The notes beneath the pieces are model-generated. The model saw only the letters and a list, made by a program, of their open reading frames with translations. It did no database searches and was not told the origin of the DNA. This document shows, piece after piece, positions 1-64,000 of a stretch of 64,000 nt of DNA (the first letter of the stretch is position 1; every line of letters starts with the position of its first letter). The translations under genes were made by a program, and so were the position numbers. Origin of the DNA: Dokdonella sp. (GTDB lineage: Bacteria; Pseudomonadota; Gammaproteobacteria; Xanthomonadales; Rhodanobacteraceae). Location of the stretch: positions 100,368 to 164,367 of the forward strand of contig NZ_JAHCAQ010000007.1 in assembly GCF_019634845.1 (NCBI RefSeq). Reading direction: 5' to 3'.

Positions 1-1
1 G

Positions 2-670
2 CTCGGCGGCGCGTTCGGTTTTCGCCTGCGCGGGCTGGCCGAGCGCATGCGCATGCCATTCCCCGACAGCTACCTCGGCGGCGTGGCGATGAGCCGCCCC
101 GGCACCGTGCGCGACCTGCTCGGCGCCGACGCGCCGGCCGACTACGTCGATCCGCTGCGCGCGCTCGCCGCCGCTGGCAGCGCGCAGCATTCGCTGCTCG
201 ACCGCATCATCGAGATCGATTTCGGCAGCTATCTGCCCGATGACATTCTGGTCAAGGTCGACCGCATGGCGATGGCGAATTCGCTCGAGGGGCGCGTGCC
301 GTTCCTCGATCCGGCGCTGGTCGAGTTTGCAGTGAGCCTGCCCGACGGCCTGCGCGTAGCCCGCGGCCGTGGCAAGCACCTGCTGCGACGCGTGGCCGAG
401 CGCTGGCTTCCGGCCGACGTGCTGGCCAAACCCAAGCAGGGGTTCGGCATTCCGCTCGCGCAATGGTTTCGCGGACCGCTGCGCGCACTGGCCGAGGACC
501 TGATTGCCAGTCGCGCGTTCCGCGAACGTGGCCTGCTCGATCCGGCCGCGGCTCGCGCCTGCCTCGACGACCACCTGGCGGGGCGCGCCGATCGCGGTGA
601 GACGCTGTGGTTGATCCTGTCGCTCGAATTGTGGGCCCGCCGTTTTCTCGATTCGCCGGCCGCGGGCTGA
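2..670 (+). CDS. asnB: Asparagine synthase (glutamine-hydrolysing) family, C-terminal part (5' truncated by window)
   Basis: Only the last 222 residues are visible; the frame is open to the window start, so the N-terminal glutaminase domain lies outside. The visible part is the end of the ATP-pyrophosphatase synthetase domain. It contains the family block DILVKVDRMAMANSLEGRVP followed by FLDPALVEFA and the KPKQGFGIPL stretch, both typical of AsnB-like proteins. Enzymes of this family transfer ammonia from glutamine to an activated carboxylate. In polysaccharide loci, including exosortase-A loci, such copies are thought to amidate sugar acids rather than make free asparagine. It is followed after 3 bases by a polymerase/ligase gene and then a flippase, so a role in glycan modification is the better inference here. 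Confidence 0.9.
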   Translation, partial: LGGAFGFRLRGLAERMRMPFPDSYLGGVAMSRPGTVRDLLGADAPADYVDPLRALAAAGSAQHSLLDRIIEIDFGSYLPDDILVKVDRMAMANSLEGRVPFLDPALVEFAVSLPDGLRVARGRGKHLLRRVAERWLPADVLAKPKQGFGIPLAQWFRGPLRALAEDLIASRAFRERGLLDPAAARACLDDHLAGRADRGETLWLILSLELWARRFLDSPAAG

Positions 671-673
671 ACC

Positions 674-1987
674 ATGCTGCGCCTGCTGCTCGCCCTGCAG
701 ATCCTTTACACGGTCTACCAGAACCACTACGTGTTCGAGTCGGGCGTGCCCGGGGTCAACCTGCCCAACGCCTTGTTCCTCGTCACGCTGGTGTTGCTGT
801 GGTCGTCCGGCAAGCGCGACGCGGTGGCGCCGCAGGCGATGCTGCGCGGCGCAGTGCTGCTGTTCATGGCGATGCTCGCGTTGGCGTTCGCGATCGCGCA
901 ACTGCGCGCGCCAGGCGACCTCATGGCCGACCTGACCTATCTCAAGAATGCACTGTTTGCGCCACTGCTGTACTTCATGTACCTGCACTGCAGGCAGGAC
1001 CTCAAGAACACGCGCCTGCTCGTGATCGTGGTGATGGCGGTCGCGGCGCTGGCCGCCGTACAGGCGATCCGGCAGGGCTTCGACTACGGCATCGGCAACT
1101 ACGTGGAAAGCCACCGTGCGGCGGGCCCGTTCGGCAGCAACTATCGCGACGCCAACCGCGCCGGCGTGTACTACGCGATGTTCCTGCCGCTGTTCATCGG
1201 CATGGCCCTGTTCGCGCGCGACAAACGCTGGCGACTGGCCGCGCTCGCCGGCGTCGTGCTGCTGGCCATGGCACTGTTGTTCACCTATTCGCGCCAGGCC
1301 TATTTCATTGCCGTGTTCGGCCTGGTCGTGCTGTTGTTCCGGCGCAGCGTGCTGCTGGCGCTCGTGCTCGGGGTGGCGCTGGCCTCGCTGATCGGCTACC
1401 TGCCCGACAGCGTCACCCAGCGCGTGGCCGGCACTGAACAGCAGGGGCCACACGGCGAGGATCAGGTCGACGAGAGCACGGCCAGCCGCTGGGAAATCTG
1501 GACCGGTGCGCTGGCGATGTGGCAGGACCATCCGGCCGGCGTGGGCCAGAACCGCTTCAAACAGGAAATCGGCCACTACTCCGCGTTCCGTGGCTACGAT
1601 GCCCACAACTTCTACGTGCTGACATTGGCCGAAGGCGGCCCGCAGGCGCTGCTCGCGCTGCTGCTGCTGGTATGGGCGACATTCCGGCTCGGCACCTGGC
1701 TGCGCCGCAAGGCGCCACCCGACGACCCCGAGGCGCAGGCGCTGGCGATCGGCTTCAGCGTGTGCGCCGTCTGCATGGCGCTGGGCAACCTGTATGGCAG
1801 CCCGTTCCTCGAAGGCAATGTCATGGGCACGTTCTGGATCCTGTGCGGCCTGCTCGAGCGCTACATGCTGCTCAAGACGCAGCAGGCACCAAGCGCATCG
1901 GCGCCGGCCCCTCAGGCCGCTGCCAGCGTGTTCGCGCGCTACCCACTGGCCGCGCGTGCGCGCGGCATTCCGGCGCGGCGTCCGTGA
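674..1987 (+). CDS. O-antigen ligase/polymerase (Wzy/WaaL-like) membrane protein
   Basis: A 437-residue polytopic membrane protein with about ten to twelve hydrophobic segments. A larger soluble loop lies around residues 235-315 (GTEQQGPHGEDQVDEST region). The Wzy_C/O-antigen ligase signature is seen as a Tyr-Ser-Arg-Gln patch in the central region and, after the loop, His311 in YDAHNFYVLTLAEGG. Such proteins polymerise undecaprenyl-linked repeat units or transfer glycans to an acceptor at the periplasmic face. It sits between the amidotransferase and a flippase gene, and its stop overlaps the next start (GTGA). Polymerase and ligase cannot be told apart from sequence by eye. Confidence 0.85.
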   Translation: MLRLLLALQILYTVYQNHYVFESGVPGVNLPNALFLVTLVLLWSSGKRDAVAPQAMLRGAVLLFMAMLALAFAIAQLRAPGDLMADLTYLKNALFAPLLYFMYLHCRQDLKNTRLLVIVVMAVAALAAVQAIRQGFDYGIGNYVESHRAAGPFGSNYRDANRAGVYYAMFLPLFIGMALFARDKRWRLAALAGVVLLAMALLFTYSRQAYFIAVFGLVVLLFRRSVLLALVLGVALASLIGYLPDSVTQRVAGTEQQGPHGEDQVDESTASRWEIWTGALAMWQDHPAGVGQNRFKQEIGHYSAFRGYDAHNFYVLTLAEGGPQALLALLLLVWATFRLGTWLRRKAPPDDPEAQALAIGFSVCAVCMALGNLYGSPFLEGNVMGTFWILCGLLERYMLLKTQQAPSASAPAPQAAASVFARYPLAARARGIPARRP

Positions 1988-3549
1988 ACACGCCACATCG
2001 CGCCGTGTTCGCGCTGTCCACGCTCAACCTCGCGGGCAAGTTCCTCGCCATCGGCAAAACCCTGATCATCGCCACGCTGTTCGGCACCAGTGGCATGCTC
2101 GATGCGTTCTGGGTGGCCTATTCGCTGCCGCTCATGCTGCCCAACCTGCTCACCACGGTGATCACGGTGGCATTCGTGCCGCGCTTCGTGAAGAACCTGG
2201 AAGGCCGCACCGGCACCGTGGCCTGGCGCGGTGCCAACACGCTGTTCACGCTCGCGATCGGACTCGCACTGGTGACCTGCCTGGCGATCCTGTGGCGTGC
2301 CGACGTGCTCGTGCGCTGGCTCGCGCCGGGTCTTGCAAGCCCCTACCGCGAGCAGGCGATCCAGATGGTGCGCCTGATGCTGCCATGCATGCTCATGCTC
2401 ACGCTGTCATCGCTGCTGTCGGCGCTCGGCAATGCGCGCGAACGCTTCGTGTTGCCGGCACTGAACGGCGTCATCAACAACGTCGCGATCATCCTCGTGG
2501 CGCTGCTGCTGGCGCACCGCCTCGGTGTGCAGGCGCTGGTGGTTGGCGTCACGCTCGGCTTCTTCGTGCATCTGTGCATGCTCGTCTACGGCAATCGCGA
2601 CCTGCTGCGCGACAGCCTGCGCCCGGCGTTCGCGTTCAGCCATCCGGATTTCCTGCGGCCACTGGCGCATCTGCTGCCGCTGCTGGTCGGCTCGATCGGC
2701 GCCACCATGACCGCGCTCGTCGACCAGTATTTCGTGTCGCGGCTCGATGCCGGCTCGATCTCGGCACTGACCTACGCACTGATGATGGCGATGCTGCCGG
2801 TCGAAGTGTTCGCGCAGGCGATCATCACCAGCTACTACCCCGCGCTCGGACGCGGCGTGGCGGCCGGCGACCACGACGCCGTCGCCGGCGCCTGGCGCAG
2901 CGGCCAGCGCATGATCCTGCTGCTCACGCTGCCGTGCGCAGTGCTGCTGATCGGACTGGCCAAGCCGATCGTCATCGTCCTGCTCGAACACGGCCGCTTC
3001 GATGAACACTCGACCGCGCTCACGGTCGAGGCGATGACGATCCTGTCGATCGGCATGGTGTTCCGCGCCCAGGCCTATTTCAGCTACCGCGTGCTGCACA
3101 GCATGATCCGGCCGTGGACCCAGGTCGCGATCGGTCTGGCCGGCGTGGCCACCTGCATCGGCCTCAACCTGGTGTGGGCACAACGCCTGGGCCTGCGCGG
3201 CGTCGCGCTGTCGGCCACGCTGTCACAGTTGCAGTCGGCGCTGATCGCCGGGCTGGTGGTGCGTCAACTGCTGCGTGGCACCGGCGCGCTGCCGCGCCTG
3301 CTGTCACCGGCCATGCTGATGCCGATGTTGGTTCTCGCACTGGGCACCGTGCTGGCACGCTGGCTGGTGCCAACCAGCCTCTACACCAGCAGCCACCGCG
3401 GCTGGGCCATCGCCTGTGGCGCGGCGGCAATGCTTGCGGTACTCGCCGCAGGTGCGCTCGCGGTGCGTCTGCGACTGCCCGAAGCGGTCGCGCTGCTCGA
3501 CAGACTGCGAGCCCGCGTGCGGCGTCAGCGCGGCACTCCGGTCGTGTGA
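1984..3549 (+). CDS. MurJ/MviN-family lipid-linked oligosaccharide flippase
   Basis: A 521-residue protein beginning at a GTG whose bases overlap the preceding TGA (GTGA), so translation is probably coupled. Fourteen or so hydrophobic helices fit the MOP superfamily. The N-terminal stretch FGTSGMLDAFWVAY with LPNLL and the later FVPRF are typical of MviN/MurJ. MurJ flips lipid II, but family members in polysaccharide loci flip other undecaprenyl-linked units. Because it follows a Wzy-like gene and an amidotransferase, a polysaccharide-specific flippase is more likely than the housekeeping murJ, though the latter cannot be excluded. The long upstream extension of the frame to 1519 overlaps the previous gene and is not used. 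Confidence 0.87.
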   Translation: MNTPHRAVFALSTLNLAGKFLAIGKTLIIATLFGTSGMLDAFWVAYSLPLMLPNLLTTVITVAFVPRFVKNLEGRTGTVAWRGANTLFTLAIGLALVTCLAILWRADVLVRWLAPGLASPYREQAIQMVRLMLPCMLMLTLSSLLSALGNARERFVLPALNGVINNVAIILVALLLAHRLGVQALVVGVTLGFFVHLCMLVYGNRDLLRDSLRPAFAFSHPDFLRPLAHLLPLLVGSIGATMTALVDQYFVSRLDAGSISALTYALMMAMLPVEVFAQAIITSYYPALGRGVAAGDHDAVAGAWRSGQRMILLLTLPCAVLLIGLAKPIVIVLLEHGRFDEHSTALTVEAMTILSIGMVFRAQAYFSYRVLHSMIRPWTQVAIGLAGVATCIGLNLVWAQRLGLRGVALSATLSQLQSALIAGLVVRQLLRGTGALPRLLSPAMLMPMLVLALGTVLARWLVPTSLYTSSHRGWAIACGAAAMLAVLAAGALAVRLRLPEAVALLDRLRARVRRQRGTPVV

Positions 3550-3741
3550 AGGCGGTACCGCAGGTCGGCCAAGCAGCGCCTGCCGAGCTTCGCCGTCAAC
3601 GCTTTTTTCACGCTGGGTCAACACTTTACACGGCTCTTTACACAATCAACCGCAATGCGTGGCGCAAGCTGCGACACACGTCCCATATTCAGTGAGAACG
3701 GGTCAGGAGAATGCCGATCACCCCCACCACAGTAGTCCGTC

Positions 3742-5130
3742 ATGTTTGTGTCCGTGATCCGCTTTGCCACGCTCGCCCTGCCCGGCATCGCCCTTTCCTC
3801 GCTCTGCCTCGTTGCACCCACCCATGCCGCCGCTGCGGCTGACACCGTCTTCGCCAGCGGCTTCGAATACGCGGCCATCAGCGCCGGTCCCTGCCGCAAT
3901 TTCTATCCCGATGGCTTCAGCCTGCTGCAAGGACAACTCAATCCGCCGATCGGCACGCTGTCCAAGCCGGCCAAGGGGCAGGTGTTCGCCGATCCCGGTT
4001 TCGACACCTGCATGGTGCGCGTGACCCAGCACGACGTGGAACCGCCGCAGACCTTCGCCCGCAACGACTATTCGCGCCGCCAGCCGTTCAACGCCGACAA
4101 CAGCCGCCTGCTCGTGTACGGTTCGGGCGGCTTCTGGCACGTCTACGACGCCAACACGCTCGCCTTCTACAAGACGCTCAGCGGTCCGGCCGGAGACTCC
4201 GAGGTGCAGTGGCACGCGACCGATCCCGACACGATCTACTACATGCCGACCAATGGCGGCATGAACATCTACAAGCTCGACATCCGCACCAACACGCACC
4301 AGACCGTCGCCGATTTCAACGGACGCCTGCCGTGGTCGGATGCCAAGCGGCTGTGGACCAAGAGCGAAGGCTCGCCGTCGGCCGACGGCAGGTACTGGGG
4401 CCTGCAGGCCGAAACCAACAATTTCGCGATCCGCGGCTACGTGGTCTATGACCTGCAGCAGGACCGCATCGTCGGCACGCGCAGCGCGAGCGTGCGTCCC
4501 GACCACACCAGCATGTCGCCATCGGGGCGTTGGTTCACGGCCTCCGACGACACCCTCGGCACCTGGGCCTGGTCGCCCGACTTCTCGCAGAAAAAGAAGC
4601 TGCACCACAAGTCCGAGCATTCCGACATCGCGCTGGGCGCCAATGGCCACGACCTGTATGTGGCGATCGATTTCCAGAGCAATTCCGGCGATGTGTTCTA
4701 CACCGACATCGACACTTGCCCGGCCGTGGCGGCCGATGCCGACCCGGCCAGCGTCCCGGTGTGTCCGCGCACCGTGCTGTTTTCGACCTATCTCAATGGC
4801 GCCTCGACATCACTGCACATCTCGGGCAAGGCCTATGCGCGGCCGGGCTGGGTACTGATCTCGACCTATGGCACGCGGCGCGATCGCAGCGGCGCGGCGC
4901 CGTGGTTCACCGACAAGGAGATCGCGGTCGAGCTCAAGCCCAATGGCCGCGTCTACGGGCTGGGCTTCCACCACGGCGGCGCCGATGGCTACTGGACCGA
5001 GAACCAGGGCGCAGTGAGCCGCGACTTCACGCGCATCGCCTTCAACTCCAACTGGAATACGGGCAGCGCGACCGACGTCGATGACTACATGATCCAGCTG
5101 GCGCCGGGGATGATTCCCGCCTCGCAATGA
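3742..5130 (+). CDS. Secreted beta-propeller-like protein of unknown function (paralogue A)
   Basis: 462 residues with a signal peptide ending near THAAAAAD. Next comes the short motif DTVFASGFE, which recurs in other secreted proteins of this window, and then a Cys. The body has repeated strand-turn segments (YGSGGFWHVYDA, DTIYYMPTNGG, WSPDFSQKKKLHHKSEHSD, DVDDYMI) that look like a WD40/TolB-type propeller. Its closest relative is the gene at 6052-7524, and the two share most of these blocks. Some strings recall oligogalacturonate-lyase-like propellers, so a glycan-related role is conceivable but unproven. The start is weak: no Shine-Dalgarno lies before 3742, while an AGGAGA sits before an out-of-frame ATG at 3711. 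An in-frame TAG at 3733 excludes longer starts. Confidence 0.8.
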   Translation: MFVSVIRFATLALPGIALSSLCLVAPTHAAAAADTVFASGFEYAAISAGPCRNFYPDGFSLLQGQLNPPIGTLSKPAKGQVFADPGFDTCMVRVTQHDVEPPQTFARNDYSRRQPFNADNSRLLVYGSGGFWHVYDANTLAFYKTLSGPAGDSEVQWHATDPDTIYYMPTNGGMNIYKLDIRTNTHQTVADFNGRLPWSDAKRLWTKSEGSPSADGRYWGLQAETNNFAIRGYVVYDLQQDRIVGTRSASVRPDHTSMSPSGRWFTASDDTLGTWAWSPDFSQKKKLHHKSEHSDIALGANGHDLYVAIDFQSNSGDVFYTDIDTCPAVAADADPASVPVCPRTVLFSTYLNGASTSLHISGKAYARPGWVLISTYGTRRDRSGAAPWFTDKEIAVELKPNGRVYGLGFHHGGADGYWTENQGAVSRDFTRIAFNSNWNTGSATDVDDYMIQLAPGMIPASQ

Positions 5131-5153
5131 GCGGGCGACGCCAGTCCTGCAGA

Positions 5154-5172
5154 CGGCCGCCGATGGCGGCCG
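5154..5172. terminator. Hairpin between convergent genes
   Basis: CGGCCGCC and GGCGGCCG form a perfect 8-bp stem around a GAT loop. It lies between the stop of the plus-strand secreted protein (5130) and the stop of the minus-strand DUF218 gene (5177). There is no clear T run on either side, so it is terminator-like rather than a canonical intrinsic terminator. It could serve both directions. Confidence 0.5.
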
Positions 5173-5176
5173 CTGC

Positions 5177-5920
5177 TCATGGCGCGTGCGCGGTGTCGAA
5201 CGCGGCGCGCACGCGGTAGGCCGCCTCACCCACCAGTTCGTGCAGCGCCTGTTCGGCCTTGACCGTCGCGCTGCCGCTCGGCAGCAGGTAGCCGACGCCG
5301 GTGAAGCGCTGGTAGCGCGCGTCGACCGGATAGGCGCAGGGCTCGAAGCCGGCGCTGCGAAACGCGAACAGCGCCCGCGCCATGTGCAGTTTGGATGTCA
5401 CCAGCCAAATGCGACGCGGCAGCGCTGGCTGCAGCGCGGCGCTGGCCTGCGCGTTGTGCCAGGTGTCCCGCGAGTGGGTCTCCACACGCAGCAGTGCCGG
5501 GGCGATGCCGAGTTCGCCGGCGAGGCTCGCCATCAACGTGCTATTGGCGATGCGCCAGCCGCTGCTGCCGACGATGAGCAGCGGCAGATCGGCGTGGCGG
5601 CGCTGCAGGTCGACTGCGCCGAGCAGGCGCTGCAGGCTGGCGAGGTCGAGCACGGCATAGTCGCGCTCGTCCTTTGGTCGACCGGTCACACCCGCCGACA
5701 GCAGCACGATCGCCTGCGGCGCCGGGCCAGTGCAGGCTTCGACACCCGGTGCGCGCGCCTCCTGCAGCCCCACCAGCGCATTGGCGCCGAGCGGCGTGGT
5801 CAGCACCAGTGCCAACACCGCGGCTGCGCCGCACAGCCAGCGCAACCGTCGCCAGCCGCGCCGCTGGGCCAACCATGCGCCGATCGCAAGCAGCAACAGC
5901 AATCGCAGTGGCGACAGCAT
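5177..5920 (-). CDS. YdcF/ElyC-family DUF218 membrane protein
   Basis: 247 residues. The N-terminus has two hydrophobic helices (about residues 3-20 and 28-50), followed by a periplasmic DUF218 domain. Its hallmarks are AIVLLSAGVTG, LLIVGSSGW, a conserved ETHSRDTWHNA block and the WLVTSKLHMARALFAF block. Members such as ElyC and SanA act in envelope integrity and lipid-carrier-linked steps, but the exact reaction is unknown. The gene lies opposite to, and between, the two paralogous secreted propeller-like genes. Confidence 0.85.
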   Translation of the reverse strand: MLSPLRLLLLLAIGAWLAQRRGWRRLRWLCGAAAVLALVLTTPLGANALVGLQEARAPGVEACTGPAPQAIVLLSAGVTGRPKDERDYAVLDLASLQRLLGAVDLQRRHADLPLLIVGSSGWRIANSTLMASLAGELGIAPALLRVETHSRDTWHNAQASAALQPALPRRIWLVTSKLHMARALFAFRSAGFEPCAYPVDARYQRFTGVGYLLPSGSATVKAEQALHELVGEAAYRVRAAFDTAHAP

Positions 5921-6051
5921 CGCGGGTTTCCTGAACGCGAGCCGGGCAGTGTAACGGCAGCGGCCGCGCGGCTGCGCGGCGCCAGCGCGACTGCACTACG
6001 ATGGCGCGGTGCCCAGGCGCCCGTCAGCGCCATCGACCCGGAGTCCGCCGC

Positions 6052-7524
6052 ATGCGCCGCGCCATCCCGTCTGCGCCATCGGCGCCGGCCTCGCCGGCGC
6101 GCCCCTTCGTGCTGCTGGCCCTGCTCGTCGCCGGCACGGCCACGGCGGCCGCATCGGAACCGGCCCACTCGAGCCATGCGCTGCGGCCACCCAGCGCTGC
6201 CGCCGACATCGCCACCGACTGCGCTCGTGATGTGTATGCCCACGAACCGGTCGCTGCGCTGTCGTCTCTGCAGGCCAGCGGCTGGGATCAATCGCAAGTC
6301 GCGCTCGCCAAGCCGACCCGTGGCGTGCCGCTGCGTGACAGCGCCGGCACCTGCGTGGTGCGCGTCACCGACCACGACGCCGACTCAGTCGGTGATTTCG
6401 CCCGCAACGACTATTCGCGCCGCCAGGCCTTCAATGCCGATTCCAGCGTGCTGCTCGTCTATGGCAGCGGCGGCTACTGGCACCTCTACGACGCGCGCAG
6501 CCTGCGCCACCTGCTGCGGCTGAAGGGCCCGGCCGGCGACGCCGAGCCGCAATGGCATCCGACCGATCCGAACACGCTCTACTACCTGCCCACCAATGGC
6601 GGCCTGGAGATCGACGCGCTCGACATCCGCACCAACCGCTCGCGTGTGGCGGCGAACCTGCGCGACCGCCTGCCGTGGCCCGACGTGACCCACTTGTGGA
6701 CCAAGGACGAGGGTTCACCGTCGGCCGATGGCCGCTACTGGGGCTTTCAGGCCGAGGCCGGTACCGCGTTCGCGATCCGCGGCTATGTGGTCTACGACCT
6801 GCAGCAGGATCGCATCGTCGGCAGCCGCGCCAGCAGCGTCCGACCCGACCATGTCAGCATGAGTCCTTCGGGACGCTGGTTCGTGAGTTCGGGTGACGAT
6901 GACGGCACCTGGGCCTGGTCACCCGACTTCAGCAGCAAGAAGAAACTGCACCACAAGTCCGAACACTCCGACCTCGCCTTCGGCGCCGATGGCCACGATC
7001 TGTACGTGTCGGTCGATTTCCAGAGCAACGGCGGCGATGTGTTCTACGTCGATATCGACCAGTGCCCATCGGTGCCGGCCACGACGCCCGCTGCCAGCGT
7101 GCCGCCCTGCCCGCGCACGGTGCTGTTTCCGACCTACATCGATGGCGCCCACACCTCCCTGCATTTTTCCGGCAAGGCCTATGCCCGACCGGGTTGGGTG
7201 GTGGTGTCGAGCTATGCCACGCAGCCCACGCGCAGCGGCCAGTGGCCGTGGTACACGAACAAGATCTTCGCGCTCGAACTGTCGGCGCAGCCGCGCCTGT
7301 TCGCGCTCGGCCGCCATGAAGTCAGCCACTACGTCGGCTACTGGACCGAGCCGCATGCGGCGCCCAACCGCCAGCTCGATCGGGTGGTATTCAATTCCAA
7401 CTGGAACACCAGCAGCAGCAACGACGTCGACGACTACATGATCGTGCTGCGCGAGGGCGCCCTGCCGGCGACAACACCGCGGCCCGCGGCAAGCGACACT
7501 GCGCGCCGCGAGTCCGCGCGGTGA
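6052..7524 (+). CDS. Secreted beta-propeller-like protein of unknown function (paralogue B)
   Basis: 490 residues from ATG 6052; a longer start at 6001 is possible but would place extra residues before the signal peptide (RPFVLLALLVAGTATAAA). The body parallels the gene at 3742-5130 block by block: NDYSRRQAFNAD, VYGSGGYWHLYDA, LYYLPTNGG, SPSADGRYWGFQAE, RGYVVYDLQQDRIVG, KKKLHHKSEHSDLAF, FNSNWNTSSSNDVDDYM. It lacks the F-A-S-G-F-E motif of paralogue A. The two genes look like a duplication separated by the DUF218 gene. No enzyme motif is recognised with certainty. Export to periplasm or cell surface is supported by the leader. Confidence 0.82.
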   Translation: MRRAIPSAPSAPASPARPFVLLALLVAGTATAAASEPAHSSHALRPPSAAADIATDCARDVYAHEPVAALSSLQASGWDQSQVALAKPTRGVPLRDSAGTCVVRVTDHDADSVGDFARNDYSRRQAFNADSSVLLVYGSGGYWHLYDARSLRHLLRLKGPAGDAEPQWHPTDPNTLYYLPTNGGLEIDALDIRTNRSRVAANLRDRLPWPDVTHLWTKDEGSPSADGRYWGFQAEAGTAFAIRGYVVYDLQQDRIVGSRASSVRPDHVSMSPSGRWFVSSGDDDGTWAWSPDFSSKKKLHHKSEHSDLAFGADGHDLYVSVDFQSNGGDVFYVDIDQCPSVPATTPAASVPPCPRTVLFPTYIDGAHTSLHFSGKAYARPGWVVVSSYATQPTRSGQWPWYTNKIFALELSAQPRLFALGRHEVSHYVGYWTEPHAAPNRQLDRVVFNSNWNTSSSNDVDDYMIVLREGALPATTPRPAASDTARRESAR

Positions 7525-7564
7525 TTTGACCGCACCGTCGCCGGGACCGGCCCGGATGACGCGC

Positions 7565-8557
7565 TCAGGACGCCCGTTGCTGCAGGCGACGCTCCCAGGC
7601 CAGCGCCGTGCGCGCAATCTCGTCGAGATCGTCGTGACGCGGCTGCCAACCCAGCAGCGTGCGGATGCGCTGCGCGTCGGCCACCAGCGCCGGAATGTCA
7701 CCCGCGCGGCGCGCCTGCTCGACCACGCGCAGGCGCGCACCGCTGGCGCGCTCCACCGCAGCGATCACCTCGCGCACCGAATAGCCATGCCCGTAGCCGC
7801 AGTTGAGCGTGAGCGAGGCACCGCCGCGCCGCAGGTGCGCCAGCGCGCGCAGATGCGCCGCGGCCAGATCCTCGACGTGGATGAAATCGCGGATGCCGGT
7901 GCCATCGGGCGTCGCGTAGTCGGTGCCGAAGATCGCCAGCGCCTCGCGCTGCCCGGTGGCGACTTCGCAGGCCACCTTGAACAGCAGCGTCGAGCCGCGC
8001 GTGGACAGGCCGATGCGCCCCTGCGGATCGCAGCCGGCGACATTGAAATAGCGCAGGATCACGTGGCGCAGGCTGGCGTTGGCGTCGAGGTCGCGCAGCA
8101 TCCACTCGCTCATGAGCTTGGAGCGGCCGTAGGGACTGATCGGCTCGGTTGGCGTGTCCTCGCTGGCGCGGCCATCGGCGTTGGGCCCGTATACGGCCGC
8201 GGTCGAGGAGAACACGCAGTGCTGCACGCCATGGCGCACGCAGGCCGCGAGCAGGTTGCGCGTGGCGCAGGTGTTGTTGCCGTAGTAGCGCAGCGGATCG
8301 GCCACCGATTCGGGCACCACGGTGCGTGCGGCGAAATGCAGTACGGACTGCACTTGGTGGCGCGGCAACAGATCATCGAGCAGCGCCGCGTCACCGACGT
8401 TGCCGACCACCAGCGGCGCATCGAGCACCGCCTCGCGGAAACCCGTGCTGAGGTCGTCGAGCACCAGCACGGGCAGGCCGGCCTCGCGCAGCTGGCGCAC
8501 CACATGGCTGCCGATGTAACCGGCGCCGCCGGTGACGAGGATCGTGGCTTGCGTCAT
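7565..8557 (-). CDS. galE: UDP-glucose 4-epimerase
   Basis: 330 residues, standard for GalE. The N-terminal NAD-binding motif TGGAGYIGSHVV, the SSTAAVYG block and the YGRSKLMSE motif (catalytic Tyr and Lys of extended SDRs) are present, as is the AGCDPQGRIG substrate loop. It interconverts UDP-glucose and UDP-galactose (or the HexNAc forms), giving nucleotide sugars for glycan synthesis. The ATG at 8557 overlaps the stop of the upstream glycosyltransferase-like gene by the tetranucleotide ATGA. It is the last gene of the PKS/NRPS operon, which ties that operon to sugar chemistry. Confidence 0.95.
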   Translation of the reverse strand: MTQATILVTGGAGYIGSHVVRQLREAGLPVLVLDDLSTGFREAVLDAPLVVGNVGDAALLDDLLPRHQVQSVLHFAARTVVPESVADPLRYYGNNTCATRNLLAACVRHGVQHCVFSSTAAVYGPNADGRASEDTPTEPISPYGRSKLMSEWMLRDLDANASLRHVILRYFNVAGCDPQGRIGLSTRGSTLLFKVACEVATGQREALAIFGTDYATPDGTGIRDFIHVEDLAAAHLRALAHLRRGGASLTLNCGYGHGYSVREVIAAVERASGARLRVVEQARRAGDIPALVADAQRIRTLLGWQPRHDDLDEIARTALAWERRLQQRAS

Positions 8558-10236
8558 GTGCGTTCCTCCGCGATTGCGCGCTGGCGCCAGCGCGCGACGA
8601 GGCGCTTGGCGTCGATGATCTCGACGCCGGCGGCGGCGCTGTAGGTATGGCAGCCGCGCAGGCCATGGCGCCAGTCCGGTTCGATGCGGCCGAGCGCCCG
8701 CTCCGCGTAGTGTTCGGGATCGAGCCGCGTGACTTCGTTGAACACCACGGCGTAGCCGTACTCGACGCTGCAATCCTGCGCCGGCCGGATCAGGCGCCCT
8801 TCGTGCATGAACAACTTGCCGGCCGGTCGCGCGCGCCGCACGTCGCTCAGCAGCGGATTGGCCGGATGCGCACGCCAGGGCCCCAATGGCGTGTCGGCGA
8901 CGAACAGGAACAGATCGGTCCACACGCGGCGGTCGACGTCGAGCGGACTTTCGCTGATGCAGGCGAACAGGTACCAGTGGCGACCATCGTGATGCAGCGT
9001 GCCATCGACCACGTTGCGCCCGCGCACGAGTTCGGCGACCGGCTCCCAACGCGCCGGAAAGTCGAGCGCCCGGTACAGCACGAAGTTGCGTGCCGCCGAT
9101 GATTCCACGCTCAGCCACCACGCATCGTCCCACCGGTACACGAGCGGATACGACAGATGCCAGGCCAGGTCGAGCACGACCTGCGCCTGTTGCGGACGCA
9201 GCGCGGCGTCGAGCTCGGCCACTGCGATGCGACCGCGCCGCGTCGCATGCGGACATTCCTCGACGAACAGCCAGCGGCGCCCGTCATGCTCGACCAGGCT
9301 GGGATCGGCCCAGAAGCGCCCGGCCGGCGTCGCCAGCAACTGCCAGTCGGCGGCCTGCGGCTGCCGCGGGTCGAGCGGCGTGCCACAGCGCGCCGCCAGC
9401 AACCAGTCCTCGGCACGGCCCAGGCGCGGCAGATGACGCCGCGCCGCCCGCCACAGCAGGCGCAGCACGAACCCACCGAGCGCGAGCGCGCCCGGCGCCG
9501 CGAAGGTTGGTGGCGGTGCGGCCGGTGGCGCGTGGCCGCGAGCGAGCTCGCGCAGCAGGCGTGCCAACGTCGCCGGCACGCGCAGCAACTGGCAGGCGCG
9601 GTTGCGTGCGAACGACAACTGCGCGGTGGCGCTGTGGTCGACGCCGAGCCAGCGCCAGTCGGCGCCATCGTGGACCACGATGCCACCGGCGCTGGTGACC
9701 TCGCCGCGCCACAGCGGCGCCAGATGGCGCAGGCCGTGCCCGTGGCCGTCGGTAGCGTCGCGTTCGAAAAACCAGCTCGCGCGCGTGGCGAGCGCAGCGA
9801 GGTCCGCCGCGGCCGGCGGCAGACCGAAGCCGAGCAGCACGTCGGCATCGAGGCCGCGCACCAGCGCGCAGCCTTGGGCGTCGAGCTCGAGCCGGCCCGC
9901 GCGCTCGACCGCCGGCACCGCATGCAGCGGCAGCGCCGGCAGGCGTGTGCGCAGATCCACGCTCGCGGTGGCGCGGCGCGCGCTGCCGGCCAATCGCGCA
10001 TCGAGGCGCAGGAAGGCGGCGAGGGCACCCCGCGGCGCCGCTGCCGGCGGCAGCGGCACCTGCAGCAACGCCACCAGTTCGCAGGCCCCGGTCGTTGTCA
10101 GTGCGGCCAGGGTTTCGGCCAGCCAGGCCGGCACCAGCAGACGATCGAGCAGTACCACCACGCGCAACCGACGGCCGTGCGCAGGCAGGTCCGCGTACAG
10201 TGCAGTGGCCTGGTCGGCGACGCCGGTGGCGGTCAT
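8554..10236 (-). CDS. Glucosamine inositolphosphorylceramide transferase (GINT1)-like protein
   Basis: 560 residues. The first 270 or so have alternating hydrophobic strands (RLRVVVLLD start) that suggest a Rossmann-like, possibly formyltransferase-like domain. From about residue 285 the sequence matches the bacterial family related to the plant GINT1 sugar transferase domain, with propeller-like repeats: WADPSLVEHDGRRWLFVEE (near 307), HLSYPLVYRWDDAWW, NVVDGTLHHDGRHWYLFA and GYAVVFNEVTRL. In plants that domain adds GlcNAc to a glycolipid; the bacterial role is not established. ATGA overlaps link it to the hydrolase upstream and galE downstream. Its place after the PKS/NRPS genes suggests it couples a sugar and the assembly-line product, which is inference. 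Confidence 0.75.
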   Translation of the reverse strand: MTATGVADQATALYADLPAHGRRLRVVVLLDRLLVPAWLAETLAALTTTGACELVALLQVPLPPAAAPRGALAAFLRLDARLAGSARRATASVDLRTRLPALPLHAVPAVERAGRLELDAQGCALVRGLDADVLLGFGLPPAAADLAALATRASWFFERDATDGHGHGLRHLAPLWRGEVTSAGGIVVHDGADWRWLGVDHSATAQLSFARNRACQLLRVPATLARLLRELARGHAPPAAPPPTFAAPGALALGGFVLRLLWRAARRHLPRLGRAEDWLLAARCGTPLDPRQPQAADWQLLATPAGRFWADPSLVEHDGRRWLFVEECPHATRRGRIAVAELDAALRPQQAQVVLDLAWHLSYPLVYRWDDAWWLSVESSAARNFVLYRALDFPARWEPVAELVRGRNVVDGTLHHDGRHWYLFACISESPLDVDRRVWTDLFLFVADTPLGPWRAHPANPLLSDVRRARPAGKLFMHEGRLIRPAQDCSVEYGYAVVFNEVTRLDPEHYAERALGRIEPDWRHGLRGCHTYSAAAGVEIIDAKRLVARWRQRAIAEERT

Positions 10237-11012
10237 GCCAACGCCCGCGCCCAGTCGATGATGGCCTGCTGCAGGCGCTGCCGATCCTCGTGGCGCATGA
10301 ACATGTGGTCGCAGTCGGGCCAGTGGTGCAGGCGCACGCGGGCGCTGCGTGCGCTGGCGCCGTAGGTCGCGGCGAACTGGCGTCGATCGGTGAAATAGGC
10401 AGCGGCGCCGCCGGTGTACAGGGCCAGCAGCGCCACCCCGCGCGCAACGAGTTGCGCCGCCTGCCGGCGCGCCGCGGCCGGGTCGGGCCAGTCGCGCAGG
10501 TCGCGGTCGCCGAGTGCAGCAACATGTCTGCGGCGCAGGCGTCGCCACACGGTCCTGACCGCGCTGCCGCCGCGACCGAGCAGCAGGCGCAACTGGCCAA
10601 GGCGGAACCACGCGCCACGCGCCGCATACGGATCGAGCAGCAGCAGCCCGCACACGCGCGCATCGGTCAGCGCCACCTTCCAGGCCTGGTCGGCCGCGCT
10701 GCACAGGCCGCCGAGCACGAAGCGGCTGGCGCCGCTGATGGCGCACAGGCGGTCCAGGCCCTGCACGAGCACGGCCACGTCGTCGCCACGCTTGGGCGGC
10801 GCATCGCCCACCCCCGGTTGGTCCACGCGCAGCACCGCAATGCCGTCGCGCGCCAGTGCGCGGGCGAGATCGACGTGCAACCGGAACGGTCCGCTGCGCG
10901 GGATGAAACCCGCGTTGAGCAGGATCCACAGCGGGCGCGTGGTCGGCTGTGCGGGCCGCGTCAGGATGCCGGTCAGGCCGCCACCGAGGTCGAGCGGAAC
11001 TTCCTCGATCAT
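10233..11012 (-). CDS. Alpha/beta-hydrolase fold protein, exosortase-A-system hydrolase 1-like
   Basis: 259 residues from ATG 11012, which overlaps the preceding gene as ATGA. The fold is shown by the ILLNAGFIPRSGP oxyanion strand, RVDQPGVGD and a nucleophile elbow read as G-G-L-C-S-A-A with Cys104 in the usual serine place. HHWPDCDHMFMRHE near the C-terminus carries the likely acid/His. The Gly-Leu-Cys elbow is what I recall from exosortase-A-associated hydrolase 1 (TIGR03100). In this operon no thioesterase domain is present, so this protein may release or transfer the chain from the last carrier domain. That role is inferred from context only. Confidence 0.78.
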   Translation of the reverse strand: MIEEVPLDLGGGLTGILTRPAQPTTRPLWILLNAGFIPRSGPFRLHVDLARALARDGIAVLRVDQPGVGDAPPKRGDDVAVLVQGLDRLCAISGASRFVLGGLCSAADQAWKVALTDARVCGLLLLDPYAARGAWFRLGQLRLLLGRGGSAVRTVWRRLRRRHVAALGDRDLRDWPDPAAARRQAAQLVARGVALLALYTGGAAAYFTDRRQFAATYGASARSARVRLHHWPDCDHMFMRHEDRQRLQQAIIDWARALA

Positions 11013-11836
11013 GCCGCCTCCGCGCCCGGCGCGAGTCGCGCCAGGGCCTCGATGCAGGCCGCCACCGGCGGCGTGATGAAGGTCGCGCGCAAATCGATGC
11101 GTTCGTGCCAGGCCGCCGCCGCGGCTGGCAACGCGTGCCACGTGGTGGCGCGCGCGAGTGGCGCGGCGCGCTCATCGTCGACCACATGCACGGGCTCGAC
11201 AGCGGACTCGAGCAGCGCCTCCAGATCCTGCGCCGCGAGTTCGGCGCGCAGCGCGGGCGGGCAGTATGCGGCCAGCAGCCGCTCGGGGTCGCTCGGCCAC
11301 GGCTGCGCGCCGAGGAATGGGTAACGTTGGCGCGAGGCGCGCTCGCGGCGGTCCATCGCGATCAGCTCGTCGAGCCAGACCTGGCCGCGCGGCAAGGGCT
11401 GCCACAACCACAGCGGCAGCCGATGGCAGCGCGCCAGTCGCGCCGCGATCCAGCCACCGGCGCGCGCACCGAGCACGCTGCATGGCAGCGCCGGGGCCCG
11501 GCGCGCGAGTTCGGCCAGCGCAACCTCGGCATCGGCGACCGCGCCGGCGAGCGTGAAGGCGCTTTCCTCGCCCCACGAGTCGCCACTGCCGAAGTAATCG
11601 AAACGCAAGCTGGCGATGCCGCGTTCGGCCAATCGCGCCGCTACCAGCGACAGCAGCCGGTAGCTGAGGAAGTGCTCGTGGAAAAATGGCGGACACAGCA
11701 GCAGCGCGGCACGTGGCACCCCCTGCGCGGGGCGGAACACCGTCGACAGGCGTCGCTGCGGGGCGCCCGCGAACGCGAACTCGTGCAGAGCCTCGCCACC
11801 ACGCGCGGGCGACGTCGACGCAGGCACGGCCGTCAT
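11009..11836 (-). CDS. Alpha/beta-hydrolase fold protein, exosortase-A-system hydrolase 2-like, degenerate elbow
   Basis: 275 residues. LLLCPPFFHEHFLSYRLLS and RFDYFGSGDSWGE match the serine-aminopeptidase-like hydrolases known from exosortase-A loci (TIGR03101 type). The elbow reads G123-A-R125-A-G127: arginine occupies the nucleophile position, so classical serine hydrolysis is unlikely. Related proteins of that family also lack the serine, as far as I recall. It overlaps the megasynthase stop (ATGA at 11833-11836) and the next hydrolase start. Either a non-hydrolytic (acyl-binding or transfer) role or an alternative nucleophile is possible. Confidence 0.78.
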   Translation of the reverse strand: MTAVPASTSPARGGEALHEFAFAGAPQRRLSTVFRPAQGVPRAALLLCPPFFHEHFLSYRLLSLVAARLAERGIASLRFDYFGSGDSWGEESAFTLAGAVADAEVALAELARRAPALPCSVLGARAGGWIAARLARCHRLPLWLWQPLPRGQVWLDELIAMDRRERASRQRYPFLGAQPWPSDPERLLAAYCPPALRAELAAQDLEALLESAVEPVHVVDDERAAPLARATTWHALPAAAAAWHERIDLRATFITPPVAACIEALARLAPGAEAA

Positions 11837-14800
11837 CCGGTGCGCCTCGCGCCGATCCAGCCGCGCAGGCGCGACAGCCAGCCGCCGCGCAGCGTCGCCG
11901 ACTCCTGCGGCAGCGCCGTCGCGATGCTGGCCAGCGTACCGGTGGCGATCGCCAGCACGTTGAGGCGCGTGCCGGTCTCGCGTTCCACGCGCGCGAGCAT
12001 GTCGACCGCCAGCAGCGAATCGCCACCGAGGTCGAAGAAGTTGTCGTCGGCCTGCACCGCGGCGACACCGATCAGCTCGCACCACAGCGCGGCAAGATAG
12101 GTCTCGCGCGCGTCGACCACGGCAGCGGCCGGCGCGGCGGCCGGCGCGGCCTGCTCGGCTGGTGGCGGCAAGGCCTTACGGTCGATCTTGCCGTTGGGCG
12201 TCGTCGGCATCGATTCGACGACGACGATGTGACTGGGGCGCATGTAGGCCGGCAAGGTGTCGCGCAGGCGCTCGCGCAGGCGCGTGGCGAGGTCGCCGAA
12301 GCGGTCGCGCGCGGTCACGTACAGCACGAGCCGCTGGTCGTGCGGGCCGAACTCGCGCACCGCCGCGGCGGCCTCGCGCACGAGCGGATCTTCGTGCGCG
12401 GCGGCCTCGATGTCGCCAAGCTCGACGCGAAAGCCGCGGACCTTGACCTGGTCGTCGATGCGGCCATGGAACTGCAGCACGCCGTCGCGCAGGCTGCCGG
12501 CATCCCCGGTGCGGTACATGCGGCTGCCGTCGGCCGCGAACGGGTCGGCGCGGAAACGCTCGGCCGTTAGGTCGGGGCGGTTGAGGTAACCGTCGGCGAC
12601 ACCGTCGCCGCCGATCCAGATCTCGCCGCGCTCGCCGGGCGCGACCGCCTGCCCCGCGGCATCGAGCACATGGATGCGGGTGTTGGCGATCGGCCGCCCC
12701 AACGGCACCGGATCCTCGTCGGCGACGACACGATGCAGCGTCGACCAGATCGTGGTCTCGGTGGGACCGTACATGTTCCACAACTGGCGGCAATGCGGCA
12801 GCACGAGACTGGCCAGGTCACGCGGCATCGCCTCGCCGCCGACCAGCAGCCGCAGGCCGGCCACCGCCTCGCCCGCGTCACCCTCGCACAGCAGCCGCAG
12901 CAGGGTCGGCGTGGTCTGCAGCACGCTGGCGCCGCAGTCCTTGAACAGCGCTCGCGCCTGCTGCGGATCGCGCACCTGCGCCTCGCTGGCGATGTGCACG
13001 CGCGCGCCGCAGATCAGCGGCAGGTACAGCTCCAGCCCGGCGATGTCGAACGACAGCGTGGTCACCGCGCAGATCACATCGTCGGCGTCGAAGCCCGGCT
13101 GCTCGCGCATCGAGCACAGGAAATTGACGAGATTGCGGTGCAGGATGCGCACCCCCTTGGGTTCGCCGGTCGAGCCCGACGTGAACAGCACGTAGGCGAG
13201 ATCGGCGCCACTCACGGCCGGCAGCGGCGTCACCGCCGCGGCCCGGCGCAGCTCGCCGTCGCCGAACGCGACCAGCGCGATGCCGGGTCCACTCACCGCA
13301 TCCGGTACGGCTTCGCCGTCGAGCACCACCACGTGCCGCAACGCGGCACGCTCGGCCATGAGCTGCAGGCGCTTGGCGGGGAACGCCGCGTCGAGCGGCA
13401 CGTAGGCTGCACCGGCGCGCAGGATCCCGAGCGCTGCCGCCAGCATCGCGCAGCGCCGCGGCATGCAGATGCCGACCAGCTCGCCGCGGCCCACGCCACT
13501 GGCGAGAAGTCGCGCCGCCACCTGCGCGCTGGCATGCCACAACTGCGCGTAGCTGTAGCTTGCGCCCGCATCCGATACCGCAATGCGGTCGGGCGTGGCC
13601 TGCACCTGCGCCGCGATCAGATCGAGCAGCGAACCGGTGTCCGGCCGCGGCGCCGGTGCCGCTGGCGTGGCCGTGGCGACGGCCGCTGCCGGCAGCACAT
13701 GCGTTGGGGTTTGCATGGCGACCTCCTCGAGCAGGCGCTCGTACTGGGCGATCCAGCGCTGGATCGTCGCCGTTTGATACAACGCGGTCCGGTAGTGCAG
13801 ATCCAGCGTGAGCTGGCGACCGTCGTCATTGAGGTTGAAGAACAGGTTCCACAACAGCGCCACGTGCGGGCAATCGCGCCAGCGCGTGACCAGCCCACTG
13901 AACTGCGGCGCGCGCACGCGCGGATTGAGATTGAAGATCACATCGGCCAGCGCGCCACGCGCGCCACGCCGGCGCAGCGCGCGCGCGCGCACGATCGTCA
14001 GCAGGCTGAGGTCCTGATGCTCGGCGGCATCGAGCAACGCGGCCTGGGCACCGGCCACGGCCGCGTCGATGCCATCGTGCGCCGCGATGCGCAGCCGCAG
14101 CGGCAGCGTGTTGACGCCATCGCCGATCAACGCGCCGCTGCCGGCCAGCGCCTGCCCCGCGAACGGCACGGCCACCGCGAAGTCGCGCTGGCCCGACAGG
14201 CGCGCGAGGAACAGGCCGAAGGCGCCCAGCAGCAGACCGTACAGGGTCACCCCGCGACGCCTGGCCTGTGCGCGCAACGCGGTGCTCAGCTCGACGCCGA
14301 ACTCGTGGCGTTCGGTGGCGGCGTCGAAGTCGCTGTCGGCGCCCGCGGTCAGGGTCGGGTCGGCCGGCAGATCCAGTGGCGCCGGCAGCTCGGCGTACAG
14401 CGCATTCCACCAGGCCAACTGCGCCGCGCCATTGCCGGCGCGCCGGGCATGCTCGGCCAGCGCGTAGGCGCGCAGGCTCTGCGCGGCCGGCAGTTGCGCC
14501 GCGTGGCCGGCGTGCGCGGCGTTGTAGCCAACCTGCAGTTCCTCGCACAGCACCGCCAGCGACCAGCCATCGAGAATGAGGTGATGGCCGATCACATGCA
14601 GGGCATGGCGTTGCGCGCCCAACCGCAGCAATGCAAAACGCAGCAGCGGCGCTTGCGTGAGATCGAACGGCGTGCGCATCTCGCGCTCGCACCAGTCCGC
14701 CAGCGCGCTCTGCGCATCAGCGCCGGCGAGATCGACCTCGCGCAGCGGCAACGGCGGCAATGCCTGCAGCACCAGGCTGCGCCCGTTGGCCGAGATGGCA

Positions 14801-17800
14801 CAGCGGAACGCCTCGTGACGCTGCCACAGGTTGCGCAGCGCATCCTCGAGTGCGGAACGATCGAGCGTGCCGTCGAATTCGAGCAGCACCGCTTCGTTGC
14901 AGGCCAGCGCGGCGCTCGGCCCGTACTGGCAACCGAGCCATTTCTCGAGCTGGCCGTCGGTCAGCGCCACCGTCTCGGGCAGCGTGGTTGCTGCCGCTGC
15001 AGGCGCGCTGGCCGCTGCCGGCAACGCCGGCGGCGCCGCACGTGGCCGCAGCAGCCCGGCCGCGAGCAACTCGTCGAGTGCGGCGCGCACCGCCTCGTGG
15101 ATGCGCTCGACCTCGACCGCGCCGTGGGCCTCGGTGAGGAAGCAATTGAACTGTTCGTACAGGTGCAGGCCGTGCCCACGCAGCGCATACCAGAACAGGC
15201 TCGCGCACGGTTGGTCCTCGTCGGCGACGATGCGCCACAACGAACTGCAGCCCACCGCCGTGAGTGGCGCTGCGCGTTGCTCGAACAATGCGTTGAGACG
15301 CGCCACGAGTTCGCCGCTGCGCGCGTTGAGCGTTTCCTGCAGTGCCGGCCCGCTGCGCTTGAGGTGCAGCAGCGCGGCGCGCGCCGCCGCCAGCGCCAAC
15401 GGATGCCGCACGAAGGTGCCGGCGAAATAGGTGACACCGGCTTCGGGCACCGAGTCGTCGCCAAAGTGCCAGTCGCCGCCGTCGAGCGCATCGAGCCAGT
15501 GCGCGCTGCCGGCGATCGCCGCCAGCGGCAGACCGCCGCCGATGATCTTGCCGTAGGTGGCGATGTCGGCCCGCACGCCATAGAACGCCTGCGCGCCGCC
15601 CTGGGCCAAGCGGAATCCGGTGATGACCTCGTCGAAGATCAGCGCACAGCCGGCCTCGTCGCAGATCGCGCGCAAGGCCTGCACGAAGGCGCGTGGCTGC
15701 AGCGTCGGGTTCCTGCCCTGCACCGGCTCGATCATGATCGCGGCCAGCTCGTGGCCGCGCTCGCGCAGCACCTGGAGCGCGGCATCGCTGCCATAGTCGA
15801 GCACGAGCACGTTCTCGACCGCGCTGGCAAGGATGCCCGGCGCCGCCGCGATCGAACGCAGGCTGCGCGTGCCGCGCACGATCACCTCGTCGAAGATGCC
15901 GTGGTAGGAATTGGTGAAGATCGCGATCGTGCGGCGCCCGGTCACGGTGCGCGCAATGCGCATCGCGCCCATCACCGCTTCGGATCCGGTATTGCAGAAC
16001 GCCACGCGCGCCATGCCGGTCATCTCGGCGATGAGCGCCGCCACTTCGGCGGTGAGTGGATGCTGCGGCCCGATCTCGTAGCCGGCGTCGATCTGCTGAT
16101 GCAGCGCGGCCGCCACGGCGCTGGGCTGGTAGCCGAGGAAATTGGCCCCGAACGCATTGAGGCAGTCGACGTACTGATTGCCGTCGAGGTCGTACAGGTA
16201 CGCGCCTTGCGAGCGCTCGACGACGATCGGATAGACGAGCTCCTTCCACAGCGGGTTGAAGCCGGTCACCACGCGCGGATCGGCCATGCACGCGCGGTTG
16301 TGCTCGGCGAACGCCTTCGAACGCGCCGTGCGCGCGTTGTAGCGCTGCGTGAAGTCGTCGATCCAGGCGTGCTGCGCCGGCGTCAGGGCCAGCTCGCGCT
16401 GGCGCGTGATGCGCGCACTGGCGCCGAACGGGCGCGCACCAAGATCGGCCGGCAGCGCGTCGGCGCCGGCTGCCGGGGGCGGCGCGGTGGCGACCGCGGG
16501 CGTGGCCACGCTCGGCGACGGTGCTGCCACGGCGGGCGCGGCAGCGCCGGCCAGCCGTGCCAGCAACTGCATCTGCTGCTGCATGAGCGCCTGCTGGCTG
16601 CGCAGCAGATCGAGCAGGTCGGCGGGCGCGGTGGCGGTGGCGGTGGTCGCAGACGGCGCCGCAATGGGTGTCGGAGTTGGCGTCGGCATTGCTGCCGGCG
16701 CCAGCGCGGCCACGACCGGCTGTGGCCGCGTCGAGGCAATGAAGCCAGCGAGACTGGCAATGCTGTCGAGGTCCTCCAGCAGGCGCCGGAATTTGAGCTT
16801 GACGCCATGCTGGCGCTCGAGTTCGAGCGCGGCCTGGGTCAGCGACAGCGAATCGAGCCCGAGCTCGAGGAAACTGTTGGTGTCATGGCTGGCGTCGATG
16901 CGCTCGCCCGTCAGCGACTCGACCAGCGCACGCAGTTGCACGCGCAGCGCGGCATCGGCGGCCGCCGGCGCGACCGTGTCGGCGGTCGTGTCGGCGGTCG
17001 CGGTCGTGGTCACGGGAGCTGCGGGTGTGGGCTGGACTTCGTTCATGCTGACTTCCTCTGTCGCACCGCGCACGGGCAACGGTGGGTCGATCCAATGGCG
17101 CTGGCCGCCGAACGGATAGGTTGGCAAACCGATGCGGCGACGGCCCTGGCCGGCGTAGCGCAGGCTCCAGTCGGGCGTGGCACCGGCCACCCAGCAGGCA
17201 CCCAGCGCGGCGGCAAAATGTTCGGCGTCGCTGCCGGGTTTGGCGGCCGGGCCGAGTGTGGCCACGGCCTGCGCGTCGCCGCCGAGCTGGCTGCGCACGA
17301 AGCTGGTCAATGCGTGCGAGGGCCCGGCCTCGATGAACAGGCTGACACCGTCGGCCGTCGCCGCGGCGATGGCGCTGGCAAACTGCACCGGCTGACGCAG
17401 CTGGCGGCACCAGTAGGCGACGCTGGTCGCCTCCTGCGCGGTGATCGGCGCGCCGCTGACGCAGGAATGGAACGGCCGCGTCGGCGCCGCCAGCGACAGG
17501 CCGGCGAACGCACGCTCGAACGGCTCCAGCGCGCCTGCCATCAGCGCGCTGTGGAAGGCATGGCTGACCTTGAGCCGCGTGCTGGCGACATGCTGCGCGG
17601 TGAGCCGCTGCGCGAGGTCGTCGATGGCGGCGCCAGTGCCCGCCACCACGCACAGTTCGGGCGCATTGTGCGCGGCAAGGTCGAGTCCGGCGCCGAGCTG
17701 CGCGGCGATCGCGGCCGGCGCCGCGCGCACCGCCAGCATCGCACCGGTCGGCTGCGCCTGCATCGCGGCGCCGCGCGCACACACGAGCATCACGGCCTGT

Positions 17801-19701
17801 TCGAGCGTGAACACGCCGGCCAGCGTGGCCGCGACGTACTCGCCACTGCTGTGACCGATGAGGACATCGGCGACGATGCCGCAGCTTTCCCACAGCCGCG
17901 CCAATGCGTATTCGACTGCAAACAACGCCGGCTGGGTGTAGCGCGTCTGTGCCAGGCGCTCGGCGGCAGCGGTCGCCTGCGCAGGCGGCGGCAGGATCAG
18001 GGCGCGCAGGTCGCAGCCCAGGTGCGGACCGGCCAGCGCACAGCAGCGCTCGAACTCGGCCGCGAACACCGGTTCGGTCGCCACCAGTTCGCGTGCCATG
18101 TCGACATGCTGCGAGCCCTGACCCGGGAACAGCAGCGCGATCTTGCGGTGACGCGCGGTCTGCGGCGCGAGCTGCGCCAGCGCGCTGGCCGCCTGCGCGG
18201 CATCACGCGCGACTACGGCGCCGCGCACCGCCAGCTCGCGGCGGCCGAGTGCAAGCGTGGCGGCGATGTCGGGCAGCTGCGCCTCGCTGGCGTGTTCCAG
18301 ATGCTGCGCGAGTTGCTGCGCCCGGCGTTGCAGGGCGGCTTCATCGTGCGCCGACAGCAGCAGCAGCTCGACGCCGCGCCCCGCCGCCGCGGGCGGCGCC
18401 GGTGGTGCTTCCTCGAGCACGACGTGCGCATTGGTGCCGCCGATGCCGAACGAACTCACGCCGGCGCGGCGCGGCGTGGCGCCGCGCGGCCAGGCCACCG
18501 CCTCGCGCGCAAGCCGGAACGGTGAATGGGCAAAGTCGATCTGCGGATTGGGTTGCTCGAGGTTGATCGATGGCGGGATGCGCTCGTGATACAGGGCCAG
18601 CGTCGCCTTGATGAGGCCGGCCACACCCGACGCCGCGACGAGATGACCCAGGTTGCCCTTGAGCGAACCGAGCCAGCAGGTCGCCGCTGCTGCGCCGTCG
18701 CCGCGGAAGGCACGCGTCAACGCCTCCACTTCGATCGGATCGCCCAGCAGGGTGCCGGTGCCATGCGCCTCGACGTAGCCGATCGCGCCGGCATCGAGAC
18801 CGGCGCAGTCGAGCGCGAGCCGGATGGCAGCGCTTTGCCCGCGCACGCTCGGCGCGCTGAAACTGGCCTTGTCCGCGCCATCGTTGTTGACGCCCACGCC
18901 GCGGATCACCGCGTAGATCGTGTCGCCTTGCGCCAGCGCATCGGCCAGGCGCTTGAGCACGACCACGCCTGCCCCCGAGGAGAACACGGTGCCGCTGGCG
19001 TCGGCGGCGAATGGTCGGCAATGGCCGTCAGCCGACTCGATCGCGCCTTCGGCCGGCAGATAGCCCGACTCCTGCGGCACCACGAGGTTGACGCCGCCGG
19101 CCAGCGCCACGTCGCACTGCCAGCTCATGAGTCCGTACCAGGCCTGCGCCACCGCCACCAGCGAGGTCGAACAGGCCGTGTACAGGCTGATCGCCGGCCC
19201 GGTGAGGCCGAGCCGGTGCGCGACGCGAGTGGCGACGTAGTCCTTCTCGTTGGCGAGCATCGCGGCGAATTCGCCGCTGGCGGCGATGACTTCGGGATGC
19301 TCGTCGATGAGCTTGCGATAACCGTTGTTGGACGTACCGGCCCAGACGCCGATGCTGCCCTCGCTGCGCGCCGGGTCGATGCCGGCGTGTTCGAGCGCGC
19401 TCCAGCACAGCTCGAGGAAGATGCGTTGCTGTGGGTCGATCAGTTGCGCCTCGCGCGCGGGGATCCCGAACAGCGCGGCGTCGAAACGCGCGGCATCGGC
19501 GATGATGCCGCGGGCGGCCACGTAGCGCGGGTGCTCGCGCAGCTCGCGCGGCACGCGCGGCGACAGCTCGTCCGCTGCGAACCGCGTGATCGCTTCGCGA
19601 CCCGCGAGCAGGTTCGCCCACAGCTCGTCGACGCTGGCCGCGCCGGGAAAGCGGCCGGCCATGCCGACGATCGCAATGCCATCCTGCGCGGGCTCGTTCA
19701 T
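11833..19701 (-). CDS. Hybrid PKS-NRPS megasynthase KS-AT-ACP-AMT-C-A-PCP
   Basis: 2622 residues in one frame. The KS has C177, H313 and H353. The AT has GHSSGE with S618 and the malonyl-type HAFH at 714-717. The ACP carries LGLDSLSL with S951. A class-III PLP aminotransferase follows, with K1385 in TYGKIIGGG. The C domain has HHLILDG (H1706-H1707...D1711), and the A domain contains FTSGSTGEPKG, NMYGPTETT and GRIDDQVKVRGF. The PCP has LGGDSLLA with S2562. A-domain pocket residues read D-I-L-Q-L-G-M-I-W-K, close to published glycine codes. The AMT inside a PKS module is the arrangement of MycA/ItuA and cyanobacterial McyE, which make beta-amino acyl chains. No KR, DH, TE or reductase domain is present. 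ATGA overlaps join both neighbours. Confidence 0.95.
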   Translation of the reverse strand: MNEPAQDGIAIVGMAGRFPGAASVDELWANLLAGREAITRFAADELSPRVPRELREHPRYVAARGIIADAARFDAALFGIPAREAQLIDPQQRIFLELCWSALEHAGIDPARSEGSIGVWAGTSNNGYRKLIDEHPEVIAASGEFAAMLANEKDYVATRVAHRLGLTGPAISLYTACSTSLVAVAQAWYGLMSWQCDVALAGGVNLVVPQESGYLPAEGAIESADGHCRPFAADASGTVFSSGAGVVVLKRLADALAQGDTIYAVIRGVGVNNDGADKASFSAPSVRGQSAAIRLALDCAGLDAGAIGYVEAHGTGTLLGDPIEVEALTRAFRGDGAAAATCWLGSLKGNLGHLVAASGVAGLIKATLALYHERIPPSINLEQPNPQIDFAHSPFRLAREAVAWPRGATPRRAGVSSFGIGGTNAHVVLEEAPPAPPAAAGRGVELLLLSAHDEAALQRRAQQLAQHLEHASEAQLPDIAATLALGRRELAVRGAVVARDAAQAASALAQLAPQTARHRKIALLFPGQGSQHVDMARELVATEPVFAAEFERCCALAGPHLGCDLRALILPPPAQATAAAERLAQTRYTQPALFAVEYALARLWESCGIVADVLIGHSSGEYVAATLAGVFTLEQAVMLVCARGAAMQAQPTGAMLAVRAAPAAIAAQLGAGLDLAAHNAPELCVVAGTGAAIDDLAQRLTAQHVASTRLKVSHAFHSALMAGALEPFERAFAGLSLAAPTRPFHSCVSGAPITAQEATSVAYWCRQLRQPVQFASAIAAATADGVSLFIEAGPSHALTSFVRSQLGGDAQAVATLGPAAKPGSDAEHFAAALGACWVAGATPDWSLRYAGQGRRRIGLPTYPFGGQRHWIDPPLPVRGATEEVSMNEVQPTPAAPVTTTATADTTADTVAPAAADAALRVQLRALVESLTGERIDASHDTNSFLELGLDSLSLTQAALELERQHGVKLKFRRLLEDLDSIASLAGFIASTRPQPVVAALAPAAMPTPTPTPIAAPSATTATATAPADLLDLLRSQQALMQQQMQLLARLAGAAAPAVAAPSPSVATPAVATAPPPAAGADALPADLGARPFGASARITRQRELALTPAQHAWIDDFTQRYNARTARSKAFAEHNRACMADPRVVTGFNPLWKELVYPIVVERSQGAYLYDLDGNQYVDCLNAFGANFLGYQPSAVAAALHQQIDAGYEIGPQHPLTAEVAALIAEMTGMARVAFCNTGSEAVMGAMRIARTVTGRRTIAIFTNSYHGIFDEVIVRGTRSLRSIAAAPGILASAVENVLVLDYGSDAALQVLRERGHELAAIMIEPVQGRNPTLQPRAFVQALRAICDEAGCALIFDEVITGFRLAQGGAQAFYGVRADIATYGKIIGGGLPLAAIAGSAHWLDALDGGDWHFGDDSVPEAGVTYFAGTFVRHPLALAAARAALLHLKRSGPALQETLNARSGELVARLNALFEQRAAPLTAVGCSSLWRIVADEDQPCASLFWYALRGHGLHLYEQFNCFLTEAHGAVEVERIHEAVRAALDELLAAGLLRPRAAPPALPAAASAPAAAATTLPETVALTDGQLEKWLGCQYGPSAALACNEAVLLEFDGTLDRSALEDALRNLWQRHEAFRCAISANGRSLVLQALPPLPLREVDLAGADAQSALADWCEREMRTPFDLTQAPLLRFALLRLGAQRHALHVIGHHLILDGWSLAVLCEELQVGYNAAHAGHAAQLPAAQSLRAYALAEHARRAGNGAAQLAWWNALYAELPAPLDLPADPTLTAGADSDFDAATERHEFGVELSTALRAQARRRGVTLYGLLLGAFGLFLARLSGQRDFAVAVPFAGQALAGSGALIGDGVNTLPLRLRIAAHDGIDAAVAGAQAALLDAAEHQDLSLLTIVRARALRRRGARGALADVIFNLNPRVRAPQFSGLVTRWRDCPHVALLWNLFFNLNDDGRQLTLDLHYRTALYQTATIQRWIAQYERLLEEVAMQTPTHVLPAAAVATATPAAPAPRPDTGSLLDLIAAQVQATPDRIAVSDAGASYSYAQLWHASAQVAARLLASGVGRGELVGICMPRRCAMLAAALGILRAGAAYVPLDAAFPAKRLQLMAERAALRHVVVLDGEAVPDAVSGPGIALVAFGDGELRRAAAVTPLPAVSGADLAYVLFTSGSTGEPKGVRILHRNLVNFLCSMREQPGFDADDVICAVTTLSFDIAGLELYLPLICGARVHIASEAQVRDPQQARALFKDCGASVLQTTPTLLRLLCEGDAGEAVAGLRLLVGGEAMPRDLASLVLPHCRQLWNMYGPTETTIWSTLHRVVADEDPVPLGRPIANTRIHVLDAAGQAVAPGERGEIWIGGDGVADGYLNRPDLTAERFRADPFAADGSRMYRTGDAGSLRDGVLQFHGRIDDQVKVRGFRVELGDIEAAAHEDPLVREAAAAVREFGPHDQRLVLYVTARDRFGDLATRLRERLRDTLPAYMRPSHIVVVESMPTTPNGKIDRKALPPPAEQAAPAAAPAAAVVDARETYLAALWCELIGVAAVQADDNFFDLGGDSLLAVDMLARVERETGTRLNVLAIATGTLASIATALPQESATLRGGWLSRLRGWIGARRTG

Positions 19702-21548
19702 CGTCCACCTCCGCTGCGGGCGCCGAAACGGGTGAACGCGGCGCGCCGCGCGGCCGCACGGGCCGGGTCGGCCTCGCTGCCGCCCGCGGCCGCTGCCGGC
19801 GCCGCCAGCACGGCCGCCTGCGCCGCGATCGTCGGATGTTCGTAGATCTGTGCCGCGCCAAGTACGTGACCGTGCCGGCGCAGTTCGGTCAGCGCGGCGA
19901 CCACGAGCAGCGAACGCGCACCGTGGTCGAACAGGTTGGCGTGCACGTCGAGCCGCGCCACCCCGAGCAGGTGTTGCCACAGTTCGCGCAACTGCTCCAC
20001 CAGCGGCGCGTCCTCGCGCCATTGCAGCGGCTCGGTCGCGCTTGTCGCGGCGAGTGCGCGGCGATCGACCTTGCCGCTGGCCGTGAGCGGCAGCGCGGCG
20101 TGCATGAGTACCGCCTGCGGCACGAGGTAGGCGGCCAGGCTGGCGGCACAGTGTGCCTGCAGCGCGAGAGCGAGCGCGTGCGGATCGGCGTGGGCATCGC
20201 GCGCCACCACGTGCGCGACGAGGCGCCGCCCGGCCGGTGCGTCGCAGGCCACCACCACGGCGGCGGCCACCGCATCGTGGTCGGCCAGCACGGCCTCGAC
20301 CTCGGCCGGCTCGATGCGGAAGCCGTCGATCTTGATCTGGTCGTCGAGCCGTCCCAGGCAATCGAGCACGCCGCCGCCGACATCGCGCACGCGATCGCCG
20401 CTGCGATACCAGCGCGTGCCATCGAGCAGGATGAAGCGCTCGGCGGTGAGCTCGGGGCGGTGGATGTAACCGGCGGCCAGACAGGCGCCGCCAAGCAGCA
20501 GCTCGCCTTCCGCGCCGGCAGCCACCTCGACCAGCGCGGCATCGACGATGCGCGTGCGCACGTGCGGCAGCGCGCGGCCGATCGGCGGCGCCGCCGGCCA
20601 CTGCGCGGGATCGCCGTCGAGCTCGTGGGCGGTCACGACATGGGTTTCGGTCGGACCATAATGGTTGTGCAGCACGGCGCCCGGCAATGCCACGAACAGC
20701 GCGCGGATCGCCGGCGTGACGTGCAAGGGTTCACCGGCGGTGATGATGTCGCGCAGCGCGGCCGGCAGCACGCCGCCAGCGGCTACGGCCTCGGCCAGCG
20801 CCTGCAGCGCGACATGCGGCACGAACAGGCGTTCGATGCGCTCGCGCGCCAGCAGCGCCAGCAGCGCGTAGGGATCGCGCCGCTCGGCGTCGCTCGGCAA
20901 CACGAGGCAGCCGCCTGCGGCAAGCGTGGTGAAAATTTCCTGGAACGAGACGTCGAAACCGAGCGGCGCGAACTGCAGCGTGCGGGCGCCGTGGCCCAGA
21001 CGCGGATGCTGCAGGTGCCAGGCCAACAGCCCGGCCAGCGCGGCGCTGCGCATGGCCACGCCCTTGGGCCGGCCGGTCGAACCCGAGGTGAACAGCACAT
21101 AGGCCAGTTCGCCCGCCGTCAGCTCCGGCACGACCGCGACCGTGATGGCCGCGGCCGGCTCGATGCGTGCGATGCCGGTCGGCGCCTGCGCGGTGGCGCT
21201 GGCGTAAAAGCAGCGCGGCGCCGCATCGTCGAGCATCGCGGCGAGCCGCGCCGGGGGAAAGTCCAGATCGAGCGGCAGATAGGCCGCGCCGCAGGCGATG
21301 CAGGCGAGCATGGCAGCGATGGTTTCGATCGCGCGCTCGGCCGGCAGCGCCACCACGTCACCACACTGCACTCCGGCGGCGCGCAGCGCAGCCGTATGCG
21401 CCGCGACGCGCGCGAGCAGTTGCGCGTGACTGAGCTGCAACTCGCCCGCACGCAGCGCCGGCGCGCTCGAACCGGCCTGCGCCAACCACGGCGCAAGCAG
21501 GCTGTCGGCGCCGCCCGGGCGTGGCGGCAAGACGCTGGCAACGCCCAT
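19698..21548 (-). CDS. NRPS adenylation-carrier protein (A-PCP), predicted proline loading module
   Basis: 616 residues from ATG 21548, chosen for the GGAG six bases upstream; in-frame ATGs at 21560 and 21572 lack such a site. Core motifs: LFTSGSTGRPKGVAM, FDVSFQEIF, HNHYGPTETH, RSGDRV, GRLDDQIKIDGFR and ASGKVDRRAL. Pocket residues read by eye against GrsA are D-V-Q-F-I-A-H-V-V-K, which matches the published proline pattern. The carrier domain has an unusual core, DHGARSLL, in place of DLGGHSLL, with S546 as the likely phosphopantetheine site. It has no C domain, so it should prime the KS of the next protein. The stop overlaps that start (ATGA at 19698-19701). Confidence 0.92.
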   Translation of the reverse strand: MGVASVLPPRPGGADSLLAPWLAQAGSSAPALRAGELQLSHAQLLARVAAHTAALRAAGVQCGDVVALPAERAIETIAAMLACIACGAAYLPLDLDFPPARLAAMLDDAAPRCFYASATAQAPTGIARIEPAAAITVAVVPELTAGELAYVLFTSGSTGRPKGVAMRSAALAGLLAWHLQHPRLGHGARTLQFAPLGFDVSFQEIFTTLAAGGCLVLPSDAERRDPYALLALLARERIERLFVPHVALQALAEAVAAGGVLPAALRDIITAGEPLHVTPAIRALFVALPGAVLHNHYGPTETHVVTAHELDGDPAQWPAAPPIGRALPHVRTRIVDAALVEVAAGAEGELLLGGACLAAGYIHRPELTAERFILLDGTRWYRSGDRVRDVGGGVLDCLGRLDDQIKIDGFRIEPAEVEAVLADHDAVAAAVVVACDAPAGRRLVAHVVARDAHADPHALALALQAHCAASLAAYLVPQAVLMHAALPLTASGKVDRRALAATSATEPLQWREDAPLVEQLRELWQHLLGVARLDVHANLFDHGARSLLVVAALTELRRHGHVLGAAQIYEHPTIAAQAAVLAAPAAAAGGSEADPARAAARRAAFTRFGARSGGGR

Positions 21549-21734
21549 CACACGCTCCATCGCAACGGACATGCAGTGCGTCGCGGCAACCGCATGGCAG
21601 CGCAGCCGATCACTGCGCAGCGACCAATCGCCTGCGCGGCCACCACGCGGCCGTGCCGCGCGCGCGCAGCCCGATCGTTGCTCATGGCCATGGTCATCGT
21701 CGCTGGCTGCATCGCGATTGATCCGGTATTTGCC

Positions 21735-22661
21735 TCAATGCACACGCGGCACGCCCCAATCGGCGCCGCGGTTGGCGCCGAAGCGTTCGGTCACGCCGAA
21801 CAGCGGACCGAGCGCCGCGAGGTAGGCGCCAAGCCAGCCTGCACGGGCCCGGTGCCCCTTGCGGCGCTCCTCGGCGACCACGTCGCGGGTGAACTCGCGC
21901 CAGTTGCTCGCTTCGAGCTGGTCGAAGGCGACCGTGATATTCATGTTGATGCAACGCGTGATGTGCCATACGCCACACGGCACGAAGGCGGCGTCGCCGG
22001 CCTCGAGCACGACGCTGTGACGGCGCGCCTGCTGCAGCGACGGCCAGCGCTCGCGGTCATTGACGTCGTCCATGCGCGACATCCATGGCATCTGCGGATG
22101 CACGTAGAGCAGGTCTTCCTGACCGGGTTCGTAGAACGTGAACTCCTTGGCGCCGTACACCTGCGCGATCCAGGTGTGCATGTGGAGCATGTCGTAGTGC
22201 AGGTACGGAAAGCCGCTGCCGGGGCCGCCAAAGAAGATCTCGAGGTGGTTGACGAGATCGAACACGCCCTTTGGCATCAACGGACTGGTGTGGCGATTGG
22301 GCTGGCCGCAGGCCAGCCGCGGGCCGAGGTCGGGGAGCAGATCGCTGCAATCGGCCAGCGTGCAGGGGTATGGCGCCGGATGCTCGGCGTCGGAACGCAG
22401 TTGCTGGCCGACGATGTCGCCCAGCCGGTACGGGCGGCCGCGCACGCGCACGGTTCGGTCGGCGTGGTGCTCGAGGAAGAATTCCGGCGTGAAGCGATGA
22501 CGCGCCGGCCAGGCTGCGAGTGCGCCGCGCACCACCACCGGCCGTCGCGGCAGCAGGTAGCGGGCGCGAAACCGCGCCGGTTCCACCTGTTCGACCTCGT
22601 CGACCCAGCCATCGCGATCGGTCGCAATCTCGTCGTTGGCCATTGCTGCCGCGATCCTCAT
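21735..22661 (-). CDS. Cupin_8 (JmjC-like) Fe(II)/2-oxoglutarate oxygenase
   Basis: 308 residues from ATG 22661 with GAGG seven bases upstream. The facial triad is visible as H155-x-D157 in YLHYDMLHMH and H233 in VPCGVWHITRCINMN. RRPVVVRGALAAWPA near the N-terminus is the typical cupin_8 opening. Such enzymes hydroxylate amino acid side chains, free or carrier-bound, using O2 and 2-oxoglutarate. It is the first gene of the minus-strand PKS/NRPS block but is separated from the A-PCP gene by about 185 bases, unlike the other overlapped junctions. Hydroxylation of the prolyl or glycyl unit, or of the finished product, is a reasonable guess. Confidence 0.85.
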   Translation of the reverse strand: MRIAAAMANDEIATDRDGWVDEVEQVEPARFRARYLLPRRPVVVRGALAAWPARHRFTPEFFLEHHADRTVRVRGRPYRLGDIVGQQLRSDAEHPAPYPCTLADCSDLLPDLGPRLACGQPNRHTSPLMPKGVFDLVNHLEIFFGGPGSGFPYLHYDMLHMHTWIAQVYGAKEFTFYEPGQEDLLYVHPQMPWMSRMDDVNDRERWPSLQQARRHSVVLEAGDAAFVPCGVWHITRCINMNITVAFDQLEASNWREFTRDVVAEERRKGHRARAGWLGAYLAALGPLFGVTERFGANRGADWGVPRVH

Positions 22662-22939
22662 GACTTCGCCTCTTGCGCGCGCCGTATCGATGGGCGACCG
22701 GCGCGCGAACCGCCACACCGCTGTGGTGGCACCGCCGGCGCACCTTGCGCCACCAGCAAAACGTGACGCAGTTCACAGTTTAGCGCCGCTTGCCACTGCG
22801 TGACGAGGGTGGGCGCATCAAGGGGGCGGTGCGTTCACGCGGCGGCGGCGCGACGTAGAATCGGCCAGACACCGGTGCGGGCGCGGCATTGCGGCGCCGG
22901 TTTGGGGTGCACCGCAGACGCGGATCCAGCGAGGGCGAC
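22662..22939. promoter_or_regulatory. Divergent intergenic region upstream of the PKS/NRPS block and the J-domain gene
   Basis: 278 bases between two divergent starts. The most AT-rich spot is near 22759-22783 (AAAACGTGACGCAGTTCACA and following TTTAG), where a minus-strand promoter could lie, with TAAACT as a possible -10. No clean -35/-10 pair or operator repeat is seen. It is proposed as the control region of the biosynthetic operon by position only. Confidence 0.35.
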
Positions 22940-23605
22940 GTGGCCACCAAGGCCGATTTCATGGCGTTGTACCAACAGCTCGGGCTGGCTCCAGGCTGTT
23001 CGCTGGACGAGCTCAAGGCCGCCTATCGACGCCGCGTTGCCGAATTGCACCCCGATCGCCACGGCGTGAGCGCCGATGCCGGCGACGCACTGCGGCTGTC
23101 CGAACTGACGGTGGCCTACAACGCCGCCAACCAGTTCCACCGTCGCTACGGGCGCCTGCCGGGCGCCGCCCACCTGGCGCCAACCACGCCCTTGCCGCGC
23201 GCAACCGCGACGCCATGGGCCGCCGGCATCGAAGCGCAGGCTGGGAAGCGCGCACGGCGCTGGCCTTGGCTGCTGCTGACGGTGGCGCTGGGGTGGGGTC
23301 TGTGGGCCGGCGGCCTGTTCGATACCGGTCAGGATGATGCTGCTGGCACCGCGCCAGCGCCCGCCGATGCCGGCCTGCCGAGCCCTGCCGTTGCCGCGAC
23401 CGGCGGCCTCATCCTGCTCGGCAGCGACGCGACCACGGTGCGCGCGCTGCAGGGCCGGCCACTGATGGAAAGCGTGGAGCGCTGGGACTACGGACCTTCG
23501 TGGATCGCCTTCAGCGACGGCAAGGTCGTGGACTGGTACAGCTCGCCGCTGCGCCCGCTCAAGGTGGCCAGCGCACATCCACCGCCGACGCGACCGGCGC
23601 ACTGA
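22940..23605 (+). CDS. J-domain protein with one membrane helix
   Basis: 221 residues from GTG 22940 (AGGG just upstream); TTG 22889 and ATG 22961 are alternatives. The N-terminal 60 residues are a DnaJ-type J domain with the HPD motif (LHPDRHG). A hydrophobic helix follows around residues 108-126 (WPWLLLTVALGWGLWAGG). The C-terminal segment carries LLGSDATTVRALQGRP and WDYGPSWIAFSDGKV, a compact domain of unknown function. J domains stimulate DnaK-type ATPases; this one would act at the membrane. It is divergent from the oxygenase gene and convergent, with only 6 bases between, with the sugar transferase. Confidence 0.8.
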   Translation: MATKADFMALYQQLGLAPGCSLDELKAAYRRRVAELHPDRHGVSADAGDALRLSELTVAYNAANQFHRRYGRLPGAAHLAPTTPLPRATATPWAAGIEAQAGKRARRWPWLLLTVALGWGLWAGGLFDTGQDDAAGTAPAPADAGLPSPAVAATGGLILLGSDATTVRALQGRPLMESVERWDYGPSWIAFSDGKVVDWYSSPLRPLKVASAHPPPTRPAH

Positions 23606-23611
23606 CGCCGG

Positions 23612-25030
23612 TCAGCGCGCACCGCGCCCGAACAGCACCACCTCGACCGTCTGCACGAGGATGATGATGTCGAGCAGCAGGTTGTGGTTCTTGACGTAGA
23701 ACAGGTCGTACTTGAGTTTCTGCTCGGCATCCTCGACCGAGGCACCGTACGGGTAGCGCAGCTGCGCCCAGCCGGCCAATCCCGGCTTCACGGCGTGACG
23801 CAGGTTGTAATAGCGGATCTGGCGGGCGAGATCGGCCACGAACTCGGGCCGCTCGGGGCGTGGTCCGATGATGCTCATGTCGCCGCGCAGCACGTTCCAC
23901 AGCTGCGGCAGCTCGTCGAGCCGCGTGCGTCGGATCAGGCGCCCCACGCGCGTGATGCGGGTGTCGCCGCGCGTGGCCCAGCGCGCCACACCGTCACGTT
24001 CGGCATCGGTGCGCATGCTGCGGAACTTGATCACATCGAACACGGCGCCGTGTTCACCCACGCGCGGCTGGCGGTACAGGATCGGCGCCCGCAGGCCCGA
24101 TTCGAGCACGATGGCCAGCGCCACCAGCAGCATGAACGGCCAGGTCAGCGCGAACACCAGCAGCGCGACCGTGATGTCGAACACGCGCTTGACCGCATGA
24201 CGCAGCGGTGAGGTGTCAAAGCCCTCGGAAAAGACCAGCCACGACGGCTCGACCAGCGCAAGGTTGACCAGACCCCGTTCGCGCTCGAAGAACGAAGCCA
24301 GCGTGCTGACCGCGATGCCGGCCTGTTTGCAGTCGAGCAGTTCGCGCATCGGCAGGCCGCAGCGCCGATCGTCCGGGCCCACCACGATCTCGTTGACCTG
24401 CAGCGACTCGGCATAGCCGCGCAGGCTGCCCTCGACCTCGAGCACGTCCTCGGCTGCCACGCGCACGGCTTCCTCACCCATGCGCACGTAGCCGAGCACG
24501 AGGAATCCGCGGCGATCGCTGCGCCGGCGCATGCGCTGCGGAATCGCGGCGGCCTGTTCGCCGGCGCCGAGCACGAGGACGCGACGCTTGAGCAGGTCGA
24601 TATCGATCAGCCGCGCGAACAGCAAGCGCCAGCCCTGCACCAGCAGGAAACCGAGCAGCAGCGCGATGGCGAGCACACCGCGGCCGATGGCGGCATCGGG
24701 CAGCAGGTAGTAGACGACCAGCAGGCCTGCCAGACCAATCGCGAAGCCGACCAGTTGGCGCGCGGCAAGGCCGAACCAGCTCTCGCGCAGATGCTGCTGA
24801 TACAGGCCCAACGCCGCCATGCCGATCATCAGCGCCAGCGCGAACAGCGCCGCCCGCGGCCACAGCCATGGCATGAAGTCCGCCAACCCACCCGCGTTGC
24901 CGAGGTAGCGCAGGTGCGCGGCCAAGGCCACCGCGCAGCTCAGCAAGGCGAACTCGACCAGCGCCAGCAGGGCCAGCCAGCGAATCGACTGCCGGCGCAG
25001 CAATTGCCACATTCCGGTGTTTCGCTCCAT
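23612..25030 (-). CDS. Undecaprenyl-phosphate sugar phosphotransferase, exosortase-A-type (EpsB/TIGR03013-like)
   Basis: 472 residues; ATG 25030 is chosen for GGAGG eight bases upstream. The N-terminal half has four to five membrane helices and a nucleotide-binding-like region (LVLGAGEQAAAIPQRM). The C-terminal bacterial sugar transferase domain shows KRVFDITVALL, KFRSMRTDAE, RLDELPQLWNVLRGDMS, GPRPERPEF and KPGLAGWAQL. These enzymes start polysaccharide repeat units by moving a sugar-1-phosphate from a UDP-sugar to undecaprenyl phosphate. The overall pattern fits the TIGR03013 family of exosortase-A-associated loci. It presumably primes the glycan served by the genes at 1-3549. Confidence 0.92.
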   Translation of the reverse strand: MERNTGMWQLLRRQSIRWLALLALVEFALLSCAVALAAHLRYLGNAGGLADFMPWLWPRAALFALALMIGMAALGLYQQHLRESWFGLAARQLVGFAIGLAGLLVVYYLLPDAAIGRGVLAIALLLGFLLVQGWRLLFARLIDIDLLKRRVLVLGAGEQAAAIPQRMRRRSDRRGFLVLGYVRMGEEAVRVAAEDVLEVEGSLRGYAESLQVNEIVVGPDDRRCGLPMRELLDCKQAGIAVSTLASFFERERGLVNLALVEPSWLVFSEGFDTSPLRHAVKRVFDITVALLVFALTWPFMLLVALAIVLESGLRAPILYRQPRVGEHGAVFDVIKFRSMRTDAERDGVARWATRGDTRITRVGRLIRRTRLDELPQLWNVLRGDMSIIGPRPERPEFVADLARQIRYYNLRHAVKPGLAGWAQLRYPYGASVEDAEQKLKYDLFYVKNHNLLLDIIILVQTVEVVLFGRGAR

Positions 25031-25300
25031 CGTGTTGGCCTCCGTGAACACCGGGCCTCGGTAACGCGCGTCCATCAACTTGATTCCTTCAGTCGAATCC
25101 GCCTCGTGACCGGGCCGGTGGCGACGACGGCGTGCCGGCGGCTCTTCGCTGGCGCATTGCGCCACGTGCGCGCACTGGGGCCGGCGTGATCGGTTGTCTT
25201 CACCCGTCACTCAGCCGCCGTGGGTTTATCATCTTGGCAGTGCCCGGCCGTGTCGGCAAGGACGCAGCCGCCCCACCCGCTCCCCTGCAAGGATCACCCC

Positions 25301-27129
<1,829 letters not shown>

Positions 27130-27133
<4 letters not shown>

Positions 27134-27903
27134 GTGCGGGCAGCAACGCGACGATCCGCATCGCGCGGCGTCTCGCGCGCGACATGCAGGCGCTGCACTT
27201 CAGCACGCCGTCGCACGTGTACAACCCGCTGGTCTACACCTGGGCCGCGCACCGCGAGTACCTCAGCCGCTACGGCACGGCGCCTGGCCGCGTGCTGCTG
27301 CTGGGCATGAACCCGGGGCCCTGGGGCATGGCGCAGACCGGCGTACCGTTCGGCGACGTCGCCATGGTGCGCGACTGGTTCGACATTCCGCTGCAGCTCG
27401 GCCGCGAGTTGCCGGCGCAGCACCGCAAGTATCCGATCCTCGGCAAGGACTGCCGGCGCAGCGAGGGCAGCGGCGCGCGGCTGTGGCACTGGGCGCAGCA
27501 GCGCGTGGGCACGCCGGAGGCGTTCTTTGCCCGCTTCTTCGTCTGGAACTATTGCCCGCTGCTGTTCATCAAGGATGCGCGCAACCTCGTGCCCGAGCGC
27601 CTGGGCAGGCACGAGGGCGCAGCACTCACGCAGGCCTGCGATCGCGCGCTGGCGGACGTCTGGCGCGCGCTGCGTCCCACCGCGGTGGTCGGCATCGGCC
27701 GTTACGCACAGGCTCGCGCGCGCGCCGTGCTCGCAGCGGATGTGCAGGTGCACTACCTGCCGCATCCGAGCCCGGCCAGCCCGGCCGCCAACCGCGACTG
27801 GCCCGGCCTGGCCGAGGCCGCCCTGGAACCGTGGTTGCCGCCGTTGCGCCGCACGCGCGCATCGCCCGCCAAGCCGACACCGCGACAACCGCCCCAAGGT
27901 TGA
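27130..27903 (+). CDS. SMUG1-family uracil-DNA glycosylase
   Basis: 257 residues starting at GTG 27130, which overlaps the glmS stop as GTGA. The active-site motif LLLGMNPGPWGMAQTGVPFG corresponds to the SMUG1 G-M-N-P-G-P-[FW]-G-M block, with Asn as the water-activating residue. A second motif, HPSPASP, near the C-terminus matches the DNA-intercalation/catalytic His region of the superfamily. Bacterial SMUG1-like proteins remove uracil or hypoxanthine from DNA. The final 20 residues are rich in Pro, Arg and Thr and look disordered. Coupling to glmS is unexpected; it may be only a shared transcript. Confidence 0.9.
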
Positions 27904-28219
27904 TCGCCTGCGTTGGCAGCGCAGCCCACAAGCGAGCGCCAAGCGCCGTTGGCTGCTGACGACCGACCCGAGGTCGGACCGGCCAGCGCCGCGCAAACGT
28001 GCGCGATCCGCTGACCGCAGCGGCGCCGCGCGCCAAGCCTGCACCGCGACGGTTGCGCGCGAATCAGGCCGGCCGCCGATGCATGCGGCCGCCGCGGCGC
28101 GGCAGCGGCGGCCTGCCGAAGGCGCGACCGGCCCGAGCGGGGGCGACCACGGCGGCCATTCCCGCCCGCAGGTTTGCAGACCCGCCGCGGCCCCGCAGCC
28201 TGGAGCGCGGCGACCGGCT
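27904..28219. other. Intergenic stretch, no gene recognised
   Basis: 316 bases of very GC-rich DNA between the convergent SMUG1-like and FG-GAP genes. CCGACC and GGTCGG around CGA (27965-27979) give a small inverted repeat that could act as a terminator hairpin. No reading frame with a plausible start or recognisable motif was found on either strand. Confidence 0.5.
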
Positions 28220-29773
28220 TCAATGCGCGCGTACGTTTGCGATGGGGTAGTCGCCGTTCTGACCCCAGGGCATGTCGGCCACGGTCGAGACCGAACCTCG
28301 CACCATGAACTTCGACTCGCCCGCAGTGGCCGATGGACGCCACACCGCATAGTCGTCGAGCCCATCGCCATCATAGTCGCCGGACAACACGTAATCGGTG
28401 GCCGAGGCGCCAAACGCCACCGATGGCTGGCCCGTGCTCGTCCCCATGTCGTAGCTCGTCCACTGCACCACGCCGCCGCTGCTGGCGGTCGTGGTGATGT
28501 CATGAAGCTCATTGCCGACGTGGTTGCCCACCACGACCACATTTGAGGGCGTGCCGAAGTTGAACGTCCTGGCGATTGCGCCCGTCGTACCGTCGTAGAT
28601 GCGGAATTGGGCCACGCCGCCGCCGGCGTTCGACTGGATTGCCATGTCGGCGCGGCCGTCACCGGTGTAGTCGACACCCCCCATTGCGAACGCACCGGTC
28701 TCGCCGGTCACCAGATCGCGCAGCGCGCCCGTGCTGCTCAGGCGGATCAGGGTGTGCGAGGCATCACCCGGCGCGCTTCCAGCACGATACAGTGCGAAAT
28801 CGTCGATGCCGTCACCATCGTAATCGCCGATGTGGGTTGGATTGTCGCCGGTTTGGCCCATCACCTGGATCAACGGAACATCGGTAGGACGACTCGAGCG
28901 CCGCACCTTGAACGCGGCGGCGCCGGGAACCCAGACCACCGCATCGGCGATGCCGTCGCCATCGAAATCGCCGCTGGTGAAGAAATTGGTCGCGGTGCCG
29001 AAAACGAAACTCTGCACCGGCCCGGCCGCCGTGCCATCGTTGCCCTTCACGAACCAGGTCACGTCGCCATTGGCGCCGCCGCCGGTATTGCGCACCACCG
29101 TGTAGCTGGTGCGGCCGCTGCCGGTGTAGTCGGCCCACGCGCGCCGGCAATGGCCCCGCGTGGCATCGAATCCATCGCCGAAGATCGCGTCATCGAGCAA
29201 GCTGAGCCGCGCCGAATTCACGCTGCCGGTGTCCCCGCCGAAGTTATCGGGGATCGTCAGCGTCCAGGCGCCGTTGACGTCGCTGCCGCTGAGCCCGCCA
29301 AAGGCCAACGCGAGCGAAGTGCCACAGCCGCCGGACAGACCCAGCTTCGTACCCTCGGTGCTCGTGCGGTAAGGGCCGGCGGGGATGCCGAATGCGCTTG
29401 GCTGCCCGACTGCCGTGACCCACAGGTCGGCACCGGTATCGCCGAAGTCATACGTGCCATTGAAGTTGGCCGGGGTCCCGACGGCGCTTGGCCTCGATAC
29501 ACCAACCCGCCCGAACACGACCAGCTGCGCCTTGCCACCGGGTGACACGAGGGTGGCCTTGAGATCACCGGCCCAGGTGTGGGTGAGGCCCAGTCGCAGG
29601 TTCACGCGATCGATCGGCTGGACCATGCCCGACACGTTGAAAGTGATCGTCATCCCGGCGGGGCTGCCATCGGGAATCGGCCCGGTACCGCCGCCAATGA
29701 AATCGGCCGCAGCGGCGACCGAAGCCAGGCTGCCCGCCACTGCGGCCAGCAACAAACGGATCATGTACGTCAT
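28220..29773 (-). CDS. Secreted protein with proprotein-convertase P domain and FG-GAP repeats
   Basis: 517 residues; ATG 29773 is preceded by a strong GGGGGAG site. A signal peptide (MIRLLLAAVAGSLASVAAA) leads into a P/Homo-B jelly-roll domain, about residues 25-195: GLTHTWAGDLKATLVSPGG, GTYDFGDTGADLW, GAWTLTIPDNFGGD. Then comes DDAIFGDGFDATRGHC, a short motif shared with other secreted proteins here. The C-terminal half has calcium-binding-like FG-GAP/VCBS repeats: GDFDGDGIADAVVW, GDYDGDGIDDFALY, VDYTGDGRADMAI and GDYDGDGLDDYAVW. No catalytic domain is seen, although P domains often accompany proteases. A surface or extracellular adhesive role is the likely class. Confidence 0.88.
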   Translation of the reverse strand: MTYMIRLLLAAVAGSLASVAAAADFIGGGTGPIPDGSPAGMTITFNVSGMVQPIDRVNLRLGLTHTWAGDLKATLVSPGGKAQLVVFGRVGVSRPSAVGTPANFNGTYDFGDTGADLWVTAVGQPSAFGIPAGPYRTSTEGTKLGLSGGCGTSLALAFGGLSGSDVNGAWTLTIPDNFGGDTGSVNSARLSLLDDAIFGDGFDATRGHCRRAWADYTGSGRTSYTVVRNTGGGANGDVTWFVKGNDGTAAGPVQSFVFGTATNFFTSGDFDGDGIADAVVWVPGAAAFKVRRSSRPTDVPLIQVMGQTGDNPTHIGDYDGDGIDDFALYRAGSAPGDASHTLIRLSSTGALRDLVTGETGAFAMGGVDYTGDGRADMAIQSNAGGGVAQFRIYDGTTGAIARTFNFGTPSNVVVVGNHVGNELHDITTTASSGGVVQWTSYDMGTSTGQPSVAFGASATDYVLSGDYDGDGLDDYAVWRPSATAGESKFMVRGSVSTVADMPWGQNGDYPIANVRAH

Positions 29774-29879
29774 GCTGCACTCCCCCTCGCTGGTTGATCG
29801 CCGCCCCGAAGTGCACGCTCGCGCAACAAGGCGAACCGGCACCCCGCGCGCACCACGCGGATGTTGTCAGCACGGCGGC

Positions 29880-30139
29880 CCGCCTCCCCGGGCAACTTGC
29901 CGTCGCGGTAGGGCTTCTGCCGGCGCTCGGTCACGGCGTCGAGCGCGAGCTCGACCTTCGGCGTCATTGAACCTCGATCGCACGCGCGACCGGCTGCGCG
30001 CCGAGCGGAGCATCGCGTGCTCACCGGCCGACGGCCCGCGGGACCGTCAGCTCGGCAAGCGGGAGCTGTGGGTGGGTATCTGGATCGCTTGCTCGAACAA
30101 CTGGCGCATGAGCCCGACCCGCGGGCACCGTTGGCCCAT
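29880..30139 (-). pseudogene. Frameshifted copy of the small gene at 33320-33592
   Basis: The DNA aligns along its length with 33350-33592. The reverse strand still encodes VELALDAVTERRQKPYRDGK beside VETQLVLDALTERLQRLYRE of the intact gene, and MRQLFEQAIQI beside LKREFFEEAIQI in another frame. An extra A at about 29971 (TTGAACCTCG against TTGACCTCG) shifts the frame and creates a TGA at once, and further substitutions follow. The start codon position corresponds to CAT at 30137-30139. The copy is clearly inactive. It lies just upstream of the FG-GAP gene and is likely the trace of a local duplication about 3.4 kb apart. The rest of 29774-30411 holds no gene I can recognise. Confidence 0.8.
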
Positions 30140-30411
30140 GCAGGACGCAGCAAAAGGCGTGCCCGCGACCCGGTTTCGATCGCCGCCCGCACCGACGGTC
30201 GCAGCGCCGAAGAAAGGCGCAGGCGCGGATCGACCAAACGCCGCGAGCTGAGCGGTACGAGTGCAGCGAAGATGGGACTGGGTACCGCAACCGCAGGCGA
30301 GCAGCCACGCGGCACGCCCGGGCGCCGGCGGTGCGACGCGTGCCGCAGGCGCATGTCGGGAAACAGCCCGCGACCACGCCGCGGGCACGGCATCAACAGC
30401 GAGTCTTGCGA

Positions 30412-30945
30412 TCAGTACGGCGAATCGTTCGCGAACCGGCCCCGACATCCGTTGTCGACCCACATTTCACCCCGGTGGTCATAGCCGAAGTCCTCGCCGG
30501 GCGAACACGCCGAGCGCGACAACTTTTCCACCAGGCGCACGCCCTGCCAATGGCTCGGGATCGAACATTTCATCATCTCGCCGTTCGAACTGGCGCACTC
30601 GACAACGCCATCATCGTCCGATGGCGAGTCATAACCACCGCCGCCCTGCTCACGGATCAGCGCAAACTGTCCGCGACAGCCATTGGACACCCACACTGCC
30701 GGATCACCCTGGTCGAAGCCCCAGGTCTCACCTTCGACACAAGCCGCGCGCGACAGCTGCTGGATGAGCCGCGCGCCTGCGAAACCGCGGGCCGGACAGC
30801 GATGTTCCGCACCACCCGAGCTGTCACACTCGATGCTACTGCCGCCTCCCGACGAATATCCCTGCGGCCCATACCCGTTGGCGGCCCATGCCGCAGCAGG
30901 AATGCAGAAGGTGGCGACCGCAACCATGACCTGTACGCGACGCAT
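30412..30945 (-). CDS. Secreted DUF3011 double-domain protein
   Basis: 177 residues from ATG 30945 with GGGAGGA upstream. A signal peptide (VQVMVAVATFCIPAAAWAA) is followed by a Gly/Ser-rich linker and two DUF3011 modules. Each has Cys, then a run ending in RL(I/V)(Q/E)(Q/K)LSR(A/S)AC, then (W/D)(G)F or Y-D, then a W-V-(S/D)-N-G-C-R-G-(Q/R)-F block. The conserved cysteines probably form disulphides in the periplasm. Function is unknown; the module is common in Lysobacterales secreted proteins. The upstream extension of the frame to 31218 has no leader and is not used. Confidence 0.85.
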   Translation of the reverse strand: MRRVQVMVAVATFCIPAAAWAANGYGPQGYSSGGGSSIECDSSGGAEHRCPARGFAGARLIQQLSRAACVEGETWGFDQGDPAVWVSNGCRGQFALIREQGGGGYDSPSDDDGVVECASSNGEMMKCSIPSHWQGVRLVEKLSRSACSPGEDFGYDHRGEMWVDNGCRGRFANDSPY

Positions 30946-31235
30946 GCTGAAGTCCTCCCTTGGCAATGTTGCGATGCGAAGTCGGTTGCCATCCGCGACG
31001 CGCGACGGATCTGACGTCGAATGCGGCACCGGCGCGCCGAGCATAACATCACGTGTTGCTTCCGCCGTCGGGGTGGGCACGCGGCCCGCGCGGCATGACG
31101 GCGCGGAGCCGACGCACAACCGGGATCGGCCCAGCGTGCGAACGAACCCGAGCAGCGATTTCCCTGATGTCGGATACTGTTGGCACCCGGAACCGGGCCG
31201 ATGACATGCCAACCGCACAGCATGAGACGAATCCC

Positions 31236-32048
31236 ATGAGAATGGCTGCCACCTTGATCTTCATCCTGCTCGCCGCCGAATTGTTCGCGGGGCCGGCGAA
31301 TGCCGCCTCGCGGCTGGGCGAGAGCTGCGATCTGTCCGTCCTCGGCGTTGGTGACACCACCGACTTTTACCGCTTCGACAACACGCTGCGCGAGGCCGTC
31401 ACCGCACGCGATGCGGCAGCACTCGCGCCGCTGGTCGATTACCCGGTTCGCCTCAACTACAAGGACGGTGGCCATGTCGAGGTCCACGATGCGGCCGCCC
31501 TGCGCGAGCGCTACGCCGGCGGCTTGTGGCCCGTCCTGCAGGACGCCGTAATCGGGCAGCAGCCGGGCGAGCTGTTCTGCAATGCGGACGGCGTGATGTA
31601 CGGCGATGGCACGGTGTGGGTCAACCTCGTCGGCCGCGCCGCAGTGTTCCGGATCACCGCGCTCAATCTTCCCGGGCATGCGCCGGCGCAGGGCACGCCG
31701 GCCGAGGCCGCAGCGGCCCGCGCCGCGGGCGGCAACAAGGTGCTTCTCGCGTGCGACACCAACAAGTTCCACATCGTGATCGACGCCGGGGCGGACGACC
31801 AGCCGCGCTACCGTTCCTGGAACCAACCCAACCTGCCGCCGGCTGATCCGGCGATGAACCTCATCGGCGATGAGAGCCGCGAAGGCACGGGCATGTGTTC
31901 GCATCGGATCTGGCATTTCCGCAACGGCAACACCGACTACGTCGTCAGCGAGCCGGGTTGCACCAATGACGAAGTGCCGTCGAACGCCAAAGCCCAGTTG
32001 ACGGTCCAGACCCATGGCAGAACGCAACTGGAATCATGGTGTCACTGA
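31236..32048 (+). CDS. Secreted protein of unknown function (SnoaL-like N-terminal region)
   Basis: 270 residues from ATG 31236; ATG 31242 is an alternative, and 31203 would add residues before the leader. A signal peptide (MAATLIFILLAAELFAGPANA) is followed by a region of about 110 residues resembling SnoaL/NTF2-like folds: LREAVTARDAAALAPLVDYP, then a strand-rich stretch with DGVMYGDGTVWVNL. The C-terminal part contains five or so cysteines (LLACDTNKFH, GMCSHRIWHF, EPGCTNDE) and may be disulphide-bonded. It begins a run of three plus-strand genes (31236-32968), each with a signal peptide, spaced by 13 and 4 bases, so likely one transcript. No known product is recognised. Confidence 0.75.
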   Translation: MRMAATLIFILLAAELFAGPANAASRLGESCDLSVLGVGDTTDFYRFDNTLREAVTARDAAALAPLVDYPVRLNYKDGGHVEVHDAAALRERYAGGLWPVLQDAVIGQQPGELFCNADGVMYGDGTVWVNLVGRAAVFRITALNLPGHAPAQGTPAEAAAARAAGGNKVLLACDTNKFHIVIDAGADDQPRYRSWNQPNLPPADPAMNLIGDESREGTGMCSHRIWHFRNGNTDYVVSEPGCTNDEVPSNAKAQLTVQTHGRTQLESWCH

Positions 32049-32061
32049 TCCGGAGGTCCAG

Positions 32062-32553
32062 ATGAAATCCGTACGTCATGGGTTGTACGCCCTCGCCGCT
32101 GCGCTCTGCGGCACGCTCGCTGCCGCATCCGCGAACGAGCCGCTCGACTTCAACGTGAGCGTGACCCTGTCGCCCAAGGCGGCCGCAAAGTTGCAGGCGA
32201 CGCACGAAGGCATCACTGCCAGTGCAAGCTACTACGGCGACCCGACTCCGGCGGCTGCCAAGCACGCCGACGAAGTGGGCCATATCGACCTCGGCAACGA
32301 GCAGGTCGCGGCGCCCGGCAGTGCGGGCCCGGTCCACTTCAGCGGCGGCAACGTCGCGACCGATCGCCTCGGCTGGATCCAGGGTGGCGTGAAGGTGAAC
32401 GTCAACGTGTTTTCCTCCCGCCACAGCGATCCGGACAACATCCTGGCCTGCGATTTCATCGACGGCAGCCTTGCCGCCGTCATCAAGGCGCAACCCGTCA
32501 CCATCCACTGCGGCCTGATCGCGGAAAACCTCGAAACCCGGATGAAACCGTAA
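32062..32553 (+). CDS. Small secreted protein of unknown function
   Basis: 163 residues from ATG 32062, preceded by an excellent GGAGG six bases upstream. The signal peptide is KSVRHGLYALAAALCGTLAA up to about residue 24. The mature part begins with FNVSVTLSPKAAAKLQATHE, includes ASYYGDPTPAA, and has a pair of cysteines (LACDF and IHCGL). Strand-rich spacing suggests a small beta-sandwich, and the wording recalls secreted calcium-binding or metal-chelate-type domains, but no family is assigned. It is the middle gene of the three-gene secreted cluster, 13 bases after its neighbour. Confidence 0.78.
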   Translation: MKSVRHGLYALAAALCGTLAAASANEPLDFNVSVTLSPKAAAKLQATHEGITASASYYGDPTPAAAKHADEVGHIDLGNEQVAAPGSAGPVHFSGGNVATDRLGWIQGGVKVNVNVFSSRHSDPDNILACDFIDGSLAAVIKAQPVTIHCGLIAENLETRMKP

Positions 32554-32557
32554 CCCC

Positions 32558-32968
32558 ATGAGGCGACTCCTCACACTTGCAGTTGCCGCTTGCATCTGCG
32601 GCCAGGCACACGCCGATCCGGACGACTTTCGTTGCTTCGTATCGATTGGCCATCAGCCACCGATCCGGCTGGAAATCGAGTTCACGAACGCCAACGCTGG
32701 CTACGTCACCTACGAACATGGCCATGGCCGGATCCCCGTCGCGCTGACCGACGACAAGAGCGCCCTTTCCCCGCGCGATCGCCCCGGCGAGGCGACGATG
32801 CGCTGGCGGGAAGATGCGACGGTGGGCGCCGGCGGCGAATACGTGATGACCAGCGAGGGCGCGCGCGTCGCCGACTTCCGCTACATCCGCAACAAGGACG
32901 GCAAGATCTTCCGCTTCGAAGAAGACCTGCAGGCATCCGGCGAAAACGCCTGCACGTGGAACAAGTGA
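32558..32968 (+). CDS. Small secreted protein of unknown function
   Basis: 136 residues with a short signal peptide (MRRLLTLAVAACICGQAHA). The mature protein is strand-rich and has two cysteines, one near each end (DFRCFVSIG and ENACTWNK), which could join as a disulphide. Its start is 4 bases after the preceding stop. No family is recognised. Together with its two neighbours it forms a compact secreted-protein operon. Confidence 0.78.
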   Translation: MRRLLTLAVAACICGQAHADPDDFRCFVSIGHQPPIRLEIEFTNANAGYVTYEHGHGRIPVALTDDKSALSPRDRPGEATMRWREDATVGAGGEYVMTSEGARVADFRYIRNKDGKIFRFEEDLQASGENACTWNK

Positions 32969-33319
32969 AGCCATAGGCCGACTGCGGCCACACCTGCCGT
33001 CGATCGCCTCGCGTTGCCGCGCCTGTCGCGGCTGAAGACGGCCGCCGGGTCGCTTCGCCCTAACGCGCTCGGCGCCGGTGCGGCGGGCTCGGGCGCACGA
33101 TTGCTGCCTGGATCAGTAGGCCGGCGGCGCGGCCACCCTCGTTCGAGGTCGGCGTCGGGCAGCGCGCACAGGATTTCCGCGTCATTGTCCGATTCGGACA
33201 ATACCGACTGCGGATCGAAGGCATCGCGGCGCCACCACGCGGGCGCAGCAAGGCAACGCCGCCCGCAGTGCCCGTTCGCGCAACGACGCGAGCGGGCGCC
33301 CCGGCGCGCTACGGGAATA
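32969..33319. other. Convergent intergenic stretch with an operator-like palindrome
   Basis: 351 bases between the end of the plus-strand secreted trio and the end of the minus-strand small gene. A minus-strand open frame crosses it (containing QSVLSESDNDAEILCAL), but it has no convincing start or homologue. The only distinct element is the palindrome at 33184-33202. Confidence 0.45.
33184..33202. repeat. Perfect 19-base palindrome (9-bp arms, 1-base centre)
   Basis: ATTGTCCGA-T-TCGGACAAT is an exact inverted repeat. The size and symmetry suit a dimeric transcription factor site. However, it lies between two convergent genes, about 120 bases beyond the end of the small minus-strand gene and far from any promoter I can place. 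As RNA it could form a 7-bp stem with a 5-base loop, without a T run. Confidence 0.7.
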
Positions 33320-33592
33320 TCACCAGCGCGGCACGCCGGCATCCGCCGGCAGCTTGCCCTCGCGGTAGAGCCTCTGCAGGCGCTCGGTCAGGGCGTCGAG
33401 CACGAGCTGGGTCTCGACGCCATTGACCTCGATCGCACGCGCGATCTGCTGCGCGCTGAGCGGGCGCGTCACGTGTTCACCGGCGGCCTGGGCGAGCGTG
33501 ACCGCCAGCTCGGCGAGCTGGGTGGTGTAGATACGGATCTGGATCGCTTCCTCGAAGAACTCACGCTTGAGCAGGAATTGCTGGTCGGTCAT
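33320..33592 (-). CDS. Small helical protein of unknown function (90 aa)
   Basis: 90 residues, starting ATG 33592 with a GGGAGACGCAG site upstream. Predicted mainly helical with heptad-like hydrophobics: EEAIQIRIYTTQLAELAVTL and TQLVLDALTERLQRLYREGK. The second half (PLSAQQIARAIEVNGVETQ) could be a helix-turn-helix-like or dimerisation segment, but no family is recognised. No signal peptide is present. A decayed copy lies at 29880-30139. Selection on the present copy is suggested by its intact frame compared with that pseudogene. Confidence 0.7.
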   Translation of the reverse strand: MTDQQFLLKREFFEEAIQIRIYTTQLAELAVTLAQAAGEHVTRPLSAQQIARAIEVNGVETQLVLDALTERLQRLYREGKLPADAGVPRW

Positions 33593-33692
33593 CTGCGTCT
33601 CCCGGTCACGACACGGCTGGCGGCCAGTCTACGCGCGCGCCGGCCATGGTTCGTGCTGGCGTGCAGCAAGCGCGCTCCGGCACAATGCGCCA

Positions 33693-34271
33693 ATGCGAGT
33701 CTGTGTCTATTGCGCCTCGAGCGCGCTGGTCGATCCGGCTTACCTGGCCGCCGCGCGCGAGCTTGGCGCGACGCTTGCGCGCGAACAGTGCACGGTCGTC
33801 TACGGCGGTGGCGGCACCGGCCTCATGGGCGCGCTGGCCGACGGCGCGCTCGCCGCAGGCGGCGAGGTCATCGGCATCATCCCGCGCTTCATGGTCGAAG
33901 TGGAATGGCAGCATCCGGGCGTGGGCGACATGCAGGTCGTCGAGGACATGCGCGAGCGCAAGCATCGCCTGCTGACGGGCTCGGATGCGGTGGTCGCGCT
34001 GCCGGGTGGTTGCGGCACGCTCGAAGAGCTGTCCGAGGCGCTCACGCTCAAGCGCCTGGCGCTGTATGCCAAGCCGATCCTGCTGCTCGACATCAACGGA
34101 TTCTACGCACCGCTCGAGCGCTTCCTCGAACAGATGATCGAACAGCGCTTCATGAACATCGAGCATCGCGGCCTGTGGACACGCGTGACACGCGTGGCCG
34201 ATGTGCTGCCGACGATCCGGGCCACACCCGACTGGGATGCCAACGCGCGCGCCTACGCGGCGGCGCGCTGA
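33693..34271 (+). CDS. LOG-family (TIGR00730) nucleoside 5'-monophosphate phosphoribohydrolase
   Basis: 192 residues from ATG 33693. The Rossmann start is VCVYCASSALVDP, followed by YGGGGTGLMGALADGAL. The signature PGGCGTLEEL matches the LOG PGGxGTxxE motif. Members cleave the N-glycosidic bond of nucleoside monophosphates (cytokinin-activating in plants, AMP or pyrimidine-nucleotide hydrolases in bacteria). It is divergent from the 90-aa gene and convergent with the TfoX-type gene, so is probably monocistronic. Confidence 0.92.
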   Translation: MRVCVYCASSALVDPAYLAAARELGATLAREQCTVVYGGGGTGLMGALADGALAAGGEVIGIIPRFMVEVEWQHPGVGDMQVVEDMRERKHRLLTGSDAVVALPGGCGTLEELSEALTLKRLALYAKPILLLDINGFYAPLERFLEQMIEQRFMNIEHRGLWTRVTRVADVLPTIRATPDWDANARAYAAAR

Positions 34272-34279
34272 CGCGGTCG

Positions 34280-34298
34280 CGGCGCGGCGATCGCGCCG
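34280..34298. terminator. Hairpin between convergent genes
   Basis: CGGCGCG and CGCGCCG form a 7-bp stem around GCGAT. It fills the gap between the LOG-family stop (34271) and the TfoX-type stop (34299). It lacks a T run and is assigned by position. Confidence 0.45.
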
Positions 34299-34730
34299 TC
34301 AATCGAAGCGGCTGAGGCTGCGCTCGTCACCGCCCGCGCCATCCTCGGCGCGATCGGGGTCATCGAACAGGCTCGCGGCCTGCGCCGCATCGCCGCTGCC
34401 ATCGTCGCCAGCGCTGGGCGCGCCGTCGCTGGCCGCCTTCTGGCGTTCCCAGCGCGAGCGGATCGGATTGGCCGACTCGGCTGCCTCGAGCGCGGCGACG
34501 AGCTCCTTGCGCTGCGCCTCGGGCACATCGTTCCAATGGCAGTCGGCCAGCGCACCGGCCATCGAGTAGAGCAGGTTGAGGCTGGGCCGGAAGCCGGCGC
34601 GCTTGACCTTGAGGAAGGCCTCGACCACGCCGACGCGGGCGAGGTCGTCGGTGGTGCGCACGCCGACCTGGCGCAGCCAGGCGGCGGACTTCGGTCCGAC
34701 GTTGCGAATCTTGTTGTCGTTGCCAGCCAT
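34299..34730 (-). CDS. TfoX C-terminal domain protein
   Basis: 143 residues. Residues 1-80 match the TfoX_C helix-hairpin-helix type domain: IRNVGPKSAAWLRQVGVRT, TTDDLARVGVVEAFLKVK, LNLLYSMAGALADCHW. The rest is an acidic, low-complexity tail (GDDGSGDAAQ, DDPDRAEDGAGGD). TfoX/Sxy proteins regulate competence in some gammaproteobacteria, but proteins with the C-terminal domain alone have no settled role. It lies 9 bases after the methionine sulfoxide reductase gene and is likely co-transcribed with it. Confidence 0.87.
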   Translation of the reverse strand: MAGNDNKIRNVGPKSAAWLRQVGVRTTDDLARVGVVEAFLKVKRAGFRPSLNLLYSMAGALADCHWNDVPEAQRKELVAALEAAESANPIRSRWERQKAASDGAPSAGDDGSGDAAQAASLFDDPDRAEDGAGGDERSLSRFD

Positions 34731-34739
34731 GGGGATTCC

Positions 34740-35246
34740 TCAGGCCGCAGCCGCAGCCGGTTCGAGCGACGCGACGAATGCCGCGCACAAGCGCTCCATG
34801 CCGCGCCGATCGGCGGCGTCGAAGCGGGCCAGCTCGGGGCTGTCCACGTCCCACACGCCGAGCAGCACGCCGCGCGCGTCGATGAGCGGCACCACGAGCT
34901 CGGAACGCGAGGCACCGTCGCAGGCGATGTGGCCGGCGAATGCGTTGACATCGTCGACGAGCTGGGTCTGCCGCGTCTGCGCCGCGGTGCCGCACACGCC
35001 TTTGCCGAGCGCGATGCGAACGCAGGCCGGCTTGCCCTGGAATGGACCGACCACGAGTTCGCGGCCGTCGAAGAAATAGAACCCGCACCAGTTGATCGCC
35101 GGCAGCGCATGCCAGACCAGGGCGGCGAAATTGGCCGCGTTGGCGACGCGATCGCGCTCGCCGTGCAGCAGTGCACACGCCTGCTGCGCGAGCTCGGCAT
35201 AGAACTCGTCCTTGCTGGCAGCCTCGATGTGGGTGGCAGCGAACAT
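34740..35246 (-). CDS. msrC: Free methionine-R-sulfoxide reductase (GAF domain)
   Basis: 168 residues from ATG 35246, a single GAF domain. The three redox cysteines of the fRMsr family are all there with the E. coli spacing (10 and 24 residues apart): PACVRIALGKGVCGTAA then GHIACDGASRSE. NWCGFYFFDG and VVPLIDARGVLLGVWDVDS are other family blocks. It reduces free Met-R-sulfoxide in the cytoplasm using thioredoxin-type electrons. It is divergent from bioD by about 100 bases. Confidence 0.93.
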   Translation of the reverse strand: MFAATHIEAASKDEFYAELAQQACALLHGERDRVANAANFAALVWHALPAINWCGFYFFDGRELVVGPFQGKPACVRIALGKGVCGTAAQTRQTQLVDDVNAFAGHIACDGASRSELVVPLIDARGVLLGVWDVDSPELARFDAADRRGMERLCAAFVASLEPAAAAA

Positions 35247-35346
35247 GCGGCACCGGAAGCGGGAAACGCCGTATTGTATCGCCTCATGTCGACCTGCGGC
35301 CCATGCGCCACGGCGCGCCGACACTCCCCCCAACGGAACGACGACC

Positions 35347-36000
35347 TTGCACGGAATTTTCGTCACCGGCACCGACACCGGCAGCGGCAAGACCTTCGCC
35401 AGTTGCGCACTGCTGCGCGCCTGGCGCGCGCAAGGCCTGCGCGCCAGCGGCATGAAGCCCGTGGCCAGCGGCAGCGTGACCACCCCGCAGGGCCTGCGCA
35501 ACGAAGACGCGCTGGCCCTGCTCGCCGCCAGCGACCCCGCGCCGGCCTACGCCGACTGCAATCCGTTCGCCTACGAGCCGCCGATCGCGCCGCACGTGGC
35601 GGCAGCGCTCGCCGATCGCCCGGTCGCGCTCGACGTCATCATCGCCGCCCACGCCCGCATCGCCGCGCACTGCACGCGCAGCGTGGTCGAAGGCGTCGGC
35701 GGCTGGCTCGCGCCGTTGTCGGACACGCTCATGCAGGCCGACCTCGTGCATGCGCTCGACCTGCGCGTCGTGCTCGTGGTCGGCGTCAGGCTCGGCTGCA
35801 TCAACCACGCCCTGCTCAGCGCACGCGCGATCCGCGCCGATGGCTGCAGGCTGGTCGGCTGGATCGCCAATCGCATCGATCCGCACATGGCCGAGGCCGA
35901 CGCCAGCATCGCCGCGATCGGCAGCCGCATCGAAGCGCCGCTGCTGGCCACGCTGGCCTGGCACGAGGCTGCGCCGCGATTCACGCTCGATGGCTGCTGA
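35347..36000 (+). CDS. bioD: Dethiobiotin synthase
   Basis: 217 residues if started at TTG 35347, which lies just before the P-loop strand (HGIFVTGTDTGSGKT). GGAACG sits eight bases upstream. ATGs further upstream would add unrelated residues. Other blocks: MKPVASGS, the PPIAPHVAA region and EGVGGWLAPLSD, all typical of BioD. The enzyme closes the ureido ring of dethiobiotin from diaminopelargonate, CO2 and ATP. The other bio genes are not in the window. The next gene starts inside its last codons. Confidence 0.92.
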   Translation: MHGIFVTGTDTGSGKTFASCALLRAWRAQGLRASGMKPVASGSVTTPQGLRNEDALALLAASDPAPAYADCNPFAYEPPIAPHVAAALADRPVALDVIIAAHARIAAHCTRSVVEGVGGWLAPLSDTLMQADLVHALDLRVVLVVGVRLGCINHALLSARAIRADGCRLVGWIANRIDPHMAEADASIAAIGSRIEAPLLATLAWHEAAPRFTLDGC

Positions 36001-37345
36001 CGCGCCCGCGCCGCCGCTGGCGCGCTGGCCGTGGTGGCTGGCACTGGCCGGCGTCGCGCTCGATCTCGTTGCGTTCTGGCCCGGACTGCTCTCGTTCGAC
36101 TCCGCGCAGGCCTGGTGGCAGGCACGGCACCAGGCCGCCACGGGCATCACGCCGCTGCCGTTCGTGTTGCTGTGGCAAGCCGCCGATCGGCTCGGCGCCG
36201 GCCCGGGCGCCCTGTTCGTGCTGCAACTGACGCTGTTCTGGAGCGGTCTGGCGCTGCTGGCGCAGGCCCTGCAATGGCCGGCCCGGCGTGGCGCTCCGCT
36301 CCTGCTCGCCATTGCCCTGCTGCCGGTGCCGTGGCTGCTGCGCGGCCATGTGTGGACCGATGTCATCGTGCTCGCCGCGGCATGCTGCGCGCTCGGCCTG
36401 CTGGCACGGGCACAGCGGTCGACACGACCCTGGCCATGGCCATGGCTGCTTCTGGCCCTGCCTTGTCTGGCCTGCGCCGGCCTGCTGCGCCACAACGCCT
36501 TGCCGGCAATGCTGCCGCTGGCATGGTGGTGGAGCACGCTGGCCCGACCTGCGCGCGGCACCGTGCGTGGCGCCTGTCTGGCGCGGGCGGCGCTGGCCTG
36601 CGCACTGCTGCTGGCGATCTTCGGGTTGGGCCGGCTGCTGCAGGACGGCATCCGCGAGCGCGTGCCGGTGTGGCCATCGCTCGCCCAGTTCGACCTGGCC
36701 GGGATGTCGGTGCGCAGTGGCCAGATGCTGCTGCCCGCGTTCATGGTCGGCCCCGGCCTCGAGGTGGGCGAACTCGCGCACGCGTTCCGACCATGGAGCA
36801 ATCTCACGCTGTTCGACACGCGCCACGGCGTGCGCTCGCCGTTCGAACCGCCGCTGTCGCCGCTCGAACTGGCCACGCTGCGGCGCGCCTGGCTCGATGC
36901 GATCGCGACGCACCCGGCCGCATGGCTCGGCCACCGCTGGCAGGTGACGCGCGCGCTGCTCGGCACGCATGCGGCCGACTGGCCAGCCGAACTGATCTAC
37001 GTGCAGGCATCGGTCGACTATCGTGACAATCCACCGATCGCCACCCACCAGGGCGCCCTGCATGCGCGGCTGATGCAGCTCGCGGCGCTGCTGCGGGCGA
37101 CGCCGCTGCTCGCGGCGTGGCCCTGCCTGCTGGCCGGACTGCTCGCGGCACTGCCGGCATGGCGCCGGCGCACCACGCTGGCCGGCCGCGTCGCGCTGAC
37201 CGCACTCGCCAGCGCCGCCTTGCTGGCGCTGCCATTGGGCGTGCTCGCGCCGGCTGCCGAACTGCGCTATCTGGGCTGGCCATGCGTGGCCAGCCTCATC
37301 GCGCTCGCCGCGGTGCTTGCCACGCCGAGGCAAGGGGCGCGCTGA
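35990..37345 (+). CDS. Polytopic membrane protein, possible glycosyltransferase-like
   Basis: 451 residues starting at ATG 35990, overlapping bioD by 11 bases. About ten hydrophobic helices; the first loop contains FWPGLLSFDSAQAWWQARHQ, with acidic residues placed as in GT-C type proteins. A periplasmic-looking segment spans about residues 215-345. The stretch LPVPWLLRGHVWTDV and the RHNALPAMLPL loop resemble bacterial DUF6020/glucosyltransferase-type families, but I cannot name one with certainty. No soluble domain is seen. Confidence 0.72.
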   Translation: MAADAPAPPLARWPWWLALAGVALDLVAFWPGLLSFDSAQAWWQARHQAATGITPLPFVLLWQAADRLGAGPGALFVLQLTLFWSGLALLAQALQWPARRGAPLLLAIALLPVPWLLRGHVWTDVIVLAAACCALGLLARAQRSTRPWPWPWLLLALPCLACAGLLRHNALPAMLPLAWWWSTLARPARGTVRGACLARAALACALLLAIFGLGRLLQDGIRERVPVWPSLAQFDLAGMSVRSGQMLLPAFMVGPGLEVGELAHAFRPWSNLTLFDTRHGVRSPFEPPLSPLELATLRRAWLDAIATHPAAWLGHRWQVTRALLGTHAADWPAELIYVQASVDYRDNPPIATHQGALHARLMQLAALLRATPLLAAWPCLLAGLLAALPAWRRRTTLAGRVALTALASAALLALPLGVLAPAAELRYLGWPCVASLIALAAVLATPRQGAR

Positions 37346-37377
37346 TACACTGCGGCCATGATCATCAGGAAGGCATC

Positions 37378-37725
37378 ATGAGCGCGCAGAGATTCTTGTT
37401 CATCATCGACGACCTCTCCAACGCACGCGGCGACTCGAAGGATCTGTCGTTCGATGGCGTCTCGCCCGACGGCTTCGCGCAGGCGTTGCAGCAGGCGCTG
37501 CGTGAACCGGGCCTGTGGCTGCGCTGGAAGGCGCTGCAACCCGATCCCGACGGGGTCGATCCGGCGCTCGGCGCCAGTGACCCGCAGGCGCGCGTGATCG
37601 CGCAGCAATCGGATGTGCATGTGAGCGTCGAGGTGCAGACGACGCTGCCGCATGCGGTGATCCAGCATCGCATGACGCTGCTGATCGGCAAGCACTGGGA
37701 GCTGCGCAGCGTCAGCGCGCTGTGA
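37378..37725 (+). CDS. Small conserved-looking protein of unknown function
   Basis: 115 residues from ATG 37378 with AGGAAGG upstream. No signal peptide or membrane helix. The sequence alternates helix and strand (FLFIIDDLSNARGDSKDLSF, FAQALQQALREPGLWLRWKA) and ends LLIGKHWELRSVSAL. No family is recognised. It is convergent with gshA. Confidence 0.7.
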   Translation: MSAQRFLFIIDDLSNARGDSKDLSFDGVSPDGFAQALQQALREPGLWLRWKALQPDPDGVDPALGASDPQARVIAQQSDVHVSVEVQTTLPHAVIQHRMTLLIGKHWELRSVSAL

Positions 37726-37756
37726 TGCGCGCCGCGCAGCGGCGCCGCGTGGCGCG

Positions 37757-39121
37757 TCAGTAGGCGAACTCGCCGAACACGCGATCGATGTCGCCCTGCC
37801 ACGGCCCGTGGTAGAGCTCGAGCTTGCGCTGGGCCGGGGTCTGGTTGGCTTCGACGATGTGGTTGAGCGTGTCGAGGAAGATGCGCTCGTCGGCGCCGCC
37901 GGGGTTGTGGCGCGCGCGCCGCGCCAGACCGTGCGCGCTGATCGCGAGTACCTCGCGCGCAAGCTCACGCACGGTGGCGCCGCGAAACGGCAGCGCCAAG
38001 GCATGCCGCGGCACACCGTCACGCAGCGCGTGGCGCTGCTCGCGCGTGAAGTCCTTGACCAGGTCCCAGGCCGCAGCGAGCGCGTCCTCGTCGTAGAGCA
38101 GGCCGACCCACAGCGCCGGCAGCGCGCACAGTCGGTTCCACGGTCCGCCGTCGGCGCCACGCATCTCGAGAAACTTCTTGAGCCGTACCTCGGGAAACGC
38201 CGTGGTCATGTGGTCGGCCCAGTCGTGCAGCGTCGCTTTCGCGCCCGGCAGCTCGGCCAGCTCGCCGGCCAGGAACTTGCGGAACGACTTGCCGGCAAGG
38301 TCGATGTATTCGCCGCCGCGATAGCTGAAGTACATCGGCACGTCGAGCAGGTAGTCGACGTAGCGCTCGTAGCCGAACCCAGCCTCGAACACGAAATCGA
38401 GCATGCCGGTGCGATCGGGGTCGGTGTCGGTCCAGATGTGCGAACGGTAGCTCTGGAAACCGTTGGGCTTGCCGTGGGTGAACGGTGAATCGGCGAACAG
38501 CGCGGTGGCGACCGGTTGCAGGGCAAGCGCGACGCGGAACTTCTTCACCATGTCGGCTTCGTTGGCGAAGTCGAGGTTGACCTGCACGGTGCAGGTGCGC
38601 GTCATCATGTCCAGGCCGAGCGAACCGACCTTGGGCATGTAGTCGCGCATGATGCGGTAGCGGCCCTTGGGCATCCACGGCATGTCCTCGCGGCGCCACT
38701 TGGGCTGGAAGCCCATGCCGAGGAAACCGAGTCCGAGCGCGTCGGCAATGGTCTTGACCTCGCGCAGGTGACTGCTGACCTCGCAGCAGGTGTCGTGCAC
38801 GGTTTCCAGTTGCGCGCCCGACAATTCGAGCTGGCCGGCCGGTTCGAGCGTGACCGACGCACCGTCGCGCGACAGCGCGATCAACTTGCCGTGTTCCTCG
38901 ATGCGCTGCCAACCGAACCGCGTGAGGCCTTCGAGCAGGGCGCCGATGCCGCGCTCACCGTCCCATCCGGGCGGGCGCAGATCGTCGAGGCGAAAGCCGA
39001 ACTTCTCGTGTTCGGTGCCGATGCGCCAAAGTGCCGCAGGCTTTTCGCCGGCGGCGATGTAGTCCACGAGCTGCTGCCGATCGCGGATCGGCTCGTCCTT
39101 GACCTGACTCAATCCGGACAT
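37757..39121 (-). CDS. gshA: Glutamate-cysteine ligase (GCS2/plant-like type)
   Basis: 454 residues. The GCS2-type core is evident: ALWRIGTEHEKFGF near the N-terminus (catalytic Glu pair), VTLEPAGQLELSGA, FLGMGFQPKW, PKGRYRIMRDYMP, RTCTVQVNLDF and FEMRGADGGPW-like LEMRGADGGPWNRL. It joins glutamate and cysteine with ATP, the first step of glutathione synthesis. This class is the one found in Xanthomonadales, alphaproteobacteria and plants rather than the enterobacterial GshA. gshB is not in the window. Confidence 0.95.
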   Translation of the reverse strand: MSGLSQVKDEPIRDRQQLVDYIAAGEKPAALWRIGTEHEKFGFRLDDLRPPGWDGERGIGALLEGLTRFGWQRIEEHGKLIALSRDGASVTLEPAGQLELSGAQLETVHDTCCEVSSHLREVKTIADALGLGFLGMGFQPKWRREDMPWMPKGRYRIMRDYMPKVGSLGLDMMTRTCTVQVNLDFANEADMVKKFRVALALQPVATALFADSPFTHGKPNGFQSYRSHIWTDTDPDRTGMLDFVFEAGFGYERYVDYLLDVPMYFSYRGGEYIDLAGKSFRKFLAGELAELPGAKATLHDWADHMTTAFPEVRLKKFLEMRGADGGPWNRLCALPALWVGLLYDEDALAAAWDLVKDFTREQRHALRDGVPRHALALPFRGATVRELAREVLAISAHGLARRARHNPGGADERIFLDTLNHIVEANQTPAQRKLELYHGPWQGDIDRVFGEFAY

Positions 39122-39310
39122 CGGTGCTTCCTCGCGGCAAACGGGGACGAATTATGGGGGCGCCCGCAGCGAACCGAAGGGCGCTGCGGGCCGGCGACGC
39201 CAACGGCGGCTGCCGCTGTGCCCGCGCACGTCGGCGGCGCTTGCGGGAGTAACCCAATGGATCAGTGACTTGCGCGTCCAGGCGGCGGCGCGGCAAGCCG
39301 CGCCGGCCAC

Positions 39311-39922
39311 TCAGGCCGTGGCCACCCCGAGCCAACCGGCCAGCAGCGTGCGCACTTCGGCCAGCCCGGTGCCGGCCTGGGCCGAGAACAGCTGCACGCT
39401 CGCCCCCGGCGCGAATTGCGCCAACTCCTTGCGCACGGCCTGCAGCGTGCGCGCGGCCTCGCCGCGCGAGAGCTTGTCGGCCTTGGTGAGCAGGCAATGA
39501 CAGGCCCGCCCGCTGGCGGCCGCGAACTCGAGCATCTGGCGGTCGAACTCCTTGAGCGGATGGCGCGCGTCCATGACCAGCACCAGCCCGCACAGCGAGC
39601 CGCGCGTGCGCAGGTAGGCATCGATCACCCCGCGCCAGTGCGCGCGCATCGCCTCGGGTACCTTGGCGTATCCGTAGCCGGGCAGGTCGATGAGCCGCAG
39701 CTGGCCCTCGCCGAGCACGAACACGTTGAGCAACTGGGTCCGCCCCGGCGTGCGCGAGGTGCGCGCCAGCCCGTGCTGGTCGCAGATCGCGTTGAGCGCG
39801 CTCGATTTGCCGGCGTTGGAGCGGCCGGCAAAGGCCACTTCGACGCCCGCGTCAGCAGGCAGCTGGTCGAGCCGGTTGGCGCTGGTCGCGAATCGCGCCT
39901 GGCGAAATGGGTTGGCTGGCAT
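39311..39922 (-). CDS. engB: Ribosome biogenesis GTP-binding protein EngB/YihA/YsxC
   Basis: 203 residues from ATG 39922. GTPase motifs: G1 GRSNAGKSS, G2 region RTSRTPGRTQ, G3 DLPGYGYA, G4 TKADKL, G5-like SAQ. PEAMRAHWRGVIDAYLRTR follows G3 as in the family. It acts in 50S subunit assembly. It is divergent from the cytochrome c4 gene, an order I recall from Xanthomonas and relatives. Confidence 0.96.
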   Translation of the reverse strand: MPANPFRQARFATSANRLDQLPADAGVEVAFAGRSNAGKSSALNAICDQHGLARTSRTPGRTQLLNVFVLGEGQLRLIDLPGYGYAKVPEAMRAHWRGVIDAYLRTRGSLCGLVLVMDARHPLKEFDRQMLEFAAASGRACHCLLTKADKLSRGEAARTLQAVRKELAQFAPGASVQLFSAQAGTGLAEVRTLLAGWLGVATA

Positions 39923-40057
39923 GGAACACCGTCGGACTGGAAGGAACGGTGGTTTGACCACCCTTGGACTGGCGCGGATAATCCACACGTCATGCGGCGG
40001 TGCCAACGCACCGCGACGTCCGGAACCCCGGGACCCCTCGCCTTGCGGAGCCAGTGT

Positions 40058-40729
40058 ATGAGTTTTCGGCGCACGTTTGTCCCCACCCTGCTGCTCGGCA
40101 CCTGCTGCGCCGGCTTCGCCATGGCCCAGGACGGCGCCGCGCCGCATCCTGGCGATGCCACGGCGGGCGAGGCCAAGGCCGCGGTCTGCGTGGCCTGCCA
40201 CGGCATGGATGGCAACTCGACCGACCAGCAGTATCCCAAGCTCGCGGGCCAGAACGAGGCCTACATCGCGCGCCAGCTCGAGCTGTTCAAGACCACCAAG
40301 CGCAACAATCCGATCATGCTCGGCTTTGCCTCGATGCTGACGCCACAGGAAGCCCACGACGTGGGCGCCTTCTTCGCCAGCAAGAACGTCACCGCCGGCG
40401 TCACCGACGAACAGGCTCTGGCCCGCGGCCAGGCCTTGTACCGCGGCGGCGACGCAGCGCTCGGCGTGCCGGCCTGCATGGCCTGCCACGGCCCCGATGG
40501 CCATGGCGTGGCCGGCGCCGGCTTCCCGCAACTGGCCGGCCAGTGGGCCAGCTATGTCGATGCCAAGCTCACCGAATGGAAGAGCGGCACCACGTGGGGC
40601 AACGACACCAACGCCCAGATCATGCCGGCGATCGCCCAGCGCCTGTCGGCCGCCGATATCGCCGCCGTATCGTCCTACGTCGAAGGCCTGCACACGGCGG
40701 CCGCGGGAACCAACACCGCGCAGAAGTAG
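40058..40729 (+). CDS. Cytochrome c4 (dihaem)
   Basis: 223 residues with a signal peptide (VPTLLLGTCCAGFAMA). Two class-I c-type domains follow, each with CxxCH: CVACHGMDGN and CMACHGPDGHG. Each domain also has a downstream haem-ligand Met region (NPIMLGFASML; NAQIMPAIAQRLS). YPKLAGQNEAYIARQLELFK and FPQLAGQWASYVDAKLTEWK show the internal duplication of c4. It is a periplasmic electron carrier to terminal oxidases. It is followed by two DsbA-like genes. Confidence 0.95.
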   Translation: MSFRRTFVPTLLLGTCCAGFAMAQDGAAPHPGDATAGEAKAAVCVACHGMDGNSTDQQYPKLAGQNEAYIARQLELFKTTKRNNPIMLGFASMLTPQEAHDVGAFFASKNVTAGVTDEQALARGQALYRGGDAALGVPACMACHGPDGHGVAGAGFPQLAGQWASYVDAKLTEWKSGTTWGNDTNAQIMPAIAQRLSAADIAAVSSYVEGLHTAAAGTNTAQK

Positions 40730-40749
40730 TCTGAGCGCGGCCATGACGC

Positions 40750-40798
40750 AGCCGCCCACGGGCGGCTTGCTTCCAGCGCAGCCGCCGCGTGCGGCTGC
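40750..40798 (+). terminator. Tandem hairpins after cytochrome c4
   Basis: Two inverted repeats lie between the cytochrome c4 stop and the next start. AGCCGCCC/GGGCGGCT has a 2-base loop (40750-40767), with TTGCTT just after. GCAGCCGC/GCGGCTGC has a 5-base loop (40778-40798). They may reduce read-through or stabilise the 3' end. Confidence 0.45.
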
Positions 40799-40828
40799 AC
40801 CCTCCCTTGCCACCCGGAGTCTGCGTCG

Positions 40829-41533
40829 ATGTCCACTCGACCGATGTTCACCCGCGCTGCCATCGTCCTGTTCGGCTGGCTGGCCGCGTTCACGCTCGGC
40901 CATGCCCAGGCGCCCGCCAGCGAAACCTTCACCGAAGGCAAGAACTATTTCCTGATCGAGCCGGCGCAGCCGGGCACGGTCGATGGCAAGGTCGAGGTGG
41001 TGGAGATCTTTTCCTACGCCTGCCCGGCCTGCAACGCGTTCCAGCCGACGATCAAGAAGCTGCGTGCCGCGCTGCCCGCCAATGCCGTCATGACCTACCT
41101 GCCCGCCTCGTTCCGCCCCGACGAGGACTGGCCCGTGTTCCAGCGCGCCTACTACGCGGCGCAGGCACTGGGCATCGCCGACAAGGTGCACGACGCGCTG
41201 TTCGACGCGGTATGGAAGGACGATGGCACGCTGCGCATCACCGATGCCAAGACCCACCAGCCGCTCAAGCCGATGCCGTCGATCGAGGACGTCGCCAAGT
41301 TCTTCGCCGGCCATGGCGTCAGCGTCGACGACGCGATCGGCACCGCCAATTCATTCGCGGTCAACGCCAAGATGAAGCGCGCCGATGCGCTGCTCAAGGC
41401 CTATGGCGTGGATTCGACGCCGACCCTCGTCGTTGCCGGCAAGTACCGCGTGACCGCGCGGTCGGCGGGCGACCTCGACAAGCTGGTGCCGCTGGTCAAC
41501 TATCTCGTCGCCAAGGAAAGCGCCGGCCATTGA
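40829..41533 (+). CDS. dsbA: DsbA-family thiol:disulfide interchange protein (CPAC active site)
   Basis: 234 residues with a signal peptide (AAIVLFGWLAAFTLGHAQA). The thioredoxin-fold active site is C65-P-A-C68 in FSYACPACNAFQP. The cis-proline loop is seen in VDSTPTLVVAGKYRV. The middle helical insertion is present. It should oxidise cysteines of periplasmic proteins. The CPAC dipeptide differs from CPHC of its neighbour and would be expected to change the redox potential. The second copy starts 41 bases after its stop. Confidence 0.93.
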   Translation: MSTRPMFTRAAIVLFGWLAAFTLGHAQAPASETFTEGKNYFLIEPAQPGTVDGKVEVVEIFSYACPACNAFQPTIKKLRAALPANAVMTYLPASFRPDEDWPVFQRAYYAAQALGIADKVHDALFDAVWKDDGTLRITDAKTHQPLKPMPSIEDVAKFFAGHGVSVDDAIGTANSFAVNAKMKRADALLKAYGVDSTPTLVVAGKYRVTARSAGDLDKLVPLVNYLVAKESAGH

Positions 41534-41574
41534 GGCAGCGCCAGGCTCCACTTCCGCCCCACGAGGATCGCCTC

Positions 41575-42258
41575 ATGTTCAAGCGCATCGGTTTCTTGTT
41601 TGCCGCACTGCTGGCGGCCGGCTCGGCCGTGGCCGCCGACGCGCCAGCCGTGGCGACGGCAGCGCCCGACTGGAAGGAAGGCACCCACTACTTCGCCATC
41701 GATCCGCCGCAGCCGGTGGCCAGTGGCGACAAGGTCGAAGTGCTCGAAGTGTTCTCGTATGCCTGCCCGCATTGCGCGCATTTCCAGCCCTATGCCGAGC
41801 AGCTCAAGCAATCGCTGCCGTCCTACGCCGCCTTCGACTACATGCCGGCCATCTTCAACGCGAGCTGGGAACCCTACGCGCGCGCCTACTACACGGCGCA
41901 GTCGATGGGGGTGCTGGCCAAGACGCACCAGGCACTTTTCGATGCCCTGCACCGTGACCACATCCCGATGCGCACGATCGAGGACCTGGCCGGGTTCTAC
42001 GCGCAGCACGGAGTGGATCGCGCCAAGTTCCTCGCCACGGCCGCCTCGTTCGAGGTGGAAAGCAAGCTCGCGCGCGCCTTCGACATCGTCAAGAACGACG
42101 GCATCGACGGCACGCCTTCGATCGTCGTCAACGGCAAGTACCGCATCACGGGTGCCTCGGCCGGCGGCTATCCGCAGATGATCGAACTCACCGACTGGCT
42201 GGTGAAGAAGGAACACGACGCCAAGGCCAAGCCGGCCAAGTCCGCCGCCGCCAAGTGA
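41575..42258 (+). CDS. dsbA: DsbA-family thiol:disulfide interchange protein (CPHC active site)
   Basis: 227 residues from ATG 41575 (GAGGA upstream) with a signal peptide (FLFAALLAAGSAVAA). The active site is C64-P-H-C67 in FSYACPHCAHFQP, the classical DsbA dipeptide. The cis-Pro region reads IDGTPSIVVNGKYRI. The C-terminus is a lysine/alanine-rich tail (EHDAKAKPAKSAAAK). It clearly shares an origin with the gene before it; the two likely form an operon with cytochrome c4. Confidence 0.94.
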   Translation: MFKRIGFLFAALLAAGSAVAADAPAVATAAPDWKEGTHYFAIDPPQPVASGDKVEVLEVFSYACPHCAHFQPYAEQLKQSLPSYAAFDYMPAIFNASWEPYARAYYTAQSMGVLAKTHQALFDALHRDHIPMRTIEDLAGFYAQHGVDRAKFLATAASFEVESKLARAFDIVKNDGIDGTPSIVVNGKYRITGASAGGYPQMIELTDWLVKKEHDAKAKPAKSAAAK

Positions 42259-42310
42259 TTCGCGCCGTGGGGCCGCCGCTTGGCGGCACCCGCGGCGCCG
42301 GCTCCCGCGC

Positions 42311-43105
42311 ATGACCTCCGCCCCGGCCAGCCCCCATGACGATGAGCCGCGGGCCAACGCGCTGAACCTGCTCAGTTGCAACATCCTCGCCGGCGGCAGC
42401 GTCAAGGGTTACCGCGACTACGTGACCGGCAGCTGGAAGCAGGTGCTGCCACACGGCAAGCGCGCCAACCTCGACGGGCTGGCCCGCCTGCTGGGTGACT
42501 TCGACCTCGTTGCGCTGCAGGAAGCCGACGCCGGCAGCCTGCGCTCGGGCTTCCTCAACCAGACCCAATATCTGGCCGAAAGCGCGCATTTCCCATACTG
42601 GACCCATCAGCCCAATCGGCGCGTGGCCAGGCTCGCGACGTCGAGCAATGGTCTGCTGGCGCGCCTGGAGCCGAGCGAGGTGCTCGATTACCCGCTGCCC
42701 GGACGCATTCCCGGCCGCGGCGCGCTGTGGGTGCGCTTTGGCGCCGCCACCGATGGCCTGGTCGTGGTGGTCGCCCACCTGTCGCTCGGCGCACAAGCGC
42801 GTGCGCGCCAGCTCGGCTTCCTCGCCGAACTGCTCGAAGGACAGGCTAATGCAGTGCTGATGGGCGACCTCAACACGCCCGCGCACAGCAAGGAACTCGA
42901 GGCGCTGTACCGGCGCACCACGCTCACGCCACCGACCGATCCACCGCCGACCTTCCCGAGCTGGAAACCCAAGCGCGCGATCGACCACATCCTCACCTCG
43001 GCGCCGATCGAGGTCGAGCGGCGCTGGGCCCTGCCCCACCTGGGTTCCGATCACCTGCCGATCGCCGCCCGCATCCGCCTGCCGGACGCGCCGTCCGGCA
43101 ACTGA
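42311..43105 (+). CDS. Endonuclease/exonuclease/phosphatase family protein
   Basis: 264 residues without a signal peptide. EEP-fold landmarks: LSCNILAGG at the start (metal Asn), ALQEADAG (metal Glu), VVVVAHLSLG, LMGDLNTPAHS (Asp-x-Asn), RAIDHILTSAP and LGSDHLPIAARI (catalytic Asp-His). The substrate may be DNA, a phospholipid headgroup or another phosphodiester. A gene of this type follows the dsbA pair in Xanthomonadales. A strong terminator lies after it. Confidence 0.9.
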   Translation: MTSAPASPHDDEPRANALNLLSCNILAGGSVKGYRDYVTGSWKQVLPHGKRANLDGLARLLGDFDLVALQEADAGSLRSGFLNQTQYLAESAHFPYWTHQPNRRVARLATSSNGLLARLEPSEVLDYPLPGRIPGRGALWVRFGAATDGLVVVVAHLSLGAQARARQLGFLAELLEGQANAVLMGDLNTPAHSKELEALYRRTTLTPPTDPPPTFPSWKPKRAIDHILTSAPIEVERRWALPHLGSDHLPIAARIRLPDAPSGN

Positions 43106-43150
43106 TGGCGCCTGTCGCGCACGGCCAGCCGGCGCCGGGTCCCGCAAGTG

Positions 43151-43176
43151 AAAAGGCCGCCCGAGGGCGGCCTTTT
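43151..43176. terminator. Bidirectional intrinsic terminator
   Basis: AAAAGGCCGCCC-GA-GGGCGGCCTTTT forms a 12-bp stem whose arms start with A4 and end with T4, so both strands show a GC stem followed by T residues. It separates the plus-strand endonuclease-family gene (stop 43105) and the minus-strand TonB receptor gene (stop 43199). It is the clearest terminator in the window. Confidence 0.92.
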
Positions 43177-43198
43177 CATCGTGCCTGACGGCGATGGA

Positions 43199-46108
43199 TC
43201 AGAACTTGTACGAGGCCTGCACGTAGGCGAAGCGGCCCGGCAGATCGTAGGTTCCGGCATCGTAGCCATTGAGCGTGCACGAGAAGCACACCGGCGGCTG
43301 CTTGTTGAACAGGTTGTTGATGCCGGCTTCCAGCGACAGATTCCTCACGCCGATCGCGTTGGCCCAGCCCACCTGCACGTCGTGGTAGTAGACGTCGCCC
43401 AGGCTGTGCACCTTGGACGCGCTCTCGCAACCGGGGATATTCGGCCCGGTCACGGCGGCGGCGCTGCAGTATTCCTTCACGCTGTGCAGGTAACGCACGT
43501 TCCAGTTGACGCTCCAGTCATCACGCGACCAGCCCAGCTGCGTGTTCACCTGCCACTTCGGGATCGAGCCGTTGTCGGTTTCGATGCCGACCGCACGGTT
43601 GGACACCGAGCCGTACGCATCGACCTCCTTGTATTCGTGCACCCAGGTGGCCTGCAGCGATGCGCGCAGGTGGCCGAAGCTGAACTCGTCACTGGTCCAG
43701 TTGATCTTGACGTCCATGCCATCGGTACGGATCGTGCCGAGGTTGGTCAGCTTGTTGTCGGGCGGATTGAGATTGCCGCCAGGCTGGCGCGTGAAGGCCG
43801 AGCACAGCGTCGGGTCGACGCCGCCCGAACGCACGCAGTCATCGAGCAGGGCCTGGATGTCGCGGGCGCCGATCGCATCGCTGATCTTGTGGTGGTAATA
43901 GGTCAGCGCGAAGTCGAGCTTCTGGGTGCCGGCCAGACCTTCGGCCCAGCTCGGGCTGTACACGGTGCCGACCTGCCAACTGCGCGACTTCTCGGGCTTG
44001 AGGTTGGGGTTGCCACCCGTGATCGTGGTGATCTGCGTATTGGCCTGCTCGAATGTCGGCGACACGCCCTGCGCGAGACAGCCAGCGACGTATTCGGGAC
44101 CGGCCGGGCCGGGCGAGCCGGTCGTGCCGCAGGGATCGGTCAGCGACGCACCGAACTGGGTCAGGCCATGCAGCTCGCCGATCGTCGGCGCGCGGAAGCC
44201 GGTCGAATACGAACCGCGGAACAGCCAGTCTGCGCTCGGCTGCCAGCGGAAGCCGACTTTGCCGGTGGTCTCGCCACCGAAGGTCGAGTAATCCGAATAG
44301 CGGCCGGCGGCACTGAGGTCGAGCGAGTCGAGCACCGGGATGTTGAACTCACCGTAGAACTCGCTGACGTGATACGCCGCGGCCACCGCAGCCGCCTGCG
44401 AATCCTGCGAATCACCGCTCTGGCGCAGCGGATCGGGATCGAACGAACCGAAGTAGCGGCGGTATTCCACGCCGGCGGCAAATGCCACCGCGCGCGAGTC
44501 GATGATGTTGAACAGGTCGCCCGACACGTTGAACGAAGCCAGGTCGAGCTTCTGCTTGCTGCGATCGACCTGGGTGGCGCGGATCCAATCGATCATCTGC
44601 GCAGTCATCGGTCGCGCCTGGCCGCCGAACAGGTCGACCGGCACGCAGTTGGGCACTGCCGCGCAGACTGCCGGATCGCCCAGCCCCAGGGCCAGGTGCG
44701 ACAGGTTGAAGCCGTTGTAGAAGGTCTGGTCGGCTTTGTTCTCCGAATGCACGACGTTGGCATTCCAGCTCAGGCCGCGACCCAGATTCCATTCGCCGTC
44801 CAGGCCGGCATTGACGTACCAGGTGTCGACCGCCTGGTTGAAGATGCGCGGACCGACTTCGATCGGGCGCTTGGTGATCCAGCCCAGGTTGCTCGATGGA
44901 TCGAGGTCGATGCCGAACGGGTTGTACGGGTTGGCATGCGAGATGAAGATCGTGTCGGCAATGCCACCGGTGCCGGCATAGGGGCCGACGAAGATCGGCT
45001 CGGGCGCGGCCTGGTTGGCCGAGGTGCGGTTGTTATACAGCGCACGCAGGTGCAACTGGGTGGTGTCGCTGAACTTGTAGGTGACGTTGGCGTAGATCGC
45101 CTTGCGCTCGTTGGGCGTGAGCAGCAGGTTGAACGGCGCGAAATTGAAACGGTCGGCGCGGCTGAAGTCGTGATAGGTGCCGCTGGACGGATCGGCCGGA
45201 TCCCACACCGGCACGGTTGTGCCGCCATTGAGCGTCACGTCGTACCAGTTTTCCTGGCCCGGGTCGCAGCCGCCGTAGCTCGTGATCGGCCGCGCCGGAT
45301 CGCAGAACGTGAAGCGGCCCTGCGGGATGCCCGAACTGCCGGCCGCCAGGCCCGCATACGGCTCCGGCACCGCCGATGCCCACCATTTGCCCGAGCTGAT
45401 GCGATCCTGCTTGAAATAACTCGCATTCATCACCGCGCTGAAGTTCTCGCCGCTGCCACCGATGGTCAGCGAGCCCTGCTTGGTGTCACCGCCGTAGCCG
45501 GAGTAGCGACCGAAGTAACCGCTCACCTCGGCGCCATCGAAGGTCTTGCGCGTGATGATGTTGATCACGCCGGCGATCGCGTCCGAGCCGTAGATGGCCG
45601 AAGCGCCGTCCTCGAGGATCTCGATGCGGTCGATGATCGACACCGGGATCGTGTTGAGGTCGGCCGAGCCGCCCACACCCGACGCCGAAGATTCATTGAC
45701 CCAACGGATGCCGTCGACGAGGACCAGCACGCGCTTGGAGCCGAGGTTGCGCAGGTCGACCTGGGCCGAACCCGCGCCGATGCCACCGCCGTCGGAGGGA
45801 AAACCGAAGTTGCCCGACGAATTGAACTTGGCGTTGAGCGCCTTGCCGCTGGCCGTGAGCTGCTGGAGGATGTCGCCCACGGTCTGCAGGCCCGTGCGCT
45901 CGATCATCTTGCGATCGATCGTGAGAACCGGCGATTGCGTCTCGATTTCAGTCTGCTTGATGCGCGAGCCGGTGACCTCGATCGACTGCAGCTGCTGTGG
46001 CTGGTCACCACGGCTGTCTTGCGCGAGCGTCGGCACCGCATACAAGGCGAGCAGGACGGCGCCTGCCAGCGCATGGAGTGCTACGTGAACATGACCTCGT
46101 GAACGCAT
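43199..46108 (-). CDS. TonB-dependent outer membrane receptor (OMR family)
   Basis: 969 residues from ATG 46108 (GGAG six bases upstream). The signal peptide ends near [23 protein letters not shown] is a TonB-box-like start of the plug. The plug domain (about 60-210) has [34 protein letters not shown] and [19 protein letters not shown] long beta-barrel follows and ends in the terminal aromatic YVQASYKF, the outer-membrane insertion signal. The substrate cannot be told; this subtype in Lysobacterales often takes up peptides, carbohydrates or unknown small molecules. No transporter partner is adjacent. Confidence 0.95.
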
Positions 46109-46307
46109 GGGAATCTCCGATTCAGTGCCTAGGAATACCGCGGTCGCACATGCGCCCGGGCATCGTGCCCGGCCCCCAGCGCAGGCATCGGGAAAATGTA
46201 AATGAAATGTTTGCAATTTGTACAGTGAAAGTTGCGTCGCGCCGGCCCCGGCCCCGCATCGGCGTCCGCAGTACACTGGCGGCGCAGGTCGATGAGGATG
46301 AAGTTGC
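46109..46307. promoter_or_regulatory. Divergent intergenic region of TonB receptor and slt
   Basis: 199 bases holding the lowest-GC spot of this part of the window, around 46190-46235 (AAAATGTAAATGAAATGTTT and following TTGCAATTTGTACAG). Promoters for the divergent receptor and slt genes are expected here. TTGCAA occurs on both strands as a possible -35, but I cannot fix a matching -10. A GCCCGGGCATCGTGCCCGGC-like inverted repeat lies near 46150-46172. Confidence 0.4.
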
Positions 46308-48398
46308 ATGCCGATGATTCACGTTGCGCGCCACTGGATATGGTGCGTCGCGTCATTGTTCGCCGCCGCGGGCTGCTGCGCGGCAGCCGACCTCGACGCC
46401 CAGCGCGAAGCGTTCCGCGCCGCGCTGGCGGCCGCGACCCAGCCGCCGACTGACGCCTCGCGGCGCTGGGCCGCCCTGCTGCAGCACGATCACTATCCGT
46501 TGTATCCCTATGTCGAACTCGCGGCGCTGCGCGGCAACCTCAAGTCGCGCACACACGCCGAGATCGACGCCTTCCTCGACCGCTTCCCCGACACGCTGCC
46601 GGCCAGCGACCTGCGCAAGGTCTGGCTGCGCGAACTGGCGCGGCGCGGCGACTGGAAGACCTTCACTGCGCTCTACGTCGCCAGCAGCGATGCCGATCTG
46701 CAATGCGACGCGCTGCGCGCGCGCATCGACGCGGGCAGCAAGCTCGACTACGCGCGTGACCTGGAGCGCCTGTGGACCAGTCCGCGCGAACTGCCCGCGG
46801 CCTGCGATGCGGTCCTGATCCAGGCGCAAGCGCAGGGCGCGCTCGATGCACCGCACATCTGGCAGCGCCTCGACGCTGGCGCCGAGGCCGGCAACGTCGC
46901 GATCGTGACCGGCGCCGCCGCGCTGCTGCGCGGCAGCGCGCGCAGCGAGGCCGAGCGTATCGCCAGCGCGCTGCGCGACCCGGCGGCGGCGCTGGCCAAG
47001 GCCAAGTCCTGGGCCGACAGTCCGCGCACGCGCGATGCCGTTGCCTGGGGCCTGGCGCGCTACGCGCGCAGCAACAGCGCGGCGGCGGAAACGCTGTGGA
47101 CGGATCTGCAGGGACGCTTCAAGTGGGATGCGCCGCAGCGCGAGCGCATCCTCAACGCGCTGGCGCTGTATCGCGCCACCAGCTATTCACCCGATGCACT
47201 TGCGCGACTCAAGGCACTGCCCGACACGGCCGAGAGCGACGCCACGCGCGAATGGCACGTGCGCATGGCGCTGGCCGCCGCCGACCTGCCCGAGACGCTG
47301 GCCGCGCTCGAGCGCATGAGTCCGCAACAGCAGGCCGACGCGCGCTGGCGCTACCTGCGTGCGCGCGTGCTCGCCCGTCTCGGCCGCGATGCCGAAGCGC
47401 GGCCGATCCTCGTCGAGGTCGCGCGCGAGGCGAATTTCCACGGCTTCCTCGCCGCCGACTGGCTCGACCAGCCCTACAGCATCTGCGCCGACACGCTCGC
47501 GATCGGTCGCGACGACGAGACGCGGCTGGCGCAGCAACCCGACCTGGCGCGCGCGTTCGAGTTCCGCGCACTGGGCATGCTGCGCGAGGCGCGGCGCGAG
47601 TGGAGTTTTGCGATGGGCAAGTTCGACGATCGCGAGCGGCGGCTGGCGGCGGACTATGCCTACCGGCAAGGCTGGTATGACCGCGCGGTGTTCGCGTTCT
47701 CGGCCGACCCGCAGACCCAGCGCCTGTACGAACAGCGCTTTCCGCTCGGCATGGCCGACACCATGCACCGCGCGGCCAACGCCGCCGGCATCGACCCGAG
47801 CTGGGCCTACGGCATCCTGCGCGCCGAAAGCGCCTGGATGAGCGATGCGCGCTCCAGCGCCAATGCCTACGGTCTCATGCAACTGCTGCCCAGCGTCGGC
47901 AAACAGGTTGCCAAATCGCTCAAGCTGCAGCTCGGCAGTCCCAGCGACCTGTTCGATCCGGTGCTCAACGTCAAGCTCGGCACGCACTACCTGGCGCAAA
48001 TGGCCGACGCCTTCCAGGGCAGTCCGTGGCTGGCCAGCGCGGCCTACAACGCCGGCCAGGGCGCCGTGATGCGCTGGATCGCCGCACGCGGCGATCTCGA
48101 CCCCGACTTCTTCATCGAAACGATTCCCTACCGGGAAACGCGCGAATACGTTGCGCGCGTCATGGCCTTCAGCGTGATCTACGACTGGCGCATCAATGGC
48201 AACGCGCTCACGCTGTCCTCGCGCATGCCGAGGATCGGCCAGTCCTACACGCTGCCGACCGCCGCCACGCCGCGCAAGGCAGTGGCCTGCGCCAAGGTCG
48301 AACCCGCTGCGCCAGCGCAGGCCGCCGCCACGCCGACCGCTGCTGCGGCCGGTGGCGCCGACAGCCGCGGGCCGACCGGCGACGGCCACGCCGGATGA
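46308..48398 (+). CDS. slt: Soluble lytic murein transglycosylase
   Basis: 696 residues with a signal peptide (WIWCVASLFAAAGCCAA). Residues about 30-460 form the alpha-helical superhelix (U and L domains). The C-terminal SLT domain starts near 485. Catalytic Glu is E507 in ILRAESAWMSDARS, followed by NAYGLMQLLPSV, LNVKLGTHYLAQM and AAYNAGQGAV. FIETIPYRETREYV completes the fold. It cleaves peptidoglycan giving 1,6-anhydromuramic ends in the periplasm. An Ala/Pro-rich tail of about 45 residues is extra. Its stop overlaps the antiporter start (ATGA). Confidence 0.95.
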   Translation: MPMIHVARHWIWCVASLFAAAGCCAAADLDAQREAFRAALAAATQPPTDASRRWAALLQHDHYPLYPYVELAALRGNLKSRTHAEIDAFLDRFPDTLPASDLRKVWLRELARRGDWKTFTALYVASSDADLQCDALRARIDAGSKLDYARDLERLWTSPRELPAACDAVLIQAQAQGALDAPHIWQRLDAGAEAGNVAIVTGAAALLRGSARSEAERIASALRDPAAALAKAKSWADSPRTRDAVAWGLARYARSNSAAAETLWTDLQGRFKWDAPQRERILNALALYRATSYSPDALARLKALPDTAESDATREWHVRMALAAADLPETLAALERMSPQQQADARWRYLRARVLARLGRDAEARPILVEVAREANFHGFLAADWLDQPYSICADTLAIGRDDETRLAQQPDLARAFEFRALGMLREARREWSFAMGKFDDRERRLAADYAYRQGWYDRAVFAFSADPQTQRLYEQRFPLGMADTMHRAANAAGIDPSWAYGILRAESAWMSDARSSANAYGLMQLLPSVGKQVAKSLKLQLGSPSDLFDPVLNVKLGTHYLAQMADAFQGSPWLASAAYNAGQGAVMRWIAARGDLDPDFFIETIPYRETREYVARVMAFSVIYDWRINGNALTLSSRMPRIGQSYTLPTAATPRKAVACAKVEPAAPAQAAATPTAAAAGGADSRGPTGDGHAG

Positions 48399-50209
48399 AC
48401 CTCTCGCTCGCGCTGCAGGTCGCGCTGCTGGTCGCCCTCGGCTTCGGTGCGCAGTGGCTGGCCTGGCGCGTGCGCCTGCCGGCAATCCTGTTCCTGCTGC
48501 TGAGCGGCCTCGCACTCGGCCCGGGCCTGCACTGGCTCGATCCCAACGCATTGCTCGGCGATCTGCTGTTTCCGTTCGTGTCGCTGAGCGTGGCGATCAT
48601 CCTGTTCGAAGGTTCGCTCACGCTGCGTCTGGACGAACTGGCCGGCGTCGGCGGTACCGTGCTGCGGCTGGTCAGCGTCGGCGCCGCGATCACGATGGCG
48701 GCGCTGGCGATCGCCGCCCACGAGATCGCGGGCCTGCGCTGGGATCTCGCGTTGCTGTTCGGCGCGCTGACCTGCGTGACCGGACCGACCGTGATCGTGC
48801 CGATGTTGCGCAGCGTGCGACCCAACGAACGCATCGCCCGCGTGCTGCGTTGGGAAGGCATCATCATCGATCCGCTCGGCGCCTTGCTCGCCGTCCTCGT
48901 CTACGAGGCCATCGTGTCGCGCCACGAGAGCGGCCGGCCGCTCATCGTGTTCCTGGAGACGGTCGTCGTTGGCGGCGGGCTCGGCGCGCTCGGTGCCTTC
49001 GCGCTCGCCTTCCTGCTGCGCCGCCAGTGGCTGCCCGAATACCTGCAGACCTATGCCGCGCTGGCGCTGGTCCTGCTCACGTTCGCCGGTGCGAACGACA
49101 TCGCGCACGAATCCGGATTGCTCGCCGTGACCGTGATGGGCATCGTGCTGGCCAACCTGCGCGACCTTGCCATCGAGGACATCCTGTCGTTCAAGGAACA
49201 CCTCAGCACATTGCTGATCAGCGCGCTGTTCATACTGCTTGCGGCGCGACTGGCATGGCCGCTGCCCGCCGGAACACTGCTCGCCGGCATCGCCCTGCTG
49301 CTCGTGGCGCAGTTCGTCGCGCGGCCGCTCGCCGTGCTCGCCAGCAGCGTCGGTGGCGGCCTGTCCTGGCGTGAGCGCCTGCTCGTCGGCTGGATTGCGC
49401 CACGCGGCATCGTCGCCGCCGCCGTGTCGGCGCTGTTCGCGTTGCGGCTGGAACAACAGGGCGATGCGAGCGCGCAGCTGCTGGTACCACTGGTGTTCGC
49501 GCTGATCATCGGCACCGTGGTCGTGCAGGGCGCGACCGCGGCCCCGCTGGCGCGTTGGCTCGGCGTGAAGGCGCCCGACCCACGCGGCGTGCTCATCGTC
49601 GGCGCCCACCGCGTGGCACGCACGATCGCGCAGGCGCTCGCCGCGCAGGACGTTCCGGTGCTGATTGCCGATGACAACTGGTCGGACATCCAGCTCGCCC
49701 GCATGCAGAACCTGCGCACCTGGTATGGCGACCCGCTCAGCGCGCACGCCGAGCGCAGCCTGGCCCTCGACGGCCTCGGCCGCCTGTTCGCGATGTCGGC
49801 GCGGCGCGAACACAACAGCCTCGCCTGCGTGCGTTTCCGGCCCGATTTCGGCCGCCATCGCGTGTACCGGCTGCGCATCGTCGGCGCCTCGCAAGATGGC
49901 GGGCGACGCCGCGAACATGCCGACGCGATCCGCGCCGCAGCCCTGTTCGGCAATGACATCACGCTCGATGACATCGCGCGCCGCCTCGACGCTGGCTGGC
50001 GCATCAAGAGCACGCGTCTGTCGGACAGCTTCGGCGTCGACGATTTCTTCGCCACCCATGGCAGCGACGCGCTGGCGCTGTTTTCGCTCGACGAGCAGGG
50101 CCGCCTGCACGTGGTCAGCGAAGCGCGCGCGCTCGAGGCGAAGCCGGGCTGGTCGCTCACCGCGCTGGTTGCGCCGCGCGACGATGCGCCTGCCGCCGCG
50201 ACGTCCTGA
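48395..50209 (+). CDS. Cation/proton antiporter (CPA family) with C-terminal NAD-binding (TrkA-N/RCK-like) domain
   Basis: 604 residues from ATG 48395 (ATGA overlap with slt). Residues 1-390 hold about twelve membrane helices with CPA landmarks: [44 protein letters not shown] and [20 protein letters not shown]. From about 400 a Rossmann-like domain begins ([35 protein letters not shown]), followed by a further regulatory region. It should exchange Na+ or K+ for H+ across the inner membrane under nucleotide control. Confidence 0.92.
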
Positions 50210-50255
50210 GCGACGATCGCTGGCACAATGCCGCATCGGCAGCAATGAGCCAGCC

Positions 50256-51491
50256 ATGCGCATCTACCTCGTCGGCGGCGCCGTCCGCGATCAACTGCTG
50301 GGCCGCGCGGTAGCCGATCGCGACTACGTGGTGGTCGGCGCCACGCCGCAGCAGATGCTCGCGCGCGGCTTCCGCGCGGTCGGCAAGGATTTCCCGGTGT
50401 TCCTGCATCCGCAGACGCAGGAGGAGTACGCGCTGGCGCGCACCGAACGCAAGACCGGCCACGGCTACCACGGTTTCGCGTTTCACGCCGAACCGACGGT
50501 GACGCTGGAACAGGATCTCGCGCGACGCGACCTCACGATCAATGCGATGGCGCGCAGCGACGATGGCACGCTGGTCGATCCCTTCGGCGGCGCACGCGAT
50601 CTCGAGGCACGCCTGCTGCGCCACGTGTCGCCGGCGTTCGCCGAAGACCCGGTGCGCGTGCTGCGCGTGGCGCGCTTCGCCGCGCGCTACGCCACGCTCG
50701 GGTTCCGCATCGCAGCGCCAACGCTGGCGCTCATGCGCGCGATGGTCGAGGCCGGCGAGGTCGACCATCTCGTGGCCGAGCGCGTGTGGCAGGAGACGCG
50801 CAAGGCGCTGACCGAGCCGACGCCGGCGGCCTTCGTGCGCGCGCTGCGCGACTGCGGCGCGCTGCGCCGCGTGCTGCCCGAGGTCGATGCGCTCTACGGC
50901 GTACCGCAACGCGCCGAGTTCCACCCCGAGATCGATACCGGCACGCATGTCGAACTCGTGCTCGACATGGCCGCCGAACTCGCGCCGGGCGACGACATCG
51001 TGGCGTTCTGCGCGCTGACCCACGACCTCGGCAAGGCGCTCACGCCGGCCGCCGAACTGCCGCGCCACGTCATGCACGAGCAACGCGGCCTCGCGCCACT
51101 GCGCGCTCTGTGCGCGCGCCTCAAGGTGCCGGCCGAGCATGCGGCGCTGGCGGCACTCGTCTGCCGTCACCACCTCGAGGCGCACCGCGCGTTCGAGCTG
51201 CGCCCGGCGACCGTGCTCAAACTCATCGAACAGCTCGATGCGCTGCGCCGCCCCGAACGGTTGACGCGCTTCCTGCTGGCCTGCGAGGCCGACCAGCGCG
51301 GTCGCCACGGCCACGCGCAGGATCGCTACGCGCAGGCGGCCTGGCTGCGTGCCGCGCACGCGGCGGCGTCGGGCGTGGACGCCGCGCCGATGTTGGCGCA
51401 GGGCCTGACCGGCCAGGCCATCGGCGTGGCGCTGCGCGCTGCGCGCGAACGCGCCATCGCGGCGCTCGACAAGGGCGCGTTCGCGCGCTGA
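50256..51491 (+). CDS. cca: Multifunctional CCA tRNA nucleotidyltransferase
   Basis: 411 residues, typical of the gammaproteobacterial long form. Motifs: [24 protein letters not shown] (catalytic Asp pair region), [43 protein letters not shown]. An HD phosphohydrolase domain follows ([18 protein letters not shown]). It adds or repairs the CCA end of tRNAs; the HD part has phosphatase/phosphodiesterase activity. A 46-base gap separates it from the antiporter. Confidence 0.96.
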
Positions 51492-51522
51492 TACGGCGCC
51501 CGCGCCGCGCGCATGCCGCCCG

Positions 51523-52698
51523 TCACAGGCGGCGCGAGCGGTCGAACGCGCGCAGCGACGGCAGCGGATCGGCCAGGCCGCGTGCGAAGGCCATCGCCTG
51601 GAAGCGCTCGCCCATTTCGCCGGGCAAGGTCAGGCGCTTGACCTCGGCCACGCGACGCAGATGCTCGAGTGGGTCGTCGCCGGCTTCCGCCACCAGGTCG
51701 AGCAGGCCGCTGCCGAGCAGGAACTGCCCCTGCGGTGCGTAGCCGACCAGATCGAACCCAGCGCCGACGCCCGCTTCGGCCAGTGCCGTGAAGTCGACGA
51801 AGGCGGTGATGTCGGTGAGCCCGGGCCAGTGCAGCGGATCGGCGTGGGCATGGTGGCGGTAATGGCACACCAGCGTGCCGTCGCTGCGTTCGGGCAGGTA
51901 GAACTCGCGCCGCGGATAGCCATAGTCGACGAACAGCGCCAGGCCGCGCGCGAGCGGCGCCGCCACCGCCTGCAACCAATACGGCAGCTGCGGCAGGATT
52001 TCCGAGCGATAGCCGTCGGGCAGCGCCGTCCCCAGTTCGCGTTCGACATGACGCACCGCGCCTGCCACCAGCGCATCGGCGGGACGGTCGACGCGGCGGA
52101 GTCCGTCGCCGGCAAGGTCGATGTGCTCCTCGTACACCTCACCGGCGTGGATCGCAAAGCGCGTGCTCGGCAATGCGTCGATCACTTCGTTGGCAAACAG
52201 CACGCCCTGCCATGTCTCCTGCGGCGGCCGGTCGAGCCAGTGCACGCGCGCGGCAATCTCGGCGGGCAACTCGCGCGCGATGCGCTCGTGCTGCCGCGCA
52301 CGCAGGTCGGCGCTCGGTTCCAGCAGCAGGTAGCGCCGCGGCAACGCATCGCGGCGCTGCAGCTCGCCCAGCGCCGCGACCGCGAAGGCGCCGCTGCCGC
52401 CGCCCAGTTCGAGGAAATCGGCGTCCGCGCCCAGCTCGCGCAGGCTCGCCGCCACCGCGTGTGCGATGCAGCGCGCGTACAGGCTGCCGAGTTCGGGGGC
52501 AGTGACGAAGTCGCCAGCGGCGCCGAACTTGGTGCGGCCGGCGCTGTAGTAGCCCAGGCCCGGCGCGTACAGCGCCAGCATCATGTAGCGCGAAAACGGC
52601 AGCGGGCCGCTGGCGGCAATCTCGTTGCGGATCAGCGCGGCCAGTTGGCGCGAATGCGCGAGCTCGTCGGCGCCGGGTTCGGGGAGGCGGGTCTGCAC
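51523..52698 (-). CDS. MidA/NDUFAF7-type SAM-dependent methyltransferase (DUF185)
   Basis: 391 residues. PLPFSRYMMLALYAPGLGYY and KFGAAGDFVTAPELGSLY are family hallmarks; FLELGGGSGAFAVAAL is the SAM-binding glycine motif, and LFANEVIDALP follows. VDYGYPRREFYLPER is the conserved later block. Eukaryotic MidA/NDUFAF7 methylates an arginine of complex I; bacterial targets are uncertain. It is divergent from the pteridine reductase gene. Confidence 0.93.
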   Translation of the reverse strand: MQTRLPEPGADELAHSRQLAALIRNEIAASGPLPFSRYMMLALYAPGLGYYSAGRTKFGAAGDFVTAPELGSLYARCIAHAVAASLRELGADADFLELGGGSGAFAVAALGELQRRDALPRRYLLLEPSADLRARQHERIARELPAEIAARVHWLDRPPQETWQGVLFANEVIDALPSTRFAIHAGEVYEEHIDLAGDGLRRVDRPADALVAGAVRHVERELGTALPDGYRSEILPQLPYWLQAVAAPLARGLALFVDYGYPRREFYLPERSDGTLVCHYRHHAHADPLHWPGLTDITAFVDFTALAEAGVGAGFDLVGYAPQGQFLLGSGLLDLVAEAGDDPLEHLRRVAEVKRLTLPGEMGERFQAMAFARGLADPLPSLRAFDRSRRL

Positions 52699-52776
52699 GG
52701 GTGCGGGGCGGGTTTTTCTGCGACACTCGACCGGGTGCCGTCACACCGAGCATACCTGCGGGGGAGACAAACAGCG

Positions 52777-53523
52777 ATGCGCGATTCGACTTCACGCCCA
52801 GCCGCGCTGATCACGGGCGCCGCACGCCGCGTCGGCGCGGTCATCGCCCGCACGCTGCACGCAGCAGGCTACGACCTGGTCCTGCACTGCCGCACGTCGT
52901 GGACCGAGCTGGAAGCACTCGTCGCCGAGCTCGAGGCCGCGCGACGCGACAGCACGATCGCGCTGCAGGCCGACCTGGCCGACGTCGACAGCCTGCCGCA
53001 ACTGGTCGATACCGCGCTGGCCCGCTTCGGGCGCCTCGATGCACTCGTCAACAACGCCTCGCAGTTCCACGCCACGCCGCTCATGGATGCCACGCCGGCG
53101 CAGTGGGACGAGTTCCTCGCGGTCAATGCCCGCGCGCCATTGTTCCTCGCTCGCGCCGCCGCACCGGCACTGCGCGAGGCCGGCGGCGCGATCGTCAACA
53201 TCCTCGACGTGTACGCCGAGCGGCCGCTGCCCAACCACGGGCTGTACGTCATCAGCAAGGCCGCGCTGGCGATGGCGACCAAGGTGCTGGCAATCGAGCT
53301 GGGGCCGCAGGTGCGCGTCAACGGCGTCGCGCCCGGCAACGTGCTGTGGTCGACCAACCCGCTCAAGGCCGAGACGCCGGCGATGCTCGAGGAGCGCACG
53401 GCCCTGCGCCGCCAGGGTACGCCGCAGGACATCGCCACCGCCGTGCTGTTCCTGCTGCGCGATGCGAGCTATTGCAGCGGCGCGGTGCTGCCGGTCGACG
53501 GCGGACGCCTGCTGCATATCTGA
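52777..53523 (+). CDS. folM: Pteridine reductase (SDR family)
   Basis: 248 residues from ATG 52777 with GGGGGAGA upstream. NADPH-binding motif TGAARRVGAVIA with the double Arg typical of pteridine reductases; NNAS, and the catalytic YVISKAAL (Tyr-x3-Lys). VNGVAPGNVLW and DGGRLLHI close the fold. It reduces dihydrobiopterin/dihydrofolate-type pterins. The convergent folK and folB genes start the pterin side of folate synthesis, supporting the assignment. Confidence 0.9.
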   Translation: MRDSTSRPAALITGAARRVGAVIARTLHAAGYDLVLHCRTSWTELEALVAELEAARRDSTIALQADLADVDSLPQLVDTALARFGRLDALVNNASQFHATPLMDATPAQWDEFLAVNARAPLFLARAAAPALREAGGAIVNILDVYAERPLPNHGLYVISKAALAMATKVLAIELGPQVRVNGVAPGNVLWSTNPLKAETPAMLEERTALRRQGTPQDIATAVLFLLRDASYCSGAVLPVDGGRLLHI

Positions 53524-53934
53524 TCAGGCGTCGCGCGTTGCCTGGATCGCCAGTCCGGCGTGGTGCAGCAGCGCGCGCGTGTGCGCCTGCGCGAACTCGC
53601 CCTTGGCCAGCGCGTGGGCATCGGCCAGCCAGGGACCGTCGCTGCGCACGGCGAGCAGATCGATGTCGATGGCGACCTCGCGATCATCGCGACGGCGTCC
53701 AAGCCGCTGCTCGATGTCCTTGAGCGAGGTCACCAGCGCATCGCGCCCATCGCTGCGGACCAGCTCGACCAGCGCGTTGAAATAGCGCCGCTGCGGATCG
53801 CGGCTGCCCGGGCCGTGCTGCAGCGGTGCCAACAGGCGCACGCTGCCGAGCTCGGCGAGCGCCGCCAGCGCCTGCCGCAGGCGGCCGTCGTCGGCCAGTG
53901 TCGAACCCAGCAGCAGCAGCCAGTGCGTCGGCAT
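53524..53934 (-). CDS. folK: 2-amino-4-hydroxy-6-hydroxymethyldihydropteridine pyrophosphokinase (short form)
   Basis: 136 residues, shorter than the usual 155-165. The start WLLLLGSTLADDGRLRQAL corresponds to the HPPK nucleotide loop. RYFNALVELV matches the pterin-contact strand, and REVAIDIDLLAV carries the metal-binding Asp pair. The C-terminal part is reduced, so full activity is likely but not certain. It overlaps folB by one base (TGATG) and ends one base after the convergent folM stop. Confidence 0.85.
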   Translation of the reverse strand: MPTHWLLLLGSTLADDGRLRQALAALAELGSVRLLAPLQHGPGSRDPQRRYFNALVELVRSDGRDALVTSLKDIEQRLGRRRDDREVAIDIDLLAVRSDGPWLADAHALAKGEFAQAHTRALLHHAGLAIQATRDA

Positions 53935-54293
53935 CAGGCGTAGCTGCGCTGCACGCTCACGCCGACGCGCGCGCAGCCGAGCTTCTGCGCCGCCAGCGGC
54001 TTGTCCACGCGCAGCGCGATGGCCCGCGCGCCGAAGCGTTCGCGCAGCAGTCGGCAGGCGTCCTCGGCAAAGACTTCGAGCAGCTCGCCATCCCAGCCGG
54101 CGGCCCATTCGCGCAGCGCTTCGCAGATCTGCGCATAGTCGTGGCCGCCATCGAGTGAGCCGGCGCGCGCCACGGCGCCACTGTCGAAGGCCAGTGCGAT
54201 CGTCAGCAACAGTTGCTGGCGCAGCTCGCGCTCCCAGTCGTAGACGCCAATGACCGCCTCCACGCGCAGCTCGTCGATATGGATCTGGTCCAC
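53934..54293 (-). CDS. folB: Dihydroneopterin aldolase
   Basis: 119 residues beginning at GTG 54293, chosen because GAGGGG lies five bases upstream and the family start DQIHIDELRVEAVIGVYDWE follows. HDYAQICEAL contains the conserved Tyr, and the terminal region IALRVDKPLAAQ includes the catalytic Lys. It splits dihydroneopterin to the hydroxymethyl pterin used by FolK, its downstream partner in the same operon. Confidence 0.93.
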   Translation of the reverse strand: MDQIHIDELRVEAVIGVYDWERELRQQLLLTIALAFDSGAVARAGSLDGGHDYAQICEALREWAAGWDGELLEVFAEDACRLLRERFGARAIALRVDKPLAAQKLGCARVGVSVQRSYA

Positions 54294-54381
54294 GCCGTCC
54301 CCTCGCTGTCGATGAATGGCGATGATCGCCGTTTTTGCCGGTTGGCGACAGCCGGGCGCGGCCGCGCGATACTGCGCGGCC

Positions 54382-55389
54382 ATGGATCGGCCTGGTGCCC
54401 CCTGCCGCTGTCGCGCCTCGGCGCGCATGCTGTTTCTGCCACTCGTGCTGCTGCTTGCCGGCTGCGCCGCGCTGCAGCCGGCGCGATCGCGGCAGGTACG
54501 GCTGCACGCCGACATCGAGTTCGACGCGCACCGCGCACTCGCGCTCGACATCTATGCGCCGCGCGACGCGCATGCGGCACCGGTGGTGGTGTTCTTCTAC
54601 GGCGGCAGTTGGCTTGGCGGCGAGCGCGGCTGGTACCGCTTCGTCGGCCAGGCGCTGGCGGCGCATGGCGTGATCGCGGTGATTCCCGACTACCGCAAGC
54701 TGCCGGAGGTGGAACTGCCCGGCTTCATGCGCGACGCCGCGCGCGCGGTCGGCTGGGTGCACGCGCACATCGCAGCCTACGGTGGCGACCCGCAGCGCTT
54801 GTACCTCATGGGTCATTCGTCAGGCGGCCACATCGCGGCACTGCTGGCCACCGATCCGCGCTGGCTGGCCGCGCAGGGCCTGCTGCCGAGCGACCTCGCC
54901 GGCTGCATCGGCCTGGCCGGCGTGTACGCCTTCCTGCCGGCCGACGTCGGCGACGACGAAATGCTCGGCGCGTTCGGCACCACGCCCGCGCAATGGCGGG
55001 CAGCCGAACCGATCGCGTACGTCGTTGGGCAGGAACCACCGATGCTGCTGCTCAGCGGCACCGACGACGACGAAGTCGATCCCGACAACAGCCGCGTGTT
55101 CGCTGCCGCACTGCGCGCGCGCGGCGACCGCGTCGAACTGCATCTGTATCCCGAGATCGGCCATTCGCGCATCCTGCTTGCGCTGGCGCGACCGCGCGAC
55201 GCCCATGCGCCGACGCTGCACGACGTGCTCGCCTTCATCGCGGCCACCGCGCCGCCCGGCGCGAGCTCGCCCGCGATCGGCGCCGCGAAGCTGCCGCTGC
55301 GCGTATCGCCCGATCAGGCCTTGCTGCCGAACGCCTGCGCCACCAGGGACGATTCGAAGCCCGGCCCGCCGTCGCCGACCTGCGCGTAG
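54382..55389 (+). CDS. Alpha/beta-hydrolase (BD-FAE-like esterase), probable lipoprotein
   Basis: 335 residues from ATG 54382, which gives a positively charged n-region before the lipobox LLLAGCAA; ATG 54427 is an alternative. The hydrolase fold shows FFYGGSWLGGERGW (the HGG oxyanion motif is YGG here), AYGGDPQRLYLMGHSSGGH (nucleophile Ser in GHSSG), LLLSGTDDDEVDP (acid) and EIGHSRIL (His). Carboxyl-ester hydrolysis at the envelope is likely; the substrate is unknown. The last 76 bases overlap the end of the convergent DUF6159 gene. Confidence 0.85.
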   Translation: MDRPGAPCRCRASARMLFLPLVLLLAGCAALQPARSRQVRLHADIEFDAHRALALDIYAPRDAHAAPVVVFFYGGSWLGGERGWYRFVGQALAAHGVIAVIPDYRKLPEVELPGFMRDAARAVGWVHAHIAAYGGDPQRLYLMGHSSGGHIAALLATDPRWLAAQGLLPSDLAGCIGLAGVYAFLPADVGDDEMLGAFGTTPAQWRAAEPIAYVVGQEPPMLLLSGTDDDEVDPDNSRVFAAALRARGDRVELHLYPEIGHSRILLALARPRDAHAPTLHDVLAFIAATAPPGASSPAIGAAKLPLRVSPDQALLPNACATRDDSKPGPPSPTCA

Positions 55390-56156
55390 CGGTACACCAC
55401 GGCCGCGTACACGCCGTTGAGCGCGCTGTGGACCAGGCCCAGCAGCACGAAACCGAGCACCACCACGATGCCCGACAGCAGCCCCAGCGCGACGGACTGG
55501 GCGGCAATCGCCAACCACACGAGAAGCGCGGCAAGCAGTGCCCAGCCAACGTAGAACAGCGCGAACGCAAGGCCGAGACCGACCGTGCCGATGAGGTTCT
55601 CGCCCCAGGTCTTGCGCAGCAGTTGCGCGCTGCGCTTGACCGCTTCGATCGGGCCGACATCTTCGTGCACGAGTATCGGCACCACAAGGAAGTTGGCGAC
55701 GGTCCACGCCGTGCCAAGCAGGCCCACCGCGATGCGCCCGAGCCAGCCGACCCGTTCCTCGATCGCGCGCAGGATCACGCCGACCGTGGCGGCGATCGCC
55801 GCGTAGCCGAGGATCTGACGCCAGTGCGCGGCGGCGATGCCGAGCGCGGTCGACAGGCTCGGCCGCTGTCCGTCCAGATGCAGGCGGGCAGCGCCGATCA
55901 AGGCCGCATTGAAGAAGACGATGACGAAGTACTGCACGAGGTAGAACACGAAGCCGCCGACCATGAACCAGGCTGGCGGCTGACCGTTGTCGAGCGCGGC
56001 CAGGCCGCCACCGAGCGCGAACGGCAGCGCGAAGCTGGCGATGACGACGAGACTGGCCAGTGACGACAGCAGAGGCAGCAGCAGCAGGCGCCGGTCGGCC
56101 CTGAGGACGGCAGCACTGGCCTTGAGCAAGGTCCAGCTGCGTGCGAAACGACCCAT
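55314..56156 (-). CDS. DUF6159-like integral membrane protein
   Basis: 280 residues from ATG 56156 (GGAGG six bases upstream). About six membrane helices: LLLLPLLSSLASLVVIASFA, FVFYLVQYFVIVFFNAALIG, and three or four further ones. The cytosolic start GRFARSWTLLKASAAVLR and the loop LVHEDVGPIEAVKRSAQLL are typical of the DUF6159 group. Function unknown. Its 3' end overlaps the convergent esterase gene by 76 bases. Confidence 0.82.
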   Translation of the reverse strand: MGRFARSWTLLKASAAVLRADRRLLLLPLLSSLASLVVIASFALPFALGGGLAALDNGQPPAWFMVGGFVFYLVQYFVIVFFNAALIGAARLHLDGQRPSLSTALGIAAAHWRQILGYAAIAATVGVILRAIEERVGWLGRIAVGLLGTAWTVANFLVVPILVHEDVGPIEAVKRSAQLLRKTWGENLIGTVGLGLAFALFYVGWALLAALLVWLAIAAQSVALGLLSGIVVVLGFVLLGLVHSALNGVYAAVVYRYAQVGDGGPGFESSLVAQAFGSKA

Positions 56157-56246
56157 GACGATCCTCCGGTCGGGTTCTGGTGGCACGCACTGTCACAAAT
56201 CGACCCGACGCTGTCCATCCGCTGCGGCAGCCGCGCGACGTACCGT

Positions 56247-57311
56247 TTACGCGGCATGCAGCGGCGGCAGTTCCTCCAGCGGCCAGCGCGGCCGCACCTG
56301 GATCGCCGCCGGCGCATGCTGGCCGGCGGCGAGGCGCAACGCGCCGGCCAGCGCGATCATCGCGCCGTTGTCGGTACAAAACTCCAGCCGCGGAAACGCA
56401 ACCCGATAGCCGTGCTGCGCGCCGGCCTGCACGAGCTGCGCACGCAGGCGCTGGTTGGCGCCCACGCCACCGGCCACGACCAGTGTGGCGGCAGCGGTCG
56501 CTGCCAGGGCGCGCCGGCATTTGATGACGAGCGTGTCGACGATCGCCTCTTCGAACGCGCGCGCCACGTCGGCCTTGGTCTGCTCGCTGCGGTCGCTGGC
56601 CTGCCACGCCAGCAGCACCTGCGTCTTGAGGCCCGAGAAACTGAAGTCGAGCCCGGGCCGGTCGGTCATCGGCCGCGCGAAGCGGAACACGCCCTCGCGC
56701 CCGGTTTGCGCCAGCCGGGCCAGCGCCGGGCCGCCCGGATACGGCAGGCCCATGAGCTTGGCGGTCTTGTCGAAGGCCTCGCCGGCGGCATCGTCGAGCG
56801 TGTCGCCGAGCAGGCGGTAGCGGCCGATCGCGCTGACCTCGATCAGCATCGAATGACCACCCGACACCAGCAGCGCGACGAATGGCGGCGCCAATGTCGC
56901 ATCTTCGAGCAGCGGCGCCAGCAGGTGTCCTTCCATGTGGTGGACGCCGATCGCGGGCACGCCGAGCGCCCAGGCCAGCGCACGCGCGGCGGCGGCGCCG
57001 ACCAGCAGCGCGCCCACCAGGCCGGGGCCGGCCGTGTAGGCCACGCCGGCGAGATCGGTTACGCCGAGCCCTGCGCGGCCCAAGGTCTCGCGCACCAGCG
57101 GCATGAGCTTGCGCACGTGGTCGCGCGAGGCGAGCTCGGGCACCACGCCACCGTATTCGGCATGCATGCGGATCTGGCTGTAGAGCGTGTGCGCGAGCAG
57201 GCCGCGGGCGGTGTCGTAGACGGCCACGCCGGTCTCGTCGCACGATGTTTCGATGCCGAGTACGGGCCCGCCCGCCACGGCCACCGAGCGTTTTGCAAAA
57301 ATCGCGTTCAT
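56247..57311 (-). CDS. tsaD: tRNA N6-adenosine threonylcarbamoyltransferase
   Basis: 354 residues from ATG 57311. ASKHA-fold motifs: [32 protein letters not shown], the metal site [41 protein letters not shown] and [10 protein letters not shown]. It transfers threonylcarbamoyl to A37 of ANN-decoding tRNAs. It is divergent from rpsU, whose -10 and -35 elements overlap the tsaD start region. Confidence 0.97.
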
Positions 57312-57322
57312 CGCGCTAGAAT
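57293..57322 (+). promoter_or_regulatory. Predicted sigma70 promoter of rpsU
   Basis: TTGCAA (57293-57298) and TAGAAT (57317-57322) are separated by 18 bases and lie about 50 bases before the rpsU ATG. They overlap the first codons of the divergent tsaD gene. This matches the position of the P promoter of the rpsU-dnaG operon in other gammaproteobacteria. Confidence 0.7.
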
Positions 57323-57372
57323 ACACGGCTCACCGCCCGGCCAGGCCGGGTATTCAGGCAACTGGAGTTCCA

Positions 57373-57588
57373 ATGCCCAGCGTCAAAGTCCGCGAAAACG
57401 AGCCGTTCGAGTTCGCCCTGCGCCGTTTCAAGCGCACCTGCGAAAAGGCTGGCGTGCTCGCCGAAGTGCGCAAGCGCGAGTTCTACGAAAAGCCGACCCA
57501 GGAGCGCAAGCGCAAGCGTGCCGCTGCGGTCAAGCGTCACCTGCGCCGCGTCTCGCGCGACGTGACCAAGCGTCGGCGTCTGTACTGA
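57373..57588 (+). CDS. rpsU: 30S ribosomal protein S21
   Basis: 71 residues, full length. It begins [20 protein letters not shown] and ends [10 protein letters not shown], with the strongly basic helices ([20 protein letters not shown]) of S21. CTGGAG lies eight bases before the ATG. It is the first gene of the classical rpsU-yqeY-dnaG block. A terminator-like hairpin follows it. Confidence 0.98.
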
Positions 57589-57637
57589 CCGTCGCGGGCG
57601 GCCCGCGGCCGCCGGTGTCGCTCCACGGATCGCCAAG

Positions 57638-57669
57638 AGCCGGCCGCGCGCAAGCGCAGCCGGCTTTTT
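57638..57669 (+). terminator. Intrinsic terminator or attenuator after rpsU
   Basis: AGCCGGC pairs with GCCGGCT around a partly self-pairing 14-base loop, followed by TTTTT (57665-57669). Partial termination here would give more rpsU than dnaG mRNA, as known for the E. coli operon. Confidence 0.75.
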
Positions 57670-57754
57670 GCGTTGGCAGATCGCGCCACCCTGTGCTGTG
57701 CAGGTCGCCGCGGCGGCCGCAGCGCCGTTCCCCCCAGCATTCCAAGGCCCAGCC

Positions 57755-58198
57755 ATGACCCTCAAGCTCCGACTCAGCGACGACATGAAGGCCGCCATGA
57801 AGGGCGGCGACAAGCAGCGCCTGGCGGCGATCCGCCTCGTCAATGCCGCGATCAAGCAGCGCGAGGTCGATGAGCGCATCACGCTCGATGACGCCCAGGT
57901 GCTGACCGTGCTCGAGAAAATGATGAAGCAGCGCAAGGACTCGCTCGCGCAGTACGAAAGCGCGGGCCGCGAGGACCTGGCCGCGATCGAGCGCTTCGAG
58001 ATGGGCGTGATCGAAGGCTACCTGCCGGCCCAGCTCGGCGAGGCCGAGATCGAGGCCATCGTGACTCGGGCGATCGCCGACAGCGGTGCCACCAGCGCCA
58101 AGGACATGGGCAAGGTGGTGGCGCTGGTCAAGCCGCAAGTGGCCGGCCGTGCCGACATGGGCAAGGTGTCGGCGCTGGTCAAGGCCAAGCTCGGCTGA
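57755..58198 (+). CDS. yqeY: GatB/YqeY domain protein
   Basis: 147 residues from ATG 57755. Helical protein with MKAAMKGGDKQRLAAIRLVN, EKMMKQRKDSLAQYESAGRE and MGVIEGYLPAQLGEAEI. The tail (DMGKVSALVKAKLG) is the domain related to the end of amidotransferase subunit GatB. A tRNA-related role is presumed. It lies between rpsU and dnaG as in many proteobacteria. Confidence 0.94.
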   Translation: MTLKLRLSDDMKAAMKGGDKQRLAAIRLVNAAIKQREVDERITLDDAQVLTVLEKMMKQRKDSLAQYESAGREDLAAIERFEMGVIEGYLPAQLGEAEIEAIVTRAIADSGATSAKDMGKVVALVKPQVAGRADMGKVSALVKAKLG

Positions 58199-58304
58199 GC
58201 GCCGGCACGCCGCCGCGCGCGGCAGCACCGGATCGGCCACCGCGGCGCGCGTTGCCGCATACACGGTCGGCGCCGCACCGTCGGCGCATGGCATGCTAAG
58301 CCTC

Positions 58305-60143
58305 ATGTCCGGCCGCATCCCTGCCCGCTTCATCGATGACCTGCTCGCCCGCGTCGATATCGTCGACGTGATCGGCGAGCGCGTGCCGATGAAGAAGGCC
58401 GGCCGCGACTGGTCGGCCTGCTGCCCGTTCCACGACGAACGCACGCCCTCATTCACGGTGAGCCCCAACAAGCAGTTCTACCATTGCTTCGGTTGTGGCG
58501 CGCACGGCAGCGCGATCGGTTTCCTCATGAACTACGACCGCCTCGAGTTTCCCGATGCGGTCGAGGAGCTGGCCCGGCGCGCCGGCATGAAAGTGCCCTA
58601 CGAAGGTGGCCGCGCGGCGCCGCGCGAGGACGCGACCGACCTCTACGAACTGCTCGAAGCCGCCACTGCGTACTACCGGCGCCAGCTTGCCGCGAACGGG
58701 CCGGCCCGCGACTACTTCGCCGCGCGCGGCCTCGACGAGTCGATCATCGCGCGCTTCCGCCTCGGCTATGCACCGCAGGCCTGGGACGGCCTCGGCAGCG
58801 CGCTCGGCACCAGTGCGCAGCGGCTCGCATTGCTGGAGAAGGCGGGCCTGCTGACCAGCGGCGAGCGCGGCAGGCGCTACGACCGCTTCCGCGACCGCGT
58901 CATGTTCCCGATCCTCGACCGGCGCGGTCGGCCGATCGCATTCGGCGGTCGCATCCTGACCCTGCCCAAGACCAAGTCGACGGCCGACGGCGAGGTCGCC
59001 GACACCGATCACGCGGCCACCCGCGGCGACGGCACCGTGCCTGTGGGCGCAGCGGCCGCGCCCGACGCCGCGCGGGCGCCGAAGTCCGACGGCCCCAAAT
59101 ACCTCAATTCACCGGAAACGCCGCTGTTCCACAAGGGCCGCGAGCTGTTCGGCCTGTGGCAGGTGCGCGAGACGCACGCCAAGGTGACGCGCCTGATCGT
59201 GGTGGAAGGTTACATGGACGTCATCGCCCTGCATCAAGCGGGCCTGACCCAGGCGGTGGCCACACTCGGTACCGCCACCACCGGCGATCACGCCGAACTG
59301 CTGTTCCGCCAGTGCAGCGACGTCTATTTCTGCTTCGATGGCGATCGTGCCGGCCGCCAGGCGGCGTGGCGCGCGCTCGAGTCGGTGCTGCCGCGCCTGC
59401 GCGACGGGCGTCAGGCGCTGTTCCTGTTCCTGCCCGACGGTGAGGACCCCGATTCGCTGATCCGCAAGGAAGGGCTGGCCGGTTTCGAACAGCGTCTCAA
59501 GGACGCCACTCCGCTGAGCCGGTTCCTGTTCGCCGAGCTCGGGCGCGAAGTCGATCTCGGCAGCCTCGACGGCAAGGCGCGCCTGGTCGAGCGCGCGCGC
59601 CCATTGCTCACGCAGATTCCCGACGGCGCGTTCCGCGATCTCATGTTCGACGAACTCGAACGCATGGGCGGCGTGCGCATCAACGCCGCGGCATCGGCTG
59701 CGCCGCGCCCGGCCGATCAGCGCCGCGGCCGACCGCCGCCGCGCTCGCTGGTGCGCGCGGTCATCACCCTGCTCGTGCAGCAGCCCGAACTGGCGCTGGC
59801 CATCGAGCCGCCGTGGAGCTTCGCCACGCTGCGCCTGGCCGGCATCGAACTGCTGCTCGAGCTGCTCGAGCTGGCGCGTGAGCGCCCCGACCTCACGACG
59901 GGCGCCCTGCTCGAGCACTTCGCGGGTCGCGACGAGGCGACCGCACTGCACAAGCTCGCCGTGACCGAGTTTCCAGGCGACAGCGCCGGCGCCCGCGTCG
60001 AGTTCATCGACGCGATCGGCCAGCTCGAACGCCAGACGCGGCAGCAGCGCATCGACGAACTGCAGGCCAGCCATGGCGCGGGCCAACTCGACGCTGCAGG
60101 CAAACAGGAACTGCGCCAGTTGCTGGCCATGCGCAACGCGTGA
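58305..60143 (+). CDS. dnaG: DNA primase
   Basis: 612 residues from ATG 58305; ATG 58293 would add four residues. The N-terminal zinc finger is CCPFHDERTPSF then HCFGCGAHG. The catalytic core has RDRVMFPILDRRGRPIAFGG and the Toprim Glu E301 in VVEGYMDVIAL, with the FDGDRAG Asp motif. A low-complexity insertion (about residues 225-260, TADGEVADTDHAATRGDG) lies between the core blocks. The C-terminal DnaB-binding domain follows from about 460. It makes RNA primers for replication. rpoD, its usual next gene, is absent. Confidence 0.97.
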   Translation: MSGRIPARFIDDLLARVDIVDVIGERVPMKKAGRDWSACCPFHDERTPSFTVSPNKQFYHCFGCGAHGSAIGFLMNYDRLEFPDAVEELARRAGMKVPYEGGRAAPREDATDLYELLEAATAYYRRQLAANGPARDYFAARGLDESIIARFRLGYAPQAWDGLGSALGTSAQRLALLEKAGLLTSGERGRRYDRFRDRVMFPILDRRGRPIAFGGRILTLPKTKSTADGEVADTDHAATRGDGTVPVGAAAAPDAARAPKSDGPKYLNSPETPLFHKGRELFGLWQVRETHAKVTRLIVVEGYMDVIALHQAGLTQAVATLGTATTGDHAELLFRQCSDVYFCFDGDRAGRQAAWRALESVLPRLRDGRQALFLFLPDGEDPDSLIRKEGLAGFEQRLKDATPLSRFLFAELGREVDLGSLDGKARLVERARPLLTQIPDGAFRDLMFDELERMGGVRINAAASAAPRPADQRRGRPPPRSLVRAVITLLVQQPELALAIEPPWSFATLRLAGIELLLELLELARERPDLTTGALLEHFAGRDEATALHKLAVTEFPGDSAGARVEFIDAIGQLERQTRQQRIDELQASHGAGQLDAAGKQELRQLLAMRNA

Positions 60144-60197
60144 AGACACGCGCTGCCGGCGGCCGGCGGCGCCATCGGTGATGGCCGGCTGCCACCA

Positions 60198-60224
60198 GCG
60201 CCTGACACCGTTCGGGTCAGGCGC
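60198..60224. terminator. Hairpin between convergent dnaG and DUF11 gene
   Basis: GCGCCTGAC and GTCAGGCGC form a perfect 9-bp stem with the loop ACCGTTCGG, in which CC/GG can extend the stem. It lies between the dnaG stop (60143) and the minus-strand stop (60244). No T run is present. Confidence 0.55.
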
Positions 60225-60243
60225 CGGCGGTTCGCAGCCGATC

Positions 60244-62316
60244 TCAGCGCGGCACGCGACCGTGCTGGCGCCAGGCGACCATGACCAGCGCGAGCAGCAG
60301 CACGAGCAAGGCCCAGGCGTCGGTGGCCGGCACCTTGCCCACCACGCCGCGGATCGCCACGATGACCGTGGCGTCGCACGGACCAGGCGTCGCACCCGGC
60401 ATGCACACCGTGATCTGGTCTGGTGTGACCGAGACGGTGTTGAACACGTTGCCTGCTGCCGTACTGGTGAGCTGCGCCACGACCGTGAACACGAGCTGGC
60501 CGCCGGCCGGGAAGCTGGCGATCGTTTCATTGATCGCGCCGCTGCCGCTGGCGTTGGCACAGGCCGCACCAGCGCTGCCCGCGCAGGTCCACGCGAAGCT
60601 GGCGATGCCCGCCGGAATCGGGTCGCTGATCACGACGTTGTGCGCCACCACGCTGCCGACGTTGGTTACCGTGACCGTGTAGGTCAGCGTGTCGCCGGGG
60701 TCCACCGACGTCGCCGACGCGGTCTTGGTCACCTGCAGGCGCGGTGGCGGCTGCGTCGGCGTGATCGCACAGGCTGGCGGCAGCGGATTGGCGGCGCAGT
60801 CGGGCGGCGTGGTGCCGGCCACGTAGCCGAGATTGAGCACCTGGGTGGTGCCCAGCGGGATCGGGTCGACCACGCTGACCGTGACCGTAAGGGCGAGCGT
60901 GCCGTTGCCCGGCACGGTCAGGCCGGCCCAGGTCACGGTATTGCCCGACAGGGTGCCGCCGTTGCTGGCCGCCACGAAGATCACGTTGGGATCGAGCGGG
61001 TCGACCACGCCGACGTTGAACGCATTGGCGGCGCCGCTGTTGCTGAGCGTGATCGTGTAGGTCAGCGTCTCGCCCGGCTCGGCCACGCCCGGCACACTGC
61101 CACTTTCGCCCGTGAGCGCCTTGCTCACGGCAACGTCGGCCGCCGTCGGGATCAGCACGGCCGACGCGCCGGTGCCATAGACCCGTGCGCCGATGCCGGG
61201 CTGGCCGCCCGCCTCGACGAGATTGGTGGCAACCCCGGCGCCAGCTTCGGCGGCGGTGATCGTATGCTGCGCCGAGCACAGCACGATGTCGTTGGATTGC
61301 AGCGCGCCGCTGCCGAGACCCGCGAACGGCTGGCCGCCGAGCGTGGTGGCATCGCAGACGATCGCGCCATCGATGTGGCTGGGATCATCCTCGGCCAGAT
61401 CGACCGTCGCCAACGCCTGTGCGTTGTCATTCTTCACCACGAACGTGTACTCGACGATGTCGCCGGCGCTCGCGTAGCCGCTGGCGTCGACATCGTCGAA
61501 CAGCAGCGGGCTCTTGAACACGCGGATGCCGGCGTTGCCGCCCAGGTTCTGGGTGACCACGAAATCGCCCGCGCCGACCGGATCGCCATTGCTTGCGCTG
61601 CCGGCAAGGTCGACCGTGTTGAACACCATCGTCGCGGCCTGCTCGGCCGCGGTGATCGTATGCAGCTGCGTGCAGACCATCGAGGCATTGACCGCGAGCG
61701 TGGTCTGCGGGCAGCTCACCGCCCCGTCGATGTCGGTGACGGCCAGGCCCGACAGGGCCAAGGTGCCGAGGTTGAGCACGCTGTAGTGGTAGCTGATCGT
61801 CTCGCCGGCCTCGAGCACACCGTTGCTGTTGGCGTCATTGAAGATGCCGCCGGCGGCCAGCACCGCGATGCCCTGTGCAGGCGTGATCGCCGCCGGCTGC
61901 ATGAACGAAAACGAGCGGGCGACGGCATGGCCACTGCCATCGTTCGCGACGACGGCGATGCTTGCATTGCGCCGCCGCGCCTGGGTGACCGGGCGCGTCA
62001 CGCAACGCACGCTGTCACCGGCCGCCAGCGTTGCCGCGGCCGGGAACGCCGCGCCACGCTGGGTGGCCCCCGCGCAGCTCACCGCATGCGCCGGATCGGA
62101 CACGATCCGCACCGCGCTGAGTGCACCCGAGCCCACGTTGTCGATCGTGAACGCATGCTCGCCTGCGGCTGCGTTCACTGGCGCCGCGCCAGCGGCGGAA
62201 CTGGCCGCGATGCGCAAGGTGCCGGCGGTCGCCGGCAATGCGAGGCCGGTGGCGGCCAAGGCCGCCGCCAATCCCAGGGCGCGAAGCTGATGCCTGTGCT
62301 GATTGCTGCTCATCAT
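60244..62316 (-). CDS. Secreted DUF11 repeat protein with IPTL-CTERM-like sorting tail
   Basis: 690 residues from ATG 62316, 10 bases after the preceding stop. The signal peptide is LRALGLAAALAATGLALPATA. Several DUF11/CARDB-type beta-sandwich repeats follow: GIFNDANSNGVLEAGETISY, KSPLLFDDVDASGYASAGD, EPGETLTYTITLSNSGAANA and SVDPGDTLTYTVTVTNVGSV. The end, KVPATDAWALLVLLLALVMV then AWRQHGRVPR, has the Pro-x-x-x-x-Trp, hydrophobic helix and Arg cluster of IPTL-CTERM-type exosortase signals. A surface-anchored or secreted structural protein is likely. Confidence 0.88.
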   Translation of the reverse strand: MMSSNQHRHQLRALGLAAALAATGLALPATAGTLRIAASSAAGAAPVNAAAGEHAFTIDNVGSGALSAVRIVSDPAHAVSCAGATQRGAAFPAAATLAAGDSVRCVTRPVTQARRRNASIAVVANDGSGHAVARSFSFMQPAAITPAQGIAVLAAGGIFNDANSNGVLEAGETISYHYSVLNLGTLALSGLAVTDIDGAVSCPQTTLAVNASMVCTQLHTITAAEQAATMVFNTVDLAGSASNGDPVGAGDFVVTQNLGGNAGIRVFKSPLLFDDVDASGYASAGDIVEYTFVVKNDNAQALATVDLAEDDPSHIDGAIVCDATTLGGQPFAGLGSGALQSNDIVLCSAQHTITAAEAGAGVATNLVEAGGQPGIGARVYGTGASAVLIPTAADVAVSKALTGESGSVPGVAEPGETLTYTITLSNSGAANAFNVGVVDPLDPNVIFVAASNGGTLSGNTVTWAGLTVPGNGTLALTVTVSVVDPIPLGTTQVLNLGYVAGTTPPDCAANPLPPACAITPTQPPPRLQVTKTASATSVDPGDTLTYTVTVTNVGSVVAHNVVISDPIPAGIASFAWTCAGSAGAACANASGSGAINETIASFPAGGQLVFTVVAQLTSTAAGNVFNTVSVTPDQITVCMPGATPGPCDATVIVAIRGVVGKVPATDAWALLVLLLALVMVAWRQHGRVPR

Positions 62317-62326
62317 GTCCTTGTCC

Positions 62327-64000
62327 TCAGCGGAACTGGGTGAAGATCGCGGTCGATACCGACGATACCGCCTGCCCACCCGGCGCGTTGCCAGTGGTGG
62401 TGGCCGTGTTGACCACACGCCGCAAGGCCACGTCCGCCGCGGTCAGCACGTAGGTACCCGAGCAGGTCACCGCATCACCCGGCTGGAGCGTACCACCGGC
62501 CAGCGGATTGAATCCGTCGTGGAACAGTTCGTCACCGGGAATCACGCGGAACGGCTGACCACCCACCGTGGTCGGGCTGCAGTGCAGGCTGGCCAGGCGC
62601 GGATCGAACAACTGCACGGTGCTGAGCGGCAGGCTGCCCGGATTGCTGATCGTGAAGTCGTACCACAGCACGTCGCCGACATCACCGTAGTGGTTGCCAT
62701 TGAAGTCCTGACCCAGGGTGACGGTCTTGACCAGGCGGATCAGCGGCACATCGGCGCCGATCGGCGCACAGGCGGCGCTGTCGAGACTGAACGTGCCGCT
62801 GACCGAGGTCTCGTTGTACAGGCCATGACCGGCAGCGCCAGTACAGGCGCCATCGACGAGCGCCGCCGGCTGCACGCCGACCGGAACCGCCACGGTATAG
62901 CTGTGCGTGGCACCAACCGGCAGGCTCACGCCATTGGCCGAGATCTGCACGATCGTGCCGTTGACCGGCGTGAAGCTGCCGCCCGGCAGGCCCGGATTGA
63001 GCGTGCCGGTAGCGGTCGCCGCCACTGCATTGCCCATGAACACCAGTCCGGCATTGGGGAAGCCCAGCGTGTCGGTCAGCGTGTAGCTCACCGCTGCACC
63101 GCCAAGGTTCACCACATCGATCTGGTAGGTCACGGTGTAGGTCGCCGGGCCGGTCGGCACCAGCGAGGCCACCGTCTTGGTCAGGCGCATGTTCGCCGTC
63201 GGCACCACCGCGCAACCGGGTGCCGTGGGCAAGGCCACGCAGTCTGGCGGCGTACCGTCGTTGAGCACCACCGCGTTGCGGATGCTGGTGACGCCGCTCG
63301 GCAACGGATCATCGACGCGCACCGTGAACGTCACTGTGACCAGGCCCGGGTTGACGCCACTCTGCGCCGGCACGTCGACCAGCGTGTCGCAAGCGGTACC
63401 CGCCGCCGCACCATTGGCGCAGGTCCAGATGTTCGGCGAACCGGCGACGTAGGTCGTGTTGGCCGGCACGGTTTCGTTGATGAGCGTGCCGAGCGCGGCG
63501 GTGCCACCCTCGTTGCGTACCGTGATCGTGTAGGTCAGCAGTTCGCCCGGCTCGGCAATGCCGTCGGCAGTGATGCTTTCATCCGACACCGCCTTGGTCA
63601 CCGACAGGTTGGCGGCAGTCGGCGTGATCACGCACTGCGGGCCCGCAGGCGGACACGCCGGCGGCGTGGTGCCGGTCTGGTAGGCGAGGTTGATCACCTG
63701 GGCCACCCCGGCCGGAATCGGACTGGCCACCTGCACCACCACCTGCAGGCTCAGCGTTCCGCCCGCAGGCACGGTCAGACCGCTCCACGTCACCACGCCC
63801 GCGCCGTACGTGCCGCCGTTGTCGGCACTGACGAAGCTGACGTTGGCATCGAGCGGGTCGCTCACGCCGTAACCGGTCACGGCAACGCCGCCGCTGTTGC
63901 TCAGCGTGATCGTGTAGGTCAACTGCTCGCCTGGCTCGGCAATGCCGGTGAGTGTGCCGTTCTCGCCGGTGAGCGTCTTGACGATCGCCACGTTGCCCAC
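62327..64000 (-). CDS. DUF11 repeat secreted protein, 5' end outside window
   Basis: 557 residues visible; the frame runs through the window edge. Repeats of about 115 residues recur: GIAEPGEQLTYTITLSNSGG, GIAEPGELLTYTITVRNEGG, each followed by TVPA-type and TGTTPPACPP-type segments. Near the C-terminus GDELFHDGFNPLAGG carries the F-x-D-G-F motif also seen in two other secreted proteins here. It ends in VNTATTTGNAPGG and lacks a sorting tail, which is on the next gene instead. The repeats DPLDANVSFVSADNGG and DPLDPNVIFVAASNGG of the neighbour show that the two genes are related. Confidence 0.88.
   Translation of the reverse strand: MGNVAIVKTLTGENGTLTGIAEPGEQLTYTITLSNSGGVAVTGYGVSDPLDANVSFVSADNGGTYGAGVVTWSGLTVPAGGTLSLQVVVQVASPIPAGVAQVINLAYQTGTTPPACPPAGPQCVITPTAANLSVTKAVSDESITADGIAEPGELLTYTITVRNEGGTAALGTLINETVPANTTYVAGSPNIWTCANGAAAGTACDTLVDVPAQSGVNPGLVTVTFTVRVDDPLPSGVTSIRNAVVLNDGTPPDCVALPTAPGCAVVPTANMRLTKTVASLVPTGPATYTVTYQIDVVNLGGAAVSYTLTDTLGFPNAGLVFMGNAVAATATGTLNPGLPGGSFTPVNGTIVQISANGVSLPVGATHSYTVAVPVGVQPAALVDGACTGAAGHGLYNETSVSGTFSLDSAACAPIGADVPLIRLVKTVTLGQDFNGNHYGDVGDVLWYDFTISNPGSLPLSTVQLFDPRLASLHCSPTTVGGQPFRVIPGDELFHDGFNPLAGGTLQPGDAVTCSGTYVLTAADVALRRVVNTATTTGNAPGGQAVSSVSTAIFTQFR

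Follow-up and report, generated by a model that had tools for sequence, protein, structure and literature searches.

We analysed a 64,000-nt stretch of Dokdonella sp. contig NZ_JAHCAQ010000007.1 (100,368 to 164,367, forward strand), hereafter the window, whose own positions serve as coordinates throughout. Seven co-directional genes with complete reading frames occupy positions 7565-22661, all on the minus strand (Table 1). The five junctions from the A-PCP gene through galE are 4-bp overlaps, pointing to a translationally coupled operon, and 162 bp separate the cupin gene from the A-PCP gene. This arrangement is not a product of chance, since other genomes, including some from other genera, carry the same gene set with high identity. 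By Pfam and TIGRFAM profile matches, none of the seven operon genes encodes a transporter, a regulator or a resistance function.

Table 1. Features of the operon and its surroundings, in window positions.
Feature	Position	Strand	Assignment and evidence
AsnB amidotransferase, 3' end	1..670	+	TIGR03108-like; scored as fragment, below cut-off
Wzy/O-ligase-like protein	674..1987	+	TIGR03097-like; below cut-off
MurJ/Wzx-type flippase	1984..3549	+	217 bits, cut-off 235.55
Paralogous protein	3742-5130		paralogue of the protein at 6001-7524
Paralogous protein	6001-7524		paralogue of the protein at 3742-5130
galE, UDP-hexose 4-epimerase	8557-7565	-	TIGR01179, 425.2 bits vs cut-off 262.3
GINT1_N-domain protein	10236-8554	-	PF24793, 5.7e-33
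HydB (hydrolase B)	11012-10233	-	alpha/beta-hydrolase fold, TIGR03100-like
HydA (hydrolase A)	11836-11009	-	alpha/beta-hydrolase fold, TIGR03101-like
KS-AT-ACP-AMT-C-A-PCP	19701-11833	-	2622 aa; Pfam domains in this order
A-PCP	21572-19698	-	loading module; PF00501, PF13193, PF00550
cupin_8 protein	22661-21735	-	cupin_8/JmjC-type, putative Fe(II)/2-oxoglutarate oxygenase; PF13621, 8.9e-21
Priming glycosyl-phosphate transferase (EpsB_2)	23612-25030	-	TIGR03013, 557.5 bits vs cut-off 393.35

The first-pass annotation had described a cupin_8 gene, A-PCP, KS-AT-ACP-AMT-C-A-PCP, two hydrolase-fold proteins and galE, and this block was recovered where it had been placed. Its domain order for the large protein agrees with Pfam, its prolyl and glycine building blocks agree with the A-domain codes as read from a code-to-substrate table, and the beta-amination that it predicted fits the mycosubtilin-type AMT domain present. 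The polysaccharide genes that it saw on both flanks are there as well, at 1-3549 (amidotransferase end, O-ligase/Wzy-like protein and MurJ-type flippase) and in the TIGR03013 gene.

The assembly line is a hybrid type I PKS-NRPS with an in-line beta-aminotransferase, carrying KS, AT, ACP, a class-III aminotransferase (AMT), C, A and PCP on one protein. Its condensation domain is the only one found in the genome, which also encodes an Sfp-like phosphopantetheinyl transferase. By alignment the loading A domain has the code DVQFIAHV(V), its final residue assigned by eye, which we take from the code-to-substrate table to be that of Pro; the terminal A domain has the code DILQLGMIW, presumably that of Gly. 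The solved A domain closest to the loading domain is the second module of LgrA, reportedly Gly-specific, with prolyl ligases ranking lower, and we count this against our best explanation. The AMT domain found its best solved-structure match in the AMT of mycosubtilin synthase (6kfm, 9.4e-115). Mycosubtilin synthase also has the order KS-AT-ACP-AMT-C-A-PCP and starts from a fatty acid. The Dokdonella line thus resembles the mycosubtilin/iturin-type PKS-NRPSs (MycA) in its AMT, but differs in having an amino acid starter loaded by A-PCP, few modules, no thioesterase and a position in an exopolysaccharide (EPS) locus. The 2622-aa protein matched 11 Pfam families at E 0.001, and a C-terminal thioesterase or reductase domain was not one of them.

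The two hydrolase-fold proteins carry an unusual pair of residues at the nucleophile position. HydB has Cys104 at the nucleophile elbow, with a His236 that is invariant in the alignments, and HydA has Arg125 in place of the nucleophile, making it a pseudo-hydrolase. In alignments the position is Cys in 82/82 HydB rows and Arg in 97/97 HydA rows, counts that leave out 8 HydB and 11 HydA rows judged to be cross-hits of the partner. In four other Gammaproteobacteria HydA lies in one frame behind a PCP, and there is an apparent HydA-HydB fusion; the pair therefore stands in the position of a thioesterase. We found no description of an offloading device composed of a Cys-HydB and an Arg-HydA.

The pair had been taken to be the same two hydrolases that accompany exosortase A. 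They are indeed relatives with the same Cys/Arg signature, but their scores lie far below the cut-offs of TIGR03100 (65.7 vs 168.45) and TIGR03101 (54.2 vs 202.75), whereas the pair of one other locus (L177) exceeds both. A branch with 100/100 support separates Dokdonella HydB from 20 rows of loci found by TIGR03101, 14 of them from loci above that cut-off. By this tree, HydB is a sister subfamily to the partners of TIGR03101 proteins.

The operon sits within an XrtA-like EPS locus, in a genome without a detectable exosortase. The TIGR03013 gene is co-directional with the operon and lies 950 bp upstream, and the XrtA chain-length determinant TIGR03007 is also above its cut-off (364.6 bits vs 278.85). 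The locus further encodes a UDP-HexNAc 6-dehydrogenase, a polysaccharide-deacetylase-like protein and two AsnB-like proteins, which score 277.6 bits and, for the fragment of the other, 459.8 against a TIGR03108 cut-off of 816.9. Exosortase TIGR02602 had 0 matches in the genome at E 0.001 (draft 90.24% complete). In addition to this undetected exosortase and the divergent hydrolase pair, Dokdonella departs from exosortase-A loci in having a PKS-NRPS that replaces the acyl-CoA ligase TIGR03098, for which its two A-domain proteins score 182.1 and 213.7, below the cut-off of 592.35.

The availability of 398 genomes of the order Lysobacterales allowed the association with EPS genes to be followed. 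HydB, searched with a profile that included two members from TIGR03101-type loci, is present in 98 of them, and TIGR03013 in 122. Rather than never lying near glycan genes, the homologous operons showed the opposite: 95 of the 98 HydB genomes also have TIGR03013 (an association whose Fisher test ignores shared ancestry), and where both are on one contig, in 87 genomes, they are at most 60 kb apart in 81. NRPS A domains were found in or beside the locus in 34 of 35 HydB genomes inspected, the remaining one (G246) being a 4-kb contig, and KS domains in 31. In five genomes hydA-hydB-galE and the priming transferase share a contig at a distance of 37-57 kb, and in three of these Wzy-like matches lie between them. 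Judged from these genomes, the coupling of the assembly line to EPS genes in the order is well supported. Neighbourhood of genes may also reflect co-regulation.

The starter A-domain codes differ among relatives, being Pro-, Val-, Thr- or Ser-like. In contrast, wherever a complete terminal A domain lies directly before hydA it has a Gly code (19/19 genomes); in 13 of 17 tested stretches before hydA a complete A domain was not recognised, and in two genomes with hydAB elsewhere (G140 and G125) the last A codes read are non-Gly. A constant Gly end with variable starters suggests that Gly should be the end of attachment. Of the 19 genomes tallied, 13 have an AMT match, Dokdonella included; the other six have none, and the beta-amine is therefore not universal. 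Outside the order, the A domain before HydA has a Gly code in L189, L190 and L192 and a non-Gly code in L191, L193, L194 and L177. Some of these NRPS-HydAB loci, judged from a scan of one or two flanking proteins per locus, lie beside non-glycan genes (PEPCK in L190, RapA in L192, and also L193 and L194), which indicates that HydAB is not bound to glycans as such.

The cupin_8 protein was JMJD5-like in a PDB search (7.6e-15); its gene occurs twice in the loci L027/L028 of D. fugitiva and was not seen in many other loci, and is probably an accessory tailoring gene for a putative oxygenase. The GINT1_N protein matches PF24793, an N-terminal propeller family, with 114.7 bits (cut-off 27). It had been called a GINT1-like transferase, a name that finds no support: no GT64 transferase domain was found (Pfam, E 0.001), the propeller extending to the C-terminus. 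Whereas plant GINT1 (GT64) shares PF24793 with it, the Dokdonella protein combines a weakly formyltransferase-like N-terminal half, whose catalytic Asn/His are not conserved, with a C-terminal five-bladed propeller resembling GH130/GH43. Its gene is missing from many HydB loci and adjoins asnB-like genes in three loci without an NRPS match (L112, L126 and L132); we take it as a glycan-side partner. galE directly follows hydB in L217, L220, L223, L224 and L227. The two paralogous proteins of Table 1 recur adjoining the operon in other loci.

We propose that the operon may encode an acyl-group factory dedicated to EPS, with HydA-HydB as its offloading device, and give this reading a probability of about one half. 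Besides the LgrA match, we count against it the non-glycan settings outside the order, the non-Gly codes, the genomes without an AMT match, the stretches before hydA in which a complete A domain was not recognised and the loci lacking GINT1_N. From the codes we infer that A-PCP would load Pro; KS-AT would then extend it by one malonyl C2 unit to a beta-keto thioester, which the AMT would turn into a beta-amine. The resulting 3,4-diamino acid unit, in Dokdonella 3-amino-3-(pyrrolidin-2-yl)propanoyl, would be joined to Gly by C-A-PCP. In place of a thioesterase, the Cys of HydB would take the glycyl thioester, docked or assisted by HydA. From there the acyl group would pass to a cytoplasmic sugar precursor of the EPS, at an amine or a hydroxyl, so that acyl-glycine would become covalently attached to an EPS sugar. 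The GINT1_N protein and GalE would work on the sugar side, hydroxylation of the acyl group might fall to the cupin oxygenase, and the decorated polymer would leave through the EPS flippase and polymerase.

Trans-acting thioesterases are common, and HydB might be one that uses Cys, releasing a free diamino-acyl-glycine (a signal, chelator or antibiotic) made alongside EPS. The vicinal diamine could bind metal, and the non-glycan settings of some loci outside the order would suit a free product. We nevertheless consider this unlikely, though it is the best of the alternatives: within the order the pair depends strongly on the EPS locus (95/98), exporter, receptor, regulator and resistance genes are all absent from the seven, and the product would be very small, its Gly end mostly constant and its start changing between relatives. 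Less probable still is a target other than EPS, such as a lipid, an outer-membrane protein, or only the undecaprenyl-linked first sugar (as a cap or anchor). Many loci adjoin the priming transferase, and the recurring paralogous proteins could themselves be targets, but the genome has no exosortase match and none of the seven genes encodes a protein- or lipid-type acyltransferase.

TrdC and NcmC, according to PMC10956176, are Cys-Asp-His alpha/beta hydrolases working at the ends of PKS-NRPSs. That HydB is such a Dieckmann cyclase, releasing an acyl tetramic acid, is very improbable: it shares fold class and Cys nucleophile with them, and clusters lacking an AMT should make a suitable beta-ketoacyl-Gly thioester, but HydA-HydB are two proteins, and the same pair accompanies an AMT in the 13 tallied genomes, in which its removal of the ketone should leave no beta-ketone. 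We give least credence to a reverse amide ligation, in which an AsnB-type amidotransferase would join the amine of a free product to an EPS uronic-acid carboxyl; the AsnB-like proteins (below cut-off) and UDP-HexNAc 6-dehydrogenase of the locus would fit, but the Gly end and the HydA-HydB pair would stay unexplained, and asnB-like genes also adjoin GINT1_N genes in loci without an NRPS match.

Parallels exist for parts of the proposed EPS-dedicated acyl-group factory. CmaE and SyrC have an alpha/beta-hydrolase fold with a Cys nucleophile. They are described, in PMC8748450 and PMC10956176, as transferases moving carrier-bound aminoacyl groups. Compared by description, they act between carrier proteins, whereas HydB is paired with an Arg pseudo-hydrolase. 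The proposed end result, acyl-glycine on a polymer sugar, resembles O-antigens with N-acylglycyl or aminoacyl amino sugars, such as acetylglycyl-viosamine; to our knowledge, the acylglycyl groups of O-antigens are not made by modular PKS-NRPSs. We tentatively suggest a new class of glycoconjugate, an EPS decorated with a peptidyl-polyketide through HydB/HydA, having a constant Gly and an outer residue that varies between species in a serotype-like manner.

If the proposal is true, NRPS/PKS chemistry would help to build a structural cell-surface polymer throughout the order, beyond free secondary metabolites, and the same device working with a ligase and a carrier protein would account for the two hydrolases that accompany exosortase A. 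The Cys/Arg pair offers a testable function for two families to which NCBIfam gives just the label 'exosortase A system-associated hydrolase 1/2', and the variable start and constant Gly end would predict species-specific surface tags, open to recognition by phages, hosts and neighbours. Such loci may also stand recorded simply as 'NRPS/PKS' clusters. The table on Luteibacter mycovicinus in PMC11165876 has a Type I PKS/NRPS row that may be one example, by table entry rather than by sequence.

Judged by gene content and linkage, a PKS-NRPS family is coupled to an exopolysaccharide (EPS) locus across the order. The best reading of the window operon, to which we give a probability of about one half, is that its product is fixed to the EPS: the assembly line would make an aminoacyl-(beta-amino)acyl-Gly, which HydA and HydB would pass to an EPS sugar. 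The operon is compact: by start and stop positions, each gene from A-PCP through galE overlaps the next by 4 bp, at five junctions in a row (see table). Catalytic motifs read from the translations are intact, namely TACSTS in the KS, GHSSG and HAFH in the AT, GLDSL in the ACP, the AMT lysine in ATYGKIIGG, HHLILDG in the C domain, and GGDSL in the PCP; HAFH is the malonyl-type motif. The condensation domain of the operon is the only one found in the host genome (3.26 Mb, a draft 90% complete), which encodes elsewhere a Sfp-like phosphopantetheinyl transferase of 216 aa. No promoter-like site was found on the operon strand by a promoter scan, and terminator-like sites were not more numerous than in shuffled sequence.

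The surrounding region is an XrtA-like EPS locus. Upstream on the contig and in the leftmost part of the window it contains, over cut-off, a TviB-type UDP-HexNAc dehydrogenase and the XrtA chain-length protein TIGR03007, together with an epimerase of the TviC/GalE kind. Below curated cut-offs, the same stretch also has a tyrosine-autokinase-like protein, a TIGR03016-kind outer-membrane protein, a polysaccharide-deacetylase-like protein, several glycosyltransferases, two AsnB-type amidotransferases, an O-ligase/Wzy-like protein and a MurJ-type flippase. The opposite flank of the operon carries the TIGR03013 priming transferase and glmS. A search of the 90%-complete genome gave no exosortase, and a genuine exosortase-A system was therefore dropped. 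An opposite-strand ORF separates the priming transferase gene from the operon; it looks J-domain-like by eye and has no NCBIfam match. Two paralogous proteins with signal peptides apparent by eye gave neither Pfam nor NCBIfam matches; they recur beside the operon in relatives, with several copies in loci L030 and L058, and may be targets of the polymer or make use of it.

Features of the window and of comparison loci (window coordinates unless a locus handle, L, is given)
Feature	Position	Strand	Content
Seven-gene operon	22661 to 7565	-	
Operon gene 1		-	Cupin_8 (Pfam)
Operon gene 2		-	AMP-binding, AMP-binding_C, PP-binding (Pfam)
Operon gene 3		-	ketoacyl-synt, Acyl_transf_1, PP-binding, Aminotran_3, Condensation, AMP-binding, PP-binding (Pfam)
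Operon genes 4 and 5		-	two alpha/beta hydrolases, weak matches (Pfam)
Operon gene 6		-	GINT1_N (Pfam)
Operon gene 7		-	epimerase; GalE by curated cut-off
glmS	25220-27133	+	adjoins EPS priming transferase
J-domain-like ORF	22889-23605	+	
Paralogous protein	3742-5130	+	462 aa
Paralogous protein	6001-7524	+	507 aa
Carrier protein (NRPS)-HydA fusions, then hydB	L190:9455-13411; L192:9739-15396; L193:9547-12225; L194:9443-12034		
Apparent HydA-HydB fusion	L195:4200-5885		561 aa
TIGR03101/TIGR03100 pair behind C-A-PCP protein	L177:9174-13756		
EctB-like aminotransferase	L193:12233-13555; L194:12077-13345		
No complete A domain recognised before hydA	L202, L203, L206, L231, L232, L233, L235, L236, L061		nine genomes of the order
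No complete A domain recognised before hydA	L107, L123, L073, L076		four named loci

The GINT1_N protein served as the first probe of the order and was later replaced by HydB. Relatives of GINT1_N occur in 23 of the 398 genomes, and among named genomes the loci closest to the window gene are those of two Dokdonella fugitiva strains and one Dokdonella MAG, by which the host genome groups with Dokdonella. A KS lies in the fetched neighbourhood in 19 of the 23; the contig of genome G246 ends after hydA-hydB-GINT1_N, and the assembly line was not seen at the three weakest matches (G168 on a 9.5-kb contig, G331 and G397). TIGR03013 is over cut-off in 20 of the 23. Among ten genomes positive for TIGR03013 and negative for GINT1_N, chosen by hand and not at random, the assembly line lies beside the priming transferase in six and is absent in four; the GINT1_N gene was for this reason dropped as a marker of the system and the probe switched to HydB. 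We also dropped the protein as a GT64 transferase, as it matches only PF24793 and has a weakly formyltransferase-like half; the alignment column of the formyltransferase Asn has no conserved residue, and that of the His has His in 11 of 45 rows.

HydB has a strong match in 98 of the 398 genomes (E 2.3e-34 or better, TIGR03100-type matches, if any, not set apart; G044, G079, G093, G113 and G248, with weak matches only at E 1e-12 to 1e-14, left out). TIGR03013 is present in 122 genomes, including 95 of these 98 (Fisher p 2e-62, uncorrected for ancestry). The dependence is one-sided, with TIGR03013 lacking HydB in 27 genomes and HydB lacking TIGR03013 in 3. Both lie on one contig in 87 genomes, at most 60 kb apart in 81 of them; Lysobacter, Luteimonas, Pseudoxanthomonas and Silanimonas are among the named carriers. 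For 35 of the 98 genomes we fetched the sequence surrounding HydB or the neighbouring EPS locus; 34 of them have NRPS A domains inside that locus or next to it, and the 35th is G246. A KS was found in 31; G357 and G239 show none, and the G126 stretch ends after the AMT. In five genomes (G140, G295, G314, G237 and G125) hydA-hydB-galE shares a contig with the priming transferase at a distance of 37-57 kb, and in the first three Wzy-like matches lie in between. Pseudoxanthomonas-type loci (L078, L082, L086, L099, L033, L037 and L039) carry an extra C-A-PCP module downstream of GINT1_N, outside the hydA-hydB-GINT1_N block.

In sequence, HydA and HydB form a Cys/Arg pair with a predicted role in release. 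In the nucleophile alignment, which was filtered to drop duplicates of a row and any row with fewer than 120 aligned residues, Arg in 8 of 90 HydB-model rows and Cys in 11 of 108 HydA-model rows were both taken as partner cross-matches; His is present in 81 of the 90 HydB-model rows, the remaining 9 having a gap. Directly 5' of hydB lies hydA in 117 of 131 HydB rows, duplicates counted. Profile scores and tree placement led us to drop the two as true TIGR03100/TIGR03101 members. The HydB tree excludes rows below 215 residues, duplicate loci and rows lacking the G-x-C motif; its label 'lys' was wrongly given to L171-L175 and L196, which come from other families of the class, as was 'xrt' to L170, the same place as the NRPS locus L188. 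A HydB fold search gave no Dieckmann cyclase among the 50 matches listed, which is uninformative either way.

Aligning the A domains to the second one of the window gave their specificity positions, and a code-to-substrate table turned the codes into amino acids. A Gly end prevails: the complete A domain directly before hydA has the Gly code DILQ-G--W in 19 of 19 genomes of the order. Starters in these genomes are Pro-like in 10 (one, G311, from a partial code), Thr-like (DFWN-GMVH) in 5, Val-like (DALW-GGTF) in 1, Ser-like (DVWH-SLVD) in 1 and not read in 2, codes being missing where the A domain leaves the fetched stretch or the match is short; by the same table the window and its nearest relatives have the Pro code. 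Thirteen of the 19 have an AMT domain, and the nearest solved structure to the AMT is that of mycosubtilin synthase. The predicted window product is 3-amino-3-(pyrrolidin-2-yl)propanoyl-glycine, which the cupin_8 protein may hydroxylate. For a Pro-starting strain such as D. fugitiva the predicted free acid would be C9H17N3O3 (215.13 Da), each oxygen added by the cupin contributing 15.99. PDB sequence searches did not decide the A-domain substrates; the loading module matched most closely the second module of LgrA, which is not a prolyl enzyme. Among 17 stretches before hydA, the A domain is full in 3 (the window, L074 and L234), partial in L226 and not recognised in 13. Where no complete A domain is recognisable, the final carrier protein has to receive its substrate by another route; of the nine genomes of this kind, eight have the Gly code in the final complete A domain upstream, and that of G239 was unreadable. 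Where hydAB and the assembly line lie apart, the final code reads as Gly in G022, G295, G314 and G237 and as non-Gly in G140 and G125 (DIMQVGGVY, followed in G140 by an unclear code).

The main rival to fixation on the EPS is that the product is a free metabolite, and here the loci outside the order bear on the matter. Twenty stretches (19 genomes) were hand-picked from 274 genomes for high scores or long frames. Outside the order, NRPS-HydAB lies in polysaccharide loci in L188 and L191 and among unrelated genes in L190, L192, L193 and L194, each judged by one or two flanking proteins. The latter count against glycan attachment as the general role of HydAB, and a purely glycan-bound device was dropped. 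In L189, L190 and L192 the A domain that precedes HydA is Gly-like; in L191, L193, L194 and L177 it is not. We found no description of this PKS-NRPS/HydAB/EPS arrangement in open-licence papers (including PMC11165876, PMC11340318, PMC11631085, PMC8748450, PMC10956176 and PMC11253843), which is weak evidence of novelty; a 'Type I PKS/NRPS' cluster of Luteibacter mycovicinus is listed in PMC11165876, apparently without being studied further.

In some other Gammaproteobacteria HydA is naturally fused to an NRPS carrier protein, and hydB follows (see table). The apparent HydA-HydB fusion of L195 reaches the end of a 5.9-kb contig and adjoins a second hydA-hydB pair. In L177 a C-A-PCP protein is directly followed by a genuine TIGR03101/TIGR03100 pair, an arrangement that may bridge exosortase-A loci and those linked to an NRPS. 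An EctB-like diaminobutyrate aminotransferase gene adjoins the A-PCP-HydA fusion and hydB in L193 and L194, with the family match shown for L193, where a GTP_EFTU-family gene is also adjacent.
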